Of a stretch of 63,428 nucleotides of DNA, positions 1 to 63,428 are shown piece after piece. Under the pieces are notes generated by a model. It was not told where the DNA came from and did not search any database. It saw only the letters and a program-made list of their open reading frames with translations. Numbering within the stretch: the first letter of the stretch is position 1; every line of letters begins with the position of its first letter. Source of the stretch: Thauera sp. (GTDB taxonomy: Bacteria; Pseudomonadota; Gammaproteobacteria; Burkholderiales; Rhodocyclaceae); the NCBI GenBank assembly GCA_017302295.1, contig JAFLDS010000020.1, forward strand, positions 1 to 63,428, in the 5' to 3' direction. A program made the position numbers and the translations under genes.

Positions 1-2565
1 CGCCCCGGCACGCCGCGCCCCGGCCGCCCCGGCTGGTTCACGACGCCCGAGGGCCGGCGTGCGCCCGTCGTGCGCGTGGAACCGGCGGCCGACGTCGTGC
101 TGCCATTGCAGCCGCTGTGCTACATCGACACCTCGACCGGCGACGCCGGGCCGATCACGCTGGACGTGCCCGCGGCGCTGGTGCGCCGCCTGCTGTGGCT
201 GCCGCCCTTGACCGAGACCGAGGCCGCGCTCGTCGCTGATACCTTGGCCGAGCTCACGCCCGAACTGCCGCCACCGCTGCAGCAGGGCGAGGCGCCGATC
301 CGGCTCGCGGGGCCGCCGGTGCCGGTGTTGCGGCTGGCGACCACGCCCGTCTTCCACATCGCCTATCGCGACTATGCCGCTTTCGGCACCTGGGAATTCG
401 ACCTCGCCACCCTCGCCTTCCGCTATGGGCCGGTCACGCTGGCTGCCGACGACGCCACCGTCTTCCGCACCCTGGCCGATGGTCGGCCGGCACGCATCGA
501 ACGCGACCCGGCAACCGAACGCGCTGCGCTGAACCGGCTGGCGAAGGCGGGCTTCACCCGGGTGCCAGCCGGCAAGGTGAAGGCGCCGCCGCAGGCCATC
601 CCGCCGGGGGCGCTCGGCCTGGCGAGCGAGGACGACTGGCCAGTGTTCATGGCCGAGGTCGTGCCGGCGCTGCGCGACGAAGGCTGGGAGATCGAGCTGC
701 CGCAGGATTTTCGCCACCACGCGCTCGACGTCGACGCGCTGGTGCTGGATGTCGACGAAACCGATAACGGCTGGCTTGCCATCTCGCCCGGCATCGAGGT
801 CGACGGCCGGCCGATCGCGCTCGCGCCGCTGCTCGCCGGCCTGTTCGCGCAGGACGGGCGCTGGCTGTCGGGCCGCCTCGACGACATCGCCGACAACGAG
901 ACCGTGATCCTCGAGCACGATGCGCTGGGCCGGCTGCGCATTGGCGCCGGCCGCCTGAAGCCGCTGGTGCGCGCGCTGGTGGACCTGTTCGATCGCCCCG
1001 ATGGCGCGTTGCAGGTGTCGCGGCTGGACGCCCCACGGCTGGCCGAGCTCGACCTCCCCGGCCGTGGCCGCGACCTCGTCACCGCCTTCTCGCGGCGACT
1101 GCGCGACGCGGCCGGCATCGCCCCGGTGCCCGCCCCGGCCGGTTTTCGCGCCGAGCTGCGTCCCTACCAGCTTGAAGGCCTGGCCTGGCTGCAACATCTG
1201 ATGAAGCACGACCTGGCCGGCATCCTCGCCGACGACATGGGCCTGGGGAAGACGGCGCAGACGCTGGCCCATCTGCTGACGCTGAAGCACGCCGGCAAGC
1301 TCGACTCGCCCGCGCTGGTGATCCTGCCGACCTCGCTGGTGTTCAACTGGCAGGCCGAAGCCGAACGCTTCGCCCCGGACCTGCGGGTGCTGAACCTGCA
1401 TGGCGCCGACCGCCATGCGCGCTTCGACGAACTCGATGGTGCCGACGTCGCCCTGACCACCTACCCGCTGCTGTGGCGCGACGCCGAGGCACTGCAGACA
1501 CGCGACTGGAGCCTGCTGATCCTCGATGAGGCGCAGACGGTGAAGAACGCGGCGAGCCGGGGGGCGCAGGTGATCCGCCAACTGAAGGCAGGCCATCGCC
1601 TCGGCCTCACCGGCACGCCGCTCGAGAACCACCTCGGCGAGCTGTGGGCGCAGTTCGACTTCCTGCTGCCCGGCTTCCTCGGCACGAGCAAGCAGTTCAC
1701 CGCGACCTGGCGCACGCCGATCGAGAAGCGTGGCGACACCGTCCGCCGCGACCTTCTCGCCGCGCGCCTGAGGCCGTTCATCCTGCGCCGGCGCAAGGAA
1801 GACGTCGCCACCGAGCTGCCGCCCAAGACCGTGATTGTGCGCACGGTCGGCCTCGAAGGCGGGCAACGTGATCTTTACGAAACGGTGCGCGCGGCGATGG
1901 ACGAGAAGGTGCGCAACGAGATCGCCGGCAAGGGCTTCGCCCGCAGCCAGATCGTCATCCTCGACGCGCTGCTCAAGCTGCGCCAGGTGTGCTGCGACCC
2001 GCGCCTGCTGAAGAGCCCGGCCGCGGCGAAAGTTAAGGAGCGCGCCAAGCTCGACTTGCTGATGGACATGCTGCCGGAGCTGATCGCCGAAGGCCGCCGC
2101 ATCCTGATCTTCTCGCAGTTCACCAGCATGCTGGCGCTGATCGCCGCAGAGCTGGACCGGGCGAAGATCGGCTGGGTGAGCCTGACCGGCGACACCCGCG
2201 ACCGCCGCGTGCCGGTCGAAGACTTCCAGAAGGGCCGCGCGCCGGTGTTCCTGATCAGCCTGAAGGCGGGCGGCGTCGGCCTCAACCTGACCGCCGCCGA
2301 CACCGTGATCCACTTCGATCCGTGGTGGAACCCGGCCGCCGAGAACCAGGCGACCGACCGCGCCCACCGCATCGGCCAGGACAAGCCGGTGTTCGTCTTC
2401 AAGCTGGTGTGCGCAGGCAGTATCGAGGAGAAGATCCTCGCCCTGCAGGAAAGAAAGGCGGCTCTGGCCGAAGGCGTGCTGTCGGAGGATGCCGACGCGC
2501 TGGCGAAGTTCGGCGAGGCGGACATCGCCGCACTGCTGGCGCCGCTGCCCGGTCCGGCGAGGTGA
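1..2565 (+). CDS. SNF2/HepA-family ATP-dependent helicase, 5' partial
   Basis: C-terminal 854 codons of a SNF2-type DNA translocase. The frame is open to the window edge, so the true start is outside; the GTG at 70 is only the first in-window candidate. The helicase core begins near nt 1140. Seen directly are the Walker A motif DDMGLGKTAQ (nt 1231), the motif II box LDEAQ in place of DEAH (nt about 1522) and the conserved motif VI TDRAHRIGQ (nt 2353). The preceding part resembles the bacterial SNF2 N-terminal region. Family members use ATP to translocate on duplex DNA and remodel protein-DNA complexes; the specific role is unknown. The gene ends facing the OmpA-type lipoprotein gene, with a REP-like inverted pair between them. 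Confidence 0.93.
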   Translation, partial: RPGTPRPGRPGWFTTPEGRRAPVVRVEPAADVVLPLQPLCYIDTSTGDAGPITLDVPAALVRRLLWLPPLTETEAALVADTLAELTPELPPPLQQGEAPIRLAGPPVPVLRLATTPVFHIAYRDYAAFGTWEFDLATLAFRYGPVTLAADDATVFRTLADGRPARIERDPATERAALNRLAKAGFTRVPAGKVKAPPQAIPPGALGLASEDDWPVFMAEVVPALRDEGWEIELPQDFRHHALDVDALVLDVDETDNGWLAISPGIEVDGRPIALAPLLAGLFAQDGRWLSGRLDDIADNETVILEHDALGRLRIGAGRLKPLVRALVDLFDRPDGALQVSRLDAPRLAELDLPGRGRDLVTAFSRRLRDAAGIAPVPAPAGFRAELRPYQLEGLAWLQHLMKHDLAGILADDMGLGKTAQTLAHLLTLKHAGKLDSPALVILPTSLVFNWQAEAERFAPDLRVLNLHGADRHARFDELDGADVALTTYPLLWRDAEALQTRDWSLLILDEAQTVKNAASRGAQVIRQLKAGHRLGLTGTPLENHLGELWAQFDFLLPGFLGTSKQFTATWRTPIEKRGDTVRRDLLAARLRPFILRRRKEDVATELPPKTVIVRTVGLEGGQRDLYETVRAAMDEKVRNEIAGKGFARSQIVILDALLKLRQVCCDPRLLKSPAAAKVKERAKLDLLMDMLPELIAEGRRILIFSQFTSMLALIAAELDRAKIGWVSLTGDTRDRRVPVEDFQKGRAPVFLISLKAGGVGLNLTAADTVIHFDPWWNPAAENQATDRAHRIGQDKPVFVFKLVCAGSIEEKILALQERKAALAEGVLSEDADALAKFGEADIAALLAPLPGPAR

Positions 2566-2598
2566 ACCGGACCCGGCCGCCGAGGGCCACTATGGTCG

Positions 2599-2668
2599 AT
2601 CGCGGTCGAGCCCGCTCCTACACCCCAAGGCTCGCCTGCCGTGACGTAGGAGCGGGCTTGACCGCGAT
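2599..2668. repeat. REP-like inverted pair, locus a
   Basis: The arm at 2599-2621 reads in reverse what the arm at 2646-2668 reads forward (GTAGGAGCGGGCTTGACCGC, one base different). The two arms can form a 23-bp hairpin with a 24-nt loop between two convergent genes. Five other loci in this window carry the same motif. Being between convergent stops, it could serve as a bidirectional transcription end. Confidence 0.85.
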
Positions 2669-2686
2669 TCAACCCGGCGGTTGCGC

Positions 2687-3352
2687 TTAGCGCGCTGCCT
2701 CGGCGACGAAGATCTCGACGCGGCGGTTCATCGCGCGACCGGAAGCGGTGGAGTTGTCGGCCACCGGTTCGCGCGAGCCGCGGCCGTCGACGGCGATACG
2801 CGAGCCCGACACACCACGGACAGTCAGGTAGTCACGCACCGCAGCGGCACGATTGACCGACAGGGGGTTGTTGACCGCATCGCTGCCGGTGCTGTCGGTG
2901 TGGCCGATGATGGTCACCGTCGTCACCGGGTTCTGGTTCAGCGTGGTGGCGAAGCGGTCGAGGATCGGACGCATGTTGGGCTTGATCGCGTACTTGCCGG
3001 TATCGAACGAGATATCGCTTGGGATGTCCAGCTTCAGGCGGTTGTCGGCAGTCTGCGTCACGCCGACGCCGGTACCTGCGGTAGCCTGCTCCATGGCGGC
3101 CTTCTGTTCCTGCATCCGTTGCGACCACAGGTAGCCCCCACCGGCGCCGAGCGCTGCGCCGATGGCCGCGCCGGTTGCGGCACTCCTGCCCTTGTTGCCA
3201 CCCGCGGTTGCCGCACCGATCAGGCCGCCGGCAATGGCGCCAATGGCGGCGCCGGTGCCGGTGTCGCGCTGGGTTTCGGTCATGTTGGCGCAGCCGACCA
3301 GGCCACTGGCGGCGAAGGTGACTGCAGTAAGGGCGATGACGATTTTCTTCAT
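2687..3352 (-). CDS. OmpA-family lipoprotein with glycine zipper (YiaD-like)
   Basis: 221-aa outer-membrane lipoprotein. The start at 3352 follows a GGAG ribosome-binding site and begins MKKIVIALTAV; an upstream in-frame extension is unlikely because it would bury the signal peptide. The lipobox LVGC places the lipidated Cys at residue 21, and the following Ala-Asn does not suggest inner-membrane retention. Residues about 30-80 form a glycine-zipper region rich in GAAIGA/GGLIGA. Residues about 105-221 are an OmpA C-terminal peptidoglycan-binding domain with the hallmark GHTDSTGSD and the NRRVEIFV ending. Its likely role is tethering the outer membrane to peptidoglycan. It stands alone, convergent with the upstream helicase gene. 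Confidence 0.93.
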   Translation of the reverse strand: MKKIVIALTAVTFAASGLVGCANMTETQRDTGTGAAIGAIAGGLIGAATAGGNKGRSAATGAAIGAALGAGGGYLWSQRMQEQKAAMEQATAGTGVGVTQTADNRLKLDIPSDISFDTGKYAIKPNMRPILDRFATTLNQNPVTTVTIIGHTDSTGSDAVNNPLSVNRAAAVRDYLTVRGVSGSRIAVDGRGSREPVADNSTASGRAMNRRVEIFVAEAAR

Positions 3353-3462
3353 GTTTTCAGCCTCCGATTTGTGACAAGCCGGCGGATTATCCGGCGTGGG
3401 TGTTGCACCCATTCGACTCCATGTGCAACAAAGGATGACCGGCGCTCAAGCTGCCTGCATCA

Positions 3463-3846
3463 TCATCCGCGCAGCGCTTCGAAAAGGGAATAGCCAGCCC
3501 AAGTCATCAGCACCGACCCGGCCACGTGGAGCGTCATGTGCCCCGCAAGCCAGCCCCAGGCCCCGCGCTGGGCGAGGTGGAAGGCCTCGGCCGAGAAGGT
3601 GGAAAAAGTGGTCAACCCACCGAGCAGTCCCGTGGTCAGCAGCAGCTTCAGGGCCGGCGACATGGCCGGCCATGCGTGCACCGCCGCGAGCGCGACGCCC
3701 ATCAGCAGCCCGCCCAGCAGATTCGCGACCAGCGTGCCGAGCGGAATCGCCGCGAACAGCGGATTAAGGCATACGCCCAGCCCCCAGCGCAGCCAGGCGC
3801 CGCAGGCCGCACCGGCACCGACGGCGGCAAAAGCGGAAAGATTCAT
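3463..3846 (-). CDS. crcB: Fluoride ion channel FluC/CrcB
   Basis: 127-aa four-helix membrane protein of the FluC/CrcB family, a dual-topology dimeric channel that exports fluoride. It shows the family hallmarks: IPLGTLVANLLG in the second helix and GGLTTFSTFSAE in the third. Length matches the family. Two adjacent ATG codons (3849 and 3846) and one further upstream are possible starts; I use the one giving MNLSAFAAVG, as in homologues. No strong Shine-Dalgarno is visible. It diverges from glnS with about 150 bp between them. I found no convincing fluoride riboswitch in that gap. Confidence 0.93.
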   Translation of the reverse strand: MNLSAFAAVGAGAACGAWLRWGLGVCLNPLFAAIPLGTLVANLLGGLLMGVALAAVHAWPAMSPALKLLLTTGLLGGLTTFSTFSAEAFHLAQRGAWGWLAGHMTLHVAGSVLMTWAGYSLFEALRG

Positions 3847-3923
3847 CATGCACGACACCAGATTGGCTTATTCGCCATTCTAGCGCCGGCAGGCGCGCTG
3901 CCCGGGCTCGGCAGCGCATCGGC

Positions 3924-3929
3924 TACAAT
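3924..3929 (+). promoter_or_regulatory. Candidate -10 element of the glnS promoter
   Basis: TACAAT lies about 70 nt upstream of the glnS start within otherwise GC-rich sequence. No recognisable -35 hexamer is present 16-18 nt upstream, so this is a weak call. Confidence 0.4.
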
Positions 3930-3998
3930 CCCGGCATTCCATTCCGGCAGCGCGAACCTCAGACCGCGCTGCGCCGTGCCACTTTTCCCATCGCACCG

Positions 3999-5741
<1,743 letters not shown>

Positions 5742-5760
5742 AGCCTCGGCGCACACAACC

Positions 5761-6915
5761 ATGAAATTCCTGCACCGCGCCCTTCCGCTGCTTGCGATCC
5801 TTGCCGCGCTTGCCGCCGCAGGCTGGTGGTTCACCCGCCCGAAACCGATCGTGGTGGTCGTCCATGAGGTGGCACGCGGCACGGTCGAGTCCACGCTCGC
5901 GAACACCCGCGCGGGTGAGATCGAAGCCTGTCAGCGCACCAAGATGGCCACCATCGTCGGCGGGCGCATCGAGTATCTCGGCGTCAAGGAAGGCGATCGC
6001 GTGGAACCGGGTCAGGTGCTGATGCGGCTGTGGCACGGTGATCTCGATGCGCGGCTGGCGGTGAACCGGGCGCAGCTCGCGACCGCGTCGCAGCGGGTGC
6101 AGGAGGCCTGCACGGTGGCGGACAATGCCGAGCGCGAAGCGGAGCGCCAGGCGCAACTGGTGAAGCGCGGCTTCGTCTCGGCTAGCGCCGAGGAAAAGGC
6201 GCGCACCGAAGCGCGCGCGCGCCGCGCGTCCTGCAACACCGCGCGTGCCGACGTCGCCACCGCCGAGGCGCAAATCGCGGCCACCACCACCGACCGCCAG
6301 CGCCTGGTGCTGGTTGCGCCTTTCGCCGGGACGGTAGCGAAGATCACCGGCGAGCTGGGCGAGATCTCCACCCCATCGCCACCCGGCGTGCCGACACCGC
6401 CAGCGATCGACCTCATCGACGACTCCTGCTTGTATGTGAAGGCGCCGATGGACGAGATCGATGCGCCCAGGATCCAGCCCGGCCAGACGGTGCGGATCAC
6501 GCTCGAAGCCATGCCCGGCAAGGTGTTCGACGGCCGCGTGAAGCGTGTCGCGCCCTACATCACCGCGGTGGAAAAGCAGGCGCGCACAGTGGAGGTCGAT
6601 GTCGACTTCGTGCGCCCGGAAGAGGCCAAGGGCATGCTGGTGGGCTACAGCGCGGATGTCGAGATCCTGCTCGCCACCCGCGCCGATACCCTGCGCGTCC
6701 CGACTGCCGCGCTGCGCGACGGCAACCGCGTGCTGGTCGTCAGCGACGATGGGCGCCTCGTCGAGCGCATGCTCAAGACGGGTGTGGCCAACTGGGAGCA
6801 GACCGAAGTGCTCGACGGCCTCGCCGCAGGCGAGCGCATCGTCACCTCGCTCGAGCGCGAAGGCGTGAAGGCGGGTGCCCGCGTGGTCGCCGAGGCCTCC
6901 GGCGCGGCGCCCTGA
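5761..6915 (+). CDS. Periplasmic adaptor (MFP/HlyD family, MacA-like) of an ABC exporter
   Basis: 384-aa membrane fusion protein anchored by an N-terminal hydrophobic segment (about residues 5-22). It has the split biotinyl-lipoyl-like hairpin with GVKEGDRVEPGQVLMRL near residue 78, an alpha-helical coiled-coil hairpin (about 100-175, many Ala/Arg/Glu), then beta-barrel and membrane-proximal domains. Such adaptors connect an inner-membrane ABC transporter to an outer-membrane TolC-type duct. It is followed by the ATPase and two permease genes, so all four probably form one operon. No TolC homologue lies in the window. The substrate cannot be told from sequence; macrolide, lipid or peptide export are family possibilities. 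Confidence 0.92.
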   Translation: MKFLHRALPLLAILAALAAAGWWFTRPKPIVVVVHEVARGTVESTLANTRAGEIEACQRTKMATIVGGRIEYLGVKEGDRVEPGQVLMRLWHGDLDARLAVNRAQLATASQRVQEACTVADNAEREAERQAQLVKRGFVSASAEEKARTEARARRASCNTARADVATAEAQIAATTTDRQRLVLVAPFAGTVAKITGELGEISTPSPPGVPTPPAIDLIDDSCLYVKAPMDEIDAPRIQPGQTVRITLEAMPGKVFDGRVKRVAPYITAVEKQARTVEVDVDFVRPEEAKGMLVGYSADVEILLATRADTLRVPTAALRDGNRVLVVSDDGRLVERMLKTGVANWEQTEVLDGLAAGERIVTSLEREGVKAGARVVAEASGAAP

Positions 6916-6937
6916 AAGGCCCGAGCGGAACACGGCA

Positions 6938-7656
<719 letters not shown>

Positions 7657-7660
<4 letters not shown>

Positions 7661-8865
7661 CGCCTGCCGACACCCTGCGCTTTGCCAGCCGTGCGGCACT
7701 GGGTTACCCGCTGCGCACCGCGCTGATGGTGCTGGCGATGGCGATCGGCGTGGCCGCGGTGGTGGTGCTCACTGCGCTGGGCGACGGCGCGCGGCGCTAC
7801 GTGGTCGAGCAGTTCGCCTCGCTCGGCGCCAATCTCATCATCGTGCTGCCGGGCCGGACCGAAACCGGCGGCGTCAACCCCGGCAGCTTCATCACCAGCA
7901 CCCCGCGCGACCTCACCGTGGCCGACGCCGAAGCGCTGCTGCGCGCACCGCTGGTCACCCGTATCGCACCGCTGACGCTGGGCAACTCGGAGGTGTCGGT
8001 CGGCGGCAAGCTGCGCGAGGTGCTGGTGCTCGGCACCGGCGCAGATTACGCCGGCATCCGCAACTACCGCGTCGCCCAGGGCCAGTTCCTGCCGCGTGAC
8101 GATCCGGGTCGCGCCGCCTCGGTCGCAGTGATCGGAGACACGCTGCGGCGCGAGCTGTTCGGCAACGAGACCGCGATCGGCCGCGTGCTGCGGGTGGGCG
8201 ACACCCGGCTGCGGGTGATCGGCATCATGGCGCCGTCGGGCCAGGGCCTGGGCATGAACACCGACGAACTGGTGATCGTGCCGGTGGCGACGGCACAGGC
8301 GATGTTCAACACCAACACCCTGTTCCGCATCATGGTCGAGGTGCGCAGCCGCGAGGCGCTCGGCCCGGCACAGCGCGAGCTCGAGAAGATTCTGCGCGCG
8401 CGCCGTGACGGCGAGCTCGACGTCACCCTCATCACCCAGGACGCGGTGCTCGGCACCTTCGACCGCATCCTCGGCGCGCTGACGCTCGGTGTAGCGGGCA
8501 TCGCCGCGATCAGCCTGGCGGTGGCCGGCATCCTGGTGATGAACGTGATGCTGGTCGCGGTGACGCAGCGCACCGGCGAGATCGGCCTACTGAAGGCGCT
8601 CGGCGCCACCGGGCGCAACATCCGGCTCGCCTTCCTGACCGAGGCGGCGCTGCTGTCGCTGGCGGGCGCCATCGTCGGTTTCGCACTCGGTCACGTGGGC
8701 GCCTGGGGCATCCGCCTCGCCTACCCGGTGCTGCCGGCGTGGCCGCCGAACTGGGCGGTGATCGCCGCACTCGCCACCGCACTGGGCACCGGCGTGCTGT
8801 TCGGCGTGATGCCTGCGCGCCGCGCCGCCCGGCTCGATCCGGTGCAGGCCTTGATGAAGCGATAA
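7657..8865 (+). CDS. ABC exporter permease 1 (MacB/FtsX family)
   Basis: 402-aa permease with one N-terminal membrane helix (about residues 20-42), a large periplasmic MacB core domain and three C-terminal helices (about 270-395), the FtsX/MacB layout without a fused ATPase. The start overlaps the ATPase stop by four bases. The ending RRAARLDPVQAL is a conserved MacB-permease tail. It is about equally related by eye to the next gene, which suggests the two form a heterodimer. Confidence 0.93.
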
Positions 8866-8871
8866 GCCACG

Positions 8872-10071
8872 ATGCGCTGGCAGGATTTCCTTCATCTCGC
8901 CCTGCGTTCGCTGACCGCACACCGGCTGCGCAGCTTCCTGACGCTGCTCGGCATCGCGGTGGGCATCGCCGCGGTGATCCTGCTCACCTCGCTAGGCGAA
9001 GGGCTGCACCAGTTCGTGCTGAAGGAGTTCACCCAGTTCGGCACCAACATCGTCAAGGTCACGCCGGGCCGCCAGGGTCCGCGTGGCGGGCCGCCGGGGC
9101 TGCCGTCGACGACGCGCGAGCTGACGCTGGACGACGCTGCGGCGCTGACCCGCGCGCCCTACATCACCGGCATGACGCCGTCGGTGTCGGGCAACTCCGA
9201 AGTCCGCGCCAACGGCCGCGTGCGCCGCACTTTCGTGCTCGGCGTCGGCGCCGACATGCAGCGCGCGTTCTCGATGAAAGTGAAGGTGGGCAACTTCCTG
9301 CCGCCGGACGACCCTGACAATCCGCGCGCCTTCGTCGTGCTCGGCGCCACGCTGAAGGACGAACTGTTCGGCGGTGCCAATCCACTGGGCGAACGGGTGC
9401 AGATCGGCAACGAGCGCTACCGCGTGATCGGCGTGATGGAGCGCAAGGGCCAGTTCCTCGGCATCGACCTCGACGACACCGCCTACATTCCGGCGGCGCG
9501 CGCGCTGGCGCTGTACAACCGCAGCGGTCTGATGGAGATCAACCTGACCTACGAGGAAGGCGTGCCGGCCGCGCGCGTCGCCGCCGAAGTGAAGAAGATC
9601 CTCACCGCACGCCACGGGCGCGAGGACTACACCCTCACCACGCAGGAGGACATGCTCGCCACCCTGTCCAACATCCTCGCCATCCTCACCGCTGCCGTCG
9701 GCGCGCTCGGCGGCATCTCGCTGCTGGTGGGCGCGGTCGGCATCGTCACCATCATGACCATCGCGGTAGCCGAGCGCACCAACGAGATCGGCCTGCTGGT
9801 AGCGCTGGGCGCGCGCCGGCGCACCATCCTCGGCCTTTTCCTCGGCGAGGCGGTGGCGCTCGCTGCGATTGGCGGGTTCTTCGGCCTGGCCATCGGCGCC
9901 GGCATTGCGCAGCTCGTCAGCCTTCTGGTGCCGGCGCTGCCGGTCGCCACGCCGTGGCGCTTCGTCTTCGTCGCGGAAGGGGTGGCGGTCGCCATCGGTC
10001 TTGCCGCGGGCGTGCTGCCCGCTCGCCGGGCGGCCGGGCTGGATGCGGTGGAGGCGCTGCGTGCAGAATAG
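8872..10071 (+). CDS. ABC exporter permease 2 (MacB/FtsX family)
   Basis: 399-aa paralogue of the preceding gene, starting six bases after its stop. It has the same architecture: N-terminal helix (about 20-42), periplasmic domain containing PSTTRELTLDDAAAL, and three C-terminal helices followed by ARRAAGLDAVEAL. Two different half-permeases with a single ATPase and a single adaptor implies a complex with one copy of each permease, ATPase dimer and hexameric adaptor; this is inference from family architecture. Confidence 0.93.
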   Translation: MRWQDFLHLALRSLTAHRLRSFLTLLGIAVGIAAVILLTSLGEGLHQFVLKEFTQFGTNIVKVTPGRQGPRGGPPGLPSTTRELTLDDAAALTRAPYITGMTPSVSGNSEVRANGRVRRTFVLGVGADMQRAFSMKVKVGNFLPPDDPDNPRAFVVLGATLKDELFGGANPLGERVQIGNERYRVIGVMERKGQFLGIDLDDTAYIPAARALALYNRSGLMEINLTYEEGVPAARVAAEVKKILTARHGREDYTLTTQEDMLATLSNILAILTAAVGALGGISLLVGAVGIVTIMTIAVAERTNEIGLLVALGARRRTILGLFLGEAVALAAIGGFFGLAIGAGIAQLVSLLVPALPVATPWRFVFVAEGVAVAIGLAAGVLPARRAAGLDAVEALRAE

Positions 10072-10098
10072 GCGCGTGTCGAAACACCCATCACGGCG

Positions 10099-10386
10099 AT
10101 GAAGACGATCCTCAGCGCGAGCCTGATAACCCTGCTCCTCGCGGCCGGCAGCACGAACGCAGCGCCCGCCGCCTGGCAGCTATGGCGCAGCAAGCTCGAC
10201 GGGCGCAGCTACTGCGCGCAGAACGCGCCCGGCCCGGGCTGGGCGTGGGCGGACGGTCCGTTCCGCGATAGCCGTTGTCTAAGCCGAGCGACGCAAAACA
10301 CTCCTTACGACAATCACTTGAAACAGAGTGTTGACCCAGATCAAACAGACCTCGATTCTTCAGGCAAAAAACGTGTAAACCGGTAA
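10099..10386 (+). CDS. Small secreted protein of unknown function
   Basis: 95 aa starting MKTILSASLITLL, with a plausible Sec signal peptide ending near STNA (residue about 21). The mature part is Trp/Tyr/Cys-containing (AWQLWRSKLDGRSYC, GPGWAWADGPF, DSRC) with two cysteines that could form a disulfide. I do not recognise the family. It follows the exporter operon by 27 bases and might be its last gene. The last 35 codons (from about nt 10280) are markedly AT-richer and polar, unlike the first 60, and overlap an FNR-like box; the tail could be a lengthened or frameshifted end. Confidence 0.6.
   Translation: MKTILSASLITLLLAAGSTNAAPAAWQLWRSKLDGRSYCAQNAPGPGWAWADGPFRDSRCLSRATQNTPYDNHLKQSVDPDQTDLDSSGKKRVNR
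10331..10344 (+). promoter_or_regulatory. FNR/Anr-like box upstream of the 82-aa Cys-rich gene
   Basis: TTGACCCAGATCAA matches the FNR consensus TTGAT-N4-ATCAA at nine of ten positions. It lies in a low-GC segment (10280-10460) 124 bp before the start of the next gene. CATAAA at 10387-10392 would place the box near -61, a usual activating position. It overlaps the end of the secreted-protein gene. Confidence 0.5.
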
Positions 10387-10421
10387 CATAAAAACAACAA
10401 GGACTGTGAGGTTTTTCACGA

Positions 10422-10437
10422 TCAGATGAAGATCTGA
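10422..10437 (+). promoter_or_regulatory. Perfect 6-4-6 palindrome in the leader of the 82-aa gene
   Basis: TCAGAT-GAAG-ATCTGA is a perfect inverted repeat 30 bp upstream of the ATG at 10468. It could be an operator or a small mRNA hairpin with a GAAG tetraloop. No T-run follows it. Confidence 0.45.
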
Positions 10438-10467
10438 CGCAACGCAAGAGAAAGAGAGGAGGCTGCC

Positions 10468-10716
10468 ATGTGCTTTTTCGATTCGCCGATCGGCCGCTGT
10501 GAAGCCGTCAGGGAAATGGTCCTGCTGGACGAGACCCAGATGGAATGTGCACACGAGCATGGATGTCCGCCAGGGCGGCAGTGCCCGCTCGAAGGTTGCT
10601 TCGCCACCATGAGCGGGGTGTCCGAAGCGATGGCCGAACAAGTCGCTGAAGGCGCCGCGCGGGCGGCGATGAGCAAGGCTGGCTGCATGAAGGCAAGGGA
10701 AGTCACCTTGGCTTGA
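10468..10716 (+). CDS. Small Cys-rich cytoplasmic protein, unknown function
   Basis: 82 aa with a strong ribosome-binding site (AGAGGAGG) six bases before the ATG, which makes it a convincing real gene. Seven cysteines at residues 2, 11, 27, 33, 39, 43 and 73, with a core ECAHEHGCPPGRQCPLEGC in residues 26-43 that has a metal-binding look (Cys and two His). No signal peptide. The second half is an Ala/Glu-rich helix. I do not recognise a named family. An FNR-like box and a palindrome precede it and a hairpin terminator follows, so it is probably a monocistronic, oxygen-regulated gene; that regulation is inference. Confidence 0.75.
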   Translation: MCFFDSPIGRCEAVREMVLLDETQMECAHEHGCPPGRQCPLEGCFATMSGVSEAMAEQVAEGAARAAMSKAGCMKAREVTLA

Positions 10717-10764
10717 AAGGCGGAAGGCGAGCGCGCCAAGCGGCAGCGACGCCCCCGATCCCCG

Positions 10765-10800
10765 AGAGGGCAGATCCGATGGTTGGAGCTGCCCTCTTTC
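10765..10800 (+). terminator. Hairpin terminator after the 82-aa gene
   Basis: AGAGGGCAG (10765-10773) pairs with CTGCCCTCT (10789-10797) across a 15-nt loop and is followed by TTCAATTT. It serves the + strand gene; the convergent rluB gene ends at 10817. Confidence 0.65.
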
Positions 10801-10816
10801 AATTTGGCGCGCTGCC

Positions 10817-11944
10817 TCAGAACGCTTCGTCGTCGCGCAGGTAGCGCCACTGGCCGAGCGGCAGATCGCCCAGCTTGACGCGGCCGATGCGCACCCGCTT
10901 GAGCCCGGTCACCTTCAGCCCGACGAGTTCGCACATCCGCCGGATCTGACGCTTGCGGCCCTCGCGCAGCACGAAGCGCAACTGGTCGTCGTTGAGCCAT
11001 TCGACCTTCGCCGGACGCAGCCGGCGGCCATCGAGTTCCAGCCCCTCATTGAGCAACGCCAGGCCGTCGGGAAGCAGGCTTCCTTCCACCCGCACCAGGT
11101 ATTCCTTGTCGATCTGCGAATCGTCACCGATCAGCTGCCGCGCGATACGCCCATCCTGCGTCAGCACCAGCAACCCGGTGGAATCGATGTCGAGCCGGCC
11201 GGCGGGTGCGAGATTCTTCAGGTTGGACGGGTGGAAGCGCTGCGCGCTGTCGCGGTCGAACTGGTTGTCGGCACCGATCAGACTCACCGCGGGCTCATAG
11301 CCAGGTTCCGGCTGGCCGGACACATAACCGACCGGCTTGTGCAGCAGGATCGTCACCCGCTGCGCCTGCTCGCGCTTCGCCTCGGGTGCCAGCGTGATGC
11401 TGGCGGCGGGATCGATACGCACCCCCAGCTCGGACACGCGCTTGCCATCGACGAAGACCCAGCCGCGCTCGATCAGCTCGTCGGCCTCGCGCCGCGAGCA
11501 GATGCCGCGCTCGGCCATGACCTTGGACAGTCGCACGCCCTCCGGTGGCGCGCCCTCGGGACGCGGCGCACGGGCCGGCGACGGTTCGGCGCGCTCGACC
11601 GGCCTTGCCTTCGCCGCCGGCGCGGGTCGTGCGGCATCGCGCACTGGCGGCTTGCCGGCCGGTTTGGGGCCACGAGGCCGCTCGGGCTTCGCGCTGCGCG
11701 CCTCCTCGCTCCGGGGCGAGCGCCGGCTGGCGGGCGCCGGCCCCTCCTCCCTGGCCTGCCGGCTGCGGCCGGCCGGCGCGGCGGGCCTGTCCTCCTTCCG
11801 GTCAGCGGGGCGGGACTTTTCATCGCGTGCGCGCGCGCGGGCAGGAGCGGGAGCAGGTGCGGCGGCGTCGCCCGCGGGCGGCACCTCACTCTCCCCGGCA
11901 GCGGGCTTCTTCACTTTCAGCGTGCCGGCGATGCGCGAAGGCAT
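10817..11944 (-). CDS. rluB: 23S rRNA pseudouridine synthase RluB-like
   Basis: 375-aa pseudouridine synthase of the RluB/RluE/RluF (RsuA) class, expected to modify 23S rRNA near position 2605. Residues about 133-170 form an S4 RNA-binding domain ([18 protein letters not shown]). The catalytic motif [17 protein letters not shown] is near residue 250. About 120 N-terminal residues are a low-complexity Ala/Pro/Arg/Lys/Glu tail, as often seen in beta-proteobacterial RluB. The start at 11944 (MPSRIAG) is a choice; the frame is open to 12064. A CATAAT -10-like hexamer lies at 12023-12028 on this strand. The gene follows the Mrp operon by 131 bp. Confidence 0.92.
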
Positions 11945-12075
11945 GGGCTGCGGGGGATTCTTGCGGATGGAACTCAAAGCGGACCTCGACGCACCATTCG
12001 GCGCAGTGCGGAAACAGGCGCGATTATGCGCCAGCGGCACGCCCCGGTGCGAGCGACCGGTCATCCGGGGCGGGA

Positions 12076-12492
12076 TCAGTCCTGCGACGATCCGGACGGC
12101 TCGCGCGGCGAAGGCGGGGCCGGCCGCTCGTTCGGGTCGCCCACCTCATCCACGAAGGTCATCCAGCCGCCTGCGCCCGGACGCGGCAACACCGCCTCAT
12201 CGGGATGGCGACGCAGATACGCCTTGGCAAGAAAACTCGCCGAGACCGGCGCGGTGAGGAACAGGAACAGCACGATGAGCAATTCATGCATCGACAGCCC
12301 GTCGCCGGCGGCGAGGAAAAACACCATCGACCCCAGCAGCACGCTGCCAACGCCCAGCGTGGTCGCCTTGGTCGGCGCGTGCAGTCGGGCCATCAGATGC
12401 GGCAGGCGCAGCAGCCCCCAGGAACCGACAAGGGCAAAGGTCGCCCCAAGCACGACGAAGCCGGAAACGAGGATCTCGGCAAACAAGTTCAT
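12076..12492 (-). CDS. mnhG: Mrp-type Na+/H+ antiporter subunit G
   Basis: 138-aa membrane protein with three helices (about residues 5-27, 40-60, 66-88) and the MnhG/PhaG signature [20 protein letters not shown]. The C-terminal 45 residues are cytoplasmic and charged. It is the last gene of the seven-subunit operon, nine bases after mnhF. MnhG is one of the three small subunits needed to assemble the hetero-oligomeric antiporter. Confidence 0.95.
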
Positions 12493-12501
12493 TTGCGCGC
12501 C

Positions 12502-12786
12502 TCAGTCCACCAGCCGCCCGCGCAGCATGAAGCGGCAGAACGACACGGTCGCGACGAAGCCGAACATCGCGAACAGCAGCGCCGCCTCGAAATATGCCTG
12601 GGTGGCCTGGCGGATGCCCAGCAGCACGATGAGCGCGATGACGTTGATCACCATCGTGTCCACCGCCAGCACACGGTCCATCGCCGTCGGCCCTCGCAGC
12701 AGGCGCAGCAGGTTGAACAGCAGCGCCAGCGCAAAGGCGGCGAAGCCGAACGCGAGCGCGTAGTCCAGCAGGCCGGTCAGCTTCAT
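12502..12786 (-). CDS. mnhF: Mrp-type Na+/H+ antiporter subunit F
   Basis: 94-aa protein with three membrane helices and the MnhF/PhaF hallmark LRGPTAMDRVLAVDTM. Its start overlaps the mnhE stop by four bases. The start at 12786 gives the usual family length; the longer open frame upstream belongs to the antisense-frame overlap with mnhE. Confidence 0.95.
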   Translation of the reverse strand: MKLTGLLDYALAFGFAAFALALLFNLLRLLRGPTAMDRVLAVDTMVINVIALIVLLGIRQATQAYFEAALLFAMFGFVATVSFCRFMLRGRLVD

Positions 12787-13301
12787 CCGAAAATCTCCTT
12801 CAGGCGGTCCTCGTAGCGCGATTTCAGACCGATCGCCGCCTCTCCCGCATCCGCAGCATCCAGGCAATGCACCAGGAGCCAGCGGCCGTCGGCCGACAGG
12901 TCGCAACTCACCGTGCCGGGGGTCAGCGTGATCGTGGCGGCGAACACCGCAATGGCCTCGGGCGCGTGCAGATCGAGCGGAACCGCGATCCAGTGCATCC
13001 GCATCTGCGCCACCGGACGAAAGAGCACCAGGCGCGCCACCGCGAGGTTGGCGACCACGATGTCCCACAGCACGAGCGCGATGTAGGCGAAGAGCTTGTG
13101 CCAGCTGAGGATGCGCGGCGGAGCCGGCCACAGGCCCGACACCAGTTGCGGCACCACCAGGCCGAGGACGACGCCCATCAGCACGGTTCCGGCACCGAAA
13201 TCGTTGTTCAAGCCCAGCCAGACGCCGACCAGCAGCACGCTGATCGCAGGATGCGGCACGCAACGCCGCAGCACGGCGCGCAGGGTCGGCCCGCCGGTCA
13301 T
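12783..13301 (-). CDS. mnhE: Mrp-type Na+/H+ antiporter subunit E
   Basis: 172-aa protein with N-terminal membrane helices (about 17-55 and 65-95) and a C-terminal soluble domain containing ITLTPGTVSCDLSADG, the conserved MnhE/PhaE motif. Four-base overlaps with mnhD before it and mnhF after it indicate translational coupling. Confidence 0.95.
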   Translation of the reverse strand: MTGGPTLRAVLRRCVPHPAISVLLVGVWLGLNNDFGAGTVLMGVVLGLVVPQLVSGLWPAPPRILSWHKLFAYIALVLWDIVVANLAVARLVLFRPVAQMRMHWIAVPLDLHAPEAIAVFAATITLTPGTVSCDLSADGRWLLVHCLDAADAGEAAIGLKSRYEDRLKEIFG

Positions 13302-14848
13302 TCGTTGGCCCCCGAGGCACCGAGGACGGCATCGACGTACAGTCCCGGGTCATGCACCTGGGCCGCGGTCACGTCCAGCCATTCGCTGACCGGACCGGCA
13401 AACACCGTGAGCATGACGAGGCCCGCCAGCAGGACACCGATGACGGCCAGGGGCAGCAGCGCAGCGGGCTCGGTGCCGGATGCGCGCGGATCAAGCTTCG
13501 CCGTCGCCCCGCCCGCGTAGGCCGGCGCCGTGCTCTTCCAGAACAGCAGGCTGCCGGCACGCGCGAAACCGATGATGGCGAGCAGCGAGGTGCCGAGGAT
13601 CAGCCCCCAGATCCACACCGCACTCACCGACTCGCGTGCGCTATCGAGGATCAGCAGCTTGCCGATGAAGCCCGACAGCGGCGGCATGCCGCAGGCGCCG
13701 ATGGCGGCGGCGAAGTACAGCCCGCCGAGCAGCGAGCCCTGCGCGACCGGCGGCGCTGCTTCGAGGCGATCGCCGGAACGCCCGCGGCGCCGGCCAAGCT
13801 GCTCGGCGATCAGGAACAGGGCGGCCGCCACGAGCGTGGAATGCACGAGGTAATACAGGCCGGCTCCGAGCGCCTGCTCGGTGAACAGGCCGACCGCCAT
13901 CAGCAGCGTGCCCATCGAGCCAAGCACCGAAAAGGCAGCGAGTTGCCCTAGCGCGCGCGCGCCGAGCACGCCGGTCATGCCCACCAGCAGGGTCAGCATC
14001 GCCGCGGGCAGCAGCCACGGAGCGGCGATCCAGGCCGAGGCACCCGCGTCGGCACCGAAGGCCAGGGTATAGAGACGGATGATCGCGTAGGCGCCGACTT
14101 TGGTCATGATCGCAAACAACGCCGCAACGACCGCAGGCGCCTTGGCATAGGCGCCCGGCAGCCAGAAGTGCACCGGCACCAGCGCCGCCTTGAGCGCGAA
14201 CACCAGCAACAGGAGCAGCGCGCCGGTATGCAGCAGGGCGCGATCGTCGGCCGCCACCTCGGGCACGCGCGCAGCGAGATCCGCCATGTTCAGGGTGCCG
14301 GTGACGCCGTAGATCAGGCCGACCGCGAGCAAGAACAGGGTGGAGCCCAGCAGATTGACCACGACGTACTGGACGCCCGCCTTCAGCCGCTCGCGCCCGC
14401 CCCCGTGCACCAGCAGGCCGTAGGAGGCAATCAGCAACACCTCGAAGAACACGAACAGGTTGAAGAAGTCTCCGGTGAGGAAGGCGCCGTTGATACCCAT
14501 CAGCTGGAACTGCCACAGCGCATGGAAATGCGGGCCTTCGCGGTCGCTCCCGTCCAGCGCATAGACGAGCACGAGCAGCGCCAGCACGCTCGTCAGCAGC
14601 AGCATCAGCGCCGCCAGGCGGTCCAGCACCAGCACGATGCCGAAGGGCGCAGGCCAATCTCCCAGCGCGTACATGTGTGTGCCGTCCTCGGTGGCGGACA
14701 CGAACAGCGCAAGGGCGAGGCCGACGAGTGCGACACAGGAGGCGACCGACAGCACCCGGGCGATGACGAGGTCGCGCCGGGCCACCAACACCAGCAGCGC
14801 GGCGACCAGCACCGGCAGCAGGATGGGCATCGCGATCCAGTGATTCAC
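13298..14848 (-). CDS. mnhD: Mrp-type Na+/H+ antiporter subunit D
   Basis: 516-aa polytopic protein related to respiratory complex I subunits NuoM/NuoN. It has about 14 predicted helices and the conserved proton-channel segments FKAALVPVHFWLPGAYAKAP (near residue 225) and MTKVGAYAIIRLYTL. It is one of the two large ion-translocating subunits. Four-base overlaps join it to mnhC upstream and mnhE downstream. Confidence 0.96.
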   Translation of the reverse strand: MNHWIAMPILLPVLVAALLVLVARRDLVIARVLSVASCVALVGLALALFVSATEDGTHMYALGDWPAPFGIVLVLDRLAALMLLLTSVLALLVLVYALDGSDREGPHFHALWQFQLMGINGAFLTGDFFNLFVFFEVLLIASYGLLVHGGGRERLKAGVQYVVVNLLGSTLFLLAVGLIYGVTGTLNMADLAARVPEVAADDRALLHTGALLLLLVFALKAALVPVHFWLPGAYAKAPAVVAALFAIMTKVGAYAIIRLYTLAFGADAGASAWIAAPWLLPAAMLTLLVGMTGVLGARALGQLAAFSVLGSMGTLLMAVGLFTEQALGAGLYYLVHSTLVAAALFLIAEQLGRRRGRSGDRLEAAPPVAQGSLLGGLYFAAAIGACGMPPLSGFIGKLLILDSARESVSAVWIWGLILGTSLLAIIGFARAGSLLFWKSTAPAYAGGATAKLDPRASGTEPAALLPLAVIGVLLAGLVMLTVFAGPVSEWLDVTAAQVHDPGLYVDAVLGASGANE

Positions 14849-15192
14849 CGCCCCTCCTTCGCATCGGCGCGCGGCAGGGCATCGACGTGATCGTCCCCGC
14901 TGGCGAACCAGCTGCGCAACGCCATCACCACGATGACCGCGGTCATGCCGAAGGAGATCACGATTGCCGTCAGCACCAATGCCTGGGGCAACGGATCGGT
15001 ATGGCTCACTGCACGAGCGTCGATGATCGGCGGGGCGTTCACTACCAGCCGCCCCATCGCGAACAGATAGACGTTGGTCGCGTAAGACAGCAGCGTCAGC
15101 CCGAGCACCACCGGGAAGGTGCGCGCCCGCAGCAGCAGATACACACCGGCCGAGGTCAGCACGCCGACAGCGGTGGCAACGAGCAACTCCAT
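14845..15192 (-). CDS. mnhC: Mrp-type Na+/H+ antiporter subunit C
   Basis: 115-aa three-helix protein related to complex I NuoK, containing VLGLTLLSYATNVYLFAMGR and DPLPQALVLTAIVISFG. The start at 15192 lies one base after the mnhAB stop (TGA-C-ATG), typical for this operon; the longer upstream open frame overlaps the 3' end of mnhAB. Confidence 0.95.
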   Translation of the reverse strand: MELLVATAVGVLTSAGVYLLLRARTFPVVLGLTLLSYATNVYLFAMGRLVVNAPPIIDARAVSHTDPLPQALVLTAIVISFGMTAVIVVMALRSWFASGDDHVDALPRADAKEGR

Positions 15193-15193
15193 G

Positions 15194-18013
15194 TCAGGTT
15201 TCTCCTCTCGGCGCCGGGGCGAGCCCCCGGTCTGGGGCCGCCTCGCCACGGCGCGCGCCGGCCCGCACCAGGCTGGTGAGGGCAAGCAGACACGCCCCGA
15301 CGACGACGAGAAACACGCCGGCATCGAAGAACATGGCCGAGGCGACGTGCAGCTCGCCGATCAGCGGCAACTCGAGATGCCACACCGTGCTGGTCAGGAA
15401 GGGGTAACCGGCGACCCAGGCGCCCATGCCGGTAACGGCCGCCACGACCACGCCCCAGCCGAGCGGGACGTGATAGTCGACGCGCAGGTGTCCGCGCGCC
15501 CAGTGCAGGCCATGGGCCATGTACTGCAGCGCGAGCGCGATCGCCACCACCAGGCCGGCGACGAAACCGCCGCCCGGCGCGTTGTGTCCGCGCAGGAACA
15601 GGAAGGCGCCGACGACCAGCGCGAGCATCAGCAGGACGCGCATCGCCACTGTCAGCAACATCGAATGGGGCGCGGCGCCGGCGCGTGCCTGTCGCCGGGC
15701 GCCGTCTGCGCCAGCGGGCCGGTCGCGCTCGAGCAAGGCGAAGATCACCAGCGCGGCGATCCCGAGCACCGTGATCTCGCCGAAGGTGTCGAAACCGCGG
15801 AAATCGACCAGGATCACGTTCACCACGTTGGCCCCGCCTCCGCCCGGTAACGACTGCTCGACGAAATAGCCCGACAGCGTCTCGAAGTCGCGCCGCAGCA
15901 CCGCCCACACCGCGCCGCCCGCCGCCAGCCCGGCGGCGATCGCGAGTGCGGCATCGCGCAGGCAGCGCAGCGCCGAGCCTTCGCGCGGTGTCTCGCGTGG
16001 CAGATGTTCAAGCGCGAGCAGCAGCAGGATCACGCTCACCACCTCGACGGCGATCTGCGTCAGGGCGAGGTCGGGCGCCGACAGGTAGGCAAAGCCGAGC
16101 GCCACGACGAGGCCGATGACCCCGACCATGACCAGCGCCAGCAGCCGCTGGCGATGCAGGGCCACGACGGCGATGCAGGCGGCGACCAGCAGCAGCCAGC
16201 CCACCATCGCGACCGGCGCCAGCGGCAGCGTGTCGCGCGTTCCCGGCGCATGCGGGGTAGCGAGGAAGGTCGCATAGGCAAGCACCAGCGCCGCCGCGAC
16301 CAGCCAGGCAAGCTGGCGTTGCAGCGAACCGTTGTGGCCGCCGTGGGTGATCGTCCGCGCCAGATCGAGCAGATAGTCGATCGCGGCGTCGAATATCGCC
16401 TTCGCCTGCGGATGCAGCCCCGCCGCCCACGACGCGCGCGCGCTGCGATACGCCTTCAGCAACACTGCGCCGGCGAGGAGCGCCAGCGCGCTCAGCCCCA
16501 GCGCCGGGGTGAAGCCATGCCACAGCGCAAGCTCGAATTCAGGCAGGGGCCCGCCGACCACCGCGCGCCCGCCCGCCGTCACCAGTGCGCCTGCGAGCGC
16601 GGCCGGCAGCAGACCGATCGCCACCACCAGCGCGACCAGGATCGCCGGGGGTAGCAGCATGCCGACAGCGGGGTCGTGCGCCTTGCCCGACAAAACTTCG
16701 CGTGGCCGGCCAAAGAACACGTGGGCGACGAGACGAAAGGAATACGCCACCGACAGACATGCGGCCAGCGTCGCCAGCGCGGGCACCAGCCAGCGGCTGC
16801 CCGCCCACTCCGCCTGCAAGGTCTCGTGCAGCATCATTTCCTTGGAGATGAAGCCGTTCAGTAGCGGAACGCCTGCCATCGAGGCGCCGGCCACCAGCGC
16901 AAGCGCCGCCGTCAGCGGCATCGCGCGCGCAAGGCCGCCCAGCCGGGGAATTTCGCGCAAGCCGGCGGCGTGATCGACGATGCCCGCGATCATGAACAGC
17001 GCCGCCTTGAAGGTGGAGTGGTTCAGGATGTGGAAGACGCCCGCCACCGCCGCCAGAGGCGTCCCAAGGCCGAACAGCAGCGTCACCAGGCCGAGGTGGC
17101 TGACCGTCGAGTACGCCAGCACCGCCTTGAGGTCGTCCTTGAACAGCGCGATGAAGGCCCCGGCGAGCATGGTGACAAGCCCGGTGGTGGCGACGAGGTA
17201 GAACCAGGCGTCGGTGCCCGACAGCACCGGCCACATGCGTGCCAGCAGGAACACCCCGGCCTTCACCATGGTCGCCGAGTGCAGATAGGCCGACACCGGC
17301 GTCGGCGCCGCCATGGCATGCGGCAGCCAGAAGTGGAAGGGGAACTGGGCGCTTTTGGTGAAGCAGCCCGCCAGGATCAGCCACAAGGCCGGCAGGTACA
17401 GTGGCGAGGCCTGGATCGCCTCGCGCTGCTGCAGCACATCGGACAAGCGGTAGGAACCGGCGATGTCGCCGAGGATCAGCATGCCGGCGATCATCGCCAG
17501 CCCGCCGGCCGCGGTCACCGTCAAGGCCATGCGCGCGCCCTGCCGCCCCTCGGGAAGGTGGTTCCAGTAGCCGATCAGCAGAAAGGACGACAGGCTCGTC
17601 AGTTCCCAGAACACCAGCAGCAGGAGCACGTTGTCGGCCAGCACGATGCCCAGCATCGCCCCCTGGAACACCAGCAGCCAGGCGTAGAAGCGGCCCATCG
17701 GATCATTGCCCGCGAGATAGAAGCGCGCATAGACGATGATCAGAAGGCCGATGCCCAGGATCAGCAACGCGAAGAGGAACCCGAGCCCGTCGAGCATCAG
17801 GTCCGCATCCAGGCCGAGCCCCGGGAGCCAGGTCCAGCCCGCCTGCACCGCCTCTCCCTCGAGCACCTGCGGCGCATGCGACAGCAGCAGCACGAAGGCC
17901 GCCAGGCTCGCCGCGAACGCCGAGCCCGCACAGGCGTTGCGCCCTGCGCGGATCATCAGCGCAGCCAGCGGCGCGCCGATGAAGGGCAGGATCACGATCA
18001 GGGCCAGGCTCAT
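15194..18013 (-). CDS. mnhA: Mrp-type Na+/H+ antiporter fused subunits A and B
   Basis: 939-aa fusion. Residues about 1-500 are the NuoL-like antiporter module (FHFWLPHAMAAPTPVSAYLH near residue 225; LKAVLAYSTVSHLGLV near 300). Residues about 590-790 hold the MrpA C-terminal and MbeD-like region with APDLALTQIAVEVVS. The last about 150 residues are an MnhB domain (NAPGGGFVAGLVVAIAL). The operon therefore has AB, C, D, E, F, G, the group-2 arrangement also called Pha. Together these subunits exchange cytoplasmic Na+ (or K+) for external H+, for pH and salt homeostasis. A divergent IclR gene starts 48 bp away. Confidence 0.95.
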   Translation of the reverse strand: MSLALIVILPFIGAPLAALMIRAGRNACAGSAFAASLAAFVLLLSHAPQVLEGEAVQAGWTWLPGLGLDADLMLDGLGFLFALLILGIGLLIIVYARFYLAGNDPMGRFYAWLLVFQGAMLGIVLADNVLLLLVFWELTSLSSFLLIGYWNHLPEGRQGARMALTVTAAGGLAMIAGMLILGDIAGSYRLSDVLQQREAIQASPLYLPALWLILAGCFTKSAQFPFHFWLPHAMAAPTPVSAYLHSATMVKAGVFLLARMWPVLSGTDAWFYLVATTGLVTMLAGAFIALFKDDLKAVLAYSTVSHLGLVTLLFGLGTPLAAVAGVFHILNHSTFKAALFMIAGIVDHAAGLREIPRLGGLARAMPLTAALALVAGASMAGVPLLNGFISKEMMLHETLQAEWAGSRWLVPALATLAACLSVAYSFRLVAHVFFGRPREVLSGKAHDPAVGMLLPPAILVALVVAIGLLPAALAGALVTAGGRAVVGGPLPEFELALWHGFTPALGLSALALLAGAVLLKAYRSARASWAAGLHPQAKAIFDAAIDYLLDLARTITHGGHNGSLQRQLAWLVAAALVLAYATFLATPHAPGTRDTLPLAPVAMVGWLLLVAACIAVVALHRQRLLALVMVGVIGLVVALGFAYLSAPDLALTQIAVEVVSVILLLLALEHLPRETPREGSALRCLRDAALAIAAGLAAGGAVWAVLRRDFETLSGYFVEQSLPGGGGANVVNVILVDFRGFDTFGEITVLGIAALVIFALLERDRPAGADGARRQARAGAAPHSMLLTVAMRVLLMLALVVGAFLFLRGHNAPGGGFVAGLVVAIALALQYMAHGLHWARGHLRVDYHVPLGWGVVVAAVTGMGAWVAGYPFLTSTVWHLELPLIGELHVASAMFFDAGVFLVVVGACLLALTSLVRAGARRGEAAPDRGLAPAPRGET

Positions 18014-18061
18014 ACCGCTTCCGCTCGCTGCATTGGCTGATAGCTCATTTCACTAGGCGCA

Positions 18062-18913
18062 ATGAAGACGGAAGGTTACCATCACTACCTGTTCCCCAAG
18101 CGCCTGAGCGAAGTGTCCGCCACCAAAACCGAAACCCCCGCCGCCATTGGCGAAGGCAAGAATCCCATCCAGGTCATCGAGCGCATGATGAAGCTGCTCG
18201 ACGTCCTTGCGCACCATGCCGACCCGGTGCCGCTCAAGCAGCTGGCGCTGGAAACCGGACTGCATCCGTCCACCGCACACCGCATCCTCGGCGCGATGAC
18301 GCAAAGCGGCTTCGTCGAGCGCTCCGACGCCGGCGTCTATCGGCTCGGCATCCGCCTGCTCGAACTCGGCAGCCTGGTGAAATCGCGCATCTCGTTGCGC
18401 GACACCGCGATGCCCTACATGCTCCAGCTCCACGCCGCCACCGGCGAAAGCGTGAACCTCGGCATTCGCGCCGGGGACGAGATCGTCTATGTCGATCGCA
18501 CCTCCAGCGGCCGCTCGTCGGTCCGCGTCGTGCATATCGTCGGCGCACGCGCGCCGCTGCACACCACGGCAACTGGCAAGCTCTTCCTCGTCGATGACGG
18601 GCCGGAGCGGATTCGCGACTACGCCCGGCGGACCGGCCTCCCCGCCTCCACCCCCGCCTCGATCACGACGCTGCCCACGCTCGAGAAGGAACTCGACCGC
18701 GTGCGCCGCCATGGCGTGGCTTTCGACCTCGACGAAGTGGAAGCTGGCGTGCGCTGCATCGCCGCCGGAATCCGCGACGACGACGGCACGCTGATCGCAG
18801 GCCTTTCGCTGTCCACACCGTCCGAGCGCTTCAATCCCGACTGGGCGCCACTGGTGAAGGAAACCGCCGACGAGATATCAAAGGCATTGGGCTACGTCGG
18901 CGCGCGCGCCTGA
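18062..18913 (+). CDS. IclR-family transcriptional regulator
   Basis: 283 aa. The N-terminal winged helix-turn-helix (about residues 40-100) includes LKQLALETGLHPSTAHRIL, and the C-terminal effector-binding IclR domain (about 115-280) includes HTTATGKLFL and GVRCIAAGI. IclR proteins bind small acids and repress or activate nearby operons. With the ATG at 18062 only 48 bp separate it from the divergent mnh operon; the GTG at 18113 is an alternative start that would leave room for both promoters. Control of the antiporter operon is suggested only by position. Confidence 0.9.
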   Translation: MKTEGYHHYLFPKRLSEVSATKTETPAAIGEGKNPIQVIERMMKLLDVLAHHADPVPLKQLALETGLHPSTAHRILGAMTQSGFVERSDAGVYRLGIRLLELGSLVKSRISLRDTAMPYMLQLHAATGESVNLGIRAGDEIVYVDRTSSGRSSVRVVHIVGARAPLHTTATGKLFLVDDGPERIRDYARRTGLPASTPASITTLPTLEKELDRVRRHGVAFDLDEVEAGVRCIAAGIRDDDGTLIAGLSLSTPSERFNPDWAPLVKETADEISKALGYVGARA

Positions 18914-19061
18914 AACTTCAACCGCCAGGCCCCTCGCCCCTCACCCGCAGGTCATCCGCGCGCGACCAAGCGCACGGCAAGCGGGCGTACGGGCGGAACG
19001 ATGCGGCAGAAATGCTGCCCGCACGCACTGGCCGGCAGGCTTGCGAGGGATGGCCGTACCG

Positions 19062-20234
19062 TCAGCCGGCACGCCCGCGGTGAGCTGCTGCCAGCCGCTG
19101 CGCGCCTTCGGCCTCGAGCCACTTGCGCACACGCTGCGCATCGGCGGTGCGGGTGTAGCGCCCGGCCGAGTCCATCAGCACGATCACCACCGGCTGCTGT
19201 TGCATCCAGGCCTGCATGACCAAGCAACGCCCGGCCTCGCTGATGTAGCCGGTCTTCTGCACGGCAATCTGCCAGTCCGGGCTTTTCACCAGCGAATTGG
19301 TATTGCCGAAACGCAGTTGCCGGCTGCCGATCGCGACATGGCGCTCAGGTGTCGTTGAAAACTCGCGGATCAGCGGATAAGACGCCGCGGCTGACACCAG
19401 CTTCGCGAGGTCGCGCGGGCTGGACACATTGGCCGGCGTCAGCCCCGTGCTGTCGTGAAAACGCGTGTCGCCGAGGCCGAGCATGCGCGCCTTGATGTTC
19501 ATGGCGGCGACGAAGGCCTGCTCGCCGCCCGGATAATGCCGCGCCAGCGCCGACGCCGCGCGGTTCTCGGATGACATCAGGGCGAGGTTCAGCATCTCCT
19601 CGCGCGTCAGCCTCGTCCCCAGGCCGAGGCGGGAGCCGGTGCCCTTGAGCGTGTCGATGTCGCCCTCGCCGATGACCAGTTCTTCGGACAGGCTCTGGCC
19701 GCCATCGATGACGACCATCGCCGTCATCAGCTTGGTGATCGACGCGATCGGCAGCACCGACTGCGAATTGCGCTCGAGCAGGACCTCGCCGGTGGCCTGG
19801 TTGGCAACGTAGAACGCAGCCGAGCCGAGTTGCGGCAGGCCATGCGCGTCCACGGTCAGCTCGGGTTCGACGGCTGCGGGAGCAAGCAAGGCCGCCGGCG
19901 CAGCCTTGGCCAGCACCGGCTGCTTGCGCAGCGAAACGCGCAGCGGCGCGGCCGTCTTCGCGCTCCTGCTCGCCACGCGCTTGGTCGCCTCACGTCTGGC
20001 CTGCGCCCGCGCACCCGCCTTGGCGACTCGCACGGCCGGCTTGGCTTCGGCGCGGCTTGCCACCTTCGCCTGCGTCTTGGGCTGCGCCTTGGCCGCGGTG
20101 GCCTTGCCCAGTGCGGCCTTTTTGGCCTTGGCGGCCTTGTCCGCCCCGGAGGCGGTGGCGGCCAATGCAGAATTGAAACCGGCCTGCGCAACGGACAGGC
20201 CAAGCAGGAGTGCGAGCAGAAGTCGTGGCTTCAT
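19062..20234 (-). CDS. pbpG: Serine-type D-Ala-D-Ala endopeptidase, PBP7-like
   Basis: 390-aa penicillin-binding protein of the S11 family, acting on peptidoglycan cross-links in the periplasm. A signal peptide ends near residue 25. Residues about 26-120 are an Ala/Lys/Arg-rich low-complexity linker. The catalytic triad motifs are ASITK (Ser near 164), SEN (near 220) and KTG (near 325). Length and the final segment IVLMDSAGRYTRTADAQRV fit PBP7/DacA-like enzymes; without the C-terminal amphipathic anchor of PBP5, PBP7 is the better match. The 182 bp upstream are AT-rich and probably hold the promoter (TTGCTA-N17-AAAATT is a weak candidate). Confidence 0.9.
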   Translation of the reverse strand: MKPRLLLALLLGLSVAQAGFNSALAATASGADKAAKAKKAALGKATAAKAQPKTQAKVASRAEAKPAVRVAKAGARAQARREATKRVASRSAKTAAPLRVSLRKQPVLAKAAPAALLAPAAVEPELTVDAHGLPQLGSAAFYVANQATGEVLLERNSQSVLPIASITKLMTAMVVIDGGQSLSEELVIGEGDIDTLKGTGSRLGLGTRLTREEMLNLALMSSENRAASALARHYPGGEQAFVAAMNIKARMLGLGDTRFHDSTGLTPANVSSPRDLAKLVSAAASYPLIREFSTTPERHVAIGSRQLRFGNTNSLVKSPDWQIAVQKTGYISEAGRCLVMQAWMQQQPVVIVLMDSAGRYTRTADAQRVRKWLEAEGAQRLAAAHRGRAG

Positions 20235-20416
20235 GGCGAGGGGGAAAACCGATGACGAGCTATGAGCTAATTTTCAACCAAAATAAGCAGATAGCAAGGC
20301 TTTTTGAAGATGTTTCGAAAAAACTTTCCGCTATTGTCCCACGAACCATGACATCAGGTGCAGTGCTTACAAGAGCCGTCACCCGCGACGCCGCTGCCGG
20401 CAGACGATGAAGCCAC

Positions 20417-21553
20417 TCAAAGGCGCAGGAAGGCCGCCACCTCATCCCTGCGGGCCATTGCATCGGCATAGCCGAGATCCATCAGCGCACGGGTGAAGCC
20501 GGGCTCGAACAGCAGGTATGACAGCAGGGTCGAGCCGTCGCGGCGCATCGCCCCTACCCCGCGCAAAACCGCGCGCAGCAGCGGCGGCACCTCCTGCCGG
20601 TGACGCGCGGCAATGGTGTCGATGCGTTGCGAAGGCGAGATCACCAGCGTCTCGATCGGGCGCAGGCCGATGCCCGAAGCCTCGCGCTGCTCGGCGCTCA
20701 ACGCGCCGACGACGTCGTTGATGCGCTCCAGGCGCTCCAGGTCGACCGCCAGGGTATCGAGAAAGATGCTCGACAGCGCATGCCCCGCGATCTGCGCCGG
20801 CGACGGGTAGCCGTCGGCGCGCTGGCGCCCCTCTTCGGCGACCCGCCCGGCTCCGATGACCAGCACGCGGTCGGCACCCAGGTGGATGGCCGGGCTGACC
20901 GGCGCGAGCTGGCGCATCGAGCCATCGCCGAAGAACTCGCGGTTGATCTTCACCGCCGGGAACACCAGCGGCAAGGCACTGGTCGCCATCAGGTGATCCA
21001 CGCCCAGCCGCGCACGCACGCCCATCCGGTGAGCCCGACGCCAGGGTTCGATATCGATCGAGCCTTCGAAGAAGGCAAGGCTCTCGCCCGACGAATAACC
21101 CGACGCGGTCACGCTGATCGCATGCAGGTAGCCCGCCTTGATCGCCCGATCGATCGCGGTGTAGTCGAGCACCCGCGCCAGCAGCGCGCGCAGCGGGCTG
21201 TTGTCCAGCAGCGAGCGCGGCGTCTGCCGGATGGCCCAGCCGCTGAAGACGGCCGCCCCCCAGCGCAGGCCGCTGCCGAAGAGGGCCAGGGGATCGACGC
21301 GGTAGACCTGGTCGACGTGGAAGTTGCGCCAGATGCGCGCCACCTGCAGCACCGCATGGTCGAAGTTGGCCGAATGCACCGCAAGCGCCGCGGCATTGAT
21401 GCCGCCGGCCGAGGTGCCGCACAGGATCGGAAACGGGTTGCCGGGCCGGCGACCCCGTATGGTCCGGATGGCCATCAACACGCCGACCTGATACGCCGCG
21501 CGCGCGCCGCCTCCCGTCAGCACCAGCGCCGCACGCCCCACCGCCTTGCCCAT
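20417..21553 (-). CDS. Patatin-like phospholipase family protein
   Basis: 378-aa patatin-domain hydrolase. It has the oxyanion loop LTGGGARAAYQVGVL near the N terminus, the nucleophile motif GTSAGG (Ser near residue 48) and the catalytic Asp in GDGS (near 210) in place of the more usual DGG/DGA. The family uses a Ser-Asp dyad for acyl hydrolysis of phospholipids. No signal peptide or membrane segment is evident, so it is probably cytoplasmic or peripherally bound. It is separated by 73 bp from malic enzyme on the same strand, with no evident functional link. Confidence 0.9.
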   Translation of the reverse strand: MGKAVGRAALVLTGGGARAAYQVGVLMAIRTIRGRRPGNPFPILCGTSAGGINAAALAVHSANFDHAVLQVARIWRNFHVDQVYRVDPLALFGSGLRWGAAVFSGWAIRQTPRSLLDNSPLRALLARVLDYTAIDRAIKAGYLHAISVTASGYSSGESLAFFEGSIDIEPWRRAHRMGVRARLGVDHLMATSALPLVFPAVKINREFFGDGSMRQLAPVSPAIHLGADRVLVIGAGRVAEEGRQRADGYPSPAQIAGHALSSIFLDTLAVDLERLERINDVVGALSAEQREASGIGLRPIETLVISPSQRIDTIAARHRQEVPPLLRAVLRGVGAMRRDGSTLLSYLLFEPGFTRALMDLGYADAMARRDEVAAFLRL

Positions 21554-21626
21554 TTCATGCCTCCCTTGCGGAAATCATGGCACAGGCAGGAACGGCGGGG
21601 AAACCGCGACGCTGGAGGAACGTGAA

Positions 21627-23900
<2,274 letters not shown>

Positions 23901-24292
23901 TTAGGTCGTCCCTCCTGTCGATGACGATGTTCTGTATTCAAGCCCTCGCGGGCCATCCGCCTGCGCGGACGGGCTTCTGACGCGGCCGCTGCGGGACAGA
24001 AAGCATACTCCTTTCCGCATTAATTTACCGCATCGTGAAACTGTAAATTACAACGTGAAAACAAGTGATGTTGGGACAAATCTGTGTTCTCGCGCTTGCG
24101 GCCGGCGTGGCATAATCCGCGGTCTTCGCTGATTGCGGTAAACCCTAGGGGCCGCAGCACGATCCGCAGCCGCCGGCCCCCACGACCCGGCAGGTCTGCC
24201 GCCCGCCGGCCGCAAGGCCTTCGAGACGCACCGGGCTCGACCGACGGGGAACGTTTTCGCTTCCGAATTGTGGAGAGAGGAGAGCTTTTCCC
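23901..24292. promoter_or_regulatory. 392-bp divergent control region of maeB and pckG
   Basis: No gene is seen here. An AT-rich block at 24018-24080 contains a perfect inverted repeat, TAATTTAC (24022-24029) and GTAAATTA (24044-24051), with centres 22 bp apart, and two CGTGAA direct repeats 20 bp apart (24035, 24055). CATAAT at 24111-24116 is a -10 candidate for pckG without a clear -35. The block is well placed to regulate either gene. Confidence 0.55.
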
Positions 24293-26140
<1,848 letters not shown>

Positions 26141-26172
26141 CGCACCGTTCCGCGGCCGGCAATCGTCGGGTC

Positions 26173-26230
26173 GTAGGAGCGGGCTTGACCGCGACCGGCA
26201 GCGGCATCGCGGCCAGGTCCGCTCCTGCAG
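26173..26230. repeat. REP-like inverted pair, locus b
   Basis: GTAGGAGCGGGCTTGACCGC begins the arm at 26173-26195, and a more diverged inverted arm lies at 26206-26230. It sits between the pckG stop and its terminator. Confidence 0.7.
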
Positions 26231-26259
26231 GAACCTCGCCCGCGACTGAATCGGGCATC

Positions 26260-26290
26260 AAAAAGCGCCGCGAGGCGCTTTTTCTTTTCC
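26260..26290 (+). terminator. Rho-independent terminator of pckG
   Basis: AAAAAGCGCC-GCGA-GGCGCTTTTT followed by CTTTTCC: a perfect 10-bp stem with GCGA tetraloop and a T-run. Confidence 0.9.
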
Positions 26291-26330
26291 TGCGCTAGGA
26301 TTCCCGTCTTTGCAGCACGAGAACACCAGA

Positions 26331-27503
26331 ATGCTCCATTTTTCCCGCCGCACCGCCGACATCCAGCCCTTCCACGTCATGGAACTGCTGCGCCGTGCGC
26401 GCGAACTCGAATCGCAGGGCCGCGACATCATCCACATGGAGGTCGGCGAGCCCGACTTTCCCACGCCGCAGCCGATGCTCGAAGCCGCCACCCGTTTCAT
26501 CGCCGGCGGCGACGTGCATTACACCTCGGGGCTGGGCCTGCCGGCGCTGCGCGAGGCGATCGCCGGCTTCTACCGCGACCGTTTCGGCGCCAACGTCGCG
26601 CCCGAACGCGTGATCGTCACCGCAGGCGCATCGGGCGCCCTGATGCTGGCGCTCGCCGCCACCACCGACCCTGGCGACGAGTGGCTGCTGCCCGACCCCG
26701 GCTATCCCTCGAACCGTCACCTGGTGCGCAGCTTCGAGGGCATCGCGCGCGGCCTGCCGGTCGACGCCGCCAGCCGCTACCAGCCCACCCCGGCTCAGAT
26801 CGCCTCAGCGTGGAGCAAGCGCACCCGCGGCCTGATGGTGGCTACGCCATCCAACCCCACCGGCACCCTGCTCAGCGGCGACGAGATCGAGGCACTGCAC
26901 GGCCAGACCCACGCCCACAACGGCTTGTTGCTGGTCGACGAGATCTATCAGGGACTCACCTACGGCGTGGAAGCCTCCACCGCACTGTCGCGGCCGGCGC
27001 TCAATGCGGCGGACGACGTGTTCGTCGTCAATAGCTTCTCGAAGTACTTCGGCATGACGGGCTGGCGGCTGGGCTGGCTGGTCGTTCCGCCGGAATACGT
27101 GCGCACCATCGAGAAGCTTGCCCAGCATTTCTACATCGCACCGTCGACGCCGGCGCAGCATGCGGCACTGGCCGCCTTCGCACCCGCGACGCTGGAAATC
27201 CTGGAAGCGCGCCGGCATGAATTCGCCGACCGTCGCGACACGCTGCTGCCCGCCCTGCGCGACGTCGGTTTCCGGGTCGCTGCCGAGCCGCAGGGAGCCT
27301 TCTACATCTACGCGGATCTATCAGCCCTGGCCGACGACGCCGAAACGCTGGCGCGCCGGCTGATCGAGGAAGCCGGTGTCGCGGCCACGCCCGGCATCGA
27401 CTTCGGCGATCACCTGCCGCGCCGGCACCTGCGTATCGCCTACACCACCCGCAAGGAACGCTTGCTCGAGGCGGCAGAGCGCATCGCGCGCGTACTGCGC
27501 TGA
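26331..27503 (+). CDS. Class I/II pyridoxal-phosphate aminotransferase
   Basis: 390-aa fold-type I aminotransferase of the AspC/AlaA-like group. The PLP-binding Lys is in NSFSKYFGMTGWRLGW (Lys near residue 239), with conserved PSNPTG (near 180), the Asp contacting the pyridine ring in LVDEIYQG, and the substrate-carboxylate Arg near the C terminus (RRHLRIAY). The ATG at 26331 (MLHFSRR) is preferred over 26310 because homologues begin there. The substrate is not determined by sequence. Downstream lies a double REP-like array and then a convergent gene. Confidence 0.93.
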   Translation: MLHFSRRTADIQPFHVMELLRRARELESQGRDIIHMEVGEPDFPTPQPMLEAATRFIAGGDVHYTSGLGLPALREAIAGFYRDRFGANVAPERVIVTAGASGALMLALAATTDPGDEWLLPDPGYPSNRHLVRSFEGIARGLPVDAASRYQPTPAQIASAWSKRTRGLMVATPSNPTGTLLSGDEIEALHGQTHAHNGLLLVDEIYQGLTYGVEASTALSRPALNAADDVFVVNSFSKYFGMTGWRLGWLVVPPEYVRTIEKLAQHFYIAPSTPAQHAALAAFAPATLEILEARRHEFADRRDTLLPALRDVGFRVAAEPQGAFYIYADLSALADDAETLARRLIEEAGVAATPGIDFGDHLPRRHLRIAYTTRKERLLEAAERIARVLR

Positions 27504-27524
27504 TCGCTTGCACCGCTCGAGGCG

Positions 27525-27674
27525 GTCGCGGTCAAGTCCGCTCCTACAAAACCAAACCGCTGCCGTCTCAGCGTCATGCAGGAGCGCGCCTGAGCGCGAT
27601 CAACCCGCGGCCGAACGCGGTCAAGCCCGCTCCGACGGCACGTTGGCCGATGTAGGAACAGGCTTGACCGCGAC
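27525..27674. repeat. REP-like array with two inverted pairs, locus c
   Basis: Four arms at 27525-27547 (-), 27577-27600 (+), 27614-27636 (-) and 27651-27674 (+) fill the 197-bp gap between convergent genes. The second arm is of the GAGCGCGCCTGAGCGCGAT variety and the others of the GGCTTGACCGC variety, so both sub-types coexist. This is the largest array in the window. Confidence 0.8.
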
Positions 27675-27700
27675 CTTGAGAAGATGCGGAGAAAGTCCGA

Positions 27701-28447
27701 TCAGCCCGCCGAGGCGACCTGCTCGCGACCCGAGGCCGCGGCCACGAGGCGCTTCTTCATCGCCAGTACCTTGCGCGGATAGCGCATCGAGGGATCACCG
27801 AGCGAACCGTTGTAGGCCTGCAGCGCGCGTTGCACGCTGCCGTAGCGCGTGATCGTCTCATGCAGGACATGGGTGCCGACCTGGACATTGAACTCGGGGT
27901 CGAACAGCGCGTTCTTGCCACGCTTCTTGCCGATCTTGTCCTGGTGATAGCGCGGCATGACCTGCATCAGGCCTTGCGCACCCATATGACTTTGCGCGCG
28001 CGGATTGAAGCTCGACTCCACCGCCATGATCGCGACGATCAGCAGCGGGTCGATGCCGCGGTCGCGGCCCGCCTCCTGCGCTGCAGCCAGCACCGGCTCC
28101 AGCGTGTCGGTCGAAACACGGTAACGCTCGGCGACCCAGTCGCGCACCCGCTCCATCTCGACCGACAAGCCGTCGTCGACCTCAGCCACAGGGGCCGGGC
28201 CAGCCCGACGGCCAGCCGAGCCAGCCGCGGCATCGGGCGCCGCCGCCGAGAAGACGGCATGACCACCGTCCTGGGCGGACGTCGCCGTGCGCGTTTCCAG
28301 ATAATTGATGCCGACCGGGTTGAGCCCGTCATTGTTGACCGAGGTCATGCCCATCAGCGCGCCGGCCAGCAATGCACCGTGCGCCAGATTCAAAAGAACG
28401 CCGCCCGCCTGACGCGCGAGGCCCTGATTTCGAGTTGCGTGCTTCAT
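27701..28447 (-). CDS. Lytic transglycosylase (SLT family)
   Basis: 248-aa murein lytic transglycosylase cleaving the MurNAc-GlcNAc bond with 1,6-anhydro product. The start at 28447 has GGAGG five bases upstream and gives MKHATRNQGLARQ; a hydrophobic segment (about residues 18-37) is a signal or membrane anchor. The catalytic SLT domain covers about residues 120-230, with catalytic Glu in AVESSFNPRAQS (near 144) and the conserved GAQGLMQVMP and LQAYNGSLGDPS. It lies downstream of aroE-ampD on the same strand; AmpD processes the anhydromuropeptides such enzymes make. Confidence 0.92.
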   Translation of the reverse strand: MKHATRNQGLARQAGGVLLNLAHGALLAGALMGMTSVNNDGLNPVGINYLETRTATSAQDGGHAVFSAAAPDAAAGSAGRRAGPAPVAEVDDGLSVEMERVRDWVAERYRVSTDTLEPVLAAAQEAGRDRGIDPLLIVAIMAVESSFNPRAQSHMGAQGLMQVMPRYHQDKIGKKRGKNALFDPEFNVQVGTHVLHETITRYGSVQRALQAYNGSLGDPSMRYPRKVLAMKKRLVAAASGREQVASAG

Positions 28448-28530
28448 GGTGTCCTCCATGCTGTGGCCTGAGCTCGACGTCCCGCACGCCCTTGTGGGGC
28501 TGACGGATGTCCGGTGCCGGTGAGGCCCCG

Positions 28531-28569
28531 GACACGCGCGAGGGCTGCGGTCAGCAGCCCTCGCGTGTC
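28531..28569 (-). other. Strong GC hairpin in the 5' leader of the transglycosylase gene
   Basis: GACACGCG...AGGGCTGC (28531-28548) pairs with GCAGCCCTCGCGTGTC (28554-28569), a 16-bp stem with a 2-nt bulge and 5-nt loop. It lies 84 bp before the start codon. No T-run follows in either direction, so it is not a typical terminator; a leader RNA structure is possible. Confidence 0.55.
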
Positions 28570-28694
28570 GGAATACTCGGTCGCCAGTAGGTGTTAAAGC
28601 CCGCCGCCGCAACCAGACGACGGACCCCGCGGTGCGAACGTCCATGAAACTGCGCCTTCCCTGAGGAGTGCGCCGCACCGATTGGTTAATGGTC

Positions 28695-28717
28695 AAAAAA
28701 ATTGCTGCATAGCAGCA
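28695..28717 (-). terminator. Rho-independent terminator after the aroE-ampD operon
   Basis: On the minus strand TGCTGC-TAT-GCAGCA is followed by A and seven Ts. It ends the aroE-ampD transcript, but it also lies directly downstream of the promoter-like sequence at 28727-28755. Confidence 0.7.
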
Positions 28718-28726
28718 TTCGGGTAA

Positions 28727-28755
28727 ATTCTATTTGGACTTGAGACGCTTGTCAA
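28727..28755 (-). promoter_or_regulatory. Near-consensus sigma-70 promoter on the minus strand
   Basis: TTGACA (complement of 28750-28755), a 17-bp spacer and TAGAAT (complement of 28727-28732) match the consensus in 11 of 12 positions. Its expected start is near 28720, at the foot of the terminator hairpin. The -35 is inside a perfect palindrome (28750-28764). Confidence 0.6.
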
Positions 28756-28764
28756 ACTTTGACA
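28750..28764. promoter_or_regulatory. Perfect palindrome overlapping the -35 (candidate operator)
   Basis: TGTCAAA-C-TTTGACA, 7-1-7, covers the -35 hexamer of the minus-strand promoter just described. A repressor bound here would block that promoter. The cognate regulator is unknown. Confidence 0.5.
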
Positions 28765-28783
28765 GCACAGACTAAACAAGGAC

Positions 28784-29422
28784 TTAACGCCTTGCAACAA
28801 GTCCACCACCCTCCAATCGGGCCCAATCGAAGCAGGGACCGGGGTCTGTCTTGCGTCCGGGCGCGATATCGGAATGGCCGACGACGCCCCGAATCGGGTA
28901 ATTTGCCCGCAGGATTCCGAGCAGTTCCTCCAGCCTTTCGTACTGCACCGGCTCGAAAGGGAGCGTGTCGCAACCCTCGAGTTCGATTCCGATCGAGAAG
29001 TCGTTGCAGCGCTCCCGCCCCTCCCAGCTCGACACGCCGGCGTGCCAGGCGCGCTCGTCCGCAGACACGAACTGGATCAATTCACCATCGCGCCGGATGA
29101 AGAAATGCGCCGACACCCGCAGGTGGCAGATCGTCGCGTAGTACGGGTGCTCCTGCGGATCGAGCGCGTTGGTGAAAAGCTGCTCCACCCCCGGACCGCC
29201 GAACTGTTCTGGCGGCAGGCTGATCGCGTGCACCACAACCAGCGTCGGCGTCTCGCCGCCAGGCCGGGCGTCGGAGTTAGGCGAAGGCACGGCGCGCGCA
29301 TTGCTCAGCCAGCCGGCCAAGAGGACATCCGCCTCGCCCCGCCGCGGATCTCGAAGGCTCGAATCGCGTGCAAGGTCAGGGGCGAGCTGCTCCGGCACGC
29401 CGGGACGTTGAACCAGGCTCAT
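28784..29422 (-). CDS. ampD: 1,6-anhydro-N-acetylmuramyl-L-alanine amidase
   Basis: 212-aa cytoplasmic zinc amidase of the amidase_2 family, removing the peptide from anhydro-muropeptides during peptidoglycan recycling. Zinc ligands are visible as the His in LVVVHAISLPP (near 62), the His in VVGHSDIAPGRK (near 181) and the Asp in KTDPGPCFDW (near 191). No signal peptide is present, which separates it from periplasmic AmiD. Its ATG overlaps the aroE stop as ATGA. Confidence 0.95.
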   Translation of the reverse strand: MSLVQRPGVPEQLAPDLARDSSLRDPRRGEADVLLAGWLSNARAVPSPNSDARPGGETPTLVVVHAISLPPEQFGGPGVEQLFTNALDPQEHPYYATICHLRVSAHFFIRRDGELIQFVSADERAWHAGVSSWEGRERCNDFSIGIELEGCDTLPFEPVQYERLEELLGILRANYPIRGVVGHSDIAPGRKTDPGPCFDWARLEGGGLVARR

Positions 29423-30237
29423 CGCGCCCTCAGCATCGCCATCACCACCTCGGAGTCCGGCCGCACGCCGCGCCACAGGAAGAAGGACTCGGCTGCCTGG
29501 CCCACCAGCATTCCCAGACCGTCCGACACGCGCGCGGCACCCTGCTCCAGTGCGCGGCGCATGAAGGGCGTGGCCGCGTCGCCATACACCATGTCGTAGG
29601 CCAGCGCGTCCTTTCCGTAGGCGCCGGCAGGCAGGCTCAGCCCTTCGCCACCGAGACTGGCCGACGTCGCGTTGATCACCACGTCGAAGTTTCCGCCTCC
29701 GAGCTCGTCGAAGCGCGCCACGCTGACTTCGTCGCGGCCGGCGCACAGCACCTTCAACTGCTCGGCCTTGTCCACCGTGCGGTTGGCAATCACCAGCGCC
29801 GCCGGCTTCTCGTCCAGCAGCGGCAGCAGCACGCCGCGCGCCGCGCCGCCGGCTCCGAGCAGCAGCACACGTTTGCCCGCAAGCGCCACTCCGAGGCGGT
29901 CGCGGATGTCGCGCACCATGCCGATGCCGTCGGTGTTGTCACCAAGGATGCCTCCATCAGCTTCGAATTTCAGCGTATTCACCGCCTGCGCATGGCGCGC
30001 ACGCTCGGTGAGCCGGTCGGCCAGTTCGAAGGCCTGAACCTTGAACGGAACCGTCACGTTCATTCCCTTGCCGCCCTCGCGCATGAACTGCCGGACGCGC
30101 TCGACAAACCCGTCGAGCGGCCCGAGGATGGCCTCGTAGGTCAGATCCTCCCCTGTCTGGCGGGCGAAGGCGGCGTGCAGGACAGGGGATTTCGACTGGG
30201 CGATGGGGTTGCCGATGACGGCATAACGGTCGGTCAT
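29419..30237 (-). CDS. aroE: Shikimate dehydrogenase
   Basis: 272-aa enzyme reducing 3-dehydroshikimate with NADPH in aromatic amino-acid synthesis. It starts MTDRYAVIGNPIAQSKSP with the substrate-binding SKSP; ATG at 30246 is an alternative start. The catalytic Lys/Asp region GMNVTVPFK and NTDGIGMVRD and the NADP loop LLGAGGAARGVLLPL are all present. It is translationally coupled to ampD by an ATGA overlap. Confidence 0.96.
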   Translation of the reverse strand: MTDRYAVIGNPIAQSKSPVLHAAFARQTGEDLTYEAILGPLDGFVERVRQFMREGGKGMNVTVPFKVQAFELADRLTERARHAQAVNTLKFEADGGILGDNTDGIGMVRDIRDRLGVALAGKRVLLLGAGGAARGVLLPLLDEKPAALVIANRTVDKAEQLKVLCAGRDEVSVARFDELGGGNFDVVINATSASLGGEGLSLPAGAYGKDALAYDMVYGDAATPFMRRALEQGAARVSDGLGMLVGQAAESFFLWRGVRPDSEVVMAMLRAR

Positions 30238-30340
30238 GAAGGCCACTCACAAAAGGTCGGGATGACGAGGCAAAAGTCTGCCCGCGTTCGACACGGAATG
30301 GAATCCGGCATGAGCGGCGACAGACGACGGCCGTGGACGC

Positions 30341-30364
30341 AAAAACGGGCGCCGAGGCGCCCGT
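30341..30364 (-). terminator. Terminator of the first porin gene
   Basis: ACGGGCGCC and GGCGCCCGT form a 9-bp stem, and on the minus strand the stem is followed by TTTTGC. It lies 28 bp after the porin stop. Confidence 0.75.
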
Positions 30365-30391
30365 CCTGCTCAGACTCTCGTGAAGGCGCGA

Positions 30392-31501
30392 TCAGAAGCG
30401 GTGACGCAGACCGAGGTTGAAGCCGCGCTGGTAGCCATCGCCGCCGCTCGTTGCGTCGCCGACGGAGGCGCTCAGATCGGCCTCATCCTTCGCCGAACCC
30501 TTGTTGTTGATGTCCGAGTAGGCCGTGTAGATCGAGGTCCGCTTCGACAGCGCATGCTCGTAACCGAGTGCCCACTGGCCGGACTTGGCGTCGTCGTTCG
30601 TGCCATAAGCTGCCTTGGCAGCCGAGGTCAGCTCCGACTTGCGGTGAGCGTACGAGGCCAGCACCTTGCCCGCCGCACCGACCGGAACGGTCACGCCGAG
30701 CATCCACTGCGTGCTCTTCTCGAAAGCGGGATTGAAGGTCACATCGCCCGAGTCATCCCCCTTGCGCTGACCGAACATCAAGCCGACCTTGGCGACGCCA
30801 AAATCATAGCTGCCGCCCAGATCCCAGACCTTGGTCGAATCCATTCCCGGCGCGGACGGGTTGATGTTGTGATAGTTCAGGCCAACGCTCACGGGGCCGT
30901 TCGTGTAGCTCGGTGCAATCGCCCAGACGCGGATGTCGTCAGTCAGGCCACCCTTGATGCGCGGCGACTCCTCGTTGCCGGCGGCATTGAAGGTGTAAGC
31001 GGCGACGACGTTGAAACCGCTCCAGGTCGGAGAAACGTAGGCAGCGAGGTTATCGAGACGAACGTCGATCCCATAGACGTTGTTGGATGCGCCAACCTGG
31101 CCGGTGCTGAACGGATCCAGCGAATCCAGCAGCAGGAACTGCGGCGCGTACTGGCGGCCCAACGCCACAGTGCCGAAGTTGCCACCCAGCGAAACGAAGG
31201 ACTGGCGACCGAACGTCCTGCCGCCCTGTGCCGAGGCGCCGGTATCGGCGAGGATGCCCTGCTCGAGCACGAAACCGGCCTTCAGGCCGTTGCCCAGGTC
31301 TTCGGTGCCCTTGAAGCCCAGACGGGAGCCATTGGCTACGCCGGAATCGATGGCGTTGCGGCTCTTCACATTGTCATCGACGTTGTCACCGCGATAGACG
31401 TAACCCATATCGACGATACCGTAGATCGTGACATTGGATTGCGCGAAAGCGGGGACGGCGGCGAGGCCGGCGATGGCGAGTGCAATCAGCTTCTTCTGCA
31501 T
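30392..31501 (-). CDS. Gram-negative trimeric porin (paralogue 1)
   Basis: 369-aa outer-membrane porin of the Burkholderia/Neisseria-type family. A signal peptide runs from MQKKLIALAIAGLA to PAFA, and the mature protein begins QSNVTIYGIVDMGY. The domain ends in the classic aromatic terminus GLRHRF. Conserved loop 3 region GRQSFVSLGGNFGTVALGRQ is present. The start at 31501 has GGAG-like AGAACTCC upstream. It is about two-thirds identical by eye to the next gene at its N terminus, indicating tandem duplication. Confidence 0.96.
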   Translation of the reverse strand: MQKKLIALAIAGLAAVPAFAQSNVTIYGIVDMGYVYRGDNVDDNVKSRNAIDSGVANGSRLGFKGTEDLGNGLKAGFVLEQGILADTGASAQGGRTFGRQSFVSLGGNFGTVALGRQYAPQFLLLDSLDPFSTGQVGASNNVYGIDVRLDNLAAYVSPTWSGFNVVAAYTFNAAGNEESPRIKGGLTDDIRVWAIAPSYTNGPVSVGLNYHNINPSAPGMDSTKVWDLGGSYDFGVAKVGLMFGQRKGDDSGDVTFNPAFEKSTQWMLGVTVPVGAAGKVLASYAHRKSELTSAAKAAYGTNDDAKSGQWALGYEHALSKRTSIYTAYSDINNKGSAKDEADLSASVGDATSGGDGYQRGFNLGLRHRF

Positions 31502-31679
31502 GGAGTTCTCCAAGGGTGTCGAGAAAATCGGGAGCAGGCGCGCGCTTTTGCCGCACGCCATCCGATGGACTCAATGCTAAGGACGGTGCGGCTCGGGCGG
31601 CAACCGCCGCGAACGCTTCGCCATCAAACCGACACAAATCTGTTGCCCCGGCGCAACGCAGCGCACCGCGCGCGTCAAC

Positions 31680-31709
31680 GCAAAAACGGGCGCCGAAGCG
31701 CCCGTTTTG
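31680..31709 (-). terminator. Terminator of the second porin gene
   Basis: AAAACGGGCGC-CGAA-GCGCCCGTTTT, strong on both strands; on the minus strand it follows the second porin stop by 23 bp. It is nearly the same sequence as the terminator of the first porin, so the duplication unit included it. Confidence 0.85.
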
Positions 31710-31732
31710 ACTAAACCCGTCGGAAGACGAGA

Positions 31733-32809
31733 TTAGAACGAGTGGCGAACACCCAGGTTGAAGCCGCGCTGATAGCCGGCACCCGCGTTGTTGCCCGAAG
31801 CGTCGGAGATGCCAGCGCCGCCGATGCCGACTTGCGTCAGGAACTCCTGCTCGTCGTTCTGGTTCTGCTGAGCATAGGCGGTGTACAGAGCGGTACGCTT
31901 CGACAGCGCGTGCTCGTAACCCAGCGCCCACTGGCTGACCTTGGCGTCGTCGTTGAAGAGGCCGTCGATCTTGCGCTGGCCGTAGCTGACCTGAACCTTG
32001 CCTGCCGCGCCGACCGGAACCGCGCCGGTCAGGGCCCACTGCTTGACCTTCACGTCGTCGGTCTTGCGCTGACCGTAGACCGCGCCAACCTTGGCAACGC
32101 CGAAGTCATAGGTACCGCCCAGATCCCACACCTTGGTGCTGTCGAGGCCACTCAGGACCGGATCCAGCTTGTGGAAGTTGAAGGCAACGTAGATCGGGCC
32201 GTTCTTGTAGGTCGGAGCGATGACCCAAGCACGCGTATCGGTCTCGGCATCCTCGATCTTCGGCGACTGCTCGTTACCCACGGCGTTGAAGCTGTAACCG
32301 GCGACGAAGCTGAAACCACCCCAGTTCGGCGAAACGTAGGCAGCCAGGTTGTCCAAGCGAGCCTCAGCGATGTAGTAGTTGGCGATCGAGCCAACCGTGC
32401 CCTTGCCCAGGCCGAACGGATCGATGTTACCAGCCAGCAGCACGTGCGACGGGGTGTACTGACGGCCCAGCGCGACGGTACCGAAACCACCCGACAGGCT
32501 CACGAACGACTGACGGCCGAAGGTGCCCTGGCCAGCAGCGGTGTTGCCGGTGTCCACAGCGATACCTTGCTCGAGCACGAAGCCAGCCTTCAGGCCATTG
32601 CCCAGGTCTTCGGTGCCACGGAAGCCGATACGGCTGCCGGCGCTGATGCCAGAATCAATGCCGCTGCGGCTCTTGACGTTGTCAAAAACGCTGTCACCCG
32701 TGTACTGGTAGCCCATGTCGACCACACCGTAGATGGTGACGTTCGACTGAGCGAAGGCGGGAACCGAAACCAGGCCGGCGACGGCCAGCGCGATGAGTTT
32801 CTTTTGCAT
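31733..32809 (-). CDS. Gram-negative trimeric porin (paralogue 2)
   Basis: 358-aa porin beginning MQKKLIALAVAGLVSVPAFA with mature start QSNVTIYGVVDMGY and C-terminal GVRHSF. It has the same loop 3 region GRQSFVSLSGGFGTVALGRQ. An AGGAG ribosome-binding site precedes the ATG, and a good promoter (TTGCAC-N17-CACAAT) lies at 32888-32916. Diffusion of small solutes through the outer membrane is the family role; specificity differences between the two paralogues cannot be judged. Confidence 0.96.
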   Translation of the reverse strand: MQKKLIALAVAGLVSVPAFAQSNVTIYGVVDMGYQYTGDSVFDNVKSRSGIDSGISAGSRIGFRGTEDLGNGLKAGFVLEQGIAVDTGNTAAGQGTFGRQSFVSLSGGFGTVALGRQYTPSHVLLAGNIDPFGLGKGTVGSIANYYIAEARLDNLAAYVSPNWGGFSFVAGYSFNAVGNEQSPKIEDAETDTRAWVIAPTYKNGPIYVAFNFHKLDPVLSGLDSTKVWDLGGTYDFGVAKVGAVYGQRKTDDVKVKQWALTGAVPVGAAGKVQVSYGQRKIDGLFNDDAKVSQWALGYEHALSKRTALYTAYAQQNQNDEQEFLTQVGIGGAGISDASGNNAGAGYQRGFNLGVRHSF

Positions 32810-32887
32810 GTATTTCTCCTCAAATATGAAGTCTGGACCACGTTGGCACTGCGATCCTGCTCACCTCTCTGGCGAGAAGTTGAGGCG

Positions 32888-32916
32888 ATTGTGGGGAGCA
32901 TGTCTGCCGCGTGCAA
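32888..32916 (-). promoter_or_regulatory. Sigma-70 promoter of the second porin
   Basis: On the minus strand TTGCAC (32911-32916), a 17-bp spacer and CACAAT (32888-32893), about 75 bp before the ATG. Confidence 0.6.
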
Positions 32917-32952
32917 GCCTGGCACCGCCAAAAACGAGACAGATGGGCGTTT

Positions 32953-32974
32953 GTTGTTGCTTCATTGCAACAAC
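32953..32974. promoter_or_regulatory. Inverted repeat upstream of the porin promoter
   Basis: GTTGTTGC-TTCATT-GCAACAAC, a perfect 8-6-8 inverted repeat centred about 50 bp upstream of the -35. It may be an activator site for porin, or the hairpin end of the vapBC transcript, although no T-run follows. Confidence 0.45.
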
Positions 32975-33025
32975 GAGTCGCTGATCCAAGGCCCGACATC
33001 AGCGCTGGCGAACACGTTCTTCGCC

Positions 33026-33448
33026 TCAAGCGAGCAGCGTCGCCTCGAGGTCCAGCATTCGCGCAGCTTCCGCCATGCCACGGTCGAGCGTGCAGACGAC
33101 AGCGCCCTGACCAGCGGCAATCGCCAGATGAAGCGCATCGCCCGCCCGCAACCCGGTCGCCCATCCTTCGAGCAATCGGGCCGCGTTGCGGTGATCCGCG
33201 TCATTGACGGCAAGGTGGCGAAGATGGGGCGCAACGTCCTGCCGGTAAGTACGATAGACCTCCGCGGCAAGGCCCCGACCAAGCTGCCCGGTACGTATTT
33301 TTACCCCCAGAGCGGATAGCAATTCGGTTTCAACCCAGGAGCTCACACCCAACGGCGCACCGCGGCCGCGCATGAACGCTTCCGCGCACTCGCTCATTGC
33401 TTCTTGCGTCAGATAAGCCAGCAACACACTGGTATCGACATAGCGCAT
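33026..33448 (-). CDS. vapC: PIN-domain RNase toxin, VapC-type
   Basis: 140-aa PIN domain with acidic residues in MRYVDTSVLLAYL (Asp5), SWVETELLSAL (Glu near 40), RAGDALHLAIA and CTLDRGM. Such toxins cleave specific tRNA or rRNA when the antitoxin is lost. Its ATG overlaps the antitoxin stop as ATGA, so both are cotranscribed and coupled. Confidence 0.88.
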   Translation of the reverse strand: MRYVDTSVLLAYLTQEAMSECAEAFMRGRGAPLGVSSWVETELLSALGVKIRTGQLGRGLAAEVYRTYRQDVAPHLRHLAVNDADHRNAARLLEGWATGLRAGDALHLAIAAGQGAVVCTLDRGMAEAARMLDLEATLLA

Positions 33449-33684
33449 CAATAGCGCGCCTCGTCACGCAAGGCGCGCATGAAGTCACCGGCCGTTTCAG
33501 TCTGCAGCGGCTGTTTGGCGCGCAGTTCGGCCAGGCTTGGCAACTCCTGCCTCATGGCCTGCTCTGCGACGAGCCGGACTACAGGTTTGCCTCGACGTGT
33601 GATCGTGACCTCCTCCCCCTGCTCGACCAGCTCGACGAGACGACTGAGATGCGCTTTTGCGTCTGCCAGACTGATGGTTTGCAT
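33448..33684 (-). CDS. vapB: Phd/YefM-family antitoxin (VapB-type)
   Basis: 78-aa antitoxin. The N terminus MQTISLADAKAHLSRLVELV with EEVTITRRGKPVVRLV is the Phd/YefM DNA-binding fold, and the C terminus (about 50-78) would wrap the toxin. It is the first gene of the pair. A palindrome just upstream is a likely autoregulatory operator. Confidence 0.88.
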   Translation of the reverse strand: MQTISLADAKAHLSRLVELVEQGEEVTITRRGKPVVRLVAEQAMRQELPSLAELRAKQPLQTETAGDFMRALRDEARY

Positions 33685-33695
33685 ACACTTCTCCT

Positions 33696-33711
33696 GACTA
33701 GTTAACTGGTC
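33696..33711. promoter_or_regulatory. Palindromic operator candidate of the toxin-antitoxin pair
   Basis: GACTAGTTAACTGGTC is a 16-bp palindrome with one mismatched pair, 12 bp upstream of the antitoxin ATG, overlapping where a promoter must lie. Autorepression by the TA complex through such sites is the norm. Confidence 0.6.
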
Positions 33712-33779
33712 TTTTAGAGCGAAGATAGCGGCCAGTCAAGCGCGTGAGGAGAAATCGACGATTGAACTTGAACGCAGGC

Positions 33780-33806
33780 TTAGCACTCTCAAACGTCGAG
33801 TGCTAA
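33780..33806 (+). promoter_or_regulatory. CIRCE element (HrcA operator) upstream of rpoH
   Basis: TTAGCACTC-N9-GAGTGCTAA is a perfect match to the CIRCE consensus, 28 bp before the rpoH ATG. HrcA repressor binds this inverted repeat, and repression is relieved when heat titrates GroEL. Two overlapping TTGAAC hexamers at 33762-33773 are -35 candidates; TAAAAT at 33804-33809 is a -10-like sequence at its right arm. Confidence 0.92.
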
Positions 33807-33834
33807 AATTGCTTCGCAAGGAGGATCCACACCC

Positions 33835-34686
<852 letters not shown>

Positions 34687-34746
34687 GCGCCCGGCGGTCT
34701 TTTCCCTTGCGGCAAGAGTGTGGTGCAGACCGCGATGTGATGGGCA

Positions 34747-34812
34747 GATCGCGCTCGAGCGCGCTCCTACGCAGTTGCAGCAAGCCCCTGTAGGAGCGCG
34801 CTCGAGCGCGAC
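34747..34812. repeat. REP-like inverted pair, locus d
   Basis: GATCGCGCTCGAGCGCGCTC begins the arm at 34747-34770, and the inverted arm is at 34789-34812. It lies between the convergent rpoH and sco genes and is the GCGCTCGAGCGCG sub-type. Confidence 0.85.
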
Positions 34813-34854
34813 CCGGTGTGGCCTCGCACGTTAAGTCGCTGGGTCACCAGCCGA

Positions 34855-35466
34855 TCACTTCCCCGCCAGCAGCGCCCTGATATCCGCAGCAATCACTGCC
34901 GGGTCTTCGGCGTGCCGGACGTAAAGGCGCAGCTTGCCGCTCGGGTCGAAGACGTAGGTGCCGGCGGAGTGGTCGATGGTGTAGTGGCCATTCACGTCGC
35001 CACTCTTGCGGTAGAACACGCGAAAGTCCTTCGCGACCTCGGCGGTCTTCTCCAAACTGCCGTAAAGCCCCAGAAACCGCTTGTCGAACACCGGCACGTA
35101 TTCGGATAGCAGCGCTTGCGTGTCGCGCTCGGGGTCGACGGTGACGAACAGCACCTGCACGCGGTCGGCGTCGGCGCCGAGCTGGCGCATGACTTCAGCC
35201 ATCCCGGACAAGGCCGTCGGACAAACGTCGGGGCACTGGGTATAGCCGAAGAAGACCGTCACCACCTTGCCGCGGAAATCCGCCAGAGTGCGTAGCTGGC
35301 CGTGATGGTCGGTGAGGGCGAGCGACTTGCCGTAGTCGGCCCCCGTGATGTCGGTCGAGCGGAAGGCGGGCGCGGACGGAGCACAACCGGGCAGCAGCAG
35401 TATCAGCGAAAGCGCGCCGGCGAGCGCGGCACCCAAGGTAATGCGACGAGATTGACGAAAACGCAT
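34855..35466 (-). CDS. SCO1/SenC-family copper chaperone lipoprotein
   Basis: 203-aa periplasmic thioredoxin-fold protein supplying copper to the CuA site of the oxidase. A lipobox LLPGC is near residue 28. The copper ligands are the CxxxC in YTQCPDVCPTAL (Cys near 78 and 82) and the His in YTIDHSAGTYV (near 164). It is the last gene of the cox cluster. Confidence 0.95.
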   Translation of the reverse strand: MRFRQSRRITLGAALAGALSLILLLPGCAPSAPAFRSTDITGADYGKSLALTDHHGQLRTLADFRGKVVTVFFGYTQCPDVCPTALSGMAEVMRQLGADADRVQVLFVTVDPERDTQALLSEYVPVFDKRFLGLYGSLEKTAEVAKDFRVFYRKSGDVNGHYTIDHSAGTYVFDPSGKLRLYVRHAEDPAVIAADIRALLAGK

Positions 35467-35592
35467 CGTCGGGCTCCGAACCAGCTTGAAGATGGGGCCG
35501 ATGATAGCGGCCAGGGCCCGACGCGTTAATGCGCTGCGTCAATCCGTCGCGGGCGGCGGCCGGCCTGCTACCCGCCCTTCACTGCTCTGCCA

Positions 35593-36492
35593 TCAGTACG
35601 GCAGGTAGTGATCCACCAGCAAGGCGGCGAAAAGCCCGAACAGGTAAAGGATGGAGTAGCGGAAGGTGCGTCGGGCCAGGGCATCGCTGTACTGCCGGTA
35701 CAGACGCCAGGCGTAGTGGATGAAGCGCGCGCCGAGCAGGACCGCCACCGCGAGGTAGAGCGCGCCCGACATGCGTGTCGCGTATGGCAGTAGCGTCACC
35801 GCGAACAGAATCAGCGTATAGAGCAGCACGCTGAGGCGGGTGTACTCCGCGCCGTGCGTGACCGGCAGCATCGGCAGGCCCGCCCGCGCGTAATCCTCGG
35901 TGCGATACAGTGCCAGCGCCCAGAAGTGCGGCGGCGTCCATGCGAAGATGATGAGGAAGAGCAGCAGGGCATCGGCGGTCACATCGCCGCTGACTGCGGC
36001 CCAGCCCAGCACCGGCGGCATCGCGCCGGAGGCCCCGCCGATCACGATGTTCTGCGGCGTGCGCGGTTTGAGGAGCAAGGTGTAGACGACCGCGTAGCCG
36101 ACGAATGTCGCCAGCGTCAGCCACATCGTGAGCGGATTGACCGCCTGATGCAGCACGCTGAGACCGAAGCCGCCGAGCACCCCGGCAAAAGCCAGCACCT
36201 CGACCGAACCCAGTTCACCGCGCGGCAGAGGCCGCCCGCGGGTGCGCGCCATGCGGGCATCGATCTGTTGCTCGACGAGGCAATTCATCGCCGCGGCAGC
36301 CCCGGCGACGCAGGCGATGCCGAGCGTGGCGGCAAACACGCGCATCGCATCGGGCAGGCCGTCGGGCGCGCCGAGGAACATGCCGATCACCGCGCAGAAC
36401 ACGATCAGCGTATTGACCCGCGGCTTCGTCAGCACGTAGAAGGCGCGCAGGCGGCGCGTGGTCGCATCGTGCGCAAGCGCGAAGGTTCTCAT
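35593..36492 (-). CDS. ctaB: Protoheme IX farnesyltransferase (heme O synthase)
   Basis: 299-aa polytopic UbiA-type prenyltransferase. It adds farnesyl to heme B to make heme O. The first Asp-rich motif is [15 protein letters not shown], followed by RPLP, and the second is [11 protein letters not shown] with [12 protein letters not shown]. About nine helices. Follows ctaA by 15 bp. Confidence 0.95.
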
Positions 36493-36507
36493 CGTCTCCG
36501 TTCTCCG

Positions 36508-37551
36508 TCAGGCGGCCATCGCCGCCAGCGAGGCGCGCACACGCCCGGGCGACGAAGCCAGCTTGTAATTGATCGACACCATGACCACCACCAGCAGCGC
36601 CGCACCCGCGTTATGCGCGGCGGCCAGGCCCAGGGGCAGCGACAGCCAGACGTTGGCGATGCCCAGCGACACCTGCAACAGCACTCCGCCGGACAGCGCC
36701 ACACCCAGCGACTGCATGCCGCGTCGACTCGCGAGCACCGCGCCCAGCCCGAACAAAACGCTACCCGCAACCAACGCGCCGATGCGATGCGACCAGTGAA
36801 TCGCGGTGAGCGCCGCGTTCGACAGCAGCGCCCCGTCAGCCGTCATGCCCAGCTCACGGACGACGTGAAAGGCGTTCGCATAGTCGGCCTCGGGCCACAG
36901 GCTGCCGTGGCAGGTGGGGAAGTCGGTACAGGCGAGCGCGGCGTAGTTGGTGCTGGTCCAGCCGCCGAGCGCGATCTGCGCAAAAAGCAGGACCACGCCC
37001 AGGCGTGCGACCATGCACAGCCGCGGCGCCGTTCCGCCTGCCCCGCCTGCCTGCAGGCGCACCTCGCCGCTCGCGCGCAGCGCCAGCCAGGCCAGCAGCG
37101 CCAGCGTCGTGAGGCCGCCGAGCAGGTGCGCGGTCACGATTGCCGGCTTGAGCAACAGCGTGACCGTCCATTTTCCGAGCAGCCCTTGAAACACGACGAC
37201 GCCGACGAGGAGTACCGCGACGCGCAGCGACACCCGCGGACCGGGGCCGATACGCCAGGCCATGATCGCTATCACGATGATCAGCAGGCCCAGGCTCGCC
37301 GCCAGGTAGCGGTGCACCATCTCCTTCCACGCCTTGCTCAGGCTGACCGGTCCGCCGGGGTCCGCGCTGTGGGCGTCGAGGATGTGCTCGGCAGCATGGG
37401 CCGGACTGAGCTTGCCATAGCAGCCTGGCCAGTCGGGGCAGCCCAGGCCGGCGTCGGACAGACGAACGTACGCGCCGAAAACGATGACGATGGCGGTCAG
37501 TGCCAGCGCCGCCGCGATCAGCCGCCGGTAGAGTGCGAACCCGCGCGCCAT
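36508..37551 (-). CDS. ctaA: Heme A synthase (COX15/CtaA)
   Basis: 347-aa eight-helix protein that oxidises heme O to heme A. The His pairs are in EMVHRYLAASLG, VTAHLLGGL, AIHWSHRIGAL and AAHNAGAAL. Cys residues in CPDWPGCYGK and CTDFPTCHG are the conserved extracytoplasmic pairs. The start at 37551 (MARGFALYRR) lies just seven bases after the preceding gene. Confidence 0.95.
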   Translation of the reverse strand: MARGFALYRRLIAAALALTAIVIVFGAYVRLSDAGLGCPDWPGCYGKLSPAHAAEHILDAHSADPGGPVSLSKAWKEMVHRYLAASLGLLIIVIAIMAWRIGPGPRVSLRVAVLLVGVVVFQGLLGKWTVTLLLKPAIVTAHLLGGLTTLALLAWLALRASGEVRLQAGGAGGTAPRLCMVARLGVVLLFAQIALGGWTSTNYAALACTDFPTCHGSLWPEADYANAFHVVRELGMTADGALLSNAALTAIHWSHRIGALVAGSVLFGLGAVLASRRGMQSLGVALSGGVLLQVSLGIANVWLSLPLGLAAAHNAGAALLVVVMVSINYKLASSPGRVRASLAAMAA

Positions 37552-37558
37552 TTCGCGC

Positions 37559-38212
37559 TCACTCCCGGGAGCCGCGCCCGAGCGCGGAATACTTGAGCAG
37601 GCGCTGCAGATCCTTGGTGATGCCACGCGCCGTGCGGATGGTGTCGGGGTCATCGGCGAAACGCATCATCACGTTGCCGAGCGGATCCACCAGGAAAACC
37701 GTTCCGCCTTCGGCATCCGCCCCCGGCAGGGCATCCACCCAGGCCGCGTCGGCCCGAGCCAGGCGCAGCCCCTCGTGCCCACGCAAACGGTCGGCTGCAG
37801 GCTCGCCGGCGCCTGTCACCAGATAAACGCGGCCCACGCGCGACAACTCCTTCGCCTGTGCCAGCCTGGCCTGGCGCGACACGAACAGCGCACGGGCGCA
37901 GGCCGCCTCGCAGCTGGCCGGTGCGGCGACGAGCAAGGTCCATTGACCCTCGAGTTCCGTGCGCGACAGCGCAGGCTGTCCTCCGGCGCCGGGCAGGCCT
38001 TGCGCCGGCAGGGGCGTGGGCGCGATCAACGTGCCGTAGTTGACCCTGCCCTGCGGCTGCCAGACATGGAAGGTGAAGTACGATGCAGCCACCGGCAGCA
38101 CGGTCACGAGCGCGAGCAGCATCAGGGTGCGTCGCGCGCGACGGCGGGCGACTGCCGATCGCTGCGGGTCGTTCGACCCATCGGCGGTGGGGAAGGCCAC
38201 GGTTGCGTTCAA
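37559..38212 (-). CDS. SCO-like membrane-anchored protein of the cox cluster
   Basis: About 217 aa with one N-terminal membrane helix (LMLLALVTVLPVAASYFTFHV) and a thioredoxin-like periplasmic domain. It has an SCO-type CxxxC in APASCEAACARAL (near residue 100) and a late DPLGNVMMRFADD as in SCO proteins, but I see no obvious third His ligand. The start is uncertain: TTG at 38212 has GGAGA upstream, and GTG at 38200 is the alternative; no ATG is available after the SURF1 stop. It lies between SURF1 and ctaA, where beta-proteobacteria commonly have such a gene; a copper or redox role in oxidase assembly is inference. Confidence 0.7.
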   Translation of the reverse strand: MNATVAFPTADGSNDPQRSAVARRRARRTLMLLALVTVLPVAASYFTFHVWQPQGRVNYGTLIAPTPLPAQGLPGAGGQPALSRTELEGQWTLLVAAPASCEAACARALFVSRQARLAQAKELSRVGRVYLVTGAGEPAADRLRGHEGLRLARADAAWVDALPGADAEGGTVFLVDPLGNVMMRFADDPDTIRTARGITKDLQRLLKYSALGRGSRE

Positions 38213-38216
38213 GAGA

Positions 38217-39014
38217 TCATCTCCGCGTGAACAGACGTCCGGCATACCAGACTGTGAGCGCCGCCGCGAGGCCGGCGAGCGAATACCACTGCAGCGCGTA
38301 GGCGCGATGTCGATCGATGCCGGCTCCGGGCGCGGGCCAGTCGCGCACCAACCCGTCGTCCGCGGCCGAAGTCTGCTGCAGCGTCCAGGCGGCAAGCTGC
38401 GGGCCTAGGTCCGCGCCGGCGACGACGCGAAAATGCGCCAGGTCGAGGTATTGCCAGCGGGGGCCATCGGCGACCTCGCGCGACAGCGAGAAAGGCCGCT
38501 CTTCCACGCCGCGCATCCGGCCCTCGAGCACCAGCAAGCCCTCCGCCGTCGGCACCGCGGGCAGTTCCCTCCGGTCCGCAGGAGCGGCGACCCAGCCGCG
38601 ATTGACGAGCACCGATCCCGAGCCGTCGGCCAGCAGCAAGGGCGTGAGGACGTGATAACCGACGCGGCCGCCCTGCGTCCGGTTGTCGAGCAGGATGGTG
38701 TGGCGGGTCAGCCAGCGCCCCTCCAGCTTCAGCGGCTGCCCCTCCGCAGGCCGGGCGTCGGCGCGCACGCCCAGGGGCGCCTCCGCCGCCAGCCTGCCAG
38801 CACGTTGCTGGAGTTCGAGTTTCTGTCGCGCGCGGTCCGACTGCCAGCTGCCCAGCGCCAGCGTGGCGGAAACCAGCGCCACGCCTGCCAGCATCGGCAG
38901 CCACCGCCGCAGACGGGACCCGCGCCCCGTGCTGCCGAAGGTCGATGGACCGGCCTCCGCGCGGCGCCCGCGCACGTTGCGCCGCCCGAGATCGCCGGCG
39001 GCCGAAAGACTCAT
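38217..39014 (-). CDS. SURF1-family oxidase assembly protein
   Basis: 265 aa with one N-terminal helix (about residues 40-60, PMLAGVALVSATLALGSWQ), a periplasmic domain with LLDNRTQGGRVGYHVLTPL and VLVNRGWVAAP, and a C-terminal helix (YALQWYSLAGLAAALTVWY). These are the SURF1 hallmarks. SURF1 assists heme a insertion into subunit I. Confidence 0.93.
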   Translation of the reverse strand: MSLSAAGDLGRRNVRGRRAEAGPSTFGSTGRGSRLRRWLPMLAGVALVSATLALGSWQSDRARQKLELQQRAGRLAAEAPLGVRADARPAEGQPLKLEGRWLTRHTILLDNRTQGGRVGYHVLTPLLLADGSGSVLVNRGWVAAPADRRELPAVPTAEGLLVLEGRMRGVEERPFSLSREVADGPRWQYLDLAHFRVVAGADLGPQLAAWTLQQTSAADDGLVRDWPAPGAGIDRHRAYALQWYSLAGLAAALTVWYAGRLFTRR

Positions 39015-39068
39015 TGGTCCGCTCCCACGTGCGCATTAAACTGCTGCGACATCCGGGGGAGCCTTGCC

Positions 39069-39266
39069 ATGCGCATCGTCGTCATCGTCTTTCTGGTCAT
39101 GATCATCTTCAGCCTCGGCTCGGCGCTGTTGTTCCTGCTGCGCGACCGCGGCAACGGCAGCACGCGCGTGGCGCGCGCGCTGGCAGTCCGAGTCGGGCTG
39201 TCGATCGCCCTGTTCGTGATGCTGATGGCGGGATTCGCCAGCGGCCTCATCGACGGCAGGCTTTAG
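39069..39266 (+). CDS. Twin-transmembrane DUF2909-type small protein
   Basis: 65 aa with two helices (about residues 2-22 and 43-62), starting MRIVVIVFLVMIIFS. It is the only gene in the oxidase cluster on the + strand, divergent from SURF1 and facing coxC. GGGGGAG lies upstream. The family is recognised from beta/gamma-proteobacteria next to cox genes; its function is unknown. Confidence 0.8.
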   Translation: MRIVVIVFLVMIIFSLGSALLFLLRDRGNGSTRVARALAVRVGLSIALFVMLMAGFASGLIDGRL

Positions 39267-39334
39267 AACGGCGTCGCGGCCAGGGTCACGGTGCGGGGTC
39301 ATAGCCCAGGTCGTAGCTCAGGTCACAGCCCGGG

Positions 39335-40201
39335 TCACAGCCAATACACGACGACGAACAGCATCAGCCACACGACGTCCACGAAGTGCCAGTACCAGGC
39401 CGCCGCCTCGAAGCCGAAATGGCTGTCGGGGCGGAAGTGCCCCGCCGAGGCGCGGAACAACATCACCGTCAGCATGATGGCCCCTACCGTAACGTGCATG
39501 CCGTGAAAGCCGGTGAGCAGGAAGAAGGTCGAGCCGTAGATGCCGGAGTCGAGCCTCAGGTTGAGGTCGGCATAGGCGTGCATGTACTCGTAGACCTGCA
39601 GCGACAGGAAGATGGCGCCAAGCAGGACGGTGACGAACAGCCCGAGCTTGAGTTGCCCGCGATTGCCCTTCAGCAAACCGTAGTGCGCCCAGGTGAGCGT
39701 AGCGCCCGAAGTCAGCAGGATCAGCGTGTTGATCGCGGGGATGCCCCAGGCTCCCATGGGCGTGAAGGGGTCTGCGGCGTAGGGGCCGGCGGTGGGCCAG
39801 GCGCCGGTGAAGCCCTGCCACAGCAGCGTGGCATTGTCGCCCGACGACAGCCATGGCACCGACAGCACCCGGGCGTAGAACAAAGCGCCGAAGAAGGCGG
39901 CGAAGAACATCACCTCGGAGAAGATGAACCAGCCCATCGACCAGCGGAAGGACTTATCGACCCGATGGCCGTACTTGCCGCCCTCGGACTCGCGCACGAC
40001 CTGGCCGAACCAGCCGAACAGCATGTAGACGAGGATGGCGACACCGAGGAAAAACATCCATTTCCCGGCCGGTACCTTGTTCAGCCACAGTGCGGCGCCG
40101 CTGCCGAACAGCAGCAGCGCGATGGAGCCGAAGATGGGGTACTTCGACGGTTCGGGGACGAAGTAGTGATCGGCAGAGTGCGTTGCGGTGGCGTGACTCA
40201 T
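39335..40201 (-). CDS. ctaE: Cytochrome c oxidase subunit III
   Basis: 288-aa seven-helix protein with WFIFSEVMFFAAFFGALFY and GFHGMHVTVGAIML, the characteristic subunit III segments. It stabilises the oxidase core and its proton uptake. It follows the DUF2970 gene by 37 bp. Confidence 0.96.
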   Translation of the reverse strand: MSHATATHSADHYFVPEPSKYPIFGSIALLLFGSGAALWLNKVPAGKWMFFLGVAILVYMLFGWFGQVVRESEGGKYGHRVDKSFRWSMGWFIFSEVMFFAAFFGALFYARVLSVPWLSSGDNATLLWQGFTGAWPTAGPYAADPFTPMGAWGIPAINTLILLTSGATLTWAHYGLLKGNRGQLKLGLFVTVLLGAIFLSLQVYEYMHAYADLNLRLDSGIYGSTFFLLTGFHGMHVTVGAIMLTVMLFRASAGHFRPDSHFGFEAAAWYWHFVDVVWLMLFVVVYWL

Positions 40202-40238
40202 GAGCTTTCCTCCCCTTGCCTGTTTCAGTTCGGCGCCG

Positions 40239-40439
40239 CTAGGCGAGCACCACTTGCACCGCGATGACGATGATGATGACGAAGGCAGCGCCGCCGAGCA
40301 CGCCGGCGACGACGACGGCGAGCGGGTTGAGCGAGCCGGCGTCGTCGAGGTAGGCCTGGCGCTTGCGCACGCCGAAGAAGGACCACAGCACGGCGCGCAT
40401 GGTGACGAGGAAGCCGGCCTGTTTGCGCACCGGGGTCAT
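40239..40439 (-). CDS. DUF2970-type small membrane protein
   Basis: 66 aa with a C-terminal helix (about residues 40-65, LAVVVAGVLGGAAFVIIIV) and the family pattern RAVLWSFFGVRKR. It overlaps ctaG by four bases. Members are found beside cox genes in beta-proteobacteria; function unknown. Confidence 0.85.
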   Translation of the reverse strand: MTPVRKQAGFLVTMRAVLWSFFGVRKRQAYLDDAGSLNPLAVVVAGVLGGAAFVIIIVIAVQVVLA

Positions 40440-41023
40440 GAGCGCGCCCCCTGCCCGCTCGCGGCGAACTTGCGGCCCTTGAGTTCGAAGAAGGTGTAGG
40501 ACAGCGTGATGGTGCTGACGTCGGCCGGCAGGGCGGGATCGACGACGAAGACGACGGGCATGATGCGCCTTTCGCCTGGGGCGAGGGTCTGCTGCGCGAA
40601 GCAGAAACAGTCCAGCTTGCGGAAGTACTGGCCGGCGAGCTGCGGCCCGTAGCTGGGCACGGCCTGCCCGGTGATGGGTTCGGCTCGGGTGTTGGAGACT
40701 TCGTATTCGATGTGCACGAGTTCGCCGGGATGCACATTCACCGAGCGCTGCACCGGCTGGAAGCGCCAGGGCAGGTCGTGCAGGTTGGCGTCGAACTGGA
40801 CGAGGATGGTGCGCGAGGTGTCGACCTGGGTGTTGGTGGCAGCCCTGGCGCCGGCTTCGGCTTCGGGGCGGAGGAAGTTGTTGATGCCGGTGACTTCGCA
40901 GATCTTTTCGTAGAAGGGAACGAGCAGGAAGCCGAAGCCGAACATCACCGCGGCAGAGATGGCCAGCCGGACAAGCAGGCGGCGGTTCGCGCTGGCGAGG
41001 TGGTCGGCGGTGCGGGTGTTCAT
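40436..41023 (-). CDS. ctaG: Cytochrome c oxidase assembly protein CtaG/Cox11
   Basis: 195-aa copper chaperone for the CuB site of subunit I. One N-terminal helix (about 18-40) and a beta-sandwich domain with the copper motif DCFCFAQQTL and the conserved EKICEVTGI near the helix. Its ATG overlaps the stop of the 43-aa gene as ATGA. Confidence 0.95.
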   Translation of the reverse strand: MNTRTADHLASANRRLLVRLAISAAVMFGFGFLLVPFYEKICEVTGINNFLRPEAEAGARAATNTQVDTSRTILVQFDANLHDLPWRFQPVQRSVNVHPGELVHIEYEVSNTRAEPITGQAVPSYGPQLAGQYFRKLDCFCFAQQTLAPGERRIMPVVFVVDPALPADVSTITLSYTFFELKGRKFAASGQGARS

Positions 41024-41151
41024 CGGCCGAAGACCTTGTACTTGAGGATGACGAACAGGAAGAAGGCGAGCGCCACCGCGGCCAGGGTGAGGCCCATGCG
41101 AAGGTTGGCCGTGCGGCGGTCAGGCTTGGTCATCTCAACGGTTCCGTTCAT
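41020..41151 (-). CDS. Cytochrome oxidase small assembly-type protein, 43 aa
   Basis: Short gene starting MNGTVEMTKPDRRTANLRMG with one C-terminal helix (about residues 20-38) and ending KYKVFGR. ATG at 41133 (MTKPDRR) is an alternative. It overlaps the ctaG start by four bases, which supports it as a real coupled gene. Small single-helix proteins at this place, before ctaG, are known in beta-proteobacterial cox clusters; role unknown. Confidence 0.75.
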   Translation of the reverse strand: MNGTVEMTKPDRRTANLRMGLTLAAVALAFFLFVILKYKVFGR

Positions 41152-41172
41152 GGGTGCCTACGATCCGCGCCA

Positions 41173-41261
41173 GTCTGCGTGTGTGCGCCGCATCCTGCGG
41201 AACTCGCCCTCGCTGCGCCCGGTGCTCGGACAGTCCTCGGATGCTCTGCACACACCCAGAC
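41173..41261 (-). repeat. Covarying-stem hairpin element, copy 1
   Basis: A 47-nt segment (41194-41240) holds the conserved core CGAGGACTGTCCGAGCACCG.. read on the minus strand and is closed by CATC/GATG. Outer arms 41173-41193 and 41241-41261 form an imperfect 21-bp stem built on GTGTGTGC/GCACACAC. It lies between ctaD and the 43-aa gene, in the same sense as ctaD, 46 bp after its stop. Confidence 0.8.
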
Positions 41262-41307
41262 CGTCGCTCGCCTGATACACATCGCGCCCATCGTGGTCAC
41301 CAGCCGC

Positions 41308-42882
41308 TCACCGGACGACCGGAGCCTCCTCGAAAGTGTGGTGCGGCGCGGGCGACGGCACCGTCCATTCCAGGCCCTCGGCGCTTTCCCACGAGCGCGC
41401 CGCCGCACGTTCGCCACCGCGGATGCATTTCACGACGACGACGATGAAGATTAGCTGCGACAGGCCGAAACCGAAGGCGCCGACCGAAGCCAGGGCATTG
41501 AAGTCGGCAAACTGCAGCGCGTAGTCGGGGATGCGGCGCGGCATGCCGGCCAGCCCGAGGAAGTGCATCGGGAAGAAGGTGATGTTGAAGAACACCATCG
41601 AGCACCAGAAGTGCAGCTTGCCGAGCGACTCGTTGGGCATGTGGCCGGTCCATTTGGGCAGCCAGTAGTAGGCGCCGGCGAAGAGCGCGAACAGCGAGCC
41701 GGCGACGAGCACGTAATGGAAGTGGGCAACGACGTAGTAGGTGTCCTGGACCTGGATGTCGATCGGCGCAATGGCGCAGATGAGGCCGGTGAAGCCGCCC
41801 ATGGTGAACACGAAGATGAAACCGGTCGCCCACAACATCGGCGTCTCGAAGGTCAGCGAGCCGCGCCACATGGTCGCCACCCAGTTGAACACCTTCACGC
41901 CGGTGGGCACGGCGATGAGCATGGTGGCGTACATGAAGAAGAGCTGGCCGGCGGCGGGCATGCCGGTGGCAAACATATGGTGGGCCCACACTGCGAAGGA
42001 CAGGATGGCGATTGAGGCCGTGGCATAGACCATGGATGCGTAGCCGAACAGGGGCTTGCGCGCGAAGGTGGGGATGATCTGGCTGACGATGCCGAAGGCC
42101 GGGAGGATCATGATGTAGACCTCCGGGTGGCCGAAGAACCAGAAGATGTGCTGGTACATCACCGGATCGCCGCCGCCGGCGGCGTTGAAGAAGCTGGTGC
42201 CGAAGTGGCGGTCGGTGAGGATCATCGTGACCGCGCCAGCCAGCACGGGCATCACCGCGATCAGCAGGTAGGCGGTGATGAGCCAGGTCCAGCAGAACAG
42301 CGGCATCTTCATCAGCGTCATGCCGGGCGCGCGCATGTTGAGCACGGTGACGACGATGTTGATCGCGCCCATGATCGAACTGATGCCCATGATGTGGATG
42401 GCGAAAATGGCAAGGTCCATGCCCATGCCCATCTGCACCGAGAGCGGCGCGTAGAGCGTCCAGCCCGCGGCGGTGGCACCGCCGGGCACGAAAAAGGAGC
42501 CGATCAGCAGGATCGCGGCTGGCGGCAGCAGCCAGAAGCTCCAGTTGTTCATGCGCGCGAACGCCATGTCGGATGCGCCGATCATCAGCGGAATCATCCA
42601 GTTCGCGAAACCGACGAAGGCCGGCATGATGGCGCCGAACACCATGATCAGGCCGTGCATGGTGGTGAGCTGATTGAAGAACTCGGGCTGCACAACCTGG
42701 AGGCCGGGCTGGAAGAGCTCGGCCCGTATCGTCAGCGCCAGCACGCCCCCGGACAGGAACATGATGAAGCTGAAGATCATGTACATCGTGCCGATGTCTT
42801 TGTGGTTGGTCGTCGTGAGCCATCGCATCAGGCCGGTCGGGCCATGATGTCCGTGCAACTGATCCGGGGTCACTGCGGCCAT
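41308..42882 (-). CDS. ctaD: Cytochrome c oxidase subunit I
   Basis: 524-aa heme-copper oxidase subunit I, type aa3. The start at 42882 has AGGAGGAG upstream. It has 12 helices, with the heme a and CuB ligands in the TMHGLIMVFGAIMP, WFFGHPEVYIMILP and AHHMFATGMP segments. The GHPEVY Glu/Tyr pair belongs to the A1-type K/D-channel oxidases. Together with coxB and ctaE it forms the core of the aerobic terminal oxidase. Confidence 0.98.
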   Translation of the reverse strand: MAAVTPDQLHGHHGPTGLMRWLTTTNHKDIGTMYMIFSFIMFLSGGVLALTIRAELFQPGLQVVQPEFFNQLTTMHGLIMVFGAIMPAFVGFANWMIPLMIGASDMAFARMNNWSFWLLPPAAILLIGSFFVPGGATAAGWTLYAPLSVQMGMGMDLAIFAIHIMGISSIMGAINIVVTVLNMRAPGMTLMKMPLFCWTWLITAYLLIAVMPVLAGAVTMILTDRHFGTSFFNAAGGGDPVMYQHIFWFFGHPEVYIMILPAFGIVSQIIPTFARKPLFGYASMVYATASIAILSFAVWAHHMFATGMPAAGQLFFMYATMLIAVPTGVKVFNWVATMWRGSLTFETPMLWATGFIFVFTMGGFTGLICAIAPIDIQVQDTYYVVAHFHYVLVAGSLFALFAGAYYWLPKWTGHMPNESLGKLHFWCSMVFFNITFFPMHFLGLAGMPRRIPDYALQFADFNALASVGAFGFGLSQLIFIVVVVKCIRGGERAAARSWESAEGLEWTVPSPAPHHTFEEAPVVR

Positions 42883-42959
42883 GCGGACTCCTCCTGGCGG
42901 ATGGCGACGAATATGCTTCGGGCAGACGTGTTGCGCTTGCAGCTGCGATGCCGGCCGCT

Positions 42960-43832
42960 TCAACCTTTTCCGGCCGTGGCGACCTGCACCCCGGGGGCCT
43001 GCGTCCGGTCAGGAGCAGCAGGGTCGGGCGCGTCGAACGCGGCGGCCTTGACCTTCTGTTCAGCGACCCAGGCAGCGTACTTTTCCGCCGACAGCACGTG
43101 CACCACCACCGGCATGAAGCCGTGGTCGCGGCCGCACAGTTCGGCGCAGTTGCCGCGGTAAATGCCTTCCTTGTCGGCACGGAACCAGGTGTCGCGGATG
43201 AAGCCGGGGATGGCGTCCTGCTTGACGCCGAAAGCCGGCACCCACCATGAGTGGATCACATCGTTGGCGGTGAGCAGCACGCGGATCTTCTTCCCCACCG
43301 GCACCACCAGCGGGTTGTCGACCTCGAGCAGGTAGGCGTCGCCCTTGGGTGCGCCGCCCTCGATCTGCGTCCGCGGCGTCGACAACGCGGACAGGAAGCG
43401 GATGCCTTCGCCTTCGCCCTGCAGGTAGTCGTAGCCCCATTTCCACTGATAACCGGTCGCCTTCACCGTGATGTCGGGGTTGGAGGTGTCCTTCATCTCG
43501 ATCACGGTCTTCGTCGCCGGCCACGCCATGCCGAGCAAGATCAGGATGGGGATGACCGTCCACGCGATCTCGACCGCGGTGTTCTCGTGAAAGTGGGCGG
43601 CAACCGCGCCCTTGGACTTGCGGTGCTTGAACACCGCCCAGAACATCACGCCGAACACCCCGACGAAGATGAAGAGGCAGATCACGAGCATCAGCGTGTG
43701 CATGTCGTTGATCTGTTCGGCGATGCCGGTCACCGGTTGCTGCAGGTTGTAACGGGCGTGGGGCTCCTGCGCGCATGACAGCGCTGCGTAAGAGAGGAGC
43801 GGAAAACCTGCGATGCGACCGGCACGACCCAT
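42960..43832 (-). CDS. ctaC: Cytochrome c oxidase subunit II
   Basis: 290 aa. A signal-like segment (GFPLLSYAALSCA) is followed by two helices (about 45-65 and 85-110) and the CuA domain with HSWWVPAFG, and CAELCGRDHGFM carrying the two Cys, Glu, His and Met ligands. No CxxCH heme c site is present, so it is not a caa3 type. The start at 43832 follows GGGGG. Confidence 0.97.
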   Translation of the reverse strand: MGRAGRIAGFPLLSYAALSCAQEPHARYNLQQPVTGIAEQINDMHTLMLVICLFIFVGVFGVMFWAVFKHRKSKGAVAAHFHENTAVEIAWTVIPILILLGMAWPATKTVIEMKDTSNPDITVKATGYQWKWGYDYLQGEGEGIRFLSALSTPRTQIEGGAPKGDAYLLEVDNPLVVPVGKKIRVLLTANDVIHSWWVPAFGVKQDAIPGFIRDTWFRADKEGIYRGNCAELCGRDHGFMPVVVHVLSAEKYAAWVAEQKVKAAAFDAPDPAAPDRTQAPGVQVATAGKG

Positions 43833-43910
43833 AACGACCCCCAGCAGATGCGGATTTGGCAGGTGCGGCCGATGGTGCCATACGAAATTTGGCACTCGCA
43901 ACACGACTCC

Positions 43911-43924
43911 TTGATAAAAATCAG
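43911..43924. promoter_or_regulatory. FNR/Anr-like box upstream of the aa3 oxidase operon
   Basis: TTGATAAAAATCAG matches TTGAT-N4-ATCAA in nine of ten positions. It is 79 bp upstream of the ctaC start. Placed near the promoter it would let FNR turn the aerobic oxidase off without oxygen. The rest of the 258-bp gap to the phosphate symporter gene holds no gene. Confidence 0.55.
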
Positions 43925-44090
43925 CGTATTGCATTGCGTCATCTGCTAGCGACCAGAGCCCGCAACAGCTCTGCGGCCAAATTGGGGGTTTTCCCGAAGG
44001 GCATTTTTCCGCTGTGCAACATTACCTGCAGCACGGCCACACCTGCTCGGCCGCGCCAGCACGCGCCGAGCTTGAGGGCGGCACGTTCCC

Positions 44091-45836
44091 GTGCGCGGGG
44101 AATCGGTATTACCCTGTCGGCTCCCTCCGCTTCGGCACTGCAAGACCTTGGCCCCTGCAACCCCGACCCCATTCGAGCTGTTTTCCGGCCTGACGGGCGG
44201 CATCGGCATGTTCCTGCTCGGCATGCACATGCTGACCGAAGGCCTCAAGCTCGCCGCTGGCCGCGCGCTCGAAAGCCTGCTCGAAAGTGGCACGTCGACG
44301 CGCCTGCGCGGCCTGGCGGCAGGCGCACTGATCACTGCGCTGGTCCAGTCCTCTACCGCGGTCACGGTGGCCAGCATCGGCTTCGTCAACACCGGGTTGC
44401 TGTCGCTGCGCAACGCGATGTGGGTGATCTTCGGCTCCAACGTCGGCAGCACGCTCAACGCCTGGCTGGTCGCCGCGCTCGGCTTCGGCCTCAAGATCGA
44501 CGCCTTCGCCCTGCCGCTGATCGGCGTGGGCGCGATCATGTTGTTCGCCGGGCGGACGGTGCGCTCGCGCGCCATGGGACAGGCCCTGGCGGGTTTCGGC
44601 GTGCTCTTCCTCGGCATCGACGTGCTCAAGGAGGGGTTTTCCTCGTTCGGCACGCGCCTCGAGCTGGCCAGCTACTTGCGGCCGGACTACGTCGGCTACC
44701 TGATCCTGGTCGGTGTCGGCACGGCGCTGACGGTGCTGATGCAGACCTCCAGCGCCGTCATCGCGATCGTCATCGCCGCGGCGCAAGGCGGCCTGATCCC
44801 GGTCGACGCGGCCTGCGCCATCGTCATCGGCACCAACGTCGGCACACCCTCGACGGCCATTCTTGCCGCGATCGGCGCCACCGCCAACGCGCGCCGACTG
44901 GCGGCCGTCCACGTGCTGTTCAACCTCGTGACCGGCGCCGTCGCCCTGCTGATGCTGCCCTTGCTCATCGCCCTGCTCGACCTGATGCGCAGCTGGTTCG
45001 ACCAGCCTGCGACGCCGGCGGTCATGATCGCGATGTTCCACACGGCATTCAACGTGCTCGGCGTGCTGCTGATGATCCCGATCGCCGGCACCATGCTGCG
45101 CACCCTGCGCAAGCGCTTCCGCACGCGCGAGGAAGAGATCGCCCGCCCCCGCCATCTCGACCGCAACAGCCTCGCGGTGCCCGACCTCGCCGTGCGGGCG
45201 CTGCGCATGGAGCTCGCCCGCACCCAGGCATTCGCCAGCGCAAGCCTCGACGCCTCCGCCACCATCCCGCCCAATGAGTCGATCCTTGCCCGCGAAGCCG
45301 GCGCGCTGCAGGCGCTCGCGCCGGCGATCGCGAACTATGCCCACCAGCTCAGCGGAGCACGACTGCCGCCCTCGCTGGTCGACGTGCTCGCACGCGCATT
45401 GCGCACCCTGCAGTACCAGGAAAATGCGGTCGAAGCGGCGCGCCAGGCGAGCGCGCTGGGCAGTACGCTCGGCGTGCCGACCGACCCCGAACTTGCCGCC
45501 CGGCTCACCGCCTTCCATGCCGCGCTCGACACCCTCGCCACGAGCACCGACATCGAGAAAACGGCGTTCAGCGTCGGCGCCGTCGATATCCTGCTGGACG
45601 CGGCGGAGGAGCACTACGCCCACCTGAAGGAGAGCCTGCTGCAAGCCGGCGCGAACGCGCGCATCGACATCCGCACGATGCAGGACTGGTTGCGGCTCGC
45701 CAGCCTGCAGCGGCGCGCCACCGAGCAAGTGGCGAAGGCCGCACGCATGCTGGCGGCGCTCGAAAGCGGCATCGCCGCACCCGCCGAGACCCTCGGCGAG
45801 GCTGACGACGGCGCGCTGGCAGCGAACGGGAGCTGA
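44091..45836 (+). CDS. Na/Pi-cotransporter family protein with PhoU-like domain
   Basis: 581 aa. Residues about 28-340 hold two inverted Na/Pi repeats with the hallmark QSSTAVTVASIGF and QTSSAVIAIVIA. The C-terminal about 200 residues resemble a cytoplasmic helical PhoU domain. The frame starts at GTG 44091; TTG 44148 is a more compact alternative, and no ATG precedes the first helix. Function is phosphate uptake or export coupled to sodium; no phosphate-regulon partner is adjacent. Confidence 0.9.
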   Translation: MRGESVLPCRLPPLRHCKTLAPATPTPFELFSGLTGGIGMFLLGMHMLTEGLKLAAGRALESLLESGTSTRLRGLAAGALITALVQSSTAVTVASIGFVNTGLLSLRNAMWVIFGSNVGSTLNAWLVAALGFGLKIDAFALPLIGVGAIMLFAGRTVRSRAMGQALAGFGVLFLGIDVLKEGFSSFGTRLELASYLRPDYVGYLILVGVGTALTVLMQTSSAVIAIVIAAAQGGLIPVDAACAIVIGTNVGTPSTAILAAIGATANARRLAAVHVLFNLVTGAVALLMLPLLIALLDLMRSWFDQPATPAVMIAMFHTAFNVLGVLLMIPIAGTMLRTLRKRFRTREEEIARPRHLDRNSLAVPDLAVRALRMELARTQAFASASLDASATIPPNESILAREAGALQALAPAIANYAHQLSGARLPPSLVDVLARALRTLQYQENAVEAARQASALGSTLGVPTDPELAARLTAFHAALDTLATSTDIEKTAFSVGAVDILLDAAEEHYAHLKESLLQAGANARIDIRTMQDWLRLASLQRRATEQVAKAARMLAALESGIAAPAETLGEADDGALAANGS

Positions 45837-45899
45837 AGTTCAGCTCCGCCACTGCCTGCCTCGGCGCTTCGCGCACGCCGTTCGCTGCGGCCTATCCTC

Positions 45900-45905
45900 T
45901 ACAAT
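45900..45905 (+). promoter_or_regulatory. Candidate -10 element of rfaE2
   Basis: TACAAT, 29 bp before the rfaE2 ATG. No clear -35. Confidence 0.35.
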
Positions 45906-45933
45906 TCGTGGCCTTTCGTGACTCCGCCCAGCC

Positions 45934-46422
45934 ATGTCCTACACCCGCCCCGCCTTCGAAGCCAAGATCTGCCCGCCCGACCAGCTCGCGGCCCGCGCCG
46001 CCACGCTGCCCCGGCCGCTGGTGTTCACCAACGGCTGCTTCGACATCCTGCACCGCGGCCACGTGACCTACCTGGCCCAGGCCCGCGCGCTGGGCGCCGC
46101 GATGGTGGTGGCACTGAACACCGACGCGTCGGTGAAGCGCCAGGGCAAGGGCGACGACCGGCCGATGAACCCGCTGGAAGACCGGCTGGCCGTGATGGCC
46201 GCCCTCGAAAGCGTGGATCTCGTCACCTGGTTCGACGAGGACACGCCGATCGCCCGCATCCTCGAAGCGCGCCCCGATATCCTGGTGAAGGGCGGCGACT
46301 GGACACCCGACAACATCGTCGGCGCACCCGAAGTGCGCGGCTGGGGCGGCGAGGTGCACTCCATCCCGTTCGAAGTCGAGCGCTCGACCACCGCGCTGAT
46401 CCGGCGCATCCGAGGAAAGTAG
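45934..46422 (+). CDS. rfaE2: D-glycero-beta-D-manno-heptose 1-phosphate adenylyltransferase
   Basis: 162-aa nucleotidyltransferase making ADP-heptose for lipopolysaccharide core. The motif HRGH (residues 40-43) in GCFDILHRGHVTYL and the later RSTTALIRRI fit the RfaE-II/HldE C-terminal domain. It is a separate protein here; the kinase half is not in this window. Confidence 0.95.
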   Translation: MSYTRPAFEAKICPPDQLAARAATLPRPLVFTNGCFDILHRGHVTYLAQARALGAAMVVALNTDASVKRQGKGDDRPMNPLEDRLAVMAALESVDLVTWFDEDTPIARILEARPDILVKGGDWTPDNIVGAPEVRGWGGEVHSIPFEVERSTTALIRRIRGK

Positions 46423-46434
46423 GCTCCGAACGCA

Positions 46435-46539
46435 GTCGAGCGCGCGGGGTATTCCCGGCGCAGGCGAGGACTGTCCGAGCACCGAGCGCAGCGAGGGCGA
46501 GTTCCGCAGCCTGCAGAGGGAACACCCCGCGTGCTCGAC
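46435..46539 (+). repeat. Covarying-stem hairpin element, copy 2
   Basis: Arms GTCGAGCGCGCGGGGTATTC (46435) and GGAACACCCCGCGTGCTCGAC (46519-46539) form a 21-22 bp stem with two mismatches; inside, GCAGG and CCTGC close the conserved 45-nt core (46465-46509). It starts 12 bp after the rfaE2 stop, in the same sense. Confidence 0.85.
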
Positions 46540-46630
46540 GGCTTGGGCGCGTCCACCGCCTCGAATTCATGCGCGGAATCAGCCAGGTAAGCGTCTCGCC
46601 CGCTCGGGAAAGACGGTAGAATCGCGCCCG

Positions 46631-48460
<1,830 letters not shown>

Positions 48461-48500
48461 ACCTGCGCCTTCAGACTCGGCTCCGTCCGGACGTCCGCCC

Positions 48501-49337
48501 ATGCCCCGCCCCGCCCGTCGCCCGATCGTCGCAGTGCTGCGCATGCTGTGCGCGGCGCTGCTCGGCTACGCAATCTTTCTTGGCTTCCTCTACCTGCGCC
48601 AGGAAAGCCTGATCTTCCACCCGGAGCCGCTGCCGGCCGACTACCGGTTCGACCTCGACCATCCCGGCCAGCGTGTCGACGAGGTGCGCATCGCGGTGCC
48701 CGAGGGCGAGATCCACGCGCTGCACTTCCGCCAATCAGCAGCGCGCGGCCTGGTGTTCTATTTGCACGGCAACGGCGGCAATCTGGCGACCTGGACGGTG
48801 AATGCCGACTTTTATCGCGACATCGGCTACGACCTCTTCATGCTCGACTACCGCGGCTACGGCAAGAGCCGCGGCCGCATCACGAGCGAGGCACAGCTGC
48901 ACGCCGACGTGCGCGCGGCGTGGGAGCGGATCGCGCCCGAGTACGCCGGTCGGCCGATCGCGATCATTGGCCGCTCGCTCGGCTCCGGACTGGCGACCCG
49001 GCTGGCACGCGACGTGCACCCCGCGCTGCTGGTGCTGGTCACGCCCTACACCAGCGCGCTCGCACTCGCGCGCAATCACTACCCCTTCGTCCCCGGCTGG
49101 CTGATGCGCTACCCGCTGCGCAGCGACGCCCTGATGGGCGACATCGCCAGCCCCATCCTGCTGATCCATGGCACGGAGGACGCGCTCACGCCGCTCACGC
49201 ACTCGCACGCGCTGCTCGCCCTCGCCAAGTCGCCGGCCGAATTGCTGGAGATCCCCGGCGCCGGACACGAGGATGTGCACGAATTCCCCGCCTACCGCGC
49301 CGGCCTCGCCCAGCGCCTGCAAAACCTGGCCCGATGA
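48501..49337 (+). CDS. Membrane-anchored alpha/beta hydrolase
   Basis: 278 aa with an N-terminal helix (about residues 15-35, MLCAALLGYAIFLGFLYL), then the alpha/beta fold. The oxyanion region is YLHGNGGNLATW (near 87), the nucleophile Ser is in IGRSLGSGLA (near 158), an acidic residue in LIHGTEDALTP, and the His in IPGAGHEDVHE. It resembles the YfhR/BEM46 group of serine hydrolases. Its substrate is unknown. Confidence 0.9.
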   Translation: MPRPARRPIVAVLRMLCAALLGYAIFLGFLYLRQESLIFHPEPLPADYRFDLDHPGQRVDEVRIAVPEGEIHALHFRQSAARGLVFYLHGNGGNLATWTVNADFYRDIGYDLFMLDYRGYGKSRGRITSEAQLHADVRAAWERIAPEYAGRPIAIIGRSLGSGLATRLARDVHPALLVLVTPYTSALALARNHYPFVPGWLMRYPLRSDALMGDIASPILLIHGTEDALTPLTHSHALLALAKSPAELLEIPGAGHEDVHEFPAYRAGLAQRLQNLAR

Positions 49338-49372
49338 CCACGGCCGCGGCGCGGCCGTCCGCCCGCTCGCGC

Positions 49373-50353
49373 TCAGAACGACTTGCTCACGCCGAGCATC
49401 GCGGCCCAGTCCGACGTAAGTTGCACGCCGTTGACATGCTGATGGATGGGCAGTTGCGCGAATGCATAGACCTGGAAATCGCGCGCGATGGCGTAGCTCA
49501 GGCCGGGACTGAGAAACAGCTTGCGCGACCCGCTGTCCTCGGGCTCAGCCTCGACGCCTCGGTCACGGCTGCGCAACTGGAAGTTCGCCTGCATGAAGGC
49601 GGCCCACTGCGGTGCCAGTTGCCGCTGCCAGCCGACATCGACGCCGTACTGGTTGCCGGGCCGGAAGCCGTCGCGCTGGTCGATGGGCATCTGTGCCGTC
49701 ACCTGCGCGAAAAGCGCCGAATCGCCGTCGGCGAGCGGCAGCCGATACCAGGCGCTGACGATGGCGTCGGTGGTGCCGGTGCCGGGCTGCAGGCTGCGTT
49801 CGGCACGCTGTCCGTCGGCGTTGTCCACCTTGTGGCTGCCGGTGGGGAGCTTGAAGCCGAAGTTCACGCCGGCGCTGGGAGACAGTCCGTCGCCCATGAA
49901 TTGGTAGCGTCCGACCACGCGCATGTCGCCGATGCGGCTGAAATTCCAGGAATCGGTCTCGTGCGAGACGCTGCCATCGTGTTCGTGATGATTGTGGATG
50001 TGCGAATGGCTGCGGCTCGTCACCGGCAACGTGACCGATATGCCCCAGCGCGGGTCGATCGCATAGTCCAGCGTGCCCAGCCAGTTGCGGTTGATCGTGC
50101 GCAGTTCGTCGTGATGGCGCGCAACGTCGCCGACGGAGGCATCGTGCGAGCCGCGGCGCAACTGGTCCTGGTCGATGAACTGGTACTGCAGGTCCAGCCG
50201 CAGCCCCGGCTCGGTCCATACCCCCTGCGCATGCCAGTTGGTGTTGATCGGGCAGAACGCCTGGCCGCATGAAGCGACCGCCGGCGGCGAAACCGCGGCT
50301 ACGGCGAGCAGAAACAGGAGCGGGCGGACCGCGGGGCGGGAGCGTTCATTCAT
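49373..50353 (-). CDS. Outer-membrane beta-barrel protein with His-rich loop
   Basis: 326 aa with a signal peptide ending near Ala27. The mature protein opens SCGQAFCPINTNWH (two Cys), alternating aromatic strands follow and the C terminus ends GVSKSF, an outer-membrane signature. A loop at about residues 114-132 is very rich in His (SHSHIHNHHEHDGSVSHE), which suggests metal (Cu, Zn or Ni) binding. The start at 50353 has AGGAATT upstream. I do not recognise a named family; no metal-resistance gene is adjacent. Confidence 0.8.
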   Translation of the reverse strand: MNERSRPAVRPLLFLLAVAAVSPPAVASCGQAFCPINTNWHAQGVWTEPGLRLDLQYQFIDQDQLRRGSHDASVGDVARHHDELRTINRNWLGTLDYAIDPRWGISVTLPVTSRSHSHIHNHHEHDGSVSHETDSWNFSRIGDMRVVGRYQFMGDGLSPSAGVNFGFKLPTGSHKVDNADGQRAERSLQPGTGTTDAIVSAWYRLPLADGDSALFAQVTAQMPIDQRDGFRPGNQYGVDVGWQRQLAPQWAAFMQANFQLRSRDRGVEAEPEDSGSRKLFLSPGLSYAIARDFQVYAFAQLPIHQHVNGVQLTSDWAAMLGVSKSF

Positions 50354-50460
50354 ATGAATTCCTGGCTGTTCGTCGGCGGGGCAATATAGCAAGCCCATCT
50401 GCAGCCGATCATGCGACGCGATGTCGCACCGCCAGGCGGACCGAGCCCCGCCGCTGCGGG

Positions 50461-50889
50461 TCAGTCCGCCGTCCGGCCGCCGCGCTCGGCGCGCCACGCG
50501 GCGAAGGTCCACGACACGCTCGCCGTATCCGACACGGCGAAGAACAGCGCCAGCGGCGCGGGGACGATGCCGTGGTACCACAGCGCGGCCATGATGAAGG
50601 GCACCAGCGGGCGATCGAGCATGGACGCGAACACGAAGCCGCGCGCATCGAGCCGCCCGCTCACCACATAGAGCATGCCCAGCCCGCCCAGCAGCAGGCC
50701 CACCAGGCGGAAATAGTTCGCGGCCTGCTCGCTCAGCCCCGGCAGGTGCAGCAAGGCCGCCACCTCATGCGGCGCGAGCAGCACGAATGGCGCCTCCGCC
50801 AGCATGATCCAGCCGAACACCTCGACCGTTCGCGCCGAACGGGATTGTCCCGCGGCGGAGCGCAGGCGCTCCAACAGTGCTTGCGTCAT
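50461..50889 (-). CDS. Small four-helix membrane protein, unknown function
   Basis: 142 aa with helices at about residues 24-45, 58-80, 90-108 and 110-128. The start at 50889 follows GGAGGGGG. No recognisable family motif. It ends 107 bp before the barrel gene, on the same strand. Confidence 0.75.
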   Translation of the reverse strand: MTQALLERLRSAAGQSRSARTVEVFGWIMLAEAPFVLLAPHEVAALLHLPGLSEQAANYFRLVGLLLGGLGMLYVVSGRLDARGFVFASMLDRPLVPFIMAALWYHGIVPAPLALFFAVSDTASVSWTFAAWRAERGGRTAD

Positions 50890-51009
50890 GGTTGCCACCC
50901 CCTCCGGCCCGCGATCGCTGGCGCGCGTGCGGACTCCGCGCGATGGTCGGTACACGGTTCATCATGGCGCCGACGCGCCCCATCCGCCACCGCGTTCTTG
51001 CCTACCATG

Positions 51010-51046
51010 AAAGAGGACGGGAGCCTCGTGGGCTCCCGTCCTCTTT
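51010..51046. terminator. Strong bidirectional hairpin terminator
   Basis: AAAGAGGACGGGAGCC-TCGTG-GGCTCCCGTCCTCTTT: a 16-bp perfect stem with a short A/T tail on each side. It serves the dehydrogenase gene (stop at 51069, minus strand). Confidence 0.85.
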
Positions 51047-51068
51047 CACTTCGTCGGCAGGCGACGGA

Positions 51069-52118
<1,050 letters not shown>

Positions 52119-52233
52119 GGGTGTCTCCTTCCTTTTTGGTGAAGTGTGCCGGCCAGCGCGCCCCGGGGCGTTTGGCCACGAGGCTGCGTGGCCGGCGGGT
52201 TGTTGATTCGATGAAATGTCCTGACGCTGCGGC

Positions 52234-52293
52234 GTAGGAGCGGGCTTGACCGCGATCCGGTGGATGACGTGTCGCGCTCAAGCGCGCTCCTAC
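52234..52293. repeat. REP-like inverted pair, locus e
   Basis: The arm 52234-52256 (GTAGGAGCGGGCTTGACCGC) is of one sub-type and the inverted arm 52271-52293 is of the other (GTCGCGCTCAAGCGCGCTCC), so the hairpin is imperfect. It lies between two genes on the same strand. Confidence 0.75.
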
Positions 52294-52310
52294 AAGAGAT
52301 GGCGACAGGG

Positions 52311-55300
52311 TCAGCTGGCGAACACCGGGATGACCTTGCGCAGCCGCGCCGGCGCTGCATCGGCGACGTGCGCCTTGCTGCGGAAGCGTTCGAGCAGTGC
52401 CGCCTCGCGCTTGCGGGCATTGGCCAGGTAACGCTCGCGCACATGGCCGAAGCCGCGGATCTGCTCGGGGATGGAGGCGAGCTCCACCGCCGTCTCGTGG
52501 TTGGCGAGTTCGAGGCCGGCAAGGATTTCCTCGACCAGCTTCTCGTAGCCGGCGATCAGCTCGCGGTCGAGCTTGCGGTCGTGGCTGCGGGCGAAGGGGT
52601 CGAGCAGGCTGCCGCGCAGGTGGCGGAACTTCGCCAGCACGCGCATCGCCTTCAGCATCCACGGGCCGTAGGTCTTCTTCTTCAGCTCTCCTGTCTGCGG
52701 ATCCTTGTCGGCCAGGGTCGGCGGCGCGAGGTGGAAGACGAGCTTGTAGTCGCCCTCGAACTGCTCGTCGACGCGCTTCAGGAAGTCGCTGTCAGTGTAG
52801 AGGCGCGCCACTTCGTACTCGTCCTTGTAAGCGAGCAGCTTGTGGTAGCCGCGCGCCACCGCTTCAGTGAGCAGCGTGATGCCCGGCGCCACTCGCGTCT
52901 CGGCGGCGCGCACGCGCTCGACCAGCTTCGCGTAGCGACCGGCGTAAGCGGCGTTCTGGTAGTCGGTGAGCTGCGCCATGCGCCGGGCGATGACCTCGTC
53001 GAGGCTCTGCGACAGCGTGTGGTGCGCCGGGGTGCCGTGCTGCGGTTTCGCCGCTTCGCTCACCGACTTCAGGTCCACCGCGGCACGACGGCCCCACAGG
53101 AAGGCGGCCTTGTTGGCCTCGATCGCGGCGCCGTTGATTTCGATGGCGCGCAGGATGGATTCGCCGGCAAGCGGCACCAGCCCCTTCTGCCACGCGTAGC
53201 CGAGCATGAACAGGTTGGTCGCGATCGAGTCGCCCAGCAGCGCGGTGGCGAGCCGGGTGGCGTCGATGAACTCGGCACGCTCGCCACCGACCGCCTCGAC
53301 GATCTGCGCCTCCATCGACCCGGCCGGAAACTGCGGGTCCGGGTTGGCGGCGACGTTGCCGCTGCGGGCCTGGGCGGCGAAGCCGCGCACAAACTCGCTG
53401 GTCATCGTCTGGTCGCGGTTGATCACGACCCGGGTGTGCCCGGCGCGCATCTTGGCGAGCGACTCGTCGCCGGCCGCCACCACCAGGTCGCAGCCGATCA
53501 CCGCATTGGCCTCGCCGGCGGCGACGCGGGCGGCGTGGAGCTGCTCGGGCGTATCGGCGATGCGAACATGCGACCACACCGCGCCGCCCTTCTGCGCCAG
53601 GCCGGCCATGTCGAGCACCGAGATGCCCTTGCCTTCCAGATGCGCGGCCATGCCCAGCAGCGCGCCGATGGTCACCACGCCGGTGCCGCCGACGCCGGTG
53701 ATCAGGATGCCCCACGGCGCCGAGGTCGCCGGCAGTTGCGGCAACGGCAGGTCGGAGAACGCCATCGCGGCGGCGCCCACCGCCTTGCCCTTCCTCAGCT
53801 TGCCGCCCTCGATGGTAACGAAGCTGGGGCAGAAGCCCTTCACGCAGGAGAAGTCCTTGTTGCACGACGACTGGTCGATCGCGCGCTTGCGGCCGAACTC
53901 GGTCTCCACCGCCCCCACCGACATGCAGTTTGACTTCTCGCTGCAGTCGCCACAGCCTTCGCACACCAGGTCGTTGATGACCACGCGCTGCTGCGGATCG
54001 GGGAACTTGCCGCGCTTGCGGCGGCGGCGCTTCTCGGCGGCGCAGGTCTGGTCGTAGATGATGGCAGTCACCGCCGGCACTTCGCGCAGCTCGCGCTGCA
54101 CCGCGTCCATCTCGTCGCGATGGCGGATGGCGATGCCATGCGGCAGGTCGGCCAGGCCATAGGCGCGCGCCGTGCCGTCATTGACCACCACCACGGTGCC
54201 GACGCCTTCGGCCAGCAGTTGGCGGGCGATGATGGGCACCGACAGCGTGCCATCGTGCGGCTGGCCGCCGGTCATGGCGACCGCGTCGTTGTACAGGATC
54301 TTGTAGGTGATGTTCACCTTGGCCGCCACCGCCGCGCGGATGGCGAGGATGCCCGAGTGCATGTAGGTGCCGTCGCCGAGGTTGGCGAACACGTGCGGCG
54401 TTTTCGTGAAGGGCGACTGGCCGACCCACGGTACGCCCTCGCCCCCCATCTGGCAGAAGGTCTGGGTGTGCTCGGGCGACAGCCAGGTGGCCATGTAATG
54501 GCAGCCGATGCCGGCGATGGCACGCGAGCCTTCCGGCACCTTGGTCGAGGTGTTGTGCGGGCAGCCGGAGCAGTAGTGCGGCACGCGCGCGATCGACAGG
54601 CGCGGCTTGGCGAGCGCCGCCTCCTTGGCCTCGAGGAACACCAGCCGCGCCTTGATGCGGTCGGACGTGTAGAAGCGCGCGATGCGGGCGGCGATGGCGC
54701 GCGCGATCATCGCCGGCGTCAGTTCGCCGGCGGCGGGCAGCAGCCAGTCGCTGTGCGGCAGGGCCCACTCGCCCTTCTCGTCGAACTTGCCGATCACGCG
54801 CGGGCGCACGTTCTCGTTCCAGTTGTAGAGCTCTTCCTTCAACTGGTATTCGAGGAACTGGCGCTTCTCCTCGATCACCAGGATCTCGTCCAGGCCGTCG
54901 GCGAACTGGCGCACGCCCTCGGCTTCCAGCGGCCACACCATGCCCACCTTGTACAGGCGCAGGCCGATCTCGGACGCGACCTTGTCATCGATGCCGAGGT
55001 CTTCCAGCGCCTGGCGCACGTCGAGGTAGCTCTTGCCGCTGGTGATGATGCCGAGCTTCGCGTTCGGGCTGTCGATCACCGTGCGGTTGAGCCTGTTGAC
55101 GCGGCAGTAGGCGAGCGCGGCGTACAGCTTGTGGTGCAGCAGGCGCTTTTCCTGCACCAGCGGCGGATCGGGCCAGCGCAGGTTGAGGCCGTCGGCCGGC
55201 AGCGGGAATTCGTCGGCGGAGGGAATCAGCGTCTGCACCTTGAACGGATCGATATCCACCGACGAAGACGTCTCCACCGTGTCGGTGAGCGCCTTGAACG

Positions 55301-55898
55301 CAACCCAGCAGCCGGAGTAGCGCGACAGCGCGAAGCCGTGCAGGCCGTATTCGAGGTATTCCTGGATGCCGGCCGGCGCCAGCACCGGCATCATCAGCGC
55401 CTTGAACACATGCTCGGTCTGATGCGGCAGCGTGGACGATTTAGCCGCGTGGTCGTCGCCGGCGATCACCAGCACACCACCGTGCTTCGAGGTGCCGGCG
55501 GCGTTGGCGTGGCGCAACACGTCACCGCTGCGGTCCACGCCCGGGCCCTTGCCGTACCAGATCGAGAACACGCCATCGACTGTCGCGTTGGCGTCGAGCG
55601 TGACCTGCTGTGTGCCCCACACCGCGGTGGCGGCGAGGTCCTCATTGAGGCCGGGCTGGAAGCGGATGTTCTTCGGCTCGAGGAACTTCTTCGCCTTCCA
55701 GAATTCCTGGTCGACGTTGCCCAGCGGCGAGCCGCGGTAGCCAGTGACGAAGCCGGCGGTGTTGAGGCCGGCCGCTTCGTCGCGCAGCTTCTGCATCATC
55801 GGCAGGCGCACCAGGGCCTGGATGCCGGTCATCCAGGCGCGGCCGGATTGCAGGGTGTACTTGTCGTCGAGAGTGACGGGGGGCAGTGTGTTCGACAT
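52311..55898 (-). CDS. Fused indolepyruvate:ferredoxin oxidoreductase
   Basis: 1195-aa fusion of alpha and beta/gamma subunits. Residues about 1-440 and 450-620 are the alpha and thiamine-pyrophosphate parts; YCSGCPHNTS near residue 444 is part of the TPP region. A Cys cluster near residues 635-675 (CEGCGDCSEKSNC and CNKDFSCVKGFC) can bind one or two Fe-S clusters. The gamma domain begins with GVGGTGVVTIGALLG near residue 735. The enzyme converts 2-oxo acids such as indolepyruvate or phenylpyruvate to acyl-CoA, CO2 and reduced ferredoxin. It pairs with the amino-acid dehydrogenase next to it. Confidence 0.95.
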   Translation of the reverse strand: MSNTLPPVTLDDKYTLQSGRAWMTGIQALVRLPMMQKLRDEAAGLNTAGFVTGYRGSPLGNVDQEFWKAKKFLEPKNIRFQPGLNEDLAATAVWGTQQVTLDANATVDGVFSIWYGKGPGVDRSGDVLRHANAAGTSKHGGVLVIAGDDHAAKSSTLPHQTEHVFKALMMPVLAPAGIQEYLEYGLHGFALSRYSGCWVAFKALTDTVETSSSVDIDPFKVQTLIPSADEFPLPADGLNLRWPDPPLVQEKRLLHHKLYAALAYCRVNRLNRTVIDSPNAKLGIITSGKSYLDVRQALEDLGIDDKVASEIGLRLYKVGMVWPLEAEGVRQFADGLDEILVIEEKRQFLEYQLKEELYNWNENVRPRVIGKFDEKGEWALPHSDWLLPAAGELTPAMIARAIAARIARFYTSDRIKARLVFLEAKEAALAKPRLSIARVPHYCSGCPHNTSTKVPEGSRAIAGIGCHYMATWLSPEHTQTFCQMGGEGVPWVGQSPFTKTPHVFANLGDGTYMHSGILAIRAAVAAKVNITYKILYNDAVAMTGGQPHDGTLSVPIIARQLLAEGVGTVVVVNDGTARAYGLADLPHGIAIRHRDEMDAVQRELREVPAVTAIIYDQTCAAEKRRRRKRGKFPDPQQRVVINDLVCEGCGDCSEKSNCMSVGAVETEFGRKRAIDQSSCNKDFSCVKGFCPSFVTIEGGKLRKGKAVGAAAMAFSDLPLPQLPATSAPWGILITGVGGTGVVTIGALLGMAAHLEGKGISVLDMAGLAQKGGAVWSHVRIADTPEQLHAARVAAGEANAVIGCDLVVAAGDESLAKMRAGHTRVVINRDQTMTSEFVRGFAAQARSGNVAANPDPQFPAGSMEAQIVEAVGGERAEFIDATRLATALLGDSIATNLFMLGYAWQKGLVPLAGESILRAIEINGAAIEANKAAFLWGRRAAVDLKSVSEAAKPQHGTPAHHTLSQSLDEVIARRMAQLTDYQNAAYAGRYAKLVERVRAAETRVAPGITLLTEAVARGYHKLLAYKDEYEVARLYTDSDFLKRVDEQFEGDYKLVFHLAPPTLADKDPQTGELKKKTYGPWMLKAMRVLAKFRHLRGSLLDPFARSHDRKLDRELIAGYEKLVEEILAGLELANHETAVELASIPEQIRGFGHVRERYLANARKREAALLERFRSKAHVADAAPARLRKVIPVFAS

Positions 55899-56230
55899 GG
55901 TGGCGTGAACCGTCGCGGGCCCCGACGCGGCGCGCTGTTGGCGCGGGCATCCGGCCTGCCGACGTTGTCTCCTGTATGGTTGGTTTTGGTGCTCGTCCGC
56001 GGCATCGAACGGCGAGGTGGCATCGTACGGAGAAGCCGTGGCAGAAAATTTCCTCGATGCGGCGGAAAATCATCGGAGGTGGAAAAGATTTTTCGCGTGA
56101 ACCCGCTTCCGGGGAACGTCCTGCATGCCGACCCTGGGTGCAGTGCAACATCAAGCCGCCGAAGCGAGCGCTTGGACACGCTTTTGTCGCACCGCGTTAC
56201 AGATTCCTCGCGGGTGCATCACGCGAGGGC
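55899..56230. other. Non-coding stretch before ssrA
   Basis: No gene is supported in this 332-bp stretch; it should contain the promoter of the oxidoreductase gene on the minus strand. GC drops near 56040-56100 (AGAAAATTTCCTCGATGCGG), but I do not see a clear promoter or repeat there. Confidence 0.5.
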
Positions 56231-56259
56231 TTGAAAGCGGACGAGCACACCCCCACAAT
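56231..56259 (+). promoter_or_regulatory. Sigma-70 promoter of ssrA
   Basis: TTGAAA (56231-56236), a 17-bp spacer and CACAAT (56254-56259). Expected start near 56266, just at the acceptor piece. Confidence 0.75.
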
Positions 56260-56265
56260 GCAGGC

Positions 56266-56330
56266 ATGGTTGTAATTCCGGCGAGCCGGAGACGTTCTGG
56301 ACGGGGGTTCGATTCCCCCCAGCTCCACCA
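56266..56330 (+). other. tmRNA acceptor piece
   Basis: Contains CCGGCGAGCCGG (small hairpin), the GACGTTCTGGAC strand, the T arm and CCA. The CGTTCT segment can pair with AGGGCG of the coding piece, which would start helix P2. Confidence 0.75.
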
Positions 56331-56366
56331 AAAGGGAATGTCCTTCAGATTGCGTTTTCTTCTGAT

Positions 56367-56520
56367 GGGGCTGACCTGGTCTCGACAGGGCGGGCAAGGG
56401 TTAGCAGGCAACCCGAGAGGCGACGGACGTAATCCGCGCAAAACCACAAACGCCAACGATGAGCGTTTCGCACTGGCCGCTTAAGGCCTATGCCGAGGCT
56501 GCTTGAGCCTTGTTACCAAA
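56367..56520 (+). other. tmRNA coding piece with tag ANDERFALAA
   Basis: The tag frame is 56452-56481, stop TAA 56482-56484, encoding ANDERFALAA. A hairpin GGGTT-AGCAGGC-AACCC follows the 5' region. AGGCT-GCTTG-AGCCT lies after the tag. Confidence 0.85.
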
Positions 56521-56528
56521 GAAAAGCC

Positions 56529-56550
56529 GGCGGGGACTTCGGTCCCCGTC
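56529..56550 (+). terminator. UUCG-loop hairpin after ssrA
   Basis: GGCGGGGAC-TTCG-GTCCCCGTC, 9-bp stem with a stable tetraloop; no T-run follows, so it may be a transcript end or part of the precursor. Confidence 0.5.
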
Positions 56551-56822
56551 GTCACGTCTACGCCACGCGGCGGCCCTTCCCTCGGCAGAAATTGGTCGTT
56601 TGGAGGATTTCCTGCCCGCAACCGGCGCCGCCGCCACGCCTGCATTTCTGTCTGCCCCATCGCCGAGAAAAATTCTTCCCCGATTCGTGTCTTGCAGACA
56701 TCTATCAGAATAATTTTTCCGCTCATCACTTCTTATTATTCGCTTCCGCTGCCGCCCCATCGGTGCGCCAGCGGACCACGACGCGCCACAAGCGCCCGCA
56801 AATAACGAGGAGACAACCCGTG
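56551..56822 (+). promoter_or_regulatory. Control region of the NSS transporter
   Basis: The 272-bp stretch holds no clear gene. Two similar AT-rich sites, GAGAAAAATTCTTCC (56665-56679) and CAGAATAATTTTTCC (56706-56720), are nearly inverted versions of each other and resemble Lrp-type sites loosely. An Lrp-family gene is next to the transporter. A promoter is not assignable with certainty. Confidence 0.4.
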
Positions 56823-56909
56823 ATGAGAACGAAGACGACACTTTTCCTGCGCTGCCCCGGCCGGATCGGCCTGGAGCGACCCCGCCACCGTCGTGCCGAG
56901 GTGCGCTGA
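56823..56909 (+). CDS. Possible 28-aa leader ORF upstream of the NSS transporter
   Basis: ATG AGA ACG .. TGA encodes MRTKTTLFLRCPGRIG.. (28 aa, 8 Arg). GAGGAG lies ten bases upstream, better than the site for the transporter itself, and its stop ends one base before the transporter ATG (TGA-C-ATG). The coupling geometry suggests a real translated leader, but the peptide matches no family and could be chance. Confidence 0.35.
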   Translation: MRTKTTLFLRCPGRIGLERPRHRRAEVR

Positions 56910-56910
56910 C

Positions 56911-58287
56911 ATGTCCGCCACCACGACGCTCTCCGCTGCCGCCGCCTCGGCTACGACGGGCCACGCCCAGTGGTCCTCCCGCATGGGCTTCATCCTCGCC
57001 GCCACCGGTTCCGCGGTGGGGCTGGGCAACATCTGGAAGTTTCCCTATATGGTGGGACAGAGCGGCGGCGCTGCCTTCGTCCTGGTGTACCTCGCCTGCA
57101 TCAGCCTGATCGGCGTGCCCATCCTGGTGTCCGAATGGATGATCGGCCGCCGCGGGCAAAAAAATCCGGTCAACACCATGGCGCAGCTTGCGCGCGCGCA
57201 CGGCCACCACCGCAACTGGGCCCTGGTGGGCGCGATCGGCGTGCTCGGCGCCTTCCTGATCCTGTCCTTTTACAGCGTGATCGGCGGCTGGGCGCTGGCC
57301 TACATGGGCGACGCCGCGTCCGGCAGTTTCAGCGGACTCGACAAGGCCGCGATCGGCGCTGCGTTCGACAACTTCCTCGCTCGTCCGGGCGATCTGCTGA
57401 CCTGGCACACCGTGTTCATGCTGCTGACGGTGGGCGTGGTGGCGATGGGCGTTTCAGCCGGCCTGGAGCGTGGCTCCAAGCTGATGATGCCGGCGCTGGG
57501 CCTGATCCTGGTCGTGCTGGTGGGCTACGGCGCGACGACGGGCAGTTTCGGCGAGGCGGCGGCCTACATGTTCAACCCTGACTGGAGCAAGCTCGACGGC
57601 AAAGTGGTCATGGCCGCGCTGGGCCATGCCTTCTTCACGCTGTCGCTGGGCATGGGAATCATGATGGCCTATGGCTCCTACCTCGGCGAGGATGTGAACC
57701 TGCTGCGCGCCGCCCGCACCGTGGTGGTGATGGACACCGGCTTCGCCCTGTGCGCCGGCATGGCGATCTTCCCCATCGTGTTCGCCAATGGTCTGGATCC
57801 GGCAGCCGGCCCGGGCCTGGTGTTCGTCACGCTGCCGCTGGCGTTCGGCAGCATGAGCGGCGGCCTGGTGCTGGGCACGCTGTTCTTCCTGCTGCTGACT
57901 TTCGCCGCGCTGACCTCGTCGATCTCGCTGCTGGAGCCGGTGGTGGAACTGCTGGAGGAGCGCACCCCGCTGAACCGCATCGGTGCCACCGTGGTGGCCG
58001 GCACGACGATCTGGGCGCTGGGCATCGCCGCCTTGTTGTCCTTCAACCTGTGGGCCGACGTGAAACTGGCCGGGCTGAACATCTTCGACCTGCTCGACCA
58101 CGTCACCAGCAAGTTCATGCTGCCGGTCGCCGGCCTGGGCGCGATCGTGTTCGCGGCCTGGAAGCTGGAGCAACGCAGCGTGCAGCGCGAGCTGGGGCTG
58201 GGCGTCGGCGGTTTCCGCTTGTGGACCCTGCTGGCGCGCTACGTGGCGCCGCTGGGGGTGTTGTTCGTGTTCTGGAACAACCTCTGA
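56911..58287 (+). CDS. Sodium-dependent amino-acid/neurotransmitter-type transporter (NSS family)
   Basis: 458-aa transporter with 11-12 helices. Helix 1 contains the sodium/substrate site GSAVGLGNIWKFPY near residue 40, with the unwound GLGN and FPY hallmark of the LeuT fold. Helix 6 region TLSLGMGIMMAYGSYL is also conserved. It probably imports an amino acid with Na+; which one is unknown. The adjacent dehydrogenase/oxidoreductase and Lrp regulator fit an amino-acid catabolic role. No small partner protein (MetS type) follows. Confidence 0.93.
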   Translation: MSATTTLSAAAASATTGHAQWSSRMGFILAATGSAVGLGNIWKFPYMVGQSGGAAFVLVYLACISLIGVPILVSEWMIGRRGQKNPVNTMAQLARAHGHHRNWALVGAIGVLGAFLILSFYSVIGGWALAYMGDAASGSFSGLDKAAIGAAFDNFLARPGDLLTWHTVFMLLTVGVVAMGVSAGLERGSKLMMPALGLILVVLVGYGATTGSFGEAAAYMFNPDWSKLDGKVVMAALGHAFFTLSLGMGIMMAYGSYLGEDVNLLRAARTVVVMDTGFALCAGMAIFPIVFANGLDPAAGPGLVFVTLPLAFGSMSGGLVLGTLFFLLLTFAALTSSISLLEPVVELLEERTPLNRIGATVVAGTTIWALGIAALLSFNLWADVKLAGLNIFDLLDHVTSKFMLPVAGLGAIVFAAWKLEQRSVQRELGLGVGGFRLWTLLARYVAPLGVLFVFWNNL

Positions 58288-58306
58288 AGGCTCGCTGCTA
58301 AACCGG

Positions 58307-58411
58307 AGCGCCGCACGGGGTATCTGCTCCGCCGGGCTGCGGAACTCGCCCTCGCTGCGCTCGGTGCTCGGACAGTCCTCGCCCGACTCCACAGATACCC
58401 CGCACAGCGCT
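58307..58411 (-). repeat. Covarying-stem hairpin element, copy 3
   Basis: Arms 58307-58326 and 58392-58411 form an imperfect 20-bp stem including CGGGGTATCTG/CAGATACCCCG; inside, CCGGG/CCCG closes the conserved core (58336-58383). In the minus sense it follows the Lrp stop by 53 bp. Confidence 0.85.
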
Positions 58412-58453
58412 CCTAGCGCGTGCGAGCCTCAATCAGCGGGCCGCACAACAATC

Positions 58454-58479
58454 GCCCTGCCGTCTCACAGCGGCAGGGC
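58454..58479. terminator. Hairpin at the junction of transporter and Lrp genes
   Basis: GCCCTGCCG-TCTCACAG-CGGCAGGGC, 9-bp stem overlapping the last codons of the Lrp gene. On the + strand it is followed by TGTTTCGTTCTTG. Confidence 0.55.
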
Positions 58480-58923
58480 TGTTTCGTTCTTGATCTCGCG
58501 CAGCGCGACAGACGAATTGGTGACGTCGATTTCGGGGATCTTCAGCAGGAAGTTGTGCATGAAGGACGACAACGCCTCCAGACTGGGCAGGTAGAGCTTG
58601 AGCAGGCAGTCGGTTTCGCCGAGCAGTTCATAGCACTCCACCACTTCCTGGCAGCCCTTCACCACCTTCTCGAAGCGCTCGAGCACGTCGGCGCTGTGCT
58701 GCTTGAGCTTGACCCGCACCCACACGCAGGTACCCAGCCCCACCTTGTGGCGGTCGACCAGGGCGACGTAGCCGCGGATCAGACCGACCTCCTCCATCTC
58801 CTTCACCCGCCGCCAGCAGGGCGACGGCGACATGCCCACCTTGTCGGCGAGCGCCTGGGTGCTGAGGGTGGAATCCTTCTGCAGCAGTTCCAGGATGCGA
58901 CGTTGCGACTGATCGAGCTTCAT
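58465..58923 (-). CDS. Lrp/AsnC-family transcriptional regulator
   Basis: 152 aa. N-terminal helix-turn-helix (about residues 7-60): LDQSQRRILELLQKDSTLST and LADKVGMSPSPCWRRVKEME. The C-terminal RAM effector-binding domain follows (about 70-150). It is convergent with the transporter gene, and its likely targets are amino-acid genes near by; that is inference. Confidence 0.93.
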   Translation of the reverse strand: MKLDQSQRRILELLQKDSTLSTQALADKVGMSPSPCWRRVKEMEEVGLIRGYVALVDRHKVGLGTCVWVRVKLKQHSADVLERFEKVVKGCQEVVECYELLGETDCLLKLYLPSLEALSSFMHNFLLKIPEIDVTNSSVALREIKNETALPL

Positions 58924-59012
58924 GGCTCCCGCTCCCGGCGGATGCCGGGGCCGGCTCCGCCATTGTTGTCGTGCCTGCAGCGCCCGGCAGCCTGCCGGGC
59001 CGCTGCTGCCGG

Positions 59013-59357
59013 TCAGAGCACTTTCAGCAGTTCGACTTCGAACACCAAGGTCGCGTTGGGCGGGATCACGCCGCCAGCGCCGCGGGCACCGTAGCCCAGC
59101 TGCGGCGGGATGGTCAGCTTGCGCTTGCCGCCGACCTGCATTCCCTGCACGCCCTCGTCCCAGCCGCGGATCACGTGGCCGGCGCCGAGCGGGAAGTTGA
59201 ACGGGTCGTTGCGGTCCTTGCTCGAGTCGAACTTGGTGCCGTCCGTCAGCCAGCCGGTGTAATGCACCGACACCATCTTGCCCTTCTCGGCGAGGTCGCC
59301 GCTGCCGGTTTCGATGTCGTCGATGACGAGGCCGCTGGCGGTGGTGGTCTGGGTCAT
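59013..59357 (-). CDS. FKBP-type peptidyl-prolyl isomerase
   Basis: 114-aa single FKBP domain with [30 protein letters not shown] and GYGARG, the active-site signature. No signal peptide, so cytoplasmic. Confidence 0.96.
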
Positions 59358-59409
59358 GCGTTTCTCCTGATCGAGCGTGAAAGGACTGGCATTCTACCTG
59401 CGCCCGCGC

Positions 59410-59961
59410 TCACGCCGTCCGCCAGCGCGCGGCGAACTTCTGGCGGAACTTGGCCACCTTGGGCGAAATCACGATGCGGCAGTAGGGCTGATCGGTGTTG
59501 TTCCAGTAGTAATCGTCGTGATCCTCCTCGGCCGGCCAGAAGGTGGCCGCGGGCTTGATCTCGGTCACGATGCGCGCGGGAAAGATGCCGCTGCGATCGA
59601 GCTCGGCGATCACTTCCAGCGCCGTCTCGCGCTGCGCTGCATTGGTGCAGAAGATCGCCGACCGGTACTGCGTGCCGACGTCGTTGCCCTGGCGGTTGAG
59701 CGTGGTCGGGTCGTGGATGGTGAAGAAGATCTCCAGCAGTTCGCGATAGCTGATGCGCGCCGGATCGAACTCCAGCTTCACCACCTCGGCATGGCCGGTG
59801 CCGCCGGAGCACACCTGCCGGTAGCTGGGCGAGTCGACACCGCCGCCGCAGTAGCCGGACTTGACCGACTGTACGCCGTCGGTCATCAGGAACACCGCCT
59901 CCAGGCACCAGAAGCAGCCGCCGGCCAGGACTGCGGTTTCGAGGGGTTGGGGGTCGTTCAT
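59410..59961 (-). CDS. msrA: Peptide methionine sulfoxide reductase A
   Basis: 183 aa with the catalytic Cys in GGCFWC (residues 14-19), and downstream SGYCGGGVDSPSYRQVCSGG and TGHAEVV, all MsrA hallmarks. It repairs methionine-S-sulfoxide. The start at 59961 has GGAGA upstream. Confidence 0.96.
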   Translation of the reverse strand: MNDPQPLETAVLAGGCFWCLEAVFLMTDGVQSVKSGYCGGGVDSPSYRQVCSGGTGHAEVVKLEFDPARISYRELLEIFFTIHDPTTLNRQGNDVGTQYRSAIFCTNAAQRETALEVIAELDRSGIFPARIVTEIKPAATFWPAEEDHDDYYWNNTDQPYCRIVISPKVAKFRQKFAARWRTA

Positions 59962-60060
59962 CGTGTCTTTCTCCGTATCGTCGTGGGCGAACCAGGGCCG
60001 CCCGCTGTTCTGTGACCGGTTGCGCCAGCCGATCGTTCTGTCCGCGTTCATCGCGCCGGA

Positions 60061-60168
60061 GCGCGGTTGAGCCCGCGCCTGCACAACTCATCCACCGTCG
60101 CAGCTTCACGTAGGAGCGCGCTCGAGCGCGATCAAACCGGTGGAATCGCGGTCAAGCCCGCTCCGACA
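60061..60168. repeat. REP-like inverted pair, locus f
   Basis: Arms at 60109-60132 (CGTAGGAGCGCGCTCGAGCG) and 60145-60168 (inverted, GGTCAAGCCCGCTCC). A more diverged copy is at 60061-60083. They lie between msrA and tamB, two genes of the same strand. Confidence 0.75.
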
Positions 60169-60195
60169 CAACCCTCCAGCCATCGCGGCGGCGCG

Positions 60196-63100
60196 TCAGC
60201 GGAAGCTGAAACTGTAGTGCAGGTCGAGCGCGTTGTCGGTGCCGCCGCGTGCGATCAGCGAAAGACGCCGCGAAAGCTGGTAGGTGAGCTTGACCAGGGT
60301 TTCAGCGCCGCCCAGGCTTTGCTCGAAGGACAGGAACAAGTCCGTCCCCAAGCGCTTGCCCAGACTCAGCACCTGTCCCGACACGGTCGGGCCGCCGGCA
60401 ATGACTGAGCCACCGCCCACCACGCGGCTGGTGGCGCGACGCGAGGTGCTGTTGAGCTCGCCCTGGCCAATCGACAGGCTGTCGAAGCCCAGGCTGCGCG
60501 ACAACTGGTCGGTCATGCCGCCGCCGGGGCCGCCGAGCAGCGCCTGCGCCGCCGGCAGCAGCAGGCCGAGATCGGCGCCCGATGCCGCATCCGGCGCGCG
60601 TCCGAGCACGATCCACGACAGCTTCTCCGGGTCGGGCACCAAAGGCTCGGACACCAGGCGCACCATCGGCCGGCGCGCGCTGCCGAGGATTTCGACGCCG
60701 GCTTCGACCTCGAGCCCGGTGCGCAGCGCGACGACGTTGAGACCGGGGTTGTCGAGCGGCCCCTGGAAATTCACCAGACCGCGCACGACGCTGAGGCGCT
60801 GGCCGTAGCCGCGATAGCTGCCGCCCGCAGTCGCCACCGTGCCCACCGCCGACAGCGGCAGCCCGGGCTGCTGGCGCAGGCGCAGCTCGCCGGTGAGCCG
60901 CGTGTCCAGCCCCATTGCCGACAGGTAGAGGGCGTCGCCCAGCGCCACCCGCAGATCCGCAGTCACTCCGAAGCTGCCCGGGATCTGTTCGCGGCCGAGG
61001 ACCACGACATCGTCGCCGAGGCTGGGCGCCGGCGTCTCGGCGAACTCCAGATAGCCGGCGTCGGCGCGAAAATCGGCCAGCAGGTCGAGTGAGGTCCAGG
61101 TCGAGCGCCCGCGGCCGGTGCCTGAAACGATCAGCCACCGCTCCGGGCGCTGCAGCAGCGGCAAGCGCTCGGCCTCGAAGCGGAAATCGCCGGCGCCGGT
61201 GGCGAGGCGGATTTCGCCCGACGCCTTGAGGGTGCCGGGCGCGGCGGTGAGGCGCTCGACAGGCACGCGGCTGTCGCGCGGACGCACGCGGTTGGGCGAC
61301 ACGAAGTCCAGGCGGTCGAGGCGCAGGCGGTCGCGGTCAAAGCTCATGTCCAGTTCGCCGCCCGACAGCACCAGGCCCTGATCGACCAGCGCGAACTGCA
61401 GCGCCCGCCCGCTGATGCGACCGCTCGCCAGTGGCTCGGCCACGGTGCCGGCGAGCGCGAATTCCCCATTCAGGCGGCCGCCGGTCTCGATGTTCTCGCG
61501 CATCAGCCGCCCGAGCCAGGTGATCGACGGCATGTCGAGCCGGGCCGAGCCGAGCACAGCGGCCTGCGGCGCGATGCGCCAGCCGAGGCTGCCGACGCGC
61601 TCGGCGCGCACCGTCGCCGAGCCCTCGACACGCCCCATCTCGCTGCCGCTGGCTTCCAGCGACAGCGCCAGCCGGTCGCCGCGCGCCGCCAGCCGCGCTT
61701 CCAGCGCCTCGAGACCGAGCCGCGTGCGGATCTCGCCCTCGAGGCTGAGGTCGCCCGACTCGCGGAACACGCGCGCCTCGCCGTCCAGCGTGTCGCCCGC
61801 GCGCAGGTTCCACTCCGCCCCCAGGGTCAGCGGGCCGGTGCGACGCGGACGGTCGCCGCGCGGCGTCGCCGCGCGCGTCGCATCGCGCGAACGCAGATCG
61901 ACGACGAGCCCGGTAAGCGACCCCCGGACCACGCTCGCCGCGGGCGTCCACCGCGTTTCCTGCAGACGGATGCGGCCTTGCGCCCCCGTCACCAGTTCTG
62001 CTGCGCCGAGGCTGATGCGCTCGGGACCCAGCTCGAGCGCGGCCGGTGCTACCAGCCGCGCAGCAAATCGCCCGGCTGAAGCGAGTTCCGTCAGCTGTCC
62101 AGTCCAGTTCAGGCTTGCAGGCGCCGACGCGCCCGGCTTGTCGGCCGTGCGCAGCGCCTCCATTCCGCCCTGCAGGCGCAGCGCCAGCGTGTGGTCCTGC
62201 ACGCCGGAGACTTGCAGACGCAGGACGTGGGCTGCGCGCGTCCCTTCGGCGGACATGAAGGCCGAATCGATCAGCTGCTCGCTCCCACCCGGACTGCTCG
62301 CGCCGCTCGCCGGCCGGGCGGCAGCGAAAGCCAGGCCCGACAGCCCTACCGAGAGGCGGAACGGTCCCGCCATGCCGGCGTCCAGCCGCGCCTCGCCATT
62401 GACTCCCGACAGTCGCAGCTCGCCCGGCAGGCGCAGTGCCTCGCCGAAGAACGTCAGCGTGCCGGAGGGCGACGCGAAGCTGCCGCCGATCGTGCCTTCG
62501 GCGCCGGCCCGGCCGCCGAGGCCGTGGCCGATCGCCGCCAGCGCCGGCGCGTCCAGCTTGAGCGCGAGGCGATCGCCCTGCCCGCCCCAGGCACCCTTGG
62601 CGCGCAGACGGTTGCCCGCCAGATCGAGGGCGAGGACGACGTCCGACAGGCGGAACGCCTCGGCATCGCCCGCGAAGTGAAAGACGCCGCTACCGGCGAG
62701 CGGCCTATCGCCGAAGCGGCTGTCGGGCAAGCCGAAGCGGGCCTGCAGTTCGGTTCGTGCGGCAAGCGTGCCGCTGGCCTCGAGGTCGAGATTCAGCAGC
62801 GCCGAGGGCGCATCGGCGGCCAGCGCGCGCGGGTCGACCCCGCGCAGCTTGCCGTCGAGCCTGAAGCGGCGCGCGGGCGTGCCGGCAGGCAGGGTGGCGG
62901 GCTCCTCGCCGGATGCTTGAGACTCGCCGGTTGCAGCGGCCATCAGCTCGGCGCTCGCGTCGATGCGAGCCTTGCCGACGGCGAGCGCGACGCGTCCCTG
63001 TTGCCGCGACGCATCGGCGGTGAAGCTCAGCTGGCCGGCGACGCGCTGGCTGGGCAGGCGGGTATCGAGCGCGCGGGTGTCGATATCGGCCAGCGCCAGT

Positions 63101-63428
63101 GCGCCCACCAGGCTGCCGAAAGCGGACGCGGAACCCGCCCCACCCTGGCGTTCCGTCTGTCCGTTCTCCTGCGCACCGCGGCCCGCGCTCGCCGACGCAG
63201 GGAGCGTCCAGGCCAGCCTGCCGGCGATACGGCCCTCGGGGCTGGCGTCCGGCGTCCCGGCGATGCGCAAGTCGAGGGCCTCGATGGCCACTTCGCCACT
63301 ATGCCAGGCAAGCACGCCCGTCACGCTGCGCAGCGGCAGCCCGCCGGCGTCGATCGCGGCCGGGCGGCGATTGTCGATGCGGTTCCCCGGCGCGGACCCG
63401 CGACGCGACGTCACACGGTCCGGCCTCC
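60196..63428 (-). CDS. tamB: Translocation and assembly module protein TamB, 5' partial
   Basis: C-terminal 1077 codons of a DUF490/TamB (YtfN) protein, a long periplasmic beta-rich protein moving lipids or barrels between membranes. The frame is open to the window edge, so the start lies outside. The C-terminal DUF490 domain has the hallmarks SVVRGLVNFQGPLDNPGL, LVSEPLVPDPEKLSWIVLG and LGKRLGTDLFLSFEQSLG, and the conserved end LDLHYSFSFR. tamA would be expected upstream, out of the window. Confidence 0.95.
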   Translation of the reverse strand, partial: RPDRVTSRRGSAPGNRIDNRRPAAIDAGGLPLRSVTGVLAWHSGEVAIEALDLRIAGTPDASPEGRIAGRLAWTLPASASAGRGAQENGQTERQGGAGSASAFGSLVGALALADIDTRALDTRLPSQRVAGQLSFTADASRQQGRVALAVGKARIDASAELMAAATGESQASGEEPATLPAGTPARRFRLDGKLRGVDPRALAADAPSALLNLDLEASGTLAARTELQARFGLPDSRFGDRPLAGSGVFHFAGDAEAFRLSDVVLALDLAGNRLRAKGAWGGQGDRLALKLDAPALAAIGHGLGGRAGAEGTIGGSFASPSGTLTFFGEALRLPGELRLSGVNGEARLDAGMAGPFRLSVGLSGLAFAAARPASGASSPGGSEQLIDSAFMSAEGTRAAHVLRLQVSGVQDHTLALRLQGGMEALRTADKPGASAPASLNWTGQLTELASAGRFAARLVAPAALELGPERISLGAAELVTGAQGRIRLQETRWTPAASVVRGSLTGLVVDLRSRDATRAATPRGDRPRRTGPLTLGAEWNLRAGDTLDGEARVFRESGDLSLEGEIRTRLGLEALEARLAARGDRLALSLEASGSEMGRVEGSATVRAERVGSLGWRIAPQAAVLGSARLDMPSITWLGRLMRENIETGGRLNGEFALAGTVAEPLASGRISGRALQFALVDQGLVLSGGELDMSFDRDRLRLDRLDFVSPNRVRPRDSRVPVERLTAAPGTLKASGEIRLATGAGDFRFEAERLPLLQRPERWLIVSGTGRGRSTWTSLDLLADFRADAGYLEFAETPAPSLGDDVVVLGREQIPGSFGVTADLRVALGDALYLSAMGLDTRLTGELRLRQQPGLPLSAVGTVATAGGSYRGYGQRLSVVRGLVNFQGPLDNPGLNVVALRTGLEVEAGVEILGSARRPMVRLVSEPLVPDPEKLSWIVLGRAPDAASGADLGLLLPAAQALLGGPGGGMTDQLSRSLGFDSLSIGQGELNSTSRRATSRVVGGGSVIAGGPTVSGQVLSLGKRLGTDLFLSFEQSLGGAETLVKLTYQLSRRLSLIARGGTDNALDLHYSFSFR

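What the first reader, a model, noticed from the sequence alone, without database searches (positions are those of the whole stretch)
41173..58411. Dispersed hairpin element with an invariant apical core and covarying stems
Three intergenic loci (41173-41261, 46435-46539, 58307-58411) carry the same 43-45 nt core (CGAGGACTGTCCGAGCACCG .. GAGTTCCGCAG, two substitutions at most). The flanking arms differ between loci but remain complementary: CATC/GATG, GCAGG/CCTGC and CGGG/CCCG directly at the core, then 20-22 bp outer arms. That is covariation supporting a folded unit. All three lie 12-53 bp after a stop codon, in the same sense as the gene (ctaD, rfaE2, lrp). The function could be 3' end stabilisation, a small RNA or a mobile palindrome; I know no name for it. 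Only three copies are available, so orientation bias may be chance.
Basis: partly seen in the sequence, partly recalled or inferred. Interest (0 to 1): 0.75.

Follow-up and report, generated by a model that had tools for sequence, protein, structure and literature searches.

The report
REP-like mobile hairpin with universal loop
Three odd hairpins in this bacterial chromosome belong to a large family of small scattered DNA elements whose stems differ from copy to copy but still match, while an internal knot of about 30 bases stays nearly the same even in unrelated bacterial phyla.

Summary
The three hairpins are copies of one family: 28 core matches in this Thauera genome, 338 in 26 of 29 genomes of the genus. 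Stem covariation is overwhelming: 27 of 36 pairs change on both sides, 96% of cells pair. It is also seen between species at one locus. G.T mismatches outnumber A.C 77:14, so the core strand is constrained as a folded single strand. Copies sit between genes, avoid divergent promoters, come and go between species and pair mostly inverted: REP-like behaviour.
New: the core is not Thauera-specific. It is a two-strand internal-loop module (GCGAGTTCCGCAG / CGAGGACTGTCYGAGC) found in Coriobacteriia, Nitrospira, Omnitrophota, Lachnospiraceae and others, in both strand orders, with unrelated stems. No Rfam family matches; its strings occur only in unrelated papers of the library searched. Best reading: a mobile REP-like hairpin whose module is read by a strand-specific enzyme, probably on folded single-stranded DNA. 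The enzyme was not found; a RAYT is absent from many carriers.

The parts
41166..41268 (-). Hairpin copy 1 (between ctaD stop and the small gene before ctaG); model limits
   Evidence: R1 covariance hit 66.6 bits; sequence
41224..41238 (-). Copy 1, module strand A (GAGGACTGTCCGAGC)
   Evidence: pattern hits
41195..41207 (-). Copy 1, module strand B (GCGAGTTCCGCAG)
   Evidence: pattern hit 41195-41238
46436..46538 (+). Hairpin copy 2 (between rfaE2 and recQ)
   Evidence: R1 hit 86.3 bits; in G013, G016 and G021 recQ follows after 14 bp with no element
46466..46480 (+). Copy 2, module strand A
46497..46509 (+). Copy 2, module strand B
46434..46456 (+). Copy 2, outer 5' arm (pairs with 46518-46540)
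   Evidence: index pairing
46518..46540 (+). Copy 2, outer 3' arm
   Evidence: index pairing
58307..58411 (-). Hairpin copy 3 (between the convergent transporter gene and lrp)
   Evidence: R1 hit 75.7 bits
58366..58380 (-). Copy 3, module strand A
58337..58349 (-). Copy 3, module strand B

Best explanation
The three hairpins are copies of a chromosomal, non-coding, REP-like mobile element. One strand (the one reading CGAGGACTGTC..GAGTTCCGCAG) folds into a long hairpin. Its stems are free in sequence but must pair; a fixed internal loop inside it (a 3-bp GGA/UCC helix, an asymmetric U / CUGUC loop and a tandem G.A step YGAG/CGAG) is the part that is recognised. Shown: the fold, its strand specificity in Thauera, presence/absence between species, the bias to gene 3' ends and against divergent promoters, the mostly inverted pairing, and the same module in both strand orders in other phyla. 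Inferred: that the module is the docking site of a strand-specific enzyme working on folded single-stranded DNA (as TnpA-REP, IS200/IS605 transposases and integron integrases do), that this enzyme acts in trans and moves or copies the hairpins, and that the exclusion from promoters is purifying selection after insertion. The enzyme is not identified.
For: Covariation: 33 copies, 36 pairs, 96.3% of cells paired against 38-47% for slid partners; 27 pairs changed on both sides. Strand specificity: outer-stem G.T 77 against A.C 14 in 46 de-duplicated copies, 213 against 27 in all 119. Inside the module the middle pair of GGA/UCC is G-C in 139 and C-G in 11 of the 150 listed matches (of 338), never mismatched, although the pattern allowed any bases there; further C-G copies stand in G006 and G013. 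Presence/absence: rfaE2-recQ gap occupied in G000, empty in G013, G016 and G021; lrp gap occupied in G000 and, as a copy that lost strand A, in G016, with no module in the other 18 of 20 loci; one site occupied in G006 and empty in G000. 98 of 99 copies intergenic, 3 of 93 in divergent gaps against 11 of 42 unoccupied gaps (p 1.6e-4). Pairs closer than 400 bp in the 150 listed rows: 26 -/+, 5 +/-, 0 direct (my hand count). 35 of 93 contigs outside the Rhodocyclaceae that hold an exact A also hold B within 110 nt, controls 0 and 1 of 93. Unique apical loops are C(GNA)G triloops in 26 of 37 (Thauera) and 16 of 49 (others), a loop type that I recall as specially stable in DNA. Published precedent for strand-specific recognition of hairpin irregularities: PMC8266576 (passages).
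Against: No mobilising gene was found: Y1_Tnp is absent from G000 and from other carriers such as G001 with 65 copies; the Pfam scan of 73 ORFs near copies in other phyla shows no recurring mobile-element family (which shows 25 of 102 families). No sharp ends or target duplication were defined. Complementarity is also maintained between species at one locus, which suggests a function in place and not only at transposition. G.T excess is weak or absent outside Thauera (AB 23:13, BA 34:29). No match in the plasmid or phage collections. Direct close pairs do exist outside the listed rows (L052, L201, L255, L073).
Confidence: 0.5

Rival explanations
1. The element works as RNA: a structured RNA motif (small RNA, 3'-end stabiliser or protein-binding site) whose internal loop is bound by a conserved protein or ligand; dispersal is secondary.
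For: Wobble pairs tolerated on one strand only; RNA folds at z -5 to -7; in-place compensation between species; location 3' of genes; some copies in Coriobacteriia enclose terminator-like hairpins (L188, L116). PMC3733652 suggests RNA roles for REPs because of G-T pairing (section 5 read).
Against: Orientation to genes is not biased in two separate clades, 37:26 and 7:10. In the three window regions there is no promoter-like match, and the terminator-like hairpins found (one of 5 bp at 41065-41077, and four overlapping ones at 58454-58483 by lrp) lie outside the elements. No Rfam match (only weak chance-level microRNA and isrG hits). Apical loops are often GNA triloops, with a single GNRA tetraloop among 86 unique loops.
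Confidence: 0.25
2. A known RAYT (TnpA-REP) family mobilises it and the element is an ordinary though large REP.
For: GTAG lies in the 5' flank of 17 of 133 copies against 1 of 133 at the 3' side; in 4 of 30 Y1_Tnp loci of the genus (G004, G005, G009, G020) a copy lies just upstream of the gene; inverted dimers as in REPs.
Against: Those RAYT genes carry their own, different flanking repeat. Y1_Tnp is found in 17 of 29 genus genomes and is absent from G000, G001, G016, G017, G021, G022 and others that carry the element, and is found in 11 of 23 of a set of mostly distant carriers. None of the 17 loci of that second search has the module. Most copies lack GTAG.
Confidence: 0.12
3. The matched arms are a by-product of mutation: template switching repeatedly corrects quasi-palindromes, with no selection on the fold.
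For: Many changes are clean two-sided replacements (48 against 16 one-sided broken).
Against: That process should be strand-symmetric, while G.T exceeds A.C 5.5-fold in Thauera; it cannot explain the invariant module or its pair swap. The near-equal G.T and A.C of the BA copies in other phyla (34:29) would fit it there.
Confidence: 0.06
4. The module is a small nucleic-acid catalyst or aptamer core (like a ribozyme with two free helices), which would explain both strand orders.
For: Two conserved strands joined by arbitrary helices, in both circular permutations, in unrelated phyla.
Against: No family of Rfam, ribozymes included, matches; activity untested.
Confidence: 0.07

Closest known systems
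REP / BIME / REPIN elements (GTAG and CGTC super-families)
   Same: Dispersed, extragenic, palindromic, stems with alternative complementary residues and G-T pairs, often in dimers, head-tail dimers absent or rare (PMC3733652 section 5).
   Different: About 105 nt instead of 20-40 bp (size from the PMC3733652 abstract); no constant GTAG tag (17 of 133); large invariant internal-loop module shared across phyla; many carriers lack a RAYT. The published Thauera GTAG-1 REP has 5-bp stems and is a different repeat (PMC3733652 passages).
IS200/IS605 ends and TnpA-REP substrates
   Same: Strand-specific folded hairpins recognised by irregularities in the stem (PMC8266576, passages).
   Different: No Y1 transposase is generally linked to the family here; arms far longer.
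Integron attC sites (recalled)
   Same: Structure conserved, sequence free, one strand functional.
   Different: The conserved part here is an internal-loop module, not the outer R boxes; no cassette array was seen. No integrase search was made.
Structured RNA motifs of Rfam
   Same: Covarying stems around a fixed internal loop.
   Different: No family reaches threshold at the element; orientation to genes is not biased.

Membership tests
REP (GTAG super-family) | GTAG (or close variant) tetranucleotide at one end of the palindrome | tested here: not met
   17 of 133 copies have GTAG in the 5' flank, 1 of 133 at the 3' side
REP (GTAG super-family) | Short palindrome, 20-40 bp | tested here: not met
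   Element about 105 nt with about 27 paired positions per arm
REP / BIME | Dispersed, extragenic, often in inverted dimers | tested here: met
   98 of 99 intergenic; 31 of 31 close pairs among the 150 listed rows inverted, with direct exceptions elsewhere
REPIN with RAYT | A rayt (Y1_Tnp) gene in the same genome | tested here: not met
   No Y1_Tnp in G000, nor in 12 of 23 further carriers tested; drafts may be incomplete
IS200/IS605 | Y1 HUH transposase gene between the ends | tested here: not met
   No transposase among the six genes identified between or beside close copies; no Y1 in G000
Intrinsic terminator | GC hairpin followed by a T run | tested here: not met
   No run of four or more T follows any of the three window hairpins; terminator-like matches lie outside them
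Integron attC | R box GTTRRRY/RYYYAAC at the base and IntI in the genome | not tested
   No integrase or box search was made
Rfam families | Score above the gathering threshold | tested here: not met
   Only tmRNA models in the window; none in 15 loci of other phyla

The most novel reading that the evidence does not exclude
A phylum-spanning structural module: two conserved strands (about 29 nt) that form one internal loop, usable in either strand order and with any helices, spread as chromosomal hairpin repeats in Betaproteobacteria, Coriobacteriia, Nitrospirota, Bacillota, Omnitrophota and others by an unknown enzyme that reads the shape of one strand and not its stem sequence: a new class of shape-recognised mobile element, or a catalytic or aptamer core.
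Probability: 0.4. Interest if true: 0.88.

Novelty: new variant of a known kind. Interest (0 to 1): 0.74.

Why it matters
REP-like palindromes are usually lineage-specific and tied to a RAYT. Here the same internal loop of about 29 bases recurs across bacterial phyla in both strand orders while the stems change, so shape rather than sequence is what is kept. Finding its partner could reveal a new single-strand DNA (or RNA) processing system, and the stem-free module could be a tool for shape-directed recognition.

Tried and rejected
RAYT link: first suggested by copies next to Y1_Tnp genes in G004, G005, G009 and G020 (4 of 30 genus loci; a fifth match, in L196, lies inside the gene and looks like chance). 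Rejected as a general explanation because those genes have their own repeats, many carriers have no Y1_Tnp and the 17 loci of the second search have no module.

Clean insertion ends: comparing G006 copies with G021, G013 and G000 gave occupied, degenerate and empty sites but no precise ends or target duplication, because the species are too diverged. In one search the L361/L373 pair is out of register (asymmetric inner loop) and contributes only 'same' and 'broken' cells; it was kept in the total. The G013 copy at the ctaD site is so different that it may be an independent insertion.

Rows dropped: for the covariation alignment, 1 of 58 gap-7 copies was dropped for poor pairing (10 paired positions) and the rest thinned to 33, which leans slightly to the structure. 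For the arm test outside Thauera, 1 of 66 copies (L239) was dropped; without that filter the medians are 39.6 own and 11.7 swapped, 1 of 300 swaps reaching the own median. The loop tally uses the filtered 65.

Neighbour genes as mobiliser: six genes between or beside close copies are ordinary. Of 249 ORFs near copies in other phyla I gave 73 to the Pfam scan; it shows 25 of 102 families, none in more than two members. A rarer family could be missed.

Plasmids, phages and E. coli: no match to a 44-nt core. Viral contigs: one AB hit (L220), no BA hit. Literature: the core strings occur only in papers whose titles are unrelated (36 papers, 34 listed); the repeat papers looked at do not describe this family in the passages read, and a Coriobacteria search found nothing. 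Exact strings only were searched.

Context counts use my own codon-based gene caller, not an annotation.
Full report
What is there. The three loci carry hairpins of about 105 nt around an almost identical 45-nt core. The core strand is minus for copies 1 and 3 and plus for copy 2. Arms differ between the loci and pair within each. A covariance model built from 33 copies elsewhere finds these three in the window and nothing else below E 0.4.

The genome and the family. The window is contig 13 of a 4.11-Mb draft. A pattern that leaves one pair of the module free finds 28 copies in this genome and 338 in 26 of 29 genomes of the genus (sum of the table), 65 of them in G001, with no hit for the reversed control. 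Among 150 relatives the A string is found in 28 genomes but in only 4 of 118 genera, and in a sample of 398 genomes of the phylum only this genome and one other match the stricter pattern, so the spread is very patchy.

The fold. On 33 copies less than 80% alike in their arms (thinned from 58, one dropped for poor pairing), the structure with 36 pairs has 96.3% of cells paired, 27 pairs with two-sided changes and a covariation score of 0.535 against 0.172 shuffled; sliding the partners drops pairing to 38-47%. Swapping arms between copies halves the score, and 0 of 300 swaps reach the median of true pairs. At presumed orthologous loci in related species (14 comparisons, not independent) I count 48 two-sided changes that still pair, 30 one-sided changes that still pair, 16 one-sided breaks and 4 two-sided breaks. 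So complementarity is kept in place as well as between copies.

One strand matters. With scoring that treats G.T and A.C alike, outer stems of 46 de-duplicated copies have 77 G.T and 14 A.C mismatches on the core strand (binomial p about 1e-11). A palindrome corrected by template switching should be symmetric. In other phyla the excess is not clear: 23:13 for the AB order and 34:29 for the BA order.

The module. Conservation is confined to strand A, CGAGGACTGTCYGAGC, and strand B, GCGAGTTCCGCAG. They can be drawn as a 3-bp GGA/UCC helix, a U opposite CUGUC, and a tandem G.A step between YGAG and CGAG. Two observations support the drawing. The C to T change at Y keeps a wobble pair in 10 of 33 copies. 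The middle pair of the 3-bp helix is G-C in 139 and C-G in 11 of the 150 listed matches, with no mismatch although any bases were allowed. The 11 come from two related genomes, G001 and G016, and more stand in G006 and G013, so they may be one event followed by spread. A longer variant of strand B occurs in several species.

Other phyla. Among 114 contigs with an exact A string, B (up to one mismatch) lies within 110 nt in 18 of 21 Rhodocyclaceae-type contigs and in 35 of 93 others, against 0 and 1 of 93 for two controls. By record title, 20 of the 35 are Coriobacteriia (six of them from one genome bin); the rest are Omnitrophota, Myxococcales and Lachnospiraceae (three each), another Bacillota, a gemmatimonadete, a Bdellovibrio, a Gallionella, a Luteibacter and a Gracilibacteria bin. 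A Nitrospira also carries it, with one C/T change in strand A. Twenty-six of the 35 have the order B-A and nine A-B. Stems differ between them but pair within each: median arm score 39.6 against 11.7 for swapped arms over 66 copies, one of which (L239) does not pair well. In one Coriobacteriia genome the inner stems are also long and all different (L268, L269). Whole-genome counts of the 13-nt B string are 1-33 in the 24 cellular genomes tested; they are clearly above the reversed control in most, but not in G150 (5 to 4) and G164 (1 to 4), and G158 has 1 to 0.

Where copies sit. Of 99 Thauera-group copies, 98 are intergenic; of 93 with both neighbours called, 63 are in tandem, 27 in convergent and 3 in divergent gaps, against 11 divergent of 42 unoccupied gaps of 100 bp or more in the window and five loci. 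Orientation to the gene in tandem gaps is 37 same and 26 opposite (p 0.21). In Coriobacteriia it is 7 same and 10 opposite, with 7 of 36 copies called inside genes by a rough gene caller and no avoidance of divergent gaps (4 of 25).

Mobility. In three relatives (G013, G016, G021) recQ follows rfaE2 after 14 bp with no element; nine further rfaE2 hits have no module but mostly other neighbours. The lrp gap has no module in 18 of 20 loci. The ctaD gap is occupied in six species, inverted in G001 and degenerate in G016, where loss of the 3' arm goes with three changes in the module (all). One site is occupied in G006 and empty in G000. Pairs closer than 400 bp in the 150 listed rows are 26 -/+, 5 +/- and 0 direct (hand count), but direct pairs exist elsewhere (L052, L201, L255, L073).

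What moves it. A RAYT was the obvious candidate. Y1_Tnp is missing from this genome and from many rich carriers, and the 17 loci of the second Y1 search lack the module. The four adjacent cases have their own RAYT repeats. No neighbour family recurs in the part of the ORFs scanned. The mobiliser remains unknown.

DNA or RNA. For DNA: unbiased orientation to genes in two clades, C(GNA)G apical triloops (42 of 86 unique loops; their special stability in DNA is recalled), and published strand-specific recognition of hairpin irregularities by ssDNA enzymes (PMC8266576, passages read). For RNA: the share of wobble pairs, stronger RNA folding and in-place compensation. I favour single-stranded DNA but not strongly.

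What is known. REP families share the genomic behaviour (PMC3733652, section 5 read), but the GTAG tag, the size and the RAYT are not met here. The Thauera REP and RAYT in print are another repeat as far as the passages show (PMC3733652 and PMC2817692, passages). The core strings occur in the searched library only in papers with unrelated titles, and no Rfam family matches (at a lax threshold gives only weak hits far below their cut-offs).

Verdict.

Noticed in passing
L056, L061, L071, L106, L355, L384: A longer variant of strand B (GCGCTCATTTGCGTACCCTCCGC or close, plus an extra hairpin before GCAG) occurs with strand A in several Thauera species.
   Followed up: partly
L163, about 786-900: Gemmatimonadetes contig with tandem modules in B-A order, so A and B alternate along the DNA.
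   Followed up: no
L188, L116, L268: Coriobacteriia copies whose inner stem is itself a long palindrome, in L188 with A/T-rich ends like a two-way terminator, clamped by the module.
   Followed up: partly
L199, L201, L209, L211: A RAYT-type gene of about 300 aa with GTCAGGTCTTTCATTTGCTCA repeats upstream and TGAAAGACCTGACCCC at its end, with a hairpin copy upstream in four species.
   Followed up: partly
L328, L331, L333 (orthologues of the lrp site): Other species carry quite different repeat arrays in the gap where this genome has copy 3, so the gap looks like an insertion hotspot.
   Followed up: no
56217-56554: tmRNA gene matching the beta_tmRNA and permuted tmRNA models.
   Followed up: no
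58454-58479: Strong terminator-like hairpin overlapping the lrp stop codon, separate from hairpin copy 3.
   Followed up: no
L077, L106, L115 (paired copies): Paired hairpins at about 150-230 bp share imperfect inner repeats of the type GCTCAA...TTGAGC, suggesting a composite unit of about 330 bp.
   Followed up: no
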